Shown here: positions 1-37,863 of the stretch, in pieces | How the letters are laid out: the number at the start of each line of letters is the position of its first letter | Numbering within the stretch: the stretch's first letter is position 1 | From: Candidatus Methylomirabilota bacterium | GTDB lineage: Bacteria; Methylomirabilota; Methylomirabilia; Methylomirabilales; Methylomirabilaceae | Direction: 5' to 3' | NCBI GenBank assembly: GCA_028870115.1 | Contig: JAGWQH010000049.1 | Location: 1-37,863, forward strand | Length of the DNA stretch: 37,863 bases | The notes under the pieces: generated by a model | Told to the model about the DNA's origin: nothing | Database searches by the model: none | Seen by the model: the letters and a program-made list of their open reading frames with translations, nothing else | Made by a program: the position numbers and the translations under genes

Positions 1-312
1 ATCGACCGGCAGACTCTGGCTGAGCGTGAGCCGTATGCCAGCACGTACGAGTACGCCCTCTTTGTCCCGGAGACGGCGGTGATCCGACCGCGAGCGATCC
101 TGGCCGCCTTGGAAGAAGAACTGGTCGCATCAGGGAAGGTCAGCATTCTGCTCCGCGAGGCCGTCCTCTTCTGCGCCAACCCGGGCTTTCGGGCGGCTGC
201 CTTGGCGGCCTGGCGCAGGATCCTGACGCAATCGCTGCTGCAAGAGGCCAGACACCTCGTGCCCGCCATCCGCCAAGCGGATCTGGAGCGAGCCGGGCAG
301 GCCTGAATGCTG
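1..312 (+). pseudogene. Remnant of L-2-hydroxyglutarate oxidase-like gene (lhgO), internally deleted
   Basis: Bases 1-140 match 10583-10722 of the intact lhgO almost perfectly. From about base 145 the match jumps to 11096 onward, so about 369 bp (123 codons) are missing, in frame. A second deletion removes about 11248-11338. The last stretch (gcctgaatgct...) runs into the permease remnant through the 9-base sequence tctcgcctg, which also occurs at 11352 and 11511 in the intact arrangement. The frame stays open from base 1 to a TGA at 304-306. The FAD-binding N-terminus lies outside the window or is lost. No oxidase function is expected. The gene order lhgO then ABC-2 permease is the same as at 10223-11641, so both loci descend from one arrangement. 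Confidence 0.88.
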
Positions 313-1099
313 TCTCGCCTGTATCGTCACCGGGCGCTGATTGTCAATTTCGTCACGCGTGACCTGTTGGCATAGTACATAGGCTCGGCCATGGGCCTCT
401 TTTGGTAGGTAGCCCACATCCTTTTATCATGCTCCTCCTGTACACCTTGGTCTTTTCAGGCATCTTGCGGGTGCAGGTGGGGGCGGCGGAAGGCATCCGG
501 ATCTTTGCGCTGTACCTGTGTTCTGCGGGATGCCGCCGTGGAACGCCTTCCAGGATGGGATGAGTCGATCCACGGAGGTGATCTTTCAGCATGCCAATCT
601 GATCAAGCGCACGATCTTCCCATCGGAGATCTTGCCGGCGTACATCGTACTGTCCTGCCTCGTCAATGAGCTGATCGGCTTGGCGATCCTCTGCGGCGCG
701 GCGGTGCTCATCGCGCCCATGGGCTAGGCCTGTCTGTGCTCTTCCTGCCGGTCATCCTGCTGCTGCAGGTGGCTTTTACCCTTGGACTTGCCTGGATCGT
801 GGCCGCGATCAATGTCTTCCTGCGTGATGTCGGACAACTGCTTGGGATGATCCTGACACTGTGGCTCTTTCTCACCCCCTTCTTTTATCCTCCTTCCGTG
901 ATCCCACAGTCGCTGAAATGGATACTCCTGATCAATCCGATGGGATGGGTGGTTGAGGCCTACCGGAGCGTTATCCTGCGCGGCGCCTTCCCCGCCGCAT
1001 GGGTCTATGACAGCCCTGGCGATCTGCTCAGTCGTTGCCTTCAGCGCGGGCTACAGGCTGTTCCAGAGGACGCAGGGCGCCTTTGCCGACGTGATCTAA
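313..1099 (+). pseudogene. ABC-2 polysaccharide export permease (Wzm/TagG-like), frameshifted pseudogene
   Basis: Pieced-together translation gives a nearly full ABC-2 permease. It starts SRLYRHRALIVNFVTRDLLA and continues through MGLFW, LLLYTLVFSGIL, MPPWNAFQDGM, LIKRTIFPSEILPAYIVLSC, LFLPVILLLQVAFTLGLAWI, FLTPFFYPPSVIP and NPMGWVVEAYRSVILRG to a C-terminus like GYRLFQRTQGAFADVI before the TAA at 1097-1099. It is broken by a stop after the early TGG (tggtag near 402-407), by frame changes near 415, 500-520 and 715-722, and by an extra C near 1013. In family members this protein forms the membrane channel for undecaprenyl-linked polysaccharide export. The intact permease of the window (22729-23571) is only a distant relative. 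Its likely ATPase partner is the pseudogene at 4187-4448. Confidence 0.88.
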
Positions 1100-1114
1100 C
1101 GAATGCGGTCGAGG

Positions 1115-1155
1115 CCCCGCGGACTGTCGAAGACGTACTTCGATAGTCCGCGGGG
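1115..1155. repeat. Long inverted repeat (18-bp stem, 5-base loop)
   Basis: Arms 1115-1132 and 1138-1155 are reverse complements apart from one G-T wobble pair. The stem is GC-rich (ccccgcgg at its base) and lies 15 bp after the permease pseudogene stop. There is no T-tract on either strand, so it could be a palindromic repeat or a factor-assisted transcription end. In 1156-1384 I see no recognisable gene; a short open frame ending in SAEIEDQLELLSINQ (stop at about 1256) may be another gene tail, but I could not place it. Confidence 0.7.
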
Positions 1156-1384
1156 TTCGCTGGGGCAAGCACGGGGAGGACAGTACTCTTGGAGAGGCAA
1201 CCCTGAAGTCGGCCGAGATCGAGGACCAGTTAGAACTCCTGTCTATCAACCAGTGAAGCGAGGGGTGATCGGGCACCCTCGGAGAGGGACAGGATAGCTC
1301 CTTGACCTGCTGTCCCGCAAAGGGGTGACGTCCTACATGCTTGATGTAAAATCCGCGCGGTATCCGACAGGTGCTACGCGTCCC

Positions 1385-1704
1385 GCCTCAACCTTCTGCA
1401 ACGAATTTTCTGACACCGTGAAGGCGGGCCTGCTCCATAAGCTGCACGCCCATCATCAGGTTCTGATAAAAGAACTCTCCGGGCCGCTCTCGATTCACCC
1501 CAATTCCTCCTATCGCAGCGGCCAGATGGATGGTGATGTCGGGACTGGCATCTTCCAATAACCGCCGCACCGCGTCGAGATTGGTCAGATCGTAGTCGCG
1601 GCTCCGGGGCATAAAGATCTCCGTGTACCCCTTGGCCCGCAGATTCGCGACCACGTGAACGCCAAGAAACCCGGCGCCCCCGTGACCAGGATCCTGAGTT
1701 GTGC
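1385..1704 (-). pseudogene. GDP-L-fucose synthase-like SDR, N-terminal fragment with frameshift
   Basis: Minus-strand translation gives ILVTGAPGF then, after a one-base frame change in the GxxGxxG loop (about 1675-1683), VVANLRAKGYTEIFMPRSRD, DLTNLDAVRRLLEDASPDIT, IHLAAAIGGIGVNRERPGEF and FYQNLMMGVQLMEQARLHGV. This is the N-terminal third of an Fcl/WcaG-type GDP-4-keto-6-deoxy-D-mannose epimerase/reductase (IHLAA..GGIG.N and the FF..N...G signature). The frame ends in KFVAEG and a stop where the family continues for about 200 more residues, so the catalytic Tyr/Lys region is absent. There is no start codon; the fragment begins directly after the HepT stop at 1708. It looks like a leftover of an older sugar-nucleotide gene. 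Confidence 0.8.
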
Positions 1705-1707
1705 GTT

Positions 1708-2166
1708 TTAGAGCTCGCGATCAAGTCGTTCCGGATGCGCATTGATCCAGCGGAGCATCGCCTCCAAAAGGCTCTCAAGATCGCCGAGCCTCGCTGTGCA
1801 GATCTCGTACAACTCGAGATCGGAGACCTCATGGTAGAAATGCACCAGGCGATTTCGGTAGCCGGCAAGCTCCCGAAGTAGCGCCCCATGTTGCGCATCC
1901 AGCACCCCCACCTGCGCCAGGACATTTGCCACATCCTTGTACTCACTCACAGCCTGCCCGAAGCCTTTTGCCAGGACATGCCGACCTAGGTCGAGCAGCG
2001 CCTCCAATGCCCGGCGCAGATACGATTCGGCTGCAGCGATGTTGCGGGAATCTGACTGAAAGGTCTCGAAGCTCGCCCCAGGCAAAGTCCGGAGCGAGGC
2101 CACCATCCGCCGGATCCACGCCGCTCGCTCCGCTATGACCTTAGCACTCAGTTGCCCTGGGGTCAT
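1708..2166 (-). CDS. HepT-like HEPN RNase toxin
   Basis: The 152-residue protein carries the HEPN motif RNRLVHFYHE at about residues 105-114. It fits R-X4-H-X-Y, the catalytic and AMP-acceptor motif known for HepT toxins. The rest is predicted helical, as in DUF86/HepT proteins. In characterised pairs HepT is an mRNA- or tRNA-cleaving RNase held inactive by MntA, which polyAMPylates the Tyr of that motif. The ATG overlaps the stop of the upstream mntA by 4 bases (ATGA), which implies translational coupling. It is clearly related to the protein at 4969-5427 (shared RHVLAKG-like, VSEYK, LLRELAGYRNRLVHFYHEV-like and AHPERLD segments). Toxicity in this organism is inferred from family only. Confidence 0.88.
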   Translation of the reverse strand: MTPGQLSAKVIAERAAWIRRMVASLRTLPGASFETFQSDSRNIAAAESYLRRALEALLDLGRHVLAKGFGQAVSEYKDVANVLAQVGVLDAQHGALLRELAGYRNRLVHFYHEVSDLELYEICTARLGDLESLLEAMLRWINAHPERLDREL

Positions 2167-2588
2167 CTCGTCTCACCTGAGAGGATCAGGTGCCAACGCT
2201 CACGGGCGTATGGTGCCAGGTCGCCGGCACGCCGCAAGACGTAGAGTTCATCCTCCGCCTGGACGTCGGTGTCGGCGCACCACAGCAGTTCCCCGCGAAT
2301 GACATCCAGCGCCAGAAACGGATCGGCTTCCGACAGCACCACGAGATCCACACGAGTCACCTCCAGCAGATCCTCCAACTCGATAGAGAGCCGGACCCGC
2401 TCTTGTGCCGTCAGGCGGTAGCCGGGGAGCGGCTGGACCCCGATGTCGACATCCGACTCCAGCAACGGTGATGATCCCGCCTCACCGCGCACCCGGCCGG
2501 CAACTTCGGTCGCTCGACTGCCGAAGGCGTACACCGCCCCAAGGTGGTAGCGGGCGCTGATCTCTTTCAACGTCTCTGTGACGGACAT
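2163..2588 (-). CDS. MntA-like nucleotidyltransferase antitoxin, expanded GSx21DxD form
   Basis: MNT-type minimal nucleotidyltransferase of 141 residues. The start ATG at 2588 is chosen because the paralogous remnant at 3458-3634 begins at the same place (MSITELLQAISAR there, MSVTETLKEISAR here); a GTG two codons upstream is possible. It has YAFGSRA, then 21 residues, then DVDIG, then RVDLVVL with the third acidic residue. Known MntA antitoxins have about 10 residues between GS and DxD, so about 11 extra are present. The C-terminal LYVLRRAGDLAPYARER segment is shared with 4538-4972. The family AMPylates the HepT partner. It is coupled to hepT by ATGA overlap. Confidence 0.86.
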   Translation of the reverse strand: MSVTETLKEISARYHLGAVYAFGSRATEVAGRVRGEAGSSPLLESDVDIGVQPLPGYRLTAQERVRLSIELEDLLEVTRVDLVVLSEADPFLALDVIRGELLWCADTDVQAEDELYVLRRAGDLAPYARERWHLILSGETR

Positions 2589-2676
2589 GGTCACTGTACT
2601 TTGGGTTCTACTGTGAGGGTCATGATCGCCACTACGCCTTCATCTGCTCCAGTCGCTTGGGTGGCAAGGTCTTGGC

Positions 2677-3117
2677 TCATCCTCCACCACCCTCACCCTC
2701 CATACGACTCAGCCGATCGCCAACATGGGTCACGATCTCTCTCGCCAGGTGCACGGCCTCTTTCGCGGCATCGCGAGTGAAGATATGAGCCGGAATGCTG
2801 TCGGGTATGCTGTTCGGATATCGAGTCGGGATGTAATAGCCATCGAGGATCGACCATCGTGTGACCAGTTGGTCGAATGCTGGGTCATATTGGGTAGCCG
2901 CTCGGCACAACCGCTCGACTGAATGACCTGCCACGATCTCTTCGCCCTGGGCATAGAGGAATGCCTTGAGGGCCTTTTCGCCGATCTGCTGGGCCAGGAA
3001 GCAGGCGATATGATACCCACCGCGCTCTGCCAGATCCTCGGCCCACCGCAGATCCTCGACGGCCTGTTGCAGCCATCTGGCGCCCTCTTCACGAGGTGCT
3101 CGTCTCATACAGGACAA
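2677..3117 (-). CDS. HEPN domain protein (partner of MNT)
   Basis: A 146-residue, largely helical protein with the HEPN-domain pattern [48 protein letters not shown] and the YIPTRYPNS turn. This is the non-HepT (sacsin-type) HEPN branch; the R-X4-H-X-Y RNase motif is not visible, so a toxin activity is less certain than for the HepT proteins here. Its start lies inside the 3' end of the upstream nucleotidyltransferase gene (29-bp overlap), which fits one two-gene unit. The C-terminus is an acidic/glycine tail (MEGEGGGG). Confidence 0.82.
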
Positions 3118-3448
3118 CCTCCTCTCGGCGTAGATGCTTCAGGTACGGTCGGTCCTGCATCCGCTCTAACTCCCCAGGGGTATAGCACAGCAGGTCCAGA
3201 TCCACAGGCAGGGCCAGGAGCGGATACAACATGCGAAGGCGGTCGATAAAGCTGAGATCCGTGTCCATCACCACCAGGATGTCGAGATCGGTGAACAGAT
3301 CGGCCCGGCCCCGGGCATACGATCCCACAAGACTAATTCGCTTGACCCCTTCAAGGCCGGACAGGACCGCCACAACCCGCTTCAGTGAGGACTCCAGCAA
3401 TGCCGCGTAAGTTGTCCTGCCGCTGTCTATTTGGTCCATAGTTTCCAT
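3089..3448 (-). CDS. MNT-domain nucleotidyltransferase (canonical GSx10DxD)
   Basis: A 119-residue minimal nucleotidyltransferase: [20 protein letters not shown] gives G-S-X10-D-X-D exactly, and [13 protein letters not shown] supplies the third acidic position. Such proteins are antitoxins paired with HEPN proteins. It precedes and overlaps the HEPN gene ending at 2677. It belongs to a different branch from the two MntA proteins of the window, which have 21 residues between GS and DxD. Alternative ATG codons lie within the first five residues (METM). Confidence 0.85.
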
Positions 3449-3457
3449 TCGATGTTC

Positions 3458-3634
3458 TCAGGGAGCCGAGACCCGGGAGAGGCTGTACCCGATGTCTATA
3501 TCCCACTCAGGCGACTGCTGCGTGGTCGATTTGCCGCGCACCCGGTCGGTAACTTCGGTCGCTCGGCTGCCGAAGGCGTACACCGCCCCAAGGTAGCGGG
3601 CGCTGATCGCTTGCAACAGCTCTGTGATGGACAT
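3458..3634 (-). pseudogene. Truncated MntA-like nucleotidyltransferase
   Basis: An open frame of 58 codons from ATG 3634 reads MSITELLQAISARYLGAVYA, FGSRATEV, and after 21 residues from GS, DIDIGY, then stops in unrelated sequence (SLSRVSAP). It closely resembles residues 1-54 of the protein at 2163-2588 (also at DNA level, for example around tacaccgccccaaggt). The second half, including the third acidic residue, is missing. It keeps the expanded GS-X21-DxD spacing, so the spacing predates the duplication. Its end is 10 bp upstream of the MNT gene start at 3448. Confidence 0.85.
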
Positions 3635-3636
3635 AT

Positions 3637-3807
3637 TTACTGCATCTCCAGACGATCAAGGGCGATGAGACTTTCCAGATCGTCCAGCGCCTCAGGCAAC
3701 CAACGACGAACAATCTCACGAGTCGCCTGGCAGCACGCCTCCGATGCTGCCCCAAGCATGCGCGCCGCATCCGCCAGGTCCTGCCCCAGACCGAATGAGT
3801 CGAACTG
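3637..3807 (-). pseudogene. C-terminal remnant of a HEPN-like helical protein
   Basis: The frame after an in-frame TAG (3808-3810) reads DSFGLGQDLADAARMLGAAS, EACCQATREIVRRWLPEALD, DLESLIALDRLEMQ and stops at 3637, three bases before the start of the mntA remnant. It lacks a start codon. The amphipathic helical tail and its place next to an MNT gene suggest a HEPN toxin C-terminus, but I see no RNase motif. It could equally be the tail of another helical protein. Confidence 0.45.
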
Positions 3808-3912
3808 CTACTGAATATCTTTTGGGGGAACAGCCTTATGGATGATTGTTTGCGCAAAAACGGTACCACATAAAATCGACACTAAGCAAATATTTTTGGA
3901 GGCGCAATGCGC

Positions 3913-3942
3913 TTGACACTGTTGCTAAGGCCGGTCTAATAT
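3913..3942 (+). promoter_or_regulatory. Putative sigma-70 promoter
   Basis: TTGACA (3913-3918), an 18-base spacer and TAATAT (3937-3942) form a near-consensus promoter reading right. It lies upstream of the ATPase remnant and may have served the exporter; it could also reach the mntA/hepT pair at 4538. From 3943 to 4186 there is a purine-rich ggtggagga stretch and a short open frame (MNHERSARQ..., ATG at about 3993), but no recognisable protein. Confidence 0.5.
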
Positions 3943-4186
3943 TCGTCAGGTCAGAAAGGTTCCCCGGTTCCCGGTGGAGGAGACAAAATCGGACGTGCAA
4001 TGAATCATGAAAGAAGTGCGCGTCAGCCCGGACTCTACATTGCAGATCACCGATTCGAATCCCGGTTCATCCACTATGTCTAGCGACCGCCAACCGGGCC
4101 ATGTCTCTCGACTCGTCTACACTGCCAAGATTCTTGATGTGTCACACATCTCAACTCTTTCAGCTCACCTGGTAGGGCTGCCGCCA

Positions 4187-4448
4187 GTCCTTGAGATTGA
4201 AGATCTCTCAATTCGTTTGCTGCTACACCGGGAGCGAATCAGATCAATACGGGATCATGCTATCCGAACCCTGAAATGCCGGAGGGGCGAACGGGGTGAC
4301 GATCGTCCTGGTATCGCACGATCTTACACTGATCCAGGACACCTGCCGGACAGTTATGTGGCTCCGTCACGGACAGATCGCCGCCAGTGGACTGGCCGAC
4401 AAGGTCGTGGCTGAGTACCAACAATTCAGCGCCTCGTTATCCGTCTAA
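4187..4448 (+). pseudogene. ABC exporter ATPase (Wzt/TagH-like), ends kept, centre deleted
   Basis: The first part reads VLEIEDLSIRLLLHRERIRS, IRDHAIRTLK: the N-terminus of a polysaccharide ABC ATPase just before its Walker A strand. After CRRGER the frame shifts and the C-terminus follows: VTIVLVSHDLTLIQDTCRTV, MWLRHGQIAASG, DKVVAEYQQF, stop TAA 4446-4448. Walker A, the signature motif and Walker B, about 150 residues, are gone; only the H-loop His (SHD) remains. It is probably the former partner of the permease pseudogene at 313-1099, with the HEPN/MNT block now between them. Confidence 0.82.
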
Positions 4449-4537
4449 GGATAAGGATGTGGTTGCCCGTAACCCTGTGCTGAACTGAGTGTGCGATTGT
4501 TTGATGTAAGTCGGAAGGGGTTAAGAGGAAAGGTCGG

Positions 4538-4972
4538 TTGAGCGGGAACACTGAGCAACTGGGAAGGCTTCAGCAGATCTGTGTAGAGTCCGGCGTAGCC
4601 GCCCTGTACGCCTTTGGGAGCCGAGCGCAGGAGGTCTCGCACTGGTTCATAGGACGGCGCTTCGACCTGGGGTCCAGTCGATCAGATGTGGACATCGGCG
4701 TGAAAGCTATGGCTGGTCTGACTTGGTCAGTGGCCGAGAAGGTGCGCCTGGCCGTGGCATTGGAAGGACTCCTGAGATGCCGACGAGTGGACCTTGTTAT
4801 ACTGGGTGAAGCCGATCCTTTCGTTGCGGCGGAGGTGGTCCGCGGGGAGCGCCTCTATGCCCATGACGAGTATGCGGCAGACGAATATGATCTCTACGTG
4901 TTGCGGCGGGCCGGGGACCTCGTACCGCTGGAGCGGGAGCGGATGGCCCTGGTGTTGGGGGAGCGCATATGA
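4538..4972 (+). CDS. MntA-like nucleotidyltransferase antitoxin, expanded GSx21DxD form
   Basis: A 144-residue MNT protein with a TTG start chosen from the purine-rich AGGAAAGG 6-7 bases upstream and from N-terminal agreement with the MntA at 2163-2588. It shows LYAFGSRA, then DVDIGV with exactly 21 residues between GS and the first D, then RVDLVILGEADPF and DLYVLRRAGDLVPLERER. It should AMPylate and silence the HepT encoded next (family knowledge). The stop overlaps the hepT ATG (ATGA). It lies on the opposite strand to the other HEPN/MNT modules. Confidence 0.86.
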   Translation: MSGNTEQLGRLQQICVESGVAALYAFGSRAQEVSHWFIGRRFDLGSSRSDVDIGVKAMAGLTWSVAEKVRLAVALEGLLRCRRVDLVILGEADPFVAAEVVRGERLYAHDEYAADEYDLYVLRRAGDLVPLERERMALVLGERI

Positions 4973-5427
4973 TGCCGGGGGCGCTCTCAAAGCGTGTGAT
5001 CGTCGATCGTTTGGCGTTGGTGGACGCGCTCCTGTCTGAGATCCGGCTCCTGCCACTTGCTGACCGCCAAGCCTTCTTTGCGGACCGCCGCAACGTCTGG
5101 GCAGCGGAGTCGTGTTTGCGCCGCTGTCTGGAAGCGCTGTTTGATATCGGTCGCCATATCCTGGCCAAGGGGTATGGCTTGGGCGTTAGTGAATACAAAG
5201 AGATTGCAGTGAAGCTTCAGACACACGGCGTGCTTTCTGCGAATGAAGCAACCATCATGCACCTGCTGGCTGGGTATCGCAACCGGTTGGTGCATTTTTA
5301 TCATGAGGTCTCCACCGAAGAACTCTATCAGGTCTGCTCTCGACAGTTGGGTGACATAGAAGTCATGCAAAATGCCTGCCATCGGTGGCTTACAGCATAC
5401 CCTGAGAGGCTGGATCAGGCCTTGTAA
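4969..5427 (+). CDS. HepT-like HEPN RNase toxin
   Basis: A 152-residue protein, identical in length to the HepT at 1708-2166 and similar throughout. It has SCLRRCLEALFDIGRHILAK, GVSEYKEIA, then LLAGYRNRLVHFYHEVSTEE with the R-X4-H-X-Y motif (Arg, His and Tyr all present). It is coupled to the upstream mntA by a 4-base overlap. In the family, the His/Arg pair cuts RNA and the Tyr is the AMPylation site used by MntA. From 5428 to 5564 there is no gene; the next promoter begins at 5565. Confidence 0.88.
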   Translation: MMPGALSKRVIVDRLALVDALLSEIRLLPLADRQAFFADRRNVWAAESCLRRCLEALFDIGRHILAKGYGLGVSEYKEIAVKLQTHGVLSANEATIMHLLAGYRNRLVHFYHEVSTEELYQVCSRQLGDIEVMQNACHRWLTAYPERLDQAL

Positions 5428-5564
5428 CGGCTGATCTGATTGGCTCAGGCGCGGCCCATTCTCCTTACATACGATGCTGGTCAGAAGATCATAAAATACC
5501 GGCGATCGGTCTGCAGTGTGATCCCATCTAACGGCTATCCCTGTTTTTGGGCCCCTCTTCTCGC

Positions 5565-5593
5565 TTGACACCCGCGCCCGGACAGGGTAAAAA
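5565..5593 (+). promoter_or_regulatory. Sigma-70 promoter for the GT2/DUF2304/rml block, nearly leaderless
   Basis: TTGACA (5565-5570), 17-base spacer, TAAAAA (5588-5593). Transcription would begin at about 5599-5602 and the ATG of the glycosyltransferase is at 5603, with no Shine-Dalgarno between. The same layout (TTGACA, 17 bases, TATGAA, then ATG 10 bases on) is kept in the remnant copy at 22517-22557, which supports its being functional. Confidence 0.65.
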
Positions 5594-5602
5594 ATAGGCC
5601 AT

Positions 5603-6289
5603 ATGCAAGGCAGGATCCTGATCGTCATCCCGGCATACAATGAGGGACAGACCATCATCCCGGCCATCCGGGACCTGAAGGCCCACGGGTTCCATGAGAT
5701 TATTGTCGTCGATGATGGAAGCTGTGACCGGACGGCCGAGCTGGCTGAGGGCGAGGGGATCGTCCTATATCGGCATGTGGTAAACCGGGGATTGGGTGTT
5801 GCGCTGGAGACAGGGATCGTGGCTGCCTTGAGGCGCGGCGCCGAGGTCATCGTCACCTTCGACGGGGATGGTCAGCACCTCGCCCAGGATGTTCCACGAC
5901 TCGTCGAGCCTATCCTTGGGAAGGAGGCCGACGTCGTCATTGGGAGCCGAACCCTGGACAGGGCAGAGATGCCGTTCATCAGGAGGGTGGGGAATGTCGG
6001 CTGTAACCTGATCACCTGGGCGATGTTCGGGGTGCGGACCTCCGATTCCCAGTCCGGGCTGAGGGCCTTCTCCCGGAAGGCGGCTGATGCGCTCAACATC
6101 CAGTCGAACGGGATGGAAGTCTCCTCAGAAATCTTCTGGGAGATCAGGAGGAATGGCCTGAAGTTTCAGGAGGTGCCGATCCGTCCGATCTACACCGACT
6201 ATTCCCTCTCGAAGGGGCAGAGTGTCTTCGGCGGGGTCATGATGCTGAGAAACCTCATCTGGCTGTGGCTCCGGGGAGGGGCGCGGTGA
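5603..6289 (+). CDS. GT2 family glycosyltransferase (DPM1-like)
   Basis: A 228-residue GT-A protein: ILIVIPAYNEGQTI at residues 4-17, VVDDGSCDRT (nucleotide-binding Asp pair), TFDGDGQH (the metal-binding DxD equivalent), then DSQSGLRAFSRKA and a C-terminal amphipathic helix. It resembles polyprenyl-phosphate mannose/glucose synthases, which move a sugar from a nucleotide to a lipid carrier at the inner membrane face. It lacks its own transmembrane segments; the membrane partner is probably the DUF2304 protein whose GTG start overlaps its stop (GTGA). The ATG at 5603 is only about 10 bases after the -10 box. Confidence 0.87.
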   Translation: MQGRILIVIPAYNEGQTIIPAIRDLKAHGFHEIIVVDDGSCDRTAELAEGEGIVLYRHVVNRGLGVALETGIVAALRRGAEVIVTFDGDGQHLAQDVPRLVEPILGKEADVVIGSRTLDRAEMPFIRRVGNVGCNLITWAMFGVRTSDSQSGLRAFSRKAADALNIQSNGMEVSSEIFWEIRRNGLKFQEVPIRPIYTDYSLSKGQSVFGGVMMLRNLIWLWLRGGAR

Positions 6290-6612
6290 AACTGATCCAG
6301 GTCCTTCTGGCCGCATTCGCCGTGGGGATGATGGTCCTGACCTGGCTCAAATCCCGGCATGCCCGACTCCGACCGCTCGCCTTCCTCTTGTGGCTCCTCC
6401 TATGGGGGGTGGTCCTCCTCGTCGTCCTCTTCCCCGACCTGACCTCGATAGCGGCCAGATACCTGGGGATGGATCGCGGGGTAGACTTGGTCCTTTATGT
6501 GGGCATGCTCTATATCTACTTCTTGATCTTCACCATCCAGGAGAAGATCGGGCGGATCGAGCGCGACCTCTCGACGATCGTTCGAGAGATGGCCTTCATG
6601 GCGAAGAAGTAA
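6286..6612 (+). CDS. DUF2304 small membrane protein
   Basis: A 108-residue protein with three predicted hydrophobic segments (LIQVLLAAFAVGMMVLTWL, LAFLLWLLLWGVVLLVVLF, LVLYVGMLYIYFLIF) and a charged C-terminus (EKIGRIERDLSTIVREMAF). This matches DUF2304, a family commonly encoded next to DPM1-like GT2 enzymes and thought to act as membrane anchor or flippase-like partner. Start GTG 6286 is preferred over the upstream in-frame ATG because it overlaps the GT2 stop and follows ggggagggg. Confidence 0.85.
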   Translation: MKLIQVLLAAFAVGMMVLTWLKSRHARLRPLAFLLWLLLWGVVLLVVLFPDLTSIAARYLGMDRGVDLVLYVGMLYIYFLIFTIQEKIGRIERDLSTIVREMAFMAKK

Positions 6613-6686
6613 GGAAGGCTGCACGGAGGCGGTGTGGAACTCATAAACATTCCAATGTACGTATCATTCCGGCGTAGGTGGCAAGC

Positions 6687-7751
6687 ATGAAGGCGCTTGT
6701 ACTGTCCGGGGGCAAAGGGACGCGCCTTCGGCCTTTGACGCATACGATGGCGAAGCAGCTCATCCCGGTGGCCAACCGGCCGATCCTGTATTACGTCATG
6801 GATCAGATTGCGCGAGTGGGGATTAAAGAGGTCGGCGTCATTCTCTCGCCGGAGACGGGACCGGCTATTCAGGAGGCCTTGGCGCTCAACCCCTGGGGGT
6901 TGGCGATGACCTTTATTATGCAGGAGGAGCCTCTGGGCTTGGCCCATGCCGTCAGCACGGCCCGCGCCTTCCTGCAGGACGATCCCTTCCTCATGTACCT
7001 GGGGGATAACCTCGTCGGGCAGGACCTCAAGGGCTTTGTAGAAACGTTCCAGATGGAGCAGCCGGAAGCCCTGATCCTGTTGAAAGCTGTTCCGGATCCC
7101 CGACTATTCGGAGTCGCCGAGATCAACGGCGACGGTCAGATCACGCGCCTGATCGAGAAGCCCAAAGATCCTCCTTCCAATCTGGCGCTCGTGGGTGTCT
7201 ACCTCTTTTCATCGGCCATTCATAGGGCCATCGCCGAGATCACGCCCTCCTGGCGTGGGGAGCTGGAGATTACCGACGCCATCCGGAAACTGCTGGAACA
7301 AGGACACACCATCCAGAGCCTTGTCCTGAAGGACTGGTGGCTGGATACGGGCAAAAAGGATGATCTTCTGGAGGCCAACCGGATTGTTCTCGATGAATTT
7401 GCCCAACAGAAGATCGAAGGTAAGGTCGATGACGACAGCAAGATCTACGGTCGGGTAGAACTGGCCCACGGAGCGCGTGTGCGCCGGAGCACGATTCGTG
7501 GTCCCGCCGTCATCGGAGAGAACAGTCTTATAGAAGATGCCTTCATCGGACCCTTTACCAGCATCGGGCATGACTGCAACATTCAGCGGGCCGTGATCGA
7601 GCATACCGTATTGCTGGACAGGGCGCAGGTCATCGGGGTGTCACGGCTGGAGGACAGCGTCGTCGGCAAGAACGCTGTGGTGAAAACACAAGAGACCAAT
7701 CATACGGCATTTCGCCTGATGATCGGCGATGATGCGGAGGTTCTACTGTAG
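6687..7751 (+). CDS. rmlA: Glucose-1-phosphate thymidylyltransferase, long form
   Basis: A 354-residue protein starting MKALVLSGGKGTRLRPLTHT with the nucleotidyltransferase G-G-x-G-T-R-L-x-P loop and PVANRPILYYV. It continues MYLGDNLVG (metal Asp), EKPKDPPSNLALVGVYLF and DTGKKDDLLEANR. The C-terminal part (from about residue 245) has hexapeptide-type turns (IRGPAVIGENSLIEDAFIG), marking the long RmlA form with a left-handed beta-helix tail. It makes dTDP-glucose from dTTP and glucose-1-phosphate, the entry to dTDP-L-rhamnose. ATG 6687 is preferred to GTG 6678 because the protein then starts at the conserved MKA and taggtgg lies upstream. rmlC follows without a gap. Confidence 0.93.
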   Translation: MKALVLSGGKGTRLRPLTHTMAKQLIPVANRPILYYVMDQIARVGIKEVGVILSPETGPAIQEALALNPWGLAMTFIMQEEPLGLAHAVSTARAFLQDDPFLMYLGDNLVGQDLKGFVETFQMEQPEALILLKAVPDPRLFGVAEINGDGQITRLIEKPKDPPSNLALVGVYLFSSAIHRAIAEITPSWRGELEITDAIRKLLEQGHTIQSLVLKDWWLDTGKKDDLLEANRIVLDEFAQQKIEGKVDDDSKIYGRVELAHGARVRRSTIRGPAVIGENSLIEDAFIGPFTSIGHDCNIQRAVIEHTVLLDRAQVIGVSRLEDSVVGKNAVVKTQETNHTAFRLMIGDDAEVLL

Positions 7752-8321
7752 ATGCCATTTCGATTCGAGCAGCTCGAGATTCCGGAGGTGATTCTTGTTG
7801 AACCAAAGGCCTTTGCGGACCACAGAGGGTACTTTGTAGAGACCTACAAACGATCCGACTTTGAAGCCAACGGTATTCCCGAGCACTTTGTCCAGGATAA
7901 CCATTCGTATTCCGTGCGTGGCGTGCTCCGGGGCCTGCACTATCAGATGGATCCCAAAGCGCAAGGGAAACTGGTCAGCGTGATCCAGGGAGAGATCTTT
8001 GACGTGGCGGTAGACATCCGTGAGGGCTCACCCACCTATGGCCGCTGGGTCGGCGTCACCCTGTCCGCCAAGGATCATCGGATGCTCTATGTTCCGGCGG
8101 GGTTTGCCCACGGCTTCTGTGTGGTCAGTAACGAGGCTGATGTGGTGTATAAAGTGACGGAGGAGTATGCGCCAGAGGTCGACCGCGGCATTCGGTGGAA
8201 TGACCCGGACGTGGGGGTCCGCTGGCCGACCGAGCAACCCCTGCTGTCACCAAAGGACGCCCAGCTTCCCCTGCTCCGGGCAGCCGACAACAACTTTGCG
8301 TATGGAGGCAGACCTTCATGA
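7752..8321 (+). CDS. rmlC: dTDP-4-dehydrorhamnose 3,5-epimerase
   Basis: A 189-residue cupin, the usual length. It has FADHRGYFVETYK, then VRGVLRGLHYQ with the catalytic His, GKLVSVIQGEIFDVAVDIR, and VPAGFAHGFCV. It epimerises C3 and C5 of dTDP-4-keto-6-deoxyglucose. Its ATG follows the rmlA stop directly (tagatg), and its stop overlaps the next gene (ATGA), so the genes are translated as one unit. Confidence 0.95.
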   Translation: MPFRFEQLEIPEVILVEPKAFADHRGYFVETYKRSDFEANGIPEHFVQDNHSYSVRGVLRGLHYQMDPKAQGKLVSVIQGEIFDVAVDIREGSPTYGRWVGVTLSAKDHRMLYVPAGFAHGFCVVSNEADVVYKVTEEYAPEVDRGIRWNDPDVGVRWPTEQPLLSPKDAQLPLLRAADNNFAYGGRPS

Positions 8322-9334
8322 AGCGAGTGCTCGTGACCGGCGCCGGGGGATATATCGGGTCCGTGCTGACCCCGGCTCTGCTCAACCAGGGCTACACCGT
8401 CGTGGCGGTAGACCGGTTCTTCTTCGGCCGGCAAACCTTGGCGCCTCATGATCATCTTGAAATTCTCCAAGATGATATCCGATGGTTGGACGAGTCTGCG
8501 CTTCACGGAATCGACGCGATCATCGATCTGGCCGCCTTGTCCAATGATCCCGCAGGCGAGCTGGATCCCGAGAAGACCTGGGAGATCAACCACAGGGGGC
8601 GCGTCAGGATCGCCCGGCTGGCCAAGACGATGGGCGTCCAACGATATGTGCTTCCGTCCTCGTGCAGTATCTACGGGTTCCAAGAGGGGCTGCTCGATGA
8701 AGCGTCGCCGCCGAACCCTCTGACGACGTATGCCAAAGCCAACCTTCAAGCCGAGCAGGACGTGCTCCCTTTAGCGGACAAACGGTTCTGTGTCACGGTC
8801 CTTCGGCAGGCAACGGTGTATGGGCTGTCGCCCCGGATGCGTTTTGATCTGGCCGTGAACGGGATGGTGCGTGGGCTTTTCAAGAACGGGAAAATTCCTA
8901 TTCTTCGAGACGGCCAGCAGTGGCGGCCCTTCGTCCACGTGAAAGATACAACCCGCGCGATGCTGCAGATGCTGGAAGCCCCTACCGACGTCATCAATGG
9001 TCAGATCTTTAACGTAGGCTCGGATGAACAAAACTGCCGGGTGATGCCCCTGGCTCAGGTTGTAGCGGAGGCGATGGGGGTCCCCTTTGAATATGAATGG
9101 TATGGCCTCCCTGACCATCGCTCCTATCAAGTGAGCTTCCGCAAAATCCGTGAACTGCTGGGATTTAAGGCGGAGTATACCCCGCATGACGGGGCGCAAG
9201 AGGTCTACGACGCGCTTCGCACGGGGGTTGTCAATCCTGACGATCCCAAGACGAGTACCGTTCAGTGGTACAAGCAGTTGATGGAGATGCGCCACTTGCT
9301 GAACGAAGTTGAAATACGAGGAGTACTGCTGTGA
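8318..9334 (+). CDS. Extended SDR sugar-nucleotide epimerase/dehydratase (not RmlB)
   Basis: A 338-residue Rossmann protein: MKRVLVTGAGGYIGSV (NAD-binding GxxGxxG), IDLAALSNDPAG, SSCSIYGFQEG (catalytic Ser), TTYAKANLQAEQ (Tyr-x3-Lys), RQATVYGLSPRMRFDLAVNG and WRPFVHVKDTTRAML. It sits between rmlC and rmlD where rmlB is often found. It lacks the Thr-Asp-Glu acid/base pair that 4,6-dehydratases carry in place of the Ser-Cys-Ser seen here, so it should not be RmlB. It may epimerise or reduce another nucleotide sugar of this glycan. Overlaps of 4 bases at both ends show tight coupling. Confidence 0.82.
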   Translation: MKRVLVTGAGGYIGSVLTPALLNQGYTVVAVDRFFFGRQTLAPHDHLEILQDDIRWLDESALHGIDAIIDLAALSNDPAGELDPEKTWEINHRGRVRIARLAKTMGVQRYVLPSSCSIYGFQEGLLDEASPPNPLTTYAKANLQAEQDVLPLADKRFCVTVLRQATVYGLSPRMRFDLAVNGMVRGLFKNGKIPILRDGQQWRPFVHVKDTTRAMLQMLEAPTDVINGQIFNVGSDEQNCRVMPLAQVVAEAMGVPFEYEWYGLPDHRSYQVSFRKIRELLGFKAEYTPHDGAQEVYDALRTGVVNPDDPKTSTVQWYKQLMEMRHLLNEVEIRGVLL

Positions 9335-10188
9335 AGGTGGCGGTGCTGGGCGCCAACGGCCAACTCGGACACGACCTCATTCAGGCGCTGGCCGCGTGGG
9401 ATCGTATTCCTCTGACGCACGCCGATCTCGACATCTGTGACTTCACCTCCACGCAGAAACGGCTTGCTGATGTCAAGCCGGACATTGTTATCAACACGGC
9501 GGCGTTTCATCGCGTTGATGATTGCGAAGAGCAGCCGGAGAAGAGCTTCCAGATCAACACCTATGCGGTACGGAACCTTGCGGGGCTCTGCGCGGAGCTC
9601 GATTGTGGGCTGGTGCACTTGAGCACCGACTACGTCTTCGGAGGCGAGAAGAACGCGCCGTATACGGAAGACGACGCCCCCAACCCGCTCAATGTCTATG
9701 GTGTATCCAAACTGGCGGGTGAGTACTTCGTCCGCGCCCTCTGCCCGAAGCACTTCGTGGTCCGGACGTCGGGGCTCTATGGGGTAGCCGGCTCAAGCGG
9801 CAAAGGGGGGAATTTTGTCGAGACCATGATCCGCATGGCCCGCGAGGGCAGGCCGATCCGGGTCGTAGACGATCAGGTCCTGACGCCCACGTATACCAAG
9901 GATCTGGCTCACGCCATCGAACGGCTGGTGCACACCGACGCCTACGGCCTCTACCACATCACCAACAGCGACCAATGCTCGTGGTACGAGTTTGCGGCCA
10001 GGATCTTTGAGTTGCTGGGGCTGACGCCGGATTTTGGCTCGGCGACGACGGCTGCGTATGGGCTGAAGGCGAAGCGGCCGGCCTACTCGGCGCTGGCGCA
10101 TTACAGGCTGAAGCAGCTCGGGTACGATGATCTGCGGCCGTGGTCGGAGGCCCTCGACGCCTATCTCAAAGAGAAGGGGCACAAGTGA
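9331..10188 (+). CDS. rmlD: dTDP-4-dehydrorhamnose reductase
   Basis: A 285-residue SDR, the usual RmlD length. MKVAVLGANGQLGHDL is the NADPH loop, followed by DIVINTAAFHRVDDCE, LSTDYVFGGEKN with the catalytic Thr/Asp region, VYGVSKLAGE (Tyr-x3-Lys), VVRTSGLYG and VDDQVLTPTYTKDLA. It reduces the 4-keto group to give dTDP-L-rhamnose. The GTG start at 9331 overlaps the previous stop (GTGA). The upstream GAGG lies inside the preceding gene. Confidence 0.94.
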   Translation: MKVAVLGANGQLGHDLIQALAAWDRIPLTHADLDICDFTSTQKRLADVKPDIVINTAAFHRVDDCEEQPEKSFQINTYAVRNLAGLCAELDCGLVHLSTDYVFGGEKNAPYTEDDAPNPLNVYGVSKLAGEYFVRALCPKHFVVRTSGLYGVAGSSGKGGNFVETMIRMAREGRPIRVVDDQVLTPTYTKDLAHAIERLVHTDAYGLYHITNSDQCSWYEFAARIFELLGLTPDFGSATTAAYGLKAKRPAYSALAHYRLKQLGYDDLRPWSEALDAYLKEKGHK

Positions 10189-10222
10189 GGTGAAACCTGG
10201 TTGACCGGTGTGAGGTTGGAGC

Positions 10223-11464
10223 GTGAGGAACGACTGCCAGGTGCTCGTGGTCGGGGCGGGCATCACCGGGCTCATGATCGCTCGGGAGTTGGTCCGACGG
10301 GGGGCCGACCGGATCCTGATCCTCGAAAAGGAGCCCGGCGTGGGGGCGCATGCGAGCGGGCGCAACAGTGGGGTGTTGCACGCCGGCCTCTATTACACGC
10401 CCGACACGCTCAAAGCGCGCTTCTGCATTGAAGGTAACCGGCAGATGAAGGCGTTCTGCCGCGACAAGGGCCTGCCCGTCGTGGAGACCGGGAAGGTCGT
10501 CGTCGCCACGGGGCCATCCGACCTCGAGCAGCTCCATGAGCTGAAGCGGCGGGCTGAAGCCTGCGGCGCTCAGGCCTCCCTGATCGACCGGCAGACTCTG
10601 GCTGAGCGTGAGCCGTATGCCAGCACGTACGAGTACGCCCTCTTTGTCCCGGAGACGGCGGTGATCCGACCGCGAGCGATCCTGGCCGCCTTGGAAGAAG
10701 AACTGGTCGCATCAGGGAAAGTCGCCATCCGCTATGAGACCGCCTGCGTGGATCTCCTGGGTGACCGAACGATCCGCACCTTGCGTGGAACAGTCCGGTT
10801 CGAACAGTTCATCAATGCGGCCGGCGCGCATGCGGATCGGATCGCCCACCGGTTCGGCCTGGGGCTCGACTACACCATCCTTCCGGTGAGAGGGACCTAT
10901 CAACGGTTGACCCGCGACCGGTCCTACCTTGTGCGCGGAAGCATCTATCCCGTTCCGGACCTTCGGACCCCCTTTCTGGGGGTCCACCTGACCAGAAACG
11001 TGGACGGAGAGGTCTATGTCGGGCCGACCGCGCTTCCCGCCTGGGGACGCGAGCAGTATGAGCGGTCGGACGGATGGAATCGGGAGGCGGGCACCATTCT
11101 GCTCCGCGAGGCCGTCCTCTTCTGCGCCAACCCCGGCTTTCGGGCGGCTGCTCTGGCGGCCTGGCGCAGGATCCTGACGCAATCGCTGCTGCAAGAGGCC
11201 AGACGACTCGTTCCCGCCATTCGCCAGGCGGATCTGGAGCGAGCCGCCAAGGTCGGCATCCGCCCCCAGCTCGTCCACTGGCCGACCAGGCAGCTTGTGA
11301 TGGATTTCGTCGTGCTGACCGACGGGCCGACGCTCCATATCCTGAATGCTATCTCGCCTGCCTTCACCTCCTCGATTCCGTTTGCCCGCTATGCGGTCAG
11401 CCGCCTGCTGGGCGAGACCGGTGAGACCTATGCCATGCCCATGGAATTCGCCCGCACGGGATGA
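10223..11464 (+). CDS. lhgO: L-2-hydroxyglutarate oxidase-like FAD enzyme
   Basis: A 413-residue FAD-dependent oxidoreductase of the DAO fold: VLVVGAGITGLMIAREL (GxGxxG), ILEKEPGVGAHASGRNSGVL, HAGLYYTPDTLKARFC, a substrate-domain segment YTILPVRGTYQRL, VHLTRNVDGEVYVGPTALPA and a C-terminal ETYAMPMEFARTG. These are typical of LhgO/YgaF, which oxidises L-2-hydroxyglutarate, usually to the quinone pool. The GTG start follows gaggttgga. It sits 34 bp after rmlD and 30 bp before the permease remnant. Parts of its sequence recur at 1-312 and about 26270-26328. The enzyme has no obvious role in glycan synthesis. Confidence 0.88.
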   Translation: MRNDCQVLVVGAGITGLMIARELVRRGADRILILEKEPGVGAHASGRNSGVLHAGLYYTPDTLKARFCIEGNRQMKAFCRDKGLPVVETGKVVVATGPSDLEQLHELKRRAEACGAQASLIDRQTLAEREPYASTYEYALFVPETAVIRPRAILAALEEELVASGKVAIRYETACVDLLGDRTIRTLRGTVRFEQFINAAGAHADRIAHRFGLGLDYTILPVRGTYQRLTRDRSYLVRGSIYPVPDLRTPFLGVHLTRNVDGEVYVGPTALPAWGREQYERSDGWNREAGTILLREAVLFCANPGFRAAALAAWRRILTQSLLQEARRLVPAIRQADLERAAKVGIRPQLVHWPTRQLVMDFVVLTDGPTLHILNAISPAFTSSIPFARYAVSRLLGETGETYAMPMEFARTG

Positions 11465-11493
11465 GGAGAGGGAGTTTGAGCGTAGAGGAGGAA

Positions 11494-11641
11494 AGGTGTT
11501 GGAAGGTGTGTCTCGCCTGTATCGTCACCGGGCGCTGATTATCAATTCCGTCACGCGTGACCTGTTGGCATTGTCATAGGCCTGGCCATGGGCGTCTTCT
11601 GGTAGGTAGCCCGTCCCTTGATCATGCTTCTTCTGTACACT
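11494..11641 (+). pseudogene. 5' remnant of ABC-2 polysaccharide permease (second copy)
   Basis: An AGGAGG ribosome site (about 11485) precedes GTG 11494 / TTG 11497. The frame reads LEGVSRLYRHRALIINSVTR, DLLA, then stops; in another frame GLAMGVFW, stop, VARPLIMLLLYTP follows. It matches 309-452 of the first pseudogene, including the stop after FW (tggtaggtagcc in both). The match ends at about 11641 (ctgtacac), and the middle and end of the gene reappear at 18326-18525. The gene was thus split by the block between them. Confidence 0.87.
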
Positions 11642-11719
11642 CCAGGAACCTGTCGGAGAAAAATGCGCGCGACATTCATTATGCGTGAAGGTCAAGAGAC
11701 GCCCGTTGTGAATGTCAAG

Positions 11720-11742
11720 AGTGCCGATAGATTGTCGGCACT
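11720..11742 (+). terminator. Hairpin, possible terminator before the GT-C gene
   Basis: AGTGCCGA (11720-11727), 7-base loop, TCGGCACT (11735-11742), an 8-bp perfect stem, followed by the T-containing gtctatttt. It is weak as an intrinsic terminator because the T-run is interrupted. It lies in the 160-bp gap between the permease remnant and the next gene. Confidence 0.4.
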
Positions 11743-11801
11743 GTCTATTTTCAAGATGATCCCTTTTAAGTAGCCACAGAGCGGACAGCGGAGATTTGTG
11801 A

Positions 11802-13433
11802 ATGTACGCCTTTATCACGAAATGGATGAGCGAGCAACACCATTTGAAACCGGACGGGTACAGGGACGGATTTGGAGGTCGACGCGCCATCGACCTTGAA
11901 GGCAGCTGGCTCATAGTAGCGATCTTTTTGGGGTGCCTAACATGGTCTGGCGCGATGGCAACGATCGGCTGGAACAATAGCCTGTCAGACGCGCACGGTT
12001 TCAGACAAACCAACAACGCGATCACAAGTTACTACTTGATCAGGGGAGGTCCGTTTTTAAGGTATGAAACGCCAGTTGTTGGAATGCCCTGGAGCATTCC
12101 GTTCGAATTCCCTCTATACCAATGGATAGTTGCCTCGGCGGCCAGGGCCTTTGCGACTCCGCTCAACCAGACGGGCCGATTCATTAGTGAAGTTTTCTTC
12201 GTACTCTCTCTCGTTGCATTGTGGGGCGTTCTCGCGGAACTCAAAGTCGCCCGAATTTGCCGCCTCATTTTCTTGAGTCTCGTTCTGGTTAGTCCAGAAT
12301 ATATTTTCTGGTCCCGAACGTTCATGATGGAATCGACCGCGCTGTTTCTGGCGATAGGGTGGTTGTTCTTTGTGCTTATATATATTAGAACTCAAAAGAT
12401 ATTCTTCGTTCTCATTGGAGGGCTATTCGGAATTTTCGGGGCGTTAGTGAAGGCATTCACGTTGCCCGCTTTCATGTTTGTGTCGAGTTTGTACTTCGCT
12501 TGCAGTTTGCGGCGAGAGATCGATCGCGTTGGGTTTTCCAAGTCTCTGCTGCATCAGGCCATTCCCTTTCTAGTCTTGGTAAGTATGCCGATTCTCACTG
12601 CCTGGATGTGGGCACGTTATACAGATGAGGTCAAGACTCTGAACGTCGTTGGCGTGCACATGACGTCGTCCGCTTTAAGACAATGGTACTTAGGAACAGT
12701 AAGTACGCGATTTTCGGCAAGTGCCTGGCAAACGTTCTTCACCAGGATGATTCCTGATATTTTAGGAGACAATATTATTGGGTGGCTGCCTGTCGTAGGT
12801 CTGATTTTTGCGCCACATAGAGTATTGCCGTTTCTGGTGAGCATCTCCGCATTTCTTCTCGGTTTTTTGCTCTTCACTGATATGCATGTAATCCATAACT
12901 ACTATTCTTTCGCGAATGGGATATTCCTGATAATTGCAATGGGTTGGTGCATTCTCGGTCTTTTGGAAAAAGGCACAGCGTACAAATGGGTGGGTCTGGC
13001 GATATTCATCGTATCTATCGGCATTTCCATTGTCGGTTACTACCAGCGCTACTACACGACTCAAAAGACCAACAATATGGAGCTACCAAATGTTTCGAAT
13101 TTCGTGAAGAGCCACACGCAACCGGATGATCTGATATTGGTCTTCGGTTTGGACTGGTCTCCGGAAGTTCCGTACTATTCCGAGCGGCGTGCGCTAGCCT
13201 GGCCCGAATGGATGCCGAGAGATATGGATGCGCCGGCGATGACGGAATCTCTGGCACGATTAGGTCACAGGCGTTTTGGCGCCCTCGTGGCCTGCAACGG
13301 TGATCAGGCACGCTTGCAGTTAATTCAAAAGGCGACAAACGTATTGCAACTTGCTGAGAAACCGAAGTATGAGGATGTGAAGTGCTCAGTATATCTGCCC
13401 TCACATGAACCGGAGAACAGTCGGAATGATTAG
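11802..13433 (+). CDS. GT39/ArnT-like GT-C glycosyltransferase, integral membrane
   Basis: A 543-residue protein with about 10-12 hydrophobic segments. The first extracytoplasmic loop reads NNSLSDAHGFRQTNNAITSY, an acidic metal/donor loop typical of GT-C enzymes. EYIFWSRTFMMESTALFLAI is the PMT/ArnT-type motif after a transmembrane helix. A soluble C-terminal domain begins at about residue 420. Such enzymes transfer sugars from polyprenyl-phosphate donors in the periplasm; acceptor unknown. ATG 11802 follows GGAG at 8-10 bases; ATG 11826 is an alternative. Codons are visibly richer in A/T than in the rml genes, which suggests recent acquisition with the block that splits the permease. Confidence 0.78.
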   Translation: MYAFITKWMSEQHHLKPDGYRDGFGGRRAIDLEGSWLIVAIFLGCLTWSGAMATIGWNNSLSDAHGFRQTNNAITSYYLIRGGPFLRYETPVVGMPWSIPFEFPLYQWIVASAARAFATPLNQTGRFISEVFFVLSLVALWGVLAELKVARICRLIFLSLVLVSPEYIFWSRTFMMESTALFLAIGWLFFVLIYIRTQKIFFVLIGGLFGIFGALVKAFTLPAFMFVSSLYFACSLRREIDRVGFSKSLLHQAIPFLVLVSMPILTAWMWARYTDEVKTLNVVGVHMTSSALRQWYLGTVSTRFSASAWQTFFTRMIPDILGDNIIGWLPVVGLIFAPHRVLPFLVSISAFLLGFLLFTDMHVIHNYYSFANGIFLIIAMGWCILGLLEKGTAYKWVGLAIFIVSIGISIVGYYQRYYTTQKTNNMELPNVSNFVKSHTQPDDLILVFGLDWSPEVPYYSERRALAWPEWMPRDMDAPAMTESLARLGHRRFGALVACNGDQARLQLIQKATNVLQLAEKPKYEDVKCSVYLPSHEPENSRND

Positions 13434-13537
13434 GAAAGCCGCGGCGAAAGCATCAATGAGTCCTTCGTTCTAATCGAGACGACACCAATCACTTGTCGAA
13501 TGACGTTCCCTTATCAATAAAAATATTCATTGTAATC

Positions 13538-13693
13538 ATGTCCGCTCCTGCAGCCGTTTATCGTCCACGAAATCCGCAGTCTTCGGAATACTACCGCCGT
13601 GTGGAGGACTATTATGAAACCTTTGTCGGAATCTATGATGAGCATTTCTCCAGGCAATACGGATTCTGGCGGCGCTATGTGGAGCGATGGTGT
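13538..13693 (+). mobile_element. IS91-type transposase, N-terminal fragment
   Basis: From ATG 13538: MSAPAAVYRPRNPQSSEYYR, RVEDYYETFVGIYDEHFSRQ, YGFWRRYVERW, then unrelated sequence and a stop at 13763-13765. The YRPRNPQSSEYYR...Y..HF...YGFWR pattern is the N-terminus of IS91/zinc-ribbon transposases, whose cysteine cluster and catalytic domain are missing here. This is a dead fragment of about 50 codons, inside the block that interrupts the permease. The gap 13434-13537 holds nothing recognisable. Confidence 0.7.
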
Positions 13694-13758
13694 GCCACGG
13701 TTATTACGGGGAGCACTAACTGGATTGCACTCTTACATAACATCTCAAGCAACCTCCG

Positions 13759-13830
13759 CCTTTAAAAAAGGGGGATGAAGAGGGATTTCCTGATCGTTCA
13801 AATCCCATCTTACCCCTCTTTGCGAAAGGG
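13759..13830. repeat. MITE-like imperfect palindrome
   Basis: Left arm cctttaaaaaagggggatga (13759 on) and right arm ending tacccctctttgcgaaagg pair over about 30 bases with a few mismatches, around a 12-base centre. The 'aaagggggat ... atcccc..taccccctttg' pattern is a common small palindromic element in bacterial genomes. From 13831 to 14036 there is no recognised gene; a minus-strand open frame ending DRFRFLDLMQLLLGA could be a gene tail, but I cannot assign it. Confidence 0.6.
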
Positions 13831-14036
13831 AGGAGTAAGCTATTTTATGCTCCGAGTAATAGCTGCATAAGGTCGAGGAATCGGAATCGGTCGTGATTTA
13901 CCGTATGGACGTTATGCAGTAGGCGCTTGTGATATATCTTGGCGCTTGGATTTTTCTGCCGGCTGCTGCTGTCTTCCCGGACGCATGCCAAGAATTCCGA
14001 ACCGCAGAGTCCATCATTTTTTGGAGTTGAAATACC

Positions 14037-15152
14037 ATGACAGCAGAAACCCAACCGATGAGTGCTTCATCTCGTGAATTGACGATCGTTATTCCGACGT
14101 TTCAAGAACGGGACAACGTCGGCCCATTGGTTGGGCTTGTGCGGGAGGCGCTCCCAATGATCTCGTGGGAGATGATCTTCGTCGATGACAATTCCCCGGA
14201 TGGAACCGCAGAGGCCGTCTGGGAGATCGGTCAATCCGATTTCAGAGTGCGTTGCATCAAGCGCATTGGGCGGCGCGGGCTGTCGTCGGCCTGTATTGAA
14301 GGTATGCTAGCCACTGGTGCCACCTACGTGGCGGTCATGGATGCGGACCTGCAGCACGATCCGATGCTTCTCAGATCGATGCTCAATATTCTCCGAGGGG
14401 ACCAGGTTGATCTCGTGATTGCCAGCCGGTACATGCCTGGCGGCAGCATGGGCGACTGGGAAGTAGATCGTGTTCGGATCAGCACATTTGCTACCCGACT
14501 TTCGCGCCTGATAGCGAAGCAGCCGGTTTCGGATCCGATGAGTGGATATTTCATGCTGCGCCGCGAAGTCTTGGAGTCGGAAGTGGAGCGATTGTCCTCC
14601 CTGGGTTTCAAAATCCTGCTCGATATCATTGCTTCTAGTCCGATCCCGCTGCGTCTGGCTGAGGTGCCATTGCAATTTGGCAAGCGGTATGCTGGCGAAA
14701 GTAAGCTTTCCACTGCTGTTGCCTGGGAGTTCCTGCTTCTAATTGGCGATAAGCTGGTCGGGAGATATGTCCCGGTGCGTTTCGTCGCTTTTAGCTCCGT
14801 GGGCGTGGCGGGTGCGTTCGTCCATTTCGCGGTGCTTACAGCCGCCTTTAAGGTGATAGGCCTGAGTTTCCCGGTTAGTCAGGCGGCGGCAGTAATCATC
14901 GCCATGATATTTAACTATAGTCTCAACAATATTCTGACCTATCGCGATGTCTCTAGGAAGGGCTGGGGCTGGTTGCGTGGTCTAGCGTCTTTCATAGTAG
15001 TTTGTGGGTTAGGTGCGATTGCCAACGTGGGCGTTGCATCGTACCTGTTTGGACAACAACAAACCATGTGGGCGTTGGCGGCGATTGCCGGTATCTTTGT
15101 CGGAGCTGTCTGGAACTACGCGGTTTCTTCGCGTTACACGTGGGGCAAGTAG
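14037..15152 (+). CDS. GT2 polyprenol-phosphate glycosyltransferase fused to GtrA-like membrane domain
   Basis: A 371-residue two-domain protein. Residues about 15-235 are a DPM1-like GT2: LTIVIPTFQERDNVGPLV, IFVDDNSPDGTAEAV, VAVMDADLQHDP (DxD), VSDPMSGYFMLRR and VPLQFGKRYAGESKLS. Residues about 245-371 form four hydrophobic helices with FVAFSSVGVAGAFVHFAVLT, NYSLNNILTYR and AVWNYAVSSRYTWG, a GtrA domain. The protein would charge a polyprenyl phosphate with a sugar and help move it across the membrane, giving a donor for GT-C enzymes such as the one at 11802-13433. GGAG lies 10 bases before the ATG. Confidence 0.9.
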   Translation: MTAETQPMSASSRELTIVIPTFQERDNVGPLVGLVREALPMISWEMIFVDDNSPDGTAEAVWEIGQSDFRVRCIKRIGRRGLSSACIEGMLATGATYVAVMDADLQHDPMLLRSMLNILRGDQVDLVIASRYMPGGSMGDWEVDRVRISTFATRLSRLIAKQPVSDPMSGYFMLRREVLESEVERLSSLGFKILLDIIASSPIPLRLAEVPLQFGKRYAGESKLSTAVAWEFLLLIGDKLVGRYVPVRFVAFSSVGVAGAFVHFAVLTAAFKVIGLSFPVSQAAAVIIAMIFNYSLNNILTYRDVSRKGWGWLRGLASFIVVCGLGAIANVGVASYLFGQQQTMWALAAIAGIFVGAVWNYAVSSRYTWGK

Positions 15153-15257
15153 TAAACGATACACCAAGCGCTCAACCGGGAGATTACTGATGCCGACGAC
15201 GAGTGCGAAGATGTGCTATCCTTAAGTGTCCCCTCCGGGTGAGGTAGGATGGGAAAC

Positions 15258-15285
15258 TGGACACCAAAGTCGGGTAAAATACAAT
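15258..15285 (+). promoter_or_regulatory. Putative promoter of the IS3 orfA fragment
   Basis: TGGACA (15258-15263), 16-base spacer, TACAAT (15280-15285). GGAGG at 15289-15293 and ATG at 15301 follow. The probable IS end begins near 15225 (tgtcccctccgggtgagg). Confidence 0.45.
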
Positions 15286-15300
15286 GACGGAGGTGTCAGA

Positions 15301-15546
15301 ATGAAGGGGATTCCACAGGGAAGGTACACGAAGGAGTTTCGAGAGGAAGCGGTAAAACTGGTCACGGAAGGGAACATGACGATACCGGCAGCAGCCCGGA
15401 GGTTGGCATTACCGCCGTCAACGGTGGGGAACTGGCTGCGAGCGAGTACATCGGGAAAGCTATCCGAGGAGTCAATCCCAAAGTTAGTTGACATTGCGAA
15501 GCAGGCTCTTGTGCGAGATCGATGGCAAGTCACTGCTGATTTTTAA
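15301..15546 (+). mobile_element. IS3-family OrfA transposase, truncated
   Basis: From ATG 15301: MKGIPQGRYTKEFREEAVKL, VTEGNMTIPAAARRLALPPS, TVGNWLRASTSGKLSEESIP. This is the HTH_Tnp_1 helix-turn-helix protein of IS3 elements (normal length about 95-110 residues, followed by OrfB with the DDE domain). No OrfB or right end follows; the frame runs to a TAA at 15544-15546 that overlaps the tail of the converging membrane gene. The insertion sequence is therefore only a left end, probably cut when the neighbouring gene arrived. Confidence 0.82.
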
Positions 15547-18293
15547 CGGGGAATATTCTTGGTTCGATTCGCGACATTTCTCTTCTCCAACAGCTCGACA
15601 ACTTTATCCCTTTGCCCCGCTTGCGCATACGCTTGGATCAAGCGTTTATCATACGCCTTGGGTGAACCCGCCAGCGGCGTCATCAATTCCTCGGCCAATT
15701 CGAACTGCTTATTAACTACCGCGGACACGGCATAAAGAATCCGTGCTTCATCAAAGTTTGTATCAAGGTCGTAGGCCCGCTTCATCACGTCAAGCGCTTT
15801 GTCGAACTGGTTCTTAATGATGTAAGCTGCGCCAAGTTCAAGTAAAACGGTCGGTTGCTTGGGAGACAGGGCAAGCGCCTTGTTCAATGCGACAATGGCT
15901 TCATCCGCCTTAAGCTCGATAACTTTATCCCTTTGCCCCACTTGCGCATACGCTTGGATCAAGCGTTGATCATACGCCTTGGGTGAACCCGCCAGCGGCG
16001 TCATCAATTCGTCGGCCAATTCGAACTGCTTGGTATAGACCGCGGCGACGGTGTAAAGAATCCGCACCTCGTCAAATTTCGGGTCAAGCTCATAGGCCCG
16101 CTTCATGATGTCAACCGCTTTGTCGTACTGATTCTTGTTCATATAAGCCACGCCAAGTTCAAGCAGAACGGTCGGTTGCTTGGGAGACAGCGCAAGCGCC
16201 TTGTTCAATACCATAATTGTTTCATCCGCATTAAGGTGGACAGTGTTGCCCACTTGCGCATACGCTTGGATCAAGCGTTGATCATACGCCTTGGGTGAAC
16301 CCGCCAGCGGCGTCATCAATTCGTCGGCCAATTCGAACTGCTTGGTATAGACCGCGGCGATGGTGTAAAGAATCCGCACCTCGTCAAATTTCGGGTCAAG
16401 CTCACAGGCTCGCTTCATGACGTCAACCGCTTTGTCGTACTGATTCTTGTTCATATAAGCCACGCCAAGTTCAAGCAGAACGGTCGGTTGCTTGGGAGAC
16501 AGCGCAAGCGCCTTGTTCAATACGACAATGGCTTCATCCGCATTTCTGGCTCCGTTTAAAAATAAGCCGAGGATCAGATAGTAACGCGCATCATTTGGGG
16601 TTCTACCGAGTTGTTTGTGTAGTTCACCAACGATGAAATCGTGATACTCCTTTTTCAATTGTATATCGATGGATGGATTCTGAATGACCTGTAGAGCTGC
16701 CTGGGCTAATTCTTCTTGTATCTCTTGGCCGCCGAACGAATCGTAACTCAAGGCTTGTTTGAAATAGGTAAGACTTTCCGCTGGCCTTTTCGGCTGTTGT
16801 CGCAAAGCGCTTCTGAGGGTCGTCGAGGCGTGAATAGCCTTGGCGTTTAGCGCATAGACGCTGAAGACCGTCAGCAACGCCAGCGCGGGAGCGACCACTC
16901 GATTAATCGTGCCCGCGGATATTGTGATTTTCTCTTCTGTCAGGGCTTTAATAGGCCGACCGGACATTGAGTGAATATAAGCAAGAATCGTGAAGAAGAT
17001 GATGTAGCTGGCCAGGTTGTCGAACATAAATACATTCTGGAAAAGATACGCTCCAAGCATGCCGGTCAAGATACTTTTTTCGGGCAGACAATGAAAAGTT
17101 GCTCCCGGCTTCCAAAACGTACAGAGTCGTTTTATGAGAGCGTTGCAGGAAAGTCCACACTCGTTCTGTTGCCAAATATAGTAGAGAGCTGAAAGGAATA
17201 TGAAGAGATATGAAAGAAGTCCGACTAAACCGCCCGCGATAAGCCAGTCAAGGAAAATATTGTGGGCGCGATCGGACCATCGATTCTCCACATACCATTG
17301 ATCCGCCGGATCCGTCGCCGGATCAAAATACTTATTGAACACGTGATTGAAGTTCTCCTGTCCCCAACCAAAGATCGGCCTCTCTTCAAAGCCTTTTATG
17401 GCGATGTCCCAGACGATCTTTCTAGGACCTACCTCCGCCAGCGATAGGGAGGTCAATCGAGCAAGCGTTGGGTTCTGTTTTACAAAACTCGAATCCTTGA
17501 GGAGCGCCCAGCCAACTACGGCAAGAATGAGCGCAGCCATAACGCCAATGGCGGTCTTTTTCAGACCATTGAAACCTTTTGTGAGCAGGGCTACAGACAA
17601 TCCCGCTATAAACAACCCTATGAATAACCCGAGCATCGTGCTGCGTGTGGCGGTGTGGTAGAGAATAACCAGTTCAAGACTCGCGATGAGCCCATAGATG
17701 ATATTCCACCTTCTTAAGTTTCTCCGGCGCACGAGGAGAAAAAGTGCGATGAACAGATGAAGTAACGCGTAAACCGCTAAGAAAGCGGCATTCCCCAATC
17801 GTCCGGTGAGTCGAAATTCGCCTTGGTTGACAGCAAACTTTTCCAAGAGCTGCGGTACCGCGTAGATTCCCATGACCACACTGGAACCAAGCGCGGTCTG
17901 CATGAACAATATCCAAAGATTCTCAGAAATAAGCGTTGAAGCGGCCACCAGAAAATATGCCCCGAGATGCAGGATCGTGATATATCCTTCCATTCGCCGG
18001 AAGTTGGACCAGAAGCTCTTGTCAGGAAAGGGACCAAATAGGTCAGCCACCCCGATCGCTACCAAGAAAATCAGAACGGCGCCTGATAACCAAGAAAATT
18101 TTGGACGGTAATTTGCGTCGCGAAGCGCCAAAATGAGCCAAGCACCAAAAATAAGCTCGACAATAATGCGGAACGCAAAGTTCTTGCTCGTAACAAAAGG
18201 GAAATACTGACTCGTAAAAACGAGGAGTGGAACAAGCGGAATGAGGAACAATCCCCCAATCACGAAATACCGCAAGTATCTGTTGAGAGTCAT
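15543..18293 (-). CDS. O-antigen ligase/polymerase-like (Wzy_C) membrane protein with TPR tail
   Basis: A 916-residue protein from ATG 18293 (MTLNRYLRYFVIGGLFLIPL). The frame is open further upstream but that part overlaps the permease remnant and is not credible. About ten transmembrane segments fill residues 1-470. The periplasmic loop has FGWGQENFNHVFNKYFDP and WSDRAHNIFLDWLIAGGLVG, the Wzy_C/WaaL signature. From about residue 520 the protein is soluble and helical with TPRs; three near-identical blocks (ALSPKQPTVLLELGVAYMNK and KFDEVRILYTIAAVYTKQFE) occupy the C-terminus. Such proteins polymerise or ligate lipid-linked glycans, or glycosylate proteins. It is transcribed towards the IS3 fragment and its stop overlaps it. 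A/T-richer than the rml block. Confidence 0.85.
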   Translation of the reverse strand: MTLNRYLRYFVIGGLFLIPLVPLLVFTSQYFPFVTSKNFAFRIIVELIFGAWLILALRDANYRPKFSWLSGAVLIFLVAIGVADLFGPFPDKSFWSNFRRMEGYITILHLGAYFLVAASTLISENLWILFMQTALGSSVVMGIYAVPQLLEKFAVNQGEFRLTGRLGNAAFLAVYALLHLFIALFLLVRRRNLRRWNIIYGLIASLELVILYHTATRSTMLGLFIGLFIAGLSVALLTKGFNGLKKTAIGVMAALILAVVGWALLKDSSFVKQNPTLARLTSLSLAEVGPRKIVWDIAIKGFEERPIFGWGQENFNHVFNKYFDPATDPADQWYVENRWSDRAHNIFLDWLIAGGLVGLLSYLFIFLSALYYIWQQNECGLSCNALIKRLCTFWKPGATFHCLPEKSILTGMLGAYLFQNVFMFDNLASYIIFFTILAYIHSMSGRPIKALTEEKITISAGTINRVVAPALALLTVFSVYALNAKAIHASTTLRSALRQQPKRPAESLTYFKQALSYDSFGGQEIQEELAQAALQVIQNPSIDIQLKKEYHDFIVGELHKQLGRTPNDARYYLILGLFLNGARNADEAIVVLNKALALSPKQPTVLLELGVAYMNKNQYDKAVDVMKRACELDPKFDEVRILYTIAAVYTKQFELADELMTPLAGSPKAYDQRLIQAYAQVGNTVHLNADETIMVLNKALALSPKQPTVLLELGVAYMNKNQYDKAVDIMKRAYELDPKFDEVRILYTVAAVYTKQFELADELMTPLAGSPKAYDQRLIQAYAQVGQRDKVIELKADEAIVALNKALALSPKQPTVLLELGAAYIIKNQFDKALDVMKRAYDLDTNFDEARILYAVSAVVNKQFELAEELMTPLAGSPKAYDKRLIQAYAQAGQRDKVVELLEKRNVANRTKNIPR
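15620..16541. repeat. Three tandem ~290-bp DNA repeats coding TPR blocks
   Basis: Core units 15620-15908, 15941-16230 and 16253-16541 are nearly identical. The marker ccagcggcgtcatcaattc occurs at 15671, 15992 and 16304, giving periods of 321 and 312 bp (107 and 104 codons). Unit 2 and 3 linkers differ by 9 bases, keeping the frame. The 3'-most unit (15620-15908) has diverged more. The pattern points to recent unequal duplication in the membrane gene. Confidence 0.9.
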
Positions 18294-18325
18294 ACTGCAG
18301 CCAATTATAGAACCGTTAATCTGCT

Positions 18326-18525
18326 CTGTGGCTGTTCTGCGGGATGCTGCCGTGGAACGCTGTGCAGGATGGGTGTTCCTGGTCAAGCCGATGGGAGGTG
18401 TAGTGAGGCCTGTCGGAGCGCCATCCTGCACGGCGTCTTCCTCGCCGCGTCGTCTCCATGACGTTCCTGGCGCTCTCTGCGCGGTCGTGCGGACACAGGG
18501 CGTCTCTGCGGACGTGATCCGATGA
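18326..18525 (+). pseudogene. 3' remnant of ABC-2 polysaccharide permease (second copy)
   Basis: From 18326 the frame reads LWLFCGMLPWNAVQDG, the conserved centre of the permease (compare MPPWNAFQDG near 530-555). It then jumps to the region of gatcaatccgatgggatggg (about 930) and follows the first copy, with indels, to its end: ctgcggacgtgatcc then TGA 18523-18525. About 370 bp of the middle are missing. Together with 11494-11641 it brackets the inserted block; about 65 bp of the permease are lost at the insertion point. Confidence 0.82.
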
Positions 18526-18530
18526 ACGCA

Positions 18531-18624
18531 ACCGTAGGGGCGGGGGTTGACTCCGCCCGATCACGGGAATGTTGTAGGGGCGGGATAAATCCCGCCCGTC
18601 CCTCGGGAGGGCCAAAGCCCTCCC
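18531..18624. repeat. Cluster of three GC-rich hairpins
   Basis: Two related units each begin gtaggggcggg (about 18534 and 18572) and fold as GGGCGG/CCGCCC and GGGCGGGAT/ATCCCGCCC. A third, GGGAGGGC-caaa-GCCCTCCC (18605-18624), is a perfect 8-bp stem. They lie 20-110 bp beyond the dsbA-like gene stop (minus strand) and may end its transcription or be REP-like elements. No T-run follows. Confidence 0.65.
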
Positions 18625-18643
18625 CGCCGGCATGGCTTACTCC

Positions 18644-19744
18644 TTATGACTTTCCTTTTGAGGCCGCCAATACCTTTTGCAACTCCTCGTCGATGACCCT
18701 TTCAAACACCGAGAAGGGCTGTGCGCCGAAGACGGGCCGCCCATTGATGAAGAAGGTTGGCGTCGATGACACGCCTAATCGTACCCCGTACTGTACGTCT
18801 TGCTCCACCAAGGGCGCATACTTATCCTGCTGGAGGCACTCGTTGAATCGCGTCATATCAAGACCCAGGGCGGTAGCTGCTTGCTTCAGGCTGGCGACCT
18901 CCAGGTCAGGCGCCTTTGCGAACAACAGGTCATGATATTCCCAGTACTTTCCCTGGTCCCCGGCGCAGCGTGCAGCCTCGGCAGCCTTCTGGGCCTGAGC
19001 GTGGAGACCTCTTATGGGAAAATCGCGGTACGCCAGCTTCACCTTTCCCGAATACTGCTGGAGCAGTTGTTTGGTTACCGACTGGCTTCGCTTACAGAAC
19101 GGACATTGATAATCCGAAAACTCCACGATAGTCACAGGAGCCTCGCGGACCCCTCTGACCGGCGCTCCAGCCGCGCTTACCTCGATTCGAGGCGGCTGCA
19201 TGTGGAGCGTCACCTTGGCGTTGGCCCGGAGCGTGTGGAGGTAGGCTCGCGTCGCGTCTGTTGTTTTCGCCTCTTTGAGCGCCTGGATGATCTGTTCTTT
19301 GACCTCCTCCAATGGTTGCCTTAATTTGTCTTTTTGCCCCTGGTAGAATGCCTCGATTTCGAGTTGTGTCGGCTCCGGTACTTTGGAGTCAACCTCTTGT
19401 TCCAACAACTGGTCCGGTTTGAGGCCCTTGGCAGCGGCAGCTTTCTCGAGGAGCATCACCCCGATCATGTCCTCCAGTCCCATCAGCTTAAGGTCGTAGA
19501 TTTGCGCTTCCAGTTTGACCAGTTGCCCTCGGACCTTTGCCCTGAGAGCCTCTTCCGTGATCGGCTTTCCATCAACCTCTGCCACAACCTCGGCGCCACG
19601 CGTTGTCGTTTCCGCTGCCCATGCGCCGGTTATCCCCAGGTCCCCGAAGGCGCTCGGCGCGCAATTGACGAATACCAGAAGCGCCGCAACGATAAAGACC
19701 CGCCATCCCATCAACCGGTGTCCTCGTTTGAAGATCGAATGCAT
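18644..19744 (-). CDS. SurA/PpiC N-domain-like plus DsbA-type thioredoxin fusion, secreted
   Basis: A 366-residue protein with a Sec-type signal (residues about 12-45, MGWRVFIVAALLVFVNCAPS; the Cys might allow lipidation but the lipobox is imperfect). Residues about 50-185 resemble the helical N-domain of SurA-like chaperones (VVAEVDGKPITEEALRAKVR). Residues about 195-360 are a DsbA/DsbG-like thioredoxin: APVTIVEFSDYQCPFCKRSQ with active site CPFC, and the cis-Pro loop SSTPTFFINGRP. It probably makes or isomerises disulfides in the periplasm. AAGGAGGA lies 7 bases before ATG 19744. It follows the cysteine-rich secreted protein at 19792-20847, a plausible substrate. Confidence 0.87.
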   Translation of the reverse strand: MHSIFKRGHRLMGWRVFIVAALLVFVNCAPSAFGDLGITGAWAAETTTRGAEVVAEVDGKPITEEALRAKVRGQLVKLEAQIYDLKLMGLEDMIGVMLLEKAAAAKGLKPDQLLEQEVDSKVPEPTQLEIEAFYQGQKDKLRQPLEEVKEQIIQALKEAKTTDATRAYLHTLRANAKVTLHMQPPRIEVSAAGAPVRGVREAPVTIVEFSDYQCPFCKRSQSVTKQLLQQYSGKVKLAYRDFPIRGLHAQAQKAAEAARCAGDQGKYWEYHDLLFAKAPDLEVASLKQAATALGLDMTRFNECLQQDKYAPLVEQDVQYGVRLGVSSTPTFFINGRPVFGAQPFSVFERVIDEELQKVLAASKGKS

Positions 19745-19766
19745 CTATTCCTCCTTACTTGTTGTG

Positions 19767-19781
19767 TGTCGGCAATGCCGA
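19767..19781. repeat. Short perfect hairpin between two secreted-protein genes
   Basis: GTCGGC-aat-GCCGAC, 6-bp stem, in the 47-bp gap between the minus-strand genes at 19792-20847 and 18644-19744. It has no T-run, so it may modulate read-through rather than end transcription. Confidence 0.35.
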
Positions 19782-19791
19782 CTCGGAATTA

Positions 19792-20847
19792 TCATTGTGG
19801 AACTTCGGGGATCGTAATCCGGCGAGCCGCCTGCTGCCAGGTGCATCCGAGGGCATTGCACGCGGCCGCCGTCCACGTGACGGTTTGCCCGGCAAACGCC
19901 TTCGCCCTCGACAGATCGAGAGTGTAGCTTATCTCTGCGGATCGTTTTGCTCTAATGTCCTCGCGGACTACCGGGTCGGCTGTTCCGCAGGCGACACCCG
20001 GCTGCGACAGACAGAATGTGTAATATGTCGCCCATGGGACGGACGACCATTTGAATTCTTCAGTAGGTAAGGATGCGGCGTTGCCATCATTGGGCTCGAG
20101 CAGGGCGGGTGCAGCCGGGAGCGGAACGATCGTAATCCGGCGAGCCGCCTGCTGCCAGGTGCATCCGAGGGCATTGCACGCGGCCGCCGTCCACGTGACG
20201 GTTTGCCCGGCAAACCGCCGCACCTGGTCGACTTGCAAGTCATAGTAAAAATTACCGGAGGGGCTTCCCGATTCAATATACTCAACTACTACCGAGTCCT
20301 CCGCGCCGCATGCAACTCCAGGGCGGGTGATGCACAGCTTGTAGAACGCCGCCCCGGCTCCAGGTTTTACGACCACGAGTTTGGGAAATGCATAGAGGGT
20401 CTCTCCCACGTTAGGCAGATCCAAGACCGGCGCTTGGGGGATCGCAGACCAGGTCATCCGGTGAGGCGCCGCCTGATAGGTGCAGCCCAGATTGTTGCAC
20501 GCGGCTACCTGCCATCCGAACGTTTTCCCCTGCAAGTGCTTCGGCAGACCGCCAGGCGGAGCGAAGCTCGTAGCAGTAATATCTTCATACACCTGCGTCC
20601 CCGGCCCGCCGCATGCCTGCTGAGCCTGGAACGGCTGCGGTCCAAGCTCAGCCACGCACAGTCGATAGGCCGTGGCCTCCTGTACCGGCTGCCATTTGAA
20701 TGTGGGGGATGGGTTGAGACCGTACACCGTGACTTCATCGTTAGGACTGACCAGGAGCGGGGCGTAGGGTGGCGCAGCGCCTCCGGCCCCGACGACGCCC
20801 AGAGCCACAAGGCCGATTGCCAGCAGATGCGTCGCCTTCGATTTCAT
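19792..20847 (-). CDS. Secreted protein with three Fn3-like repeats rich in paired cysteines
   Basis: A 351-residue protein from ATG 20847 (MKSKATHLLAIGLVALGVVG, a signal peptide ending near AGGAAP). Three repeats of about 105 residues follow. Each begins with AP.L..PN....L, then YxLC and C(G), then ends TVTWTAAACNALGCTWQQAA or the variant FGWQVAACNNLGCTYQAAPH. The fold is probably fibronectin type III-like, with conserved Cys pairs (ACN.LGC and LC...P..AC). No enzymatic motif is seen. I do not recognise a named family. The disulfide-rich design and the adjacent DsbA-type gene suggest an exported, oxidised surface protein. The open frame extends 17 codons upstream, but the signal peptide marks the start. 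Confidence 0.7.
   Translation of the reverse strand: MKSKATHLLAIGLVALGVVGAGGAAPPYAPLLVSPNDEVTVYGLNPSPTFKWQPVQEATAYRLCVAELGPQPFQAQQACGGPGTQVYEDITATSFAPPGGLPKHLQGKTFGWQVAACNNLGCTYQAAPHRMTWSAIPQAPVLDLPNVGETLYAFPKLVVVKPGAGAAFYKLCITRPGVACGAEDSVVVEYIESGSPSGNFYYDLQVDQVRRFAGQTVTWTAAACNALGCTWQQAARRITIVPLPAAPALLEPNDGNAASLPTEEFKWSSVPWATYYTFCLSQPGVACGTADPVVREDIRAKRSAEISYTLDLSRAKAFAGQTVTWTAAACNALGCTWQQAARRITIPEVPQ
19810..20215. repeat. 88-bp perfect direct repeat within the Fn3-like gene
   Basis: 19810-19897 and 20128-20215 are identical over 88 bases (gatcgtaatccggcgagccg ... cccggcaaac), coding the end of repeats 3 and 2. The spacing of 318 bp equals 106 codons. Perfect identity against divergent flanks suggests recent duplication or gene conversion. 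Confidence 0.93.
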
Positions 20848-20898
20848 CGCGACCCAGTGATGTCGTGTCGATGGTATACCACATGGCATGTCACACAT

Positions 20899-21344
20899 CT
20901 CCTCGTATGCGGCGGCCGATCTTCAGAAAGTTTCCGCGGAGGTTACTGCATGGTTGACATCCCCGAACGATGCGGCGGCGGGGCTTGATGCGACGCGCAT
21001 CATCATAAGGTATAGGCGAATCCGATGCAATAGGGAAATGAGACCTGCAACCGGCCGAACAGGTCTACGTAGGCGATTCCGATTGCCTTCATGTCGCCCT
21101 CAGGGTATCCCCTCTGTGCGTGTATCGGCTTGTCCGTGCTTTGGGCGCGCGGTCAGTATCGCCATCCCGCATTACCGCTGGTTTACGGACCAAACGATGC
21201 ACGTGCGCCCGCAAAGTTCGAGTTGAACCCGGCGCATGCAGCCGCTGGCCGGAAGCTCCCTATCACTTTTCGAGGATATGGAAGGGGTAAAGAGATGGAC
21301 AAAAATGACACCGGCAAACCTGTGTTCGACTTCAATCCCCAAGG
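20899..21344. other. Region without a recognised gene
   Basis: About 450 bp with only short open frames on the plus strand. One (21091-21360) reads LSVLWARGQYRHPALPLVYG, and contains an internal RBS-like ggggtaaagag before an ATG at 21295 (MDKNDTGKPVFDFNPQGVDS). Neither matches a family I know. It may be decayed coding sequence; I see no RNA gene. Confidence 0.4.
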
Positions 21345-21542
21345 GGTTGATTCCCCGTAGCTTGCCGCGAGTTCGTCATACCGGCGGAAGCCGGTATCCA
21401 GAGGACCAGACTGGATTCCGTGTCAAGCACTTGTCTGCGCCTGCCTGTCGCGTGTGCGACGCAGACAGGTGCGGAGACGCACAGGCCAGGCGGAATGACG
21501 GGCCAGAACAGAAGGCGATACCCCGCGGCAAGCCGCGGGGTA
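21345..21542. repeat. REP-like palindromes, nested and interrupted
   Basis: Three elements. (a) ccggcggaagccggtatccag (21383 on) with ctggattccgtgtcaagcac (21412-21431), the frequent 'gtcattccggcgaaagccggt...tggattcc...aatgacg' palindrome, whose closing cggaatgacg appears only at about 21491. (b) Between them a separate hairpin, cctgcctgtcgcgtgtgcga then cgcagacagg, as if inserted into (a). (c) TACCCCGCGGC-aa-GCCGCGGGGTA at 21519-21542, a perfect hairpin, with a worn relative at 21350-21372 (ttccccgtagcttgccgcg). Confidence 0.65.
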
Positions 21543-21588
21543 GTTCATACGACGACCAGCCCCTATCAGTACAGACGATGGCCCCGAC

Positions 21589-22383
21589 TCATGTGCCGAT
21601 ACGAGCGTCATCGTATCGAATGAACTCTACGCCCAGGTCCCGGCACACTTGGCGAAAACCGGGATTGATGAGCGCGCGCCGGACGCCGTCGCGACGGCGC
21701 GCGATCTCCCCACGCGCCATGCCGCGCCCGCGCCCATAAAACGCCCGCATCTCCTCGTCGTCGTGCACCGGATGGCTCACCAAGGTGTAGGTCCCAGGGG
21801 ACACCTGTCGCAACTGCTCAACCCACCACTCCACCAGGTTGGCGGGGCGCGTCTGTGGGCTCGGCAGCCAGGGAACGGTCGCGGCACAAATGAGATTTTC
21901 GCGCCGGCACAGTTCTGCGAGGCGCTCTCTCAGACCCGTCACCGAACCTACGCACATGTGCTCATCGAGGTAAGAGATGTGGAGCCCATGCCGGCGCGCC
22001 GCATCAAGCTGAGCTTGCACCTCGGCGATCGCTTCGTTAATGCTCACGCCTCGATCTCGCAGTACGTCGGGGTGGGTCGTGAAATAGCCGTTTGCGTCTA
22101 CGAGCGACGGAACCTTTTCGCGCGGAAGCACCGGGCCCCATTTCGGGAACTCCCATTCGGCATTCAATGTCGCGTGCAAACCCAGACAGACATCGTCGCG
22201 CCCTGCGAATAGTCGAACTGCATCGTTGAACGCAGGAGCCTGCACCATCACGCTCACGTTACGGAGAACGCCTTGCTCGCAACATTCTAAAAGCGCACGG
22301 TTCGCGCTGCGCGAGCAACCGGCGTCGTCGCCGCGTGTGACCAGTCGAACACGTATCTCGGTAGGTGTGGCGTCAGGTTTCAT
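21589..22383 (-). CDS. YdjC/ChbG-like carbohydrate deacetylase
   Basis: A 264-residue protein from ATG 22383 (a TTG at 22398 would add five residues). It has VTRGDDAGCSRSANRALLEC with the metal-binding Asp-Asp, LGLHATLNAEWEFPKWGPVL with the His ligand, HISYLDEHMCVG and a later VSHPVHDDEEM. These are the YdjC/ChbG signature positions (DD, HxTLN, DxH, HP). Family members remove acetyl groups from N-acetylated sugars such as diacetylchitobiose. In this neighbourhood it may trim a sugar of the surface glycan. It stands alone on the minus strand between repeats and the GT2/DUF2304 remnant. Confidence 0.83.
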   Translation of the reverse strand: MKPDATPTEIRVRLVTRGDDAGCSRSANRALLECCEQGVLRNVSVMVQAPAFNDAVRLFAGRDDVCLGLHATLNAEWEFPKWGPVLPREKVPSLVDANGYFTTHPDVLRDRGVSINEAIAEVQAQLDAARRHGLHISYLDEHMCVGSVTGLRERLAELCRRENLICAATVPWLPSPQTRPANLVEWWVEQLRQVSPGTYTLVSHPVHDDEEMRAFYGRGRGMARGEIARRRDGVRRALINPGFRQVCRDLGVEFIRYDDARIGT

Positions 22384-22502
22384 GGTCGCCGTGATCAACT
22401 CTTAAAACTCGAAGCAGGTCATGGTTTACGGTGGGCGGTGGCCGAAAGGCTGAAATCAAGTAAAGCATGAAATGAACCTGAGTGTCAAAACAAAAGTGGG
22501 TG

Positions 22503-22735
22503 GCCCCTCTTCTCGCTTGACAGCAGCGCCCGGACAGGGTATGAAAGAGGCCATATGCACGGCGAGATCCTGATCGTTATTCCAGCATGCTCGGATCGGA
22601 TCCCTTCCTTTCCTCCTTTCTCCTCCAGTGGGTGTGGCCCTGGTCTTCTGTCTGGGCGTGCTCTATATCTGTTTCATCTACGTGACGATCGTCGGGAGAT
22701 TGTCTTCATGGCCAAAGCGTAAGTACGGATGCACG
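22503..22735 (+). pseudogene. Mini-remnant of GT2 + DUF2304 gene pair with its promoter
   Basis: 22503-22590 matches 5551-5640: the promoter (TTGACA 22517-22522, TATGAA 22540-22545), ATG 22555 and the first codons MHGEILIVIPA. The sequence then jumps to the end of DUF2304 (gcgtgctctatatctgtttc, matching about 6506), acgatcgt, and cttcatggc..., finishing at atgcacgga just before the permease start. The central ~850 bp are gone. The promoter may still drive the exporter genes downstream. Confidence 0.85.
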
Positions 22736-23571
22736 GAGACAGTGTGAAAGTGATGGACGCGCCAGTGTACGATTCGGCCCGTCGCCAGCCGCCGATGTTC
22801 GAAGAACTGTTCGACATCGTGCGGTATCGGGATCTGGTGGTGCAGTTGGTGCGGCGAGATATCGTGACCCGTTATAAACGCTCGGTATTCGGTGTGGCGT
22901 GGACGATGCTCCAACCGCTCGCGATGATGATGGTGCTGACCATTGCCTTCTCTCAGGTCCTCGGAACGACCCGATCCTATGCTGCGTACACCCTGAGCGG
23001 TCTGGTGTTCTGGCAGTTTTTCGCCCAGACGACGATGATGGCCTCGCGCCAGTTGATCGCGGGTGGGAGCCTGCTCCACCGGATCTACATTCCCAAAACT
23101 CTCTTTGCGTTCTCCGCCATCGGAACAGGCTTGATCCACATGCTCCTGTCGCTCATCCCCATGGGAGTCGTTATGGTGGCGACGGGCACTCCGCTCAGAC
23201 TCACGGCCCTGTTGCTCCCGGTTCCGATCCTGTTCTTGGTTGCCTTTTCCCTTGGGATCGGCCTCCTGATCTCGGCTGGAGCCGCATACTTTCCCGATGT
23301 GAACGAGATCTATGAGATCGTACTGAGCGCCTGGATGTATCTGACCCCCATTATCTACCAAGAGGACATCATCCCGGAATCGGCCCGCTTTTTTGTGTTG
23401 ACGTTGAACCCGATGCACCACCTGCTCCGACTGTTCCGTTTGATCCTCTACCAAGGGGTGTGGCCGAGCTCCACGCAGCTCGCTTCGGCAGTGGTTGCAG
23501 CGTTCACGACGCTTGCAATCGGGTGGATCGTCTTTACGAGGAAAGCGAATGAGTTGGCCTATCGAGTCTGA
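22729..23571 (+). CDS. ABC-2 polysaccharide/teichoic-type export permease
   Basis: A 280-residue permease with about six transmembrane helices. The cytoplasmic start has VRYRDLVVQLVRRDIVTRYK, then RSVFGVAWTMLQPLAMMMVL, FWQFFAQTTM, and YFPDVNEIYEIVLSAWMYLT with PIIYQEDIIPE, all Wzm/TagG/KpsM features. It forms the inner-membrane path for lipid-linked glycan export. Start codons at 22729 (ATG), 22744 (GTG) and 22753 (ATG) are all possible; homology begins later. Its 3' end overlaps the ATPase gene by 23 bases. It is intact, unlike the two decayed permease copies at 313-1099 and 11494/18326. Confidence 0.9.
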   Translation: MHGDSVKVMDAPVYDSARRQPPMFEELFDIVRYRDLVVQLVRRDIVTRYKRSVFGVAWTMLQPLAMMMVLTIAFSQVLGTTRSYAAYTLSGLVFWQFFAQTTMMASRQLIAGGSLLHRIYIPKTLFAFSAIGTGLIHMLLSLIPMGVVMVATGTPLRLTALLLPVPILFLVAFSLGIGLLISAGAAYFPDVNEIYEIVLSAWMYLTPIIYQEDIIPESARFFVLTLNPMHHLLRLFRLILYQGVWPSSTQLASAVVAAFTTLAIGWIVFTRKANELAYRV

Positions 23572-24313
23572 GCCGCGCGAAGTGGTCCTTCGGCTGGAGC
23601 GGGTGTCGGTCCGCTATCGGGTAATGCGCGAAAGGATCGACACCATCAGGGCGTATCTGATACACCAGCTCAAGCAGCGGGTGCGTTACGATGAATTCTG
23701 GGCGCTTCAAGACGTGGACCTGGAGGTGTACAAGGGCGAGGTTCTGGGGGTTATCGGACGGAACGGCGCCGGGAAGAGCACCCTCCTTAAGGTTGTCTCC
23801 CGTGTGCTTCAGCCCACCAAAGGGCGAGTATGGATCAAGGGGCAGGTCGCGCCCCTCCTGGAGCTGAGCGCGGGATTTCACCCGGAACTCACCGGGCGAG
23901 AAAATATCTTCCTGAACGGCGCCCTGCTGGGTTTTTTGCGGAAAGAGATGGAGGCGAAAATCGATCAGATCGTAGAGTTTGCCGAATTGTGGGACTTCAT
24001 TGACGCGCCGCTGAGGACCTATTCGTCGGGGATGACGGCCAGGCTCGGTTTTGCCATCGCCACCGACGTCAGGCCCGATATTCTCATTGTGGACGAGGTG
24101 CTGGCGGTGGGGGATGAGGCGTTTCGGCAGAAGAGCGAGGCGCGCATGAGAGGGTTTCAGGCGCGGGGGACGACGATTCTGTTCGTGTCCCACACCGCGG
24201 CGGCGATCAAGACGATGTGCCAGCGGGCGGTCTGGCTCGACAAGGGGATGGTCCGCATGGTTGGGGAGGCGGAGAACGTGCTCAATATTTACCAGCAGGA
24301 GTGTCAATCATGA
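23549..24313 (+). CDS. ABC-type polysaccharide export ATPase
   Basis: A 254-residue ATPase from ATG 23549 (gaggaaag upstream). It has VLGVIGRNGAGKSTLLK (Walker A), the YSSGMTARLGFAIA signature, PDILIVDEVLAVGD (Walker B and Glu), and ILFVSHTAAAIKTMC (H-loop). The N-terminal VSVRYRVMRERIDTIRAYLI matches the start of the ATPase remnant at 4187. It lacks the long C-terminal carbohydrate-binding domain of classical Wzt, so recognition of a capped chain end is not expected from this subunit. It powers export with the permease overlapping it. Confidence 0.93.
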   Translation: MSWPIESEPREVVLRLERVSVRYRVMRERIDTIRAYLIHQLKQRVRYDEFWALQDVDLEVYKGEVLGVIGRNGAGKSTLLKVVSRVLQPTKGRVWIKGQVAPLLELSAGFHPELTGRENIFLNGALLGFLRKEMEAKIDQIVEFAELWDFIDAPLRTYSSGMTARLGFAIATDVRPDILIVDEVLAVGDEAFRQKSEARMRGFQARGTTILFVSHTAAAIKTMCQRAVWLDKGMVRMVGEAENVLNIYQQECQS

Positions 24314-24322
24314 AGACGCTGA

Positions 24323-26089
<1,767 letters not shown>

Positions 26090-26151
26090 CCGAACCGTCG
26101 CAACGCCACCGAGGCCTGGATGTAGATCGCCCGTCAGCAACTAAAGTAAGA

Positions 26152-26328
26152 TCCCTTTACCTCGACTTTGTGGAGGACGGCATCACGCTCTTTGATCGGG
26201 ATGGCTTTTTCTCGCGCGTGCTTCAACGCCTGAGACAGCGGATGACAGAGTTGGGGTCAGTCCGCCGCCGGATGGGCGAAGCAGGTGAGACTCATGCCAT
26301 CTCAATGGAATCCGCTCGCATGAGCTAA
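26152..26328 (+). pseudogene. Nucleotidyltransferase tail joined to lhgO tail (hybrid remnant)
   Basis: One uninterrupted frame reads SLYLDFVEDGITLFDRDGFF, SRVLQRLRQRMTELGSVRRR, then MGEAGETHAISMESARMS and a TAA at 26326-26328. The first part is the C-terminus of an MNT-type nucleotidyltransferase (LYLDF..DGI.L.DRD.FF is typical). The last 18 residues match the LhgO C-terminus LGETGETYAMPMEFARTG, also at DNA level. No start codon or RBS is evident, so it is probably a deletion product. The rest of 26090-26391 is empty apart from a gggaggaagcaggtgagg stretch. Confidence 0.62.
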
Positions 26329-26391
26329 GGGGAGGAAGCAGGTGAGGGTGGGCGGAGCGGCGGCGGACTTTTCATTAGGCTGGAGGCTTAT

Positions 26392-27612
26392 ATGGTAGCG
26401 CCTCTTCTTCCAGGTATGCGCGTTCTCGTGACGGGGGGCGCGGGATTCATCGGATCGTTTGTGGTGGATCGCCTGCTGGCCTTGGGTCACGAGGTGCGCG
26501 TATTCGATGGTCTTGACCCCCAGGTCCATCCGCGGGGTGTCCCAGTCTATCTCTCATCAGGTGCCGAACTGCTGACGGGAGACGTCCGTAATCGCGGGCA
26601 GTGCGCCAAAGCTCTTGAAGGCGTTGAGGTGGTCGTGCATGCAGCGGCGGCCGTCGGCGTCGCCCAGTCTCTCTATAGAGTGGAGCATTACGTGGACGTC
26701 AACGTCAGGGGGACGGCAACGCTCCTGCAGTGCATCGCGGAGCGGCAGCATCCGCTCCGGAAGGTGGTAGTGCTGACATCCATGACCGGATATGGAGAAG
26801 GGGTCTATCGGCGACCCTCCGACGGCCGGCACATGCGGGTGGGCATCCGAAGCGAGGGCGAGATCCAGCGGTACGGCTGGGATCCTGTCTGTCCGGAGAC
26901 TAAAGAGCCGCTGGAGCCCGTCCCGACCCCTGAGGGAGCTGAACTGATGGCCCGGAACGTTTATGCTCTCTCGAAGCGGTATCAGGAAGAGCTCGCCCTG
27001 AGCCTCGGGTCCGTCTATCGGTTTCCGGTAGTCTGCCTCCGGATGTTCAATGTGTACGGGCCACGGCAGTCGCTAAGCAATCCCTACACCGGCGTCCTGG
27101 CCATCTTTCTCAGCCGGCTCATGACAGGTCAGCCGCCCATCGTCTACGAGGACGGGCTGCAGACTCGTGATTTCGTCTCCGTCCATGATGTGGTGGATGC
27201 CATTGTAGCGGCGATCGCGTCGCCGGCGGCGGACGGAGAGGTGATCAACATCGGCAGCGGGGTCCCTCAGAGCATCGGCGAGGTGGCGAGGGTACTGGCG
27301 AACGTGGCGGGGGTTTCATCGATCAAGCCAACCATTACAGGCCAGTTCCGGCGGGGCGACGTGCGCCATTGCATCGCGGATCTGAGCAGGGCTCGACGGC
27401 TCCTGGGCTTTACGCCCAAGGTCACGTGGGAGGCCGGGCTTATGGAGCTGGCGCGGTGGTGCAAGGCGGCGGATGCGGCGGATCGCTTCGACCAGGCTGA
27501 TCACGAGCTCCGCGCGCGAGGACTGCTCTCCGAAAGGCTCGATGCGCAGGGAGGGGCGAAATACCATGAAGCGGGTACTCATCACGGGGAGCAGCGGCCT
27601 CATCGGGTCTGA
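26392..27612 (+). CDS. NAD-dependent epimerase, dTDP-L-rhamnose 4-epimerase-like
   Basis: A 406-residue extended [23 protein letters not shown] (NAD loop), [41 protein letters not shown] (catalytic Thr/Ser), [20 protein letters not shown] (Tyr-x3-Lys), [20 protein letters not shown] and [18 protein letters not shown]. The LDPQVH motif and the long insert between the Ser and Tyr motifs resemble WbiB-type dTDP-L-rhamnose 4-epimerases, which give dTDP-6-deoxy-L-talose. That would extend the rml pathway of this window. Substrate is inferred from pattern memory only. Its last 47 bases overlap the next gene, so the pair is coupled. Confidence 0.72.
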
Positions 27613-28624
27613 AGCCGTGACCTTTTTTGACCAACGCGGGTGGGATGTCCATGGGATAGATAATAATATGCGCAGGGCCTTCTTCGGCCCAGATGGCGAT
27701 ACCACCTGGAACCTGGAGCGGCTCCGCCGGAACACGCGGCGCTTTACCCATCGCGAGCTGGACATCCGTCATCGGGAGGCGATTTTCGCCATCCTGCGAG
27801 ACCACCGCCCGGACCTGGTCGTTCACTGCGCCGCACAGCCCTCCCACGATCTGGCCAAGGATCGGCCCTTCGAAGACTTCGAGGTCAACGCGGTCGGGAC
27901 GTTGAATCTCCTGGAAGCGGCCCGTCGCCACTGCCCGGAGACGCCGTTCATCTTCATGAGCACCAACAAGGTCTATGGCGACGCGCCGAACGAGAAGCGC
28001 CTCGTCGAGCTGCCGATAAGGTGGGATTACGCAGATCCTGCCGACTTCGAGGGGATCGACGAGCAGTGCAGAATTGACGCAAGTCTGCATAGCCTCTTCG
28101 GCGCATCCAAGCTGGCAGCCGATGTGATGGTCCAGGAGTATGGCCGATATTTCGGTATGCCGACGGTATGCTTCCGGGGTGGATGTCTGACTGGTCCCAA
28201 TCATTCAGGCGCGGAGCTTCACGGCTTCTTGGCCTATCTGACGAAGGCGATCAAGGAAGACCGCGTCTATCGCATTTACGGCTACAAGGGTAAGCAGGTG
28301 AGGGACAACATTCACTCTTACGACGTCTGTGCCGCCTTTCTGGCATTCTATGAGTGCCCCCGTCAGGCTGCCGTCTATAATCTTGGGGGTGGTCGGGGCA
28401 ATAGTGTGTCGATCCTTGAGGCGATCGCCCGGTTCGAGGAACTGATGGGGAAGCGACTGATGGTGGAGTATATAGAAACGAACCGGGTCGGCGACCACAT
28501 CTGTTACATCAGTGACCTGCGACGATTGAAGGCGGACTACCCCGGCTGGAATATTACGCGGAACCTCGATGTCATATTTCAGGATCTGGCCGGTGTGGGG
28601 TGTGAGCGAGCCTCCGGCCCCTAG
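27566..28624 (+). CDS. CDP-paratose 2-epimerase-like SDR with Phe in place of catalytic Tyr
   Basis: A 352-residue SDR from ATG 27566 (GGAGGGG upstream). It shows [80 protein letters not shown] and [20 protein letters not shown]. The MSTNKVYGD and CLTGPNHSG segments are those of the CDP-tyvelose epimerase-like subfamily (RfbE). The catalytic Y-x3-K is replaced by F-G-A-S-K. I recall related proteins with the same Phe, so it may define a subfamily with altered chemistry or substrate. It may act on the same sugar pathway as the epimerase it overlaps. Substrate unknown. Confidence 0.72.
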
Positions 28625-28689
28625 TCGCTTGCCACTCGTGGAGAGCGATTCCAGGCCCTACAGAGGCGCCTTGTTGACAAAGACCTCCA

Positions 28690-31104
28690 GTGAAACTTTC
28701 TAAGGGCACTGCATACCAAGCCATCAGCACCATTTCTGTCGGCCTTGTCATTTTCTTCCTGGCTGCGCTCCTGCTGCCGCCCTGGTTCCCCCGGATGCCG
28801 GAAAGCGGGCTCGACTCATCATGGATGTTTGTCCTAAACCATGCTTTCACCAACCACTTACAATTCGGGAAAGAGATCATCTTCACGTTCGGACCGTATG
28901 GATTCCTTTATTCAAGCAGTTTTCTTTATTCAAATCTGTTCTATCCTGAACACTATGGGGTTCAAATTGTTTTTTGGCTGGTCATAGCAGGTGTCATCGC
29001 AGCTTCTATAAATTTCTTATTGAAAAAAGGCACCACTTCTTTTTTCACGTTAATTCCGCAAATTATTTCGGTCTCGGGTATGATCATCACACTTGTGCTT
29101 TTTGGAAGCGATGTTGTTCTTTTAACTATTCCTTTATTGTTTATCTTTGTGTTATTTCAAGCTGAAAAGCAGATACATCATTTCAGTGGCGTATTATTTC
29201 TCGCGCTCTGCGCTTTCATCGGCCTTATTAAATTTACCTTCGCCATATGTGGATTCACCATGGTTCTATGCGCCGAAATGTATCGTTTTTCAAAAGGGAA
29301 ATACCTGCCCATATATTTGGGAACATACATGCTCTTCTTTGCGCTCTTTTTTCTGTTGGCCCATCAGCATCTCGAAAATCTTGTTGCCTTTATCACAACC
29401 TCCTTGGAGGTTGCCGGTGGGTACAGTGAAGCCATGCAGCTTTTCAGCCCATCGGGTGAAATTATGGCCTTTATCGGCCTTGTTTTCTGTTTACTCATCC
29501 TCATTGCATGCGCGGAGTGGCGCTTCGGCCGCTGGCGTGAAGGCGACTGGCGAGGTCTGATTCTTCTGCTCAGCATCGTGATATTCAATTTCATAACCTT
29601 CAAAGCAGGTTTCGTTCGCCATGATGGCCATACCCTGATCGCCTGGGGAAGCCTGGTTATCTGTATTACAATCTATTCGACGAGGTTTTATCAGGATGTT
29701 CCTGTACGAACGTGGCGATTGGCGCTGGCAATCCTGTTTATTTCCGCGGCTGGTATGTCGATGTGGTATGATGCCCGCCACCATTTTAGGAATCCTCTGA
29801 ATGTGGTCAGATTGACATTGACCAGAAGGCTATCGAAGCGAATTGTTGCAATTAAAGAACTGGGACTGAATGAACGTGTGACTCGTCTATCGGAAGAGTA
29901 TAGAGCCGCATTGGAGAAAATACGCAACGCCAACCCGTTCCCGCCGATTCAAGGCGCAGTCGATCTTTACCCTTGGGATGAATCCCTTATATTGGCGCAC
30001 GGGCTGCGCTACGCGCCGCGTCCGGTCTTTCAGAGTTATTCAGCATACAGCAAGCCTTTGATAGACGCGAATCGGACGCATCTGCGGGACGAGAAGGCTC
30101 CGACAACGCTGCTGTTCGACGTGCAAACCATCGATAGCCGATTTCCCGCTATGGAGGATGGCGCCTCGTGGCCGGATATATGGGCGCGTTACGATCCGAT
30201 TGATGTAAGCGGCGACTATCTCATTCTAACCAGGCGCACTACGGCGCGCATGGTCCAGATCGTCCCGGTTGCCACCACTGCCGTTCCGTTTTCCAAGCCC
30301 TTGAAGATGCCGCAAGTGTCCGGTCTTACTTGGGTTGCTATAGATGTGAAGAAAACTATGCTCGGGACCGTCATGAATCTATTGTTTAAGTTGCCGATTC
30401 TTGAATTGGATCTGACCATGGCCGATGGCTCTACAAGGATCGAGCGTATTGTGCCTAACGTCGCATCCATGGGCTTCGTCATAAATCCCGTCATTGAGTC
30501 GAACGCAGACTTCGCCCAGGTTTCTTTGAATAATCGGGCCCAATTAGCGCCGTCCGATCAAGCAGTGGCGATGACAATCGAGGGGCCTGAATACGTCTCG
30601 TGGTTATACAACAACGCCATTCGCGTGTCAGTCAGCACACTTACGATTGATGGCCGGATTGAGCGCAAGCCGTCTCCGAAGCTGCTGGCCGGTTCACATG
30701 CGCCAACCAGATCGCTGCGTATCTTGGCGCCGCCGACTGGCAACGAGCTTCATCCTGCGCGGGAAGGTGGCCACGTAGACGAGTTGGAGGCAACAGGTAA
30801 CAAGATTTACGTCAGTGGCTGGGTCAAGCTCGACAATACGGAACGGGACCAGACAATCACTGTCACATCGTCCATAAGGCCCGGTAGTTACTTCTTGAAA
30901 ACCGTGAAGCGGCCCGACGTGGCGTCGGCACTCAGAAACGAAGGCTTGGCGCAGAGCGGTTTTCGGATCATCTTACGGTTTGACAGCCCTGCTTCAGCGA
31001 ATAGGGCTGCGAAAGAGCTGTGTGTCTATGCTCAATCGGAGACAACATCTGTGACGGTGGTCCATTCAAACAATCAACTGTGTCGGCGGTTGCTGCCGGG
31101 CTAG
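28690..31104 (+). CDS. Large membrane protein, putative GT-C-type, paralogue of 32111-34492
   Basis: An 804-residue protein with about ten hydrophobic segments up to residue 380 and a large soluble C-terminal part. The first loop after helix 1 has ESGLDSSWMFVLNHAF and FGKEIIFTFGPYGFLY. Other conserved points shared with the paralogue are GGYSEAMQLFSP, FVRHDGH, VDLYPWDESLI and the C-terminal RPDVASAL...SGF. The layout (acidic residue in the first external loop, many helices, periplasmic C-domain) is that of GT-C glycosyltransferases, but I know no characterised member. The start is GTG 28690 with a poor RBS; the first residues lead straight into helix 1. Codon use is A/T-richer than upstream in the first half. 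Confidence 0.65.
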   Translation: MKLSKGTAYQAISTISVGLVIFFLAALLLPPWFPRMPESGLDSSWMFVLNHAFTNHLQFGKEIIFTFGPYGFLYSSSFLYSNLFYPEHYGVQIVFWLVIAGVIAASINFLLKKGTTSFFTLIPQIISVSGMIITLVLFGSDVVLLTIPLLFIFVLFQAEKQIHHFSGVLFLALCAFIGLIKFTFAICGFTMVLCAEMYRFSKGKYLPIYLGTYMLFFALFFLLAHQHLENLVAFITTSLEVAGGYSEAMQLFSPSGEIMAFIGLVFCLLILIACAEWRFGRWREGDWRGLILLLSIVIFNFITFKAGFVRHDGHTLIAWGSLVICITIYSTRFYQDVPVRTWRLALAILFISAAGMSMWYDARHHFRNPLNVVRLTLTRRLSKRIVAIKELGLNERVTRLSEEYRAALEKIRNANPFPPIQGAVDLYPWDESLILAHGLRYAPRPVFQSYSAYSKPLIDANRTHLRDEKAPTTLLFDVQTIDSRFPAMEDGASWPDIWARYDPIDVSGDYLILTRRTTARMVQIVPVATTAVPFSKPLKMPQVSGLTWVAIDVKKTMLGTVMNLLFKLPILELDLTMADGSTRIERIVPNVASMGFVINPVIESNADFAQVSLNNRAQLAPSDQAVAMTIEGPEYVSWLYNNAIRVSVSTLTIDGRIERKPSPKLLAGSHAPTRSLRILAPPTGNELHPAREGGHVDELEATGNKIYVSGWVKLDNTERDQTITVTSSIRPGSYFLKTVKRPDVASALRNEGLAQSGFRIILRFDSPASANRAAKELCVYAQSETTSVTVVHSNNQLCRRLLPG

Positions 31105-31189
31105 CTCCATACGGCGTCTTACATAATCACATGCAGGTGAGGCGATTTCGGCAGCCGGTAGCGTGCTGCGCTACTCAGAAAGGTCTCCG

Positions 31190-31972
31190 ATGAAGTTTTC
31201 GGTGGTTATCCCGGCGCGCAACGAGGCGGGCAACATCGGCCCCACGTTGGATGGTGTCCGGGAGCGACTCCGTCGGGAGAGGATCACCTACGAGATCGTG
31301 GTTGTGGACGACGGCAGTTCCGATACCACTGTCGAGGAGGTACACGCCAGGTCCGCGGCCGATCCGGGAGTCCGGCTGGTCCACAATCAGGGTCCGCACG
31401 GATTTGGTTACGCCGTCCGCTGCGGGCTTGACGCCATGACCGGTGATGCCGTCGCGATTGTCATGGCCGACGGGTCCGACAGCCCGGATGACCTGGTCCG
31501 ATATTTTTACATCCTCCGAGACCGGGCCGAGTGCGCCTTCGGATCGAGGTTTCTGCCTGGGAGCAGTGTAACGGGCTACCCGCGTATAAAGCTCGTCATC
31601 AACCGCTTGGCAAACCGCTTTATTCGCCTTTTGTTCGGATTCCGCTACAACGACGTGACCAACGCCTTCAAGGCGTACCGAGCCACCGTCATCCGGGGCT
31701 GCCGGCCGTTCCTGTCGCCTCACTTTAACTTAACCGTCGAGTTGCCGCTGAAGGCCGTTGTCCGCGGCTACTCCTACGAGGTCATCCCCATCGCCTGGTG
31801 TCAGCGCGCGCAGGGAATGTCGCACTTGCATCTGCGGGAGATGGGAAGCCGCTACCTCTTCATCGTCCTCTACATCTGGCTGGAAAAACTCTTGACCCGC
31901 GGCGACTACCGCCGCCCGCCTGGCGAGGTCTTCAAGCAATGGTCGCAGACCTCAACAGAGGCCGATCCATGA
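31190..31972 (+). CDS. GT2 family glycosyltransferase
   Basis: A 260-residue GT-A enzyme from ATG 31190 (GAAAGG 7 bases upstream): MKFSVVIPARNEAGNIGPTL, IVVVDDGSSDTTVEEV, AIVMADGSDSPDDL (DxD variant), FGSRFLPGSS, NDVTNAFKAYR and VIPIAWCQRAQGMSHLHLRE. It resembles polyprenyl-phosphate glycosyltransferases (DPM1/ArnC-like) without the extra membrane helices, apart from a hydrophobic segment near residue 235. It probably makes a lipid-linked sugar donor for the neighbouring GT-C-like proteins. The stop is followed by a short gene tail at 31992-32114. Confidence 0.85.
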   Translation: MKFSVVIPARNEAGNIGPTLDGVRERLRRERITYEIVVVDDGSSDTTVEEVHARSAADPGVRLVHNQGPHGFGYAVRCGLDAMTGDAVAIVMADGSDSPDDLVRYFYILRDRAECAFGSRFLPGSSVTGYPRIKLVINRLANRFIRLLFGFRYNDVTNAFKAYRATVIRGCRPFLSPHFNLTVELPLKAVVRGYSYEVIPIAWCQRAQGMSHLHLREMGSRYLFIVLYIWLEKLLTRGDYRRPPGEVFKQWSQTSTEADP

Positions 31973-31991
31973 CTACGCTTCGGGAAATGGG

Positions 31992-32114
31992 GTGTTGCTA
32001 TGGGCATCTGTTGCGTCGATTCTCCTTACGATCCACGCGCTTGCCGTCCATCAGTCCTTTGGTGAACCGCGCTACACCGTCGTGGTGACACGTTGGCCTC
32101 GGGGGGATTCGTGA
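31992..32114 (+). pseudogene. C-terminal tail of a membrane protein (remnant)
   Basis: A 40-codon frame reads VLLWASVASILLTIHALAVH, QSFGEPRYTVVVTRWPRGDS, stop. One transmembrane helix followed by H....GEPRY.V is a familiar C-terminal end of multi-spanning glycosyltransferases (GT39-like). No start or upstream portion is present. Its TGA (32112-32114) overlaps the GTG at 32111 of the next gene, so an intact ancestor was probably translationally coupled to it. Confidence 0.5.
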
Positions 32115-34492
32115 GCAGCGTCTGGTCTCGAACGGTGACCTTGGTCATTGGACCGCGCGCGATGGAGCGGTTATTCTCAACCGACGCCGGCGACGCGCGA
32201 TCGTTTCGAAGGTTGATGGCGTTTTCAATCGTTGCCAGCATCTCAATGGGTTTTGCCCTCGGCATAGAGCCGATAATTCCCGGCCTTGATCCATCCTTTA
32301 CGTATGCCTATAACTACGCCGCAGCGAGAGGTTTAAGGTGGGGGCGGGAGTTTATCTCGACCTATGGCCCGTATTGCTACCTGATCCACGCGGTCGACAT
32401 GGCCGATCTTGTGGAGCGCAGGATCGTCTCCGATCTCTTGCTTGCTGTTGCCTCCGGGATCGCGGCCGCGGCATATCTTCAGTCGATACCGGGTTTGCGA
32501 CCTGCTGCGAGACTGGGTCTCGCGATAGCGCTCGTCTATGCCATCAGTGCCCAAGGCAAGGAAAACGGTTGGTTTGCTCTGTTTCTCCTTGTGCTCCTCA
32601 TCGGCCTTCATGCGCGCGAGCAACAGCGGAGTCTGACGGCGTACGCAATCGCGGGCGCTCTTGCCGGATTGTATGTGCTTATGAAGTTCTCTCTTGGATT
32701 CGGAGCAGCGATCACGCTGATCATCGGGAATGTCCTCGCGCCGCGACCAATGCTGGCTGTGTACCGGCTGGCGGTGAGTGTGCCTGCTGCCGCCATCGGT
32801 TTCCTGATCGGTTGGACTGCCTATGGCGGCGCCCTCAGCGGCATCGGCGCGTATCTGGCCACAGGCTGGGAGATCAGCTACGGATATTCCTCCGCGATGA
32901 GTTTGGCGCCGCATGGCTGGCAGATCGAGGTGATGGGCTTCTTGGTGTGGTTTGCGCTCATGATGATCTGGGTCGTCGCGCAACGAACCCCCCGCAACCT
33001 GTTGACCTTGGCCGGCTTGGGTTTCCCGCTGTTTGTCGTCTGGAAGCACTCGATTGTGCGACAGTACGGCCACGTGTTTCTTCTTGTGACGTTTGGCATC
33101 CTTGTCATCGTGCTCCTTCTCGCGGAAGCGAGTTCGGTCTGGCGCTGGAAGCGCACGCTACCGATTGCCGCAGCATTGCTTGTACTTTTGACGATCCCTT
33201 GGTTCAATGCGGAGACAGACAGATCATACGCGGTTGACCAACTGAAGAAGCGCCTGGCCGGTCCACTTGAGTTCCCTGGACTGAAAGCTCTGGCCGACCT
33301 GCGTCACCTCTCGGTCTACCGGGCAGAACTGACGCGGACTTCGGAACCGGCGCTGCGGAAGAGCGTGTTGCCGGAATCGATGCGAGCGGTGATCGGCGGA
33401 TCATCCGTTGATGTCTATCCATGGGATATCAGCTACGTGCCCGCCAACGGGCTGTCGTGGGTGAATCGCCCGCTACCGGCCTCCTTCAGCACCTATACGC
33501 CTGCGCTTGATAGGCTGAACGCGGCCTTCTTCGAGTCCGAGGTCAGACCGGACTACCTCATTTGGCATACCGATGTCGGGGTGAATAGTATTGACGGCCG
33601 ATACCTGTTCTGGGATGAGCCGCAAACGCTTCGCGCGATTGTCAATTACTACGACGTGGTGATGGCGGAGCCCCGGGTATTCCTGCTGCGCGGTCGAACA
33701 CAACCGCGGTTTGCAGCCCCTCAGCCGATAACAACACTGACCGTGCCGTGGAACGCCTGGACACCCGTACCACAAACCGACGGGGTGATACTGGCGGACG
33801 CGTCGTTTACGCGGCGACTGAGCATCCGAATGATTCGGACGCTCTTCCGCGAAGATCCTGTGAGGATGTCGCTACGATTCAGCGACGGCGACGAGGTAAC
33901 CTACCGTCTCGTTCCGGACAACATGGAGGGCGGGTTGTGGATAAGTCCCCACGCCGCGACAGTCGATGAACTCCGTTCTCTGTTTCATGGCGGCCCCGCG
34001 CGTCGGGTCACCGCGATCCGGTTTAGCGGAGGGGTGGTCAGCAGATTCTCTCCCTCTATCGTCGTATCATGGTCTCAATTGAGACCTCTTGCCATACCTG
34101 ATCCCGGCGTCCGGTCAGTGCCTATCCGTACGTACGGGAGAGGTGACGGACCATGCGCCGGCCATATCGACAGGGTCTTTCGGGGCCGCGATTGGTATGG
34201 CCGTGATGCCATTTTTGCGGTAGGGTGGGCGCGCGATGGCGATGCGTCGATTGTGTCCGGCAACCTGTGGCTGGTGAGTGGCGACGGTCGTGTTCTGGCC
34301 ACCGACGTACAGACAGGCCTCTCCAGGCCGGATGTCGCTCAGGCGTTGGGCACTCCGAGTCTCGGCGCATCGGGCTGGATGGCAAGCGCCCGAACTGACA
34401 GGGAGGCCAATGGTGTGAGGTTTGTCGTGCGCACACGAAAGGGAAAGTTGGCCGGCTCGTGCAATCAAGCGAGCGCCGGACGAACGCCGTAA
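32111..34492 (+). CDS. Large membrane protein, putative GT-C-type, paralogue of 28690-31104
   Basis: A 793-residue protein. GTG 32111 is chosen because ggggg precedes it and it overlaps the TGA of the preceding tail (GTGA); TTG 32093 and ATG 32162 are alternatives. It shares with the paralogue IPGLDPSFTYAYNYAA, WGREFISTYGPYCYLI, GYSSAMSLAPHG, VRQYGHV, VDVYPWDISYVPANGL and RPDVAQALGTPSLGASGW. About ten helices lie within residues 40-370, then a soluble domain with conserved YPWD. The C-terminal domain (from about residue 700) has FAVGWARDGDASIVSGN-type beta pattern. Role unknown; glycan transfer is the best inference from fold layout and neighbours. Confidence 0.65.
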   Translation: MSSVWSRTVTLVIGPRAMERLFSTDAGDARSFRRLMAFSIVASISMGFALGIEPIIPGLDPSFTYAYNYAAARGLRWGREFISTYGPYCYLIHAVDMADLVERRIVSDLLLAVASGIAAAAYLQSIPGLRPAARLGLAIALVYAISAQGKENGWFALFLLVLLIGLHAREQQRSLTAYAIAGALAGLYVLMKFSLGFGAAITLIIGNVLAPRPMLAVYRLAVSVPAAAIGFLIGWTAYGGALSGIGAYLATGWEISYGYSSAMSLAPHGWQIEVMGFLVWFALMMIWVVAQRTPRNLLTLAGLGFPLFVVWKHSIVRQYGHVFLLVTFGILVIVLLLAEASSVWRWKRTLPIAAALLVLLTIPWFNAETDRSYAVDQLKKRLAGPLEFPGLKALADLRHLSVYRAELTRTSEPALRKSVLPESMRAVIGGSSVDVYPWDISYVPANGLSWVNRPLPASFSTYTPALDRLNAAFFESEVRPDYLIWHTDVGVNSIDGRYLFWDEPQTLRAIVNYYDVVMAEPRVFLLRGRTQPRFAAPQPITTLTVPWNAWTPVPQTDGVILADASFTRRLSIRMIRTLFREDPVRMSLRFSDGDEVTYRLVPDNMEGGLWISPHAATVDELRSLFHGGPARRVTAIRFSGGVVSRFSPSIVVSWSQLRPLAIPDPGVRSVPIRTYGRGDGPCAGHIDRVFRGRDWYGRDAIFAVGWARDGDASIVSGNLWLVSGDGRVLATDVQTGLSRPDVAQALGTPSLGASGWMASARTDREANGVRFVVRTRKGKLAGSCNQASAGRTP

Positions 34493-34504
34493 GCGGCGAC
34501 TGTC

Positions 34505-34605
34505 CGGAGGGCGCGCGCCTGACGAGAACGCCCGTGACATCATACGCGACGTGGAGACGCACGGGTTTCTGCAGGCCGCCCCCCGGCCATAGCCGAACTG
34601 CACCG
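34505..34605 (+). pseudogene. 3' remnant of the sulfurylase/APS-kinase gene
   Basis: 34505-34592 matches the last ~85 bases of the gene at 24350-26089: cgcgcgcctgacgagaacgc, then tggagacgcacgggtttctg and caggccgccccccggccat, stop TAG 34590-34592. The downstream ccgaac..caccgtc also matches. It encodes the final DENARD...[12 protein letters not shown] and nothing more. It lies 19 bp before the sulfotransferase gene, which suggests that a second sulfurylase copy once stood directly upstream of it. Confidence 0.85.
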
Positions 34606-34623
34606 TCCTGAAAGGAGCGGCCT

Positions 34624-35514
34624 TTGAGTTCAGATCCGTTTCATGAGATTCGCAACCGGTTATCGGTTCCCGCCTGCCTGATCAACAGCCTGCCGAAATC
34701 GGGCACCCACCTGCTCAAAAAGGTGGTCGGGCTCTTGCCCGGCATGCATCCTGTCGAGTTCCATCTCGGGCCGGAACGGTTCAATCCGGCAACAGACGGC
34801 GGGACGGACGGCGTGCCCGGCGAATATCCGCCGACCGTGATCCCGCTGGGAGTGGGCAGACCCCGTCCGGCGTCGCGCGAAGAGGTCTCCCGCGCGCTGG
34901 CGCAATACGTGACGCCGGGGCGCTATGCGACGGCCCATGTCCCGTTCTCACCCGGATTGGCGCTGGTGCTCAACGAGCTGAAGATCACGATGGTCACAAT
35001 TATCAGGGACCCCAGAGATGTGGCGGTCTCTCATGCCGCCTACATCTGTAGCCTCCCGCCAGACAACCCCGTCGTCGGCACCCCTTTACACCGCTATTAC
35101 CAATCCCTTTCGGACGGGGCGCGCCTCATGACATCCATCGTGGGTGTCTGCAAGGAGCCCGACGGGCCCGTATTGCTGAGCATCAAAGATCGACTTGAAG
35201 GCGTCTTGCGATGGGAGTCGCAGCCCTTCAACTATACCACCAGGTTTGAACGGTTGGTCGGGCCGCAAGGCGGGGGATCCCGGGACGAACAGCTCCAAGA
35301 GATCCGCGCTATCGCCCGTCATCTGGGGATCGACTGTTCGGATCGCGAGATAGAGGCTGTAGCCGATCAGCTCTTTGGCGGGACCGGCACCTTTCGAAGG
35401 GGCGTGATCGGGGGGTGGAAGGCGCAGTTTACGGACGAGCACAGGCAGGTCTGTAAAAAGCTGATCGGACGGTTATTGATCGATCTGGGGTATGAGCAAG
35501 ATGACAATTGGTAG
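34624..35514 (+). CDS. PAPS-dependent sulfotransferase
   Basis: A 296-residue protein with a TTG start supported by AAAGGAG 7 bases upstream. CLINSLPKSGTHLLKKVVGL is the 5'-phosphosulfate loop (P-K-S-G-T), and ITMVTIIRDPRDVAVSHAAY the 3'-phosphate-binding strand/helix (R-D-P-R-D). A late FRRGVIGGWKAQFTDEH resembles the RKG.IGDW PAPS-binding motif of sulfotransferases. It transfers sulfate from PAPS to a hydroxyl or amine, probably on a sugar of this locus. It overlaps the next gene by 23 bases. Confidence 0.88.
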   Translation: MSSDPFHEIRNRLSVPACLINSLPKSGTHLLKKVVGLLPGMHPVEFHLGPERFNPATDGGTDGVPGEYPPTVIPLGVGRPRPASREEVSRALAQYVTPGRYATAHVPFSPGLALVLNELKITMVTIIRDPRDVAVSHAAYICSLPPDNPVVGTPLHRYYQSLSDGARLMTSIVGVCKEPDGPVLLSIKDRLEGVLRWESQPFNYTTRFERLVGPQGGGSRDEQLQEIRAIARHLGIDCSDREIEAVADQLFGGTGTFRRGVIGGWKAQFTDEHRQVCKKLIGRLLIDLGYEQDDNW

Positions 35515-36469
35515 CGTGAACGGGCGGCCCATGCGGACGATTCTCTTCTACAGGAACTTTCGGGGCTTCACCGGCGGACACCTCAAGGTGTACGATTATT
35601 TCAATCATGTCAGGGCGTCGTCCGGGTATCGTCCCCGGATCTGGTTCTCAAGGGACACGATCTGGGACGGAAGCAATCCATGGCTGGCCCTCAAAGAGCA
35701 GGGCCTCGAGGCCTGGCCGCCGGTCGATCCGGATCTGCTCTTTCTGGCCGGCTTGGACTGGTTGATCCTGGATCCTGATCGGCGGGACCGTTCGTCGATT
35801 CCGATCATCAATCTGATCCAGGGCGCAGAACATGCCCTACCAGACAACCCGCGGTATCCGTTTTTGCAGCACAAGGCGATCCGGATCTGTGTCAGTGAGG
35901 AGGTCGCGGCGGCCATTCGCGACACACGCCGGACGAATGGACCGGTCTTTGTGATCCCGTGCGGGTTGGATCTTGGGCCGCTTCCCTCCCCGATGGCGGA
36001 TGCCGACAAGGACGTTGACCTCGTCATCGCGGCGATGAAGCAGGCCGACCTGGGACGTCAGGTAAAACGGCGCCTGGATCGACCGGGCCGGCGGATCGAG
36101 CTGTTGACGACGCGGCTCTCGAGGCCGGATTTTCTGAGCTGGGTCAATCGGGCGAAGGTCGTCGTGGTCCTCCCCAGGCGCGTGGAGGGATTTGGTCTCC
36201 CCGCCCTGGAAGGGATGGCGCTGGGTACCGTGGTTGTCTGCCCCGATGTGATCGGCAACCGCTCGCTCTGCCTGCCGGGCGAGAACTGTTTCCGGCCGGA
36301 GTATACGCTGGAAGGGATCGTGGAGGCCGCCGAGAGCGCGTTGCGCCTGCCGCCGGATCAACGCCGTCGGATGGTGGAACAGGGCCGCTTGACGCCAGGC
36401 CGGCACGGCCTCCCGCAGGAACGGCAGGCATTTTTGGAGATTCTGGACCGGGCGGATCAGTTGATGTGA
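35492..36469 (+). CDS. GT4-like glycosyltransferase
   Basis: A 325-residue GT-B protein. The N-terminus has ILFYRNFRGFTGGHLKVYDY (a G-G-H substrate loop), the middle INLIQGAEHALPDN and ICVSEEVAAAI, the C-terminal donor domain VVVLPRRVEGFGLPALEGMA with the E-x7-E motif and PGENCFRPEY. It is on the short side for GT4. ATG codons at 35492, 35501 and 35531 are possible; conserved sequence begins at the last. It lies between two sulfotransferases with overlaps at both ends, so all three probably act on one product. Confidence 0.82.
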   Translation: MSKMTIGSVNGRPMRTILFYRNFRGFTGGHLKVYDYFNHVRASSGYRPRIWFSRDTIWDGSNPWLALKEQGLEAWPPVDPDLLFLAGLDWLILDPDRRDRSSIPIINLIQGAEHALPDNPRYPFLQHKAIRICVSEEVAAAIRDTRRTNGPVFVIPCGLDLGPLPSPMADADKDVDLVIAAMKQADLGRQVKRRLDRPGRRIELLTTRLSRPDFLSWVNRAKVVVVLPRRVEGFGLPALEGMALGTVVVCPDVIGNRSLCLPGENCFRPEYTLEGIVEAAESALRLPPDQRRRMVEQGRLTPGRHGLPQERQAFLEILDRADQLM

Positions 36470-37254
36470 GGCCGCGCGTGAAGATCGCGTTCATCATCGG
36501 CTGCGCCAGATCGGGGACCAGTATCCTCGGGGAGCTGATCGGCGCCCATCCCGAGGTCGCCTACATCTTTGAGGCCCATCAGGTCTGGGAGCAGGCCGGC
36601 TTCGGCGTCAACGGGAGCCACCGGCTGACGGCGGCGCATGCGACGCCGGAGGTCACGCTGGCGATCCGGCAGTGGTTCGAGGCCCGGCAGGGCCAGGCGG
36701 CGCGCATTGTCGAGAAGAATCCCAGGAACAGCCTCCGGGTGCCGTTTCTCAGGGCTGTGTTTCCCGAGGCCGGGATCATCCATATTGTGCGGGACGGCCG
36801 GGATGTCGCCTGCTCGATGGTGCCGGGCTGCGGCGGCAGCGAGTGGTCTCACCTGAAACCCCCCTCCTGGCAGACCTTCTTCACGACCTCTCAGGGACCG
36901 ATCCGGTGCGCCCTGGCCTGGAAAGAGATCCTGGAGATCGCGCTTTCGGATCTGCGGGATGTCTCGCATCTGCAGATCCGCTACGAAGATCTGGTCGCCG
37001 ACCCACGCCGGGTGAGCGAGCGTGTGCTGACCTACCTGGGACTCCCGTTCCACCCGGCCGTGGAGGCGTTTTGCGGGCGTATTCAGAACGTCAGCGCCGG
37101 CTCGTACCATGCCCGGCATCAGGTCACCTGGTTTCGACCGGATCACCGGGTCCGGGCGGGCCGGTGGCGTGAGAATCTGAGCCGGGATGAACAGCACCAG
37201 ATCACGACGCTGCTCTCCCCCCTCCTCACCCGCCTGGGCTACCCCGTCGATTAA
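36466..37254 (+). CDS. PAPS-dependent sulfotransferase
   Basis: A 262-residue protein from GTG 36466 (overlapping the previous stop) or GTG 36478. IAFIIGCARSGTSILGELIG is the 5'-PSB loop, GIIHIVRDGRDVACSMV the 3'-phosphate site, and LQIRYEDLVADPRRVSERVL the usual sulfotransferase segment. It is of the Sulfotransfer_3 type, distinct from the one at 34624-35514, which suggests two different acceptor positions. Its TAA stop lies at the start of the A-run of the downstream terminator. Confidence 0.9.
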   Translation: MRPRVKIAFIIGCARSGTSILGELIGAHPEVAYIFEAHQVWEQAGFGVNGSHRLTAAHATPEVTLAIRQWFEARQGQAARIVEKNPRNSLRVPFLRAVFPEAGIIHIVRDGRDVACSMVPGCGGSEWSHLKPPSWQTFFTTSQGPIRCALAWKEILEIALSDLRDVSHLQIRYEDLVADPRRVSERVLTYLGLPFHPAVEAFCGRIQNVSAGSYHARHQVTWFRPDHRVRAGRWRENLSRDEQHQITTLLSPLLTRLGYPVD

Positions 37255-37292
37255 AAAAAACCGGGCCACCGAACGTCGTGACGGTGGCCCGG
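37253..37292 (-). terminator. Rho-independent terminator of the minus-strand gene
   Basis: CCGGGCCACC (37261-37270) and GGTGGCCCGG (37283-37292) form a perfect 10-bp stem. On the minus strand it is followed by eight T (A-run 37253-37260). It lies 41 bp beyond the stop at 37334. On the plus strand it lacks a T-run but may still slow read-through from the sulfotransferase operon. Confidence 0.92.
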
Positions 37293-37333
37293 CCATATGA
37301 CGACGGCGGATTACTTAGTCACGGCCGCTGCAA

Positions 37334-37863
37334 TCAGTTCGTGCTCTCAAATAATGTGTCAGAGGTCAGGCCGCAATCAAAGGGGCCGGTGTTCTTCGTG
37401 CCCGGGTACCGGACACCCTCATTGTTGGTGGCGCAGTCGGTAACGACAGTGCCGGTGGCGGGAGGGCCACTACCGATGCCAGGGCAGCCGTTGTTGGCGT
37501 CTTTAATCGACGGGGTACCGGCGATCAGGGCGACGCTGTTGCTCGAATCCTGACAGGCCGAGTGGTCGGGGTCGTCGACAACCGCCCCATCCTCGCCGGG
37601 GAGGGCCCGCAGGCTACAGCCGCAGTAGTCGATCCCGGGGCCGTCCAGGACATGACTGACCACGGTGCGGGCGACCGCGGTGCCGCCGCCGCCGACGGTC
37701 AGTCCAGTGTGCATCACAGGGGTCCGGCCGCCGTCGATGACCAGGTCCCAGACCTTACAGTTGTGGCCCACCTGCGCCCCGTTTTGACTGGTCTCGACGA
37801 TGCTCGACTCGAGCAGGCACCAGTTGCCCATGGTGATCCCGTACCCCTCGGTGATATCGTGGA
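37334..37863 (-). CDS. 3' end of a secreted/surface protein, possibly parallel beta-helix (partial)
   Basis: The frame is open to the window edge, so this is a C-terminal part of about 176 residues; the ATG at 37831 is probably internal. It has short beta-strand-like steps rich in Gly, Asn, Thr and Val (ESSIVETSQNGAQVGHNCKV, TGLTVGGGGTAVARTVVSHV), which look like right-handed beta-helix turns, and six or more cysteines (GIDYCGCS, SACQDSS, NGCPG, DCATNN, FDCG). No catalytic motif is seen. It converges on the sulfotransferase operon and ends at the terminator at 37253-37292. Confidence 0.6.
   Translation of the reverse strand, partial: HDITEGYGITMGNWCLLESSIVETSQNGAQVGHNCKVWDLVIDGGRTPVMHTGLTVGGGGTAVARTVVSHVLDGPGIDYCGCSLRALPGEDGAVVDDPDHSACQDSSNSVALIAGTPSIKDANNGCPGIGSGPPATGTVVTDCATNNEGVRYPGTKNTGPFDCGLTSDTLFESTN

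Follow-up and report, generated by a model that had tools for sequence, protein, structure and literature searches.

Two paralogous membrane proteins of a surface-glycan locus are predicted members of an undescribed GT-C glycosyltransferase family

Proteins A and B, encoded in the window (the whole stretch of 37,863 nucleotides analysed here), belong, with a probability of about 85%, to a single undescribed GT-C glycosyltransferase family, with a presumed mechanism based on polyprenyl-phosphate-linked sugars. The novelty of the family is its absence from Pfam and NCBIfam; it affiliates to a known kind of enzyme (GT-C) and is not a new kind of system. GT-C enzymes complete many cell-surface glycans, and families outside the profile databases leave the corresponding pathways unreadable in genomes. 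The original prediction, a possible GT-C family working on lipid-linked sugars, is supported by the predicted fold, the topology, a profile alignment with the Emb arabinosyltransferases and the gene context, from which we infer the activity. The following features of the window are referred to below.

14037..15152, + strand: GT2-GtrA fusion that may provide both donor synthase and flippase, upstream in the same glycan locus
26392..27612, + strand: SDR epimerase/dehydratase, nucleotide-sugar type
27473..28624, + strand: SDR epimerase/dehydratase, closest to CDP-tyvelose 2-epimerase among solved structures
28690..31104, + strand: protein A, 804 aa, GTG start, predicted GT-C glycosyltransferase
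28807..28899, + strand: first external loop of A, residues 40-70 (GLDSSW ... FGKEIIFTFGPY), with D42 and E62 as predicted catalytic/active-site acids
31163..31972, + strand: GT2 separating A and B, closest among solved structures to dolichyl-P-mannose synthase and GtrB (sll0501), likely start ATG 31190
32093..34492, + strand: protein B, 799 aa from TTG, deep paralog of A, predicted GT-C glycosyltransferase
34624..35514, + strand: sulfotransferase (PF00685), downstream of B
35492..36469, + strand: GT4 glycosyltransferase, downstream

The genes listed from 22729 to 36469 lie on one strand in the order ABC-2 exporter pair, PAPS synthase, two SDRs, A, GT2, B, sulfotransferase and GT4. The GT2 separating the pair had been taken for a lipid-sugar enzyme; among solved structures it is indeed most like dolichyl-P-mannose synthase and GtrB, and it is predicted to be a polyprenyl-phosphate-sugar synthase that makes the donor. 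The window most likely holds genes for an exported surface glycan that is sulfated; here the GT2 would load a sugar onto polyprenyl phosphate and A and B would add sugars on the outside. The locus suggests sulfation of this glycan; the PAPS synthase (24350-26089) and the sulfotransferase (34624-35514) flank the A/B pair. Sampled relatives of the PAPS synthase match its two halves only separately.

Protein A is predicted to consist of 11 transmembrane (TM) helices (residues ~7-364), an external beta-rich domain (~420-655) and a C-terminal RPDV extension (~693-790). Protein B has an alternative start, the ATG at 32162. The description of the two as paralogous membrane proteins of about 800 residues proved correct: both open reading frames were found, and they align over the whole length in BLASTP (E = 3e-27, 23% identity, 817 columns). 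All shared motifs named in the original prediction occur in both sequences: GLDSS in A and GLDPS in B, FGKEIIFTFGPY in A corresponding to WGREFISTYGPY in B, GYSEAM and GYSSAM, VRHDGH and VRQYGH, VDLYPWD and VDVYPWD, and RPDVASAL and RPDVAQAL. The last of these, the RPDV motif, is not family-wide; it is part of the C-terminal extension, which is present in 10 of 57 members. In the phylogenetic tree B groups with the family member of locus L026 (42% identity), and A falls into a different, well-supported clade. A recent tandem duplication is therefore ruled out, and to judge from their sequences A and B are ancient paralogs from separate clades. No further family members were found in the window's own genome; the other sampled genomes of the genus lack the family, and just one further carrier was found among those sampled from the phylum. 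Another paired case occurs in an Omnitrophota genome (L016), with two adjoining members at 7863-9869 and 9988-11946.

The predicted structures support a GT-C-like fold for both proteins. As expected from the original prediction, a GT-C core is present in the AlphaFold models of full-length A (pLDDT 86.0, pTM 0.87) and of B, which was folded as the membrane domain alone (pLDDT 86.9, pTM 0.87). A Foldseek search of the PDB with A placed EmbB (E 2.9e-4, prob 0.99), EmbA-EmbB, EmbC and yeast STT3 in the first four ranks and Pmt4 in the eighth; lectin-like and jelly-roll matches came lower. Whole-chain superposition was poor, with TM-scores by query or target of 0.15-0.26 for ranks 1-4, except for one value of 0.31 with STT3. 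For the membrane domain of B, ranks 1-10 were all GT-C proteins (STT3/OST, AftA, Pmt4 and ALG9; prob 0.94-1.00), with TMq values of 0.40-0.50, in themselves moderate, against 0.12-0.30 for the non-GT-C matches listed. STT3 came first, a GPI-transamidase chain (9ub7_B) took rank 11, and PglB and AftB ranked lower. The E-values for B lie between 0.02 and 0.2, all above 0.01, so the fold argument for this protein rests on the consistency of the list and not on a single match. The GT-C core of B's membrane domain also occurs in STT3/PglB (GT66), Pmt4 (GT39), ALG9 (GT22) and AftA (GT85); these enzymes have no sequence match to the family and differ in their extracytoplasmic domains. Polytopic transporters or flippases of glycan intermediates would likewise fit 11 TM helices and a glycan locus; yet the top 11 Foldseek matches of B include no transporter, the proteins carry a large conserved external domain, and GtrA or ABC-2 exporter genes are already there, which makes a transport role very improbable.

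A scan of 84,980 species genomes with the search patterns [LS]D[SPF]S.. and [FWQ]G[KRS][ED].. yielded 64 family loci across ~16 phyla, among them Cyanobacteriota, Bacteroidota, Chlorobiota, Pseudomonadota, Thermodesulfobacteriota, Verrucomicrobiota, Lentisphaerota, Acidobacteriota, Myxococcota, Actinomycetota, Synergistota, Bacillota and Omnitrophota. Conservation was assessed in an alignment of 57 members, i.e. A, B and 55 relatives from ~16 phyla. The motifs GLDxSW, FGxD-IIFTYGP, GYxxAM, FKxGFVRxDxH, K181, VDxxPxE, RPVFQSYSAYT and IDxRxP are family-wide. Residues G60, T66, G68, K181 and Y501 are invariant; D42, S44, F65, P69, M249, K305, R310, D425, R444, P445, Q448, L457, N461 and D482 are nearly so. 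Position 62 is D or E in 57/57 sequences, and D42 and R310 are each present in 56/57. Conservation is partly selected in the two catalytic-motif stretches that served as scan patterns; K181, R310 and the C-terminal motifs lie outside these patterns and their conservation is unselected. The term 'undescribed' holds for Pfam and NCBIfam: profile searches with A, B and the 55 relatives gave no family in either database, the curated cut-off of NCBIfam remaining unreached. None of the 57 members matched PF04602 at E up to 1, and the curated Pfam GT-C profiles (PMT_2, STT3 and others) were not matched at their cut-offs, the best score being that of one member with PMT_2 (E 0.0067). A profile search of the PDB with the family alignment found no solved structure. 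The signature GLDxSW, FGxDIIFTYGPLG, an invariant K, FKxGFVRxDxH and RPVFQSYSAYT finds the family in ~16 phyla.

The family-averaged charge alternates according to the positive-inside rule, giving 11 TM helices with the N-terminus inside and the C-terminal domain outside. By this rule every conserved residue is external, including GLD and FGxE, in agreement with the proposed location of the GLD motif in the first external loop. Loop 1 contains D42 just after TM1, D/E62 twenty residues on, and TYGP. Further conserved sites on the outer side are K181 at the turn between TM5 and TM6, GYxxAM in an amphipathic loop helix and, in the predicted topology, K305/R310/D312/H314 after TM9 and the C-terminal domain. 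D42 and D/E62 are predicted as the catalytic/active-site acids. The GPI transamidase contains GT-C-like non-catalytic subunits, and the match of B to 9ub7_B, a chain of that complex, would fit accessory or regulatory glycan-binding subunits that keep a GT-C fold without catalysis. Nonetheless, the retention of D42, D/E62, K181 and R310 in 56-57 of 57 very divergent sequences is as expected for an active site and renders a non-catalytic role improbable.

Among known GT-C enzymes, the Emb proteins (GT53, PF04602; EmbA, EmbB and EmbC), the first Foldseek matches of A, have the GT-C fold in common with the family. When the family profile was compared by HMM-HMM alignment with that of 32 Emb proteins, retrieved through PF04602, the stretch from loop 1 to TM7 aligned with the Emb catalytic region (score 42.7, 184 columns), with GLDxSW opposite the catalytic DDGY and PLG opposite PFG. 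Taken alone this match is weak (P 6e-4, prob 28%). It exceeds both sets of controls: reversed profiles gave scores of 22.8-24.4, and none of twelve block-shuffled Emb profiles went beyond 33.0. PMT_2-Emb, a known GT-C pair, reached 54.1. Kinship with the Wzy/O-antigen ligase group was considered and rejected, with a profile score of 23.0 that is no better than the reversed controls. The active site of M. smegmatis EmbB is lined by D285, D286 and E313, the first two of which correspond to residues needed for activity in relatives (PMC7341804). The HMM-HMM alignment is what places D42 on D285, as a putative equivalent. In both groups an N-proximal TM helix is followed by an Asp motif, an acidic residue comes 20 (family) or 28 (EmbB, D285-E313) residues later, and the C-terminal domain is external and beta-rich; in addition, a clade near A has as neighbours DprE1, DprE2 and a phosphoribosyltransferase, enzymes of the kind that supply the Emb donor. 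In contrast to Emb, the family has 11 TM helices without a large domain between TM1 and TM2, carries the motif GLDxSW...FTYGP instead of DDGY...PFGW, and occurs in ~16 phyla, mostly Gram-negative, with PF04602 unmatched in 57 members.

The genome context of the family would fit a role in lipid-linked sugar transfer, genes for such sugars recurring near its members. A polyprenyl-phosphate-sugar synthase or GtrA gene was located near the family gene in 32/64 loci, within the flanks examined, and in 0/11 control stretches, taken from the genome of the window and searched with identical thresholds, a small control from one genome; in the remaining half of the loci the flank examined held no such donor gene. 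A close relative of the SDR at 27473 together with a GT2 or GtrA-GT2 gene accompanies the family gene in 13/64 loci, distinct from the seven cassette loci described next. Around the nearest relative of B (L026), glycan genes were looked for and none were seen. In seven loci a cassette of UbiA-HAD, DprE1, DprE2, SDR, FAD enzyme and GtrA is complete or almost so. By profile matches, the UbiA-HAD protein is decaprenyl-phosphate phosphoribosyltransferase-like, and DprE1 and DprE2 match NF053785 (E 3e-128) and NF053786 (E 2e-53), both under the curated cut-off. The six cassette members included in the tree form one supported clade (100/99) near A, with A as its direct sister in a weak placement (88/31). 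The combination of UbiA phosphoribosyltransferase, DprE1, DprE2 and GtrA points to arabinofuranose, which is most likely the sugar in the clade next to A. The tie of this clade to DprE1/DprE2, the mycobacterial arabinose-donor enzymes, offers a route to testing arabinofuranose addition in other bacteria. One of the arabinofuranose cassettes (L014) stems from a record titled Bacillus subtilis strain SK7B5, with 64% GC and a cassette closest to proteobacterial ones; this assembly is probably mislabelled or contaminated.

An architecture of UbiA-HAD, small flippase and GT-C protein has been shown for ribofuranose in Citrobacter (GT136, PMC11127046). By its published description, GT136 (Citrobacter youngae ORF12, from the three-component pentofuranose systems) resembles the family in its 11 TM helices, a small helical region after TM1, a beta-rich C-terminal domain, and the accompanying UbiA-HAD donor synthase and small flippase (PMC11127046). 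The two differ in that DprE1/DprE2 and GtrA accompany one clade of the present family and GT2 enzymes the others.

The GT-CA families GT53, GT83, GT39 and GT57 use lipid-P-monosaccharides as donors, and GT66 a lipid-PP-oligosaccharide (PMC10920833). Because of GT66, we retain the reading that A and B are GT-C enzymes with a lipid-diphosphate-linked oligosaccharide as donor, i.e. an oligosaccharyltransferase or a surface-glycan polymerase or ligase. The lipid-PP-oligosaccharide enzyme STT3 is the top Foldseek match for the membrane domain of B, and the GT122-124 polymerases have a long loop near the N-terminus and conserved Arg, Asp and His (PMC10920833). However, the lipid-P enzymes Emb, AftA and Pmt4 rank near STT3, and half of the loci carry lipid-monophosphate sugar genes (DPMS/GtrB-type GT2, UbiA-DprE1-DprE2, GtrA), like the pathways that use lipid-P-monosaccharides, so that such a donor appears unlikely. 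The family most likely comprises lipid-P-monosaccharide transferases of surface-glycan systems. In the predicted mechanism, polyprenyl phosphate would be charged with a sugar on the cytoplasmic side, in the window by the DPMS/GtrB-like GT2 (31163-31972), and the loaded lipid would then be flipped outward, probably by a GtrA-type flippase; A and B would each pass that or a related sugar to a growing surface polysaccharide or lipid. D42 may act as general base or transition-state-stabilising acid, assisted by D/E62. The lipid phosphate might be held by K181/K305/R310/H314, and the acceptor glycan may be contacted by the external C-terminal domain. With slightly better than even odds, the family is more widely distributed than Emb, its A-related clade includes the arabinofuranosyltransferases of those Gram-negative bacteria whose own DprE1/DprE2 serve to make polyprenyl-phosphate-arabinofuranose, other clades use GT2-made hexose or deoxyhexose donors, and A and B differ in specificity within one sulfated-glycan locus.

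Upstream, the window contains a dTDP-rhamnose gene set (6678-10188) of a nucleotidyltransferase, a 3,5-epimerase, an SDR and RmlD. It is followed by a membrane protein of 543 residues (11802-13433, + strand) without a Pfam match and with a DAHGFRQT motif after TM1 (PWSIPFEFPLYQW), which resembles a further type of GT-C protein; locus L027 has a relative of it close to its family gene, at 13657. The gene at 15543-18431 on the - strand encodes a protein that combines a Wzy_C domain with a long TPR tail, and no part of the window is more unusual in composition than the region around it (15001-20000). In a check for foreign origin or contamination of the contig (C49), its tetranucleotide make-up fitted the genome with the exception of this Wzy region. 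The genes at 6678, 18644 and 24350 share only 43-51% identity with copies in the genus.
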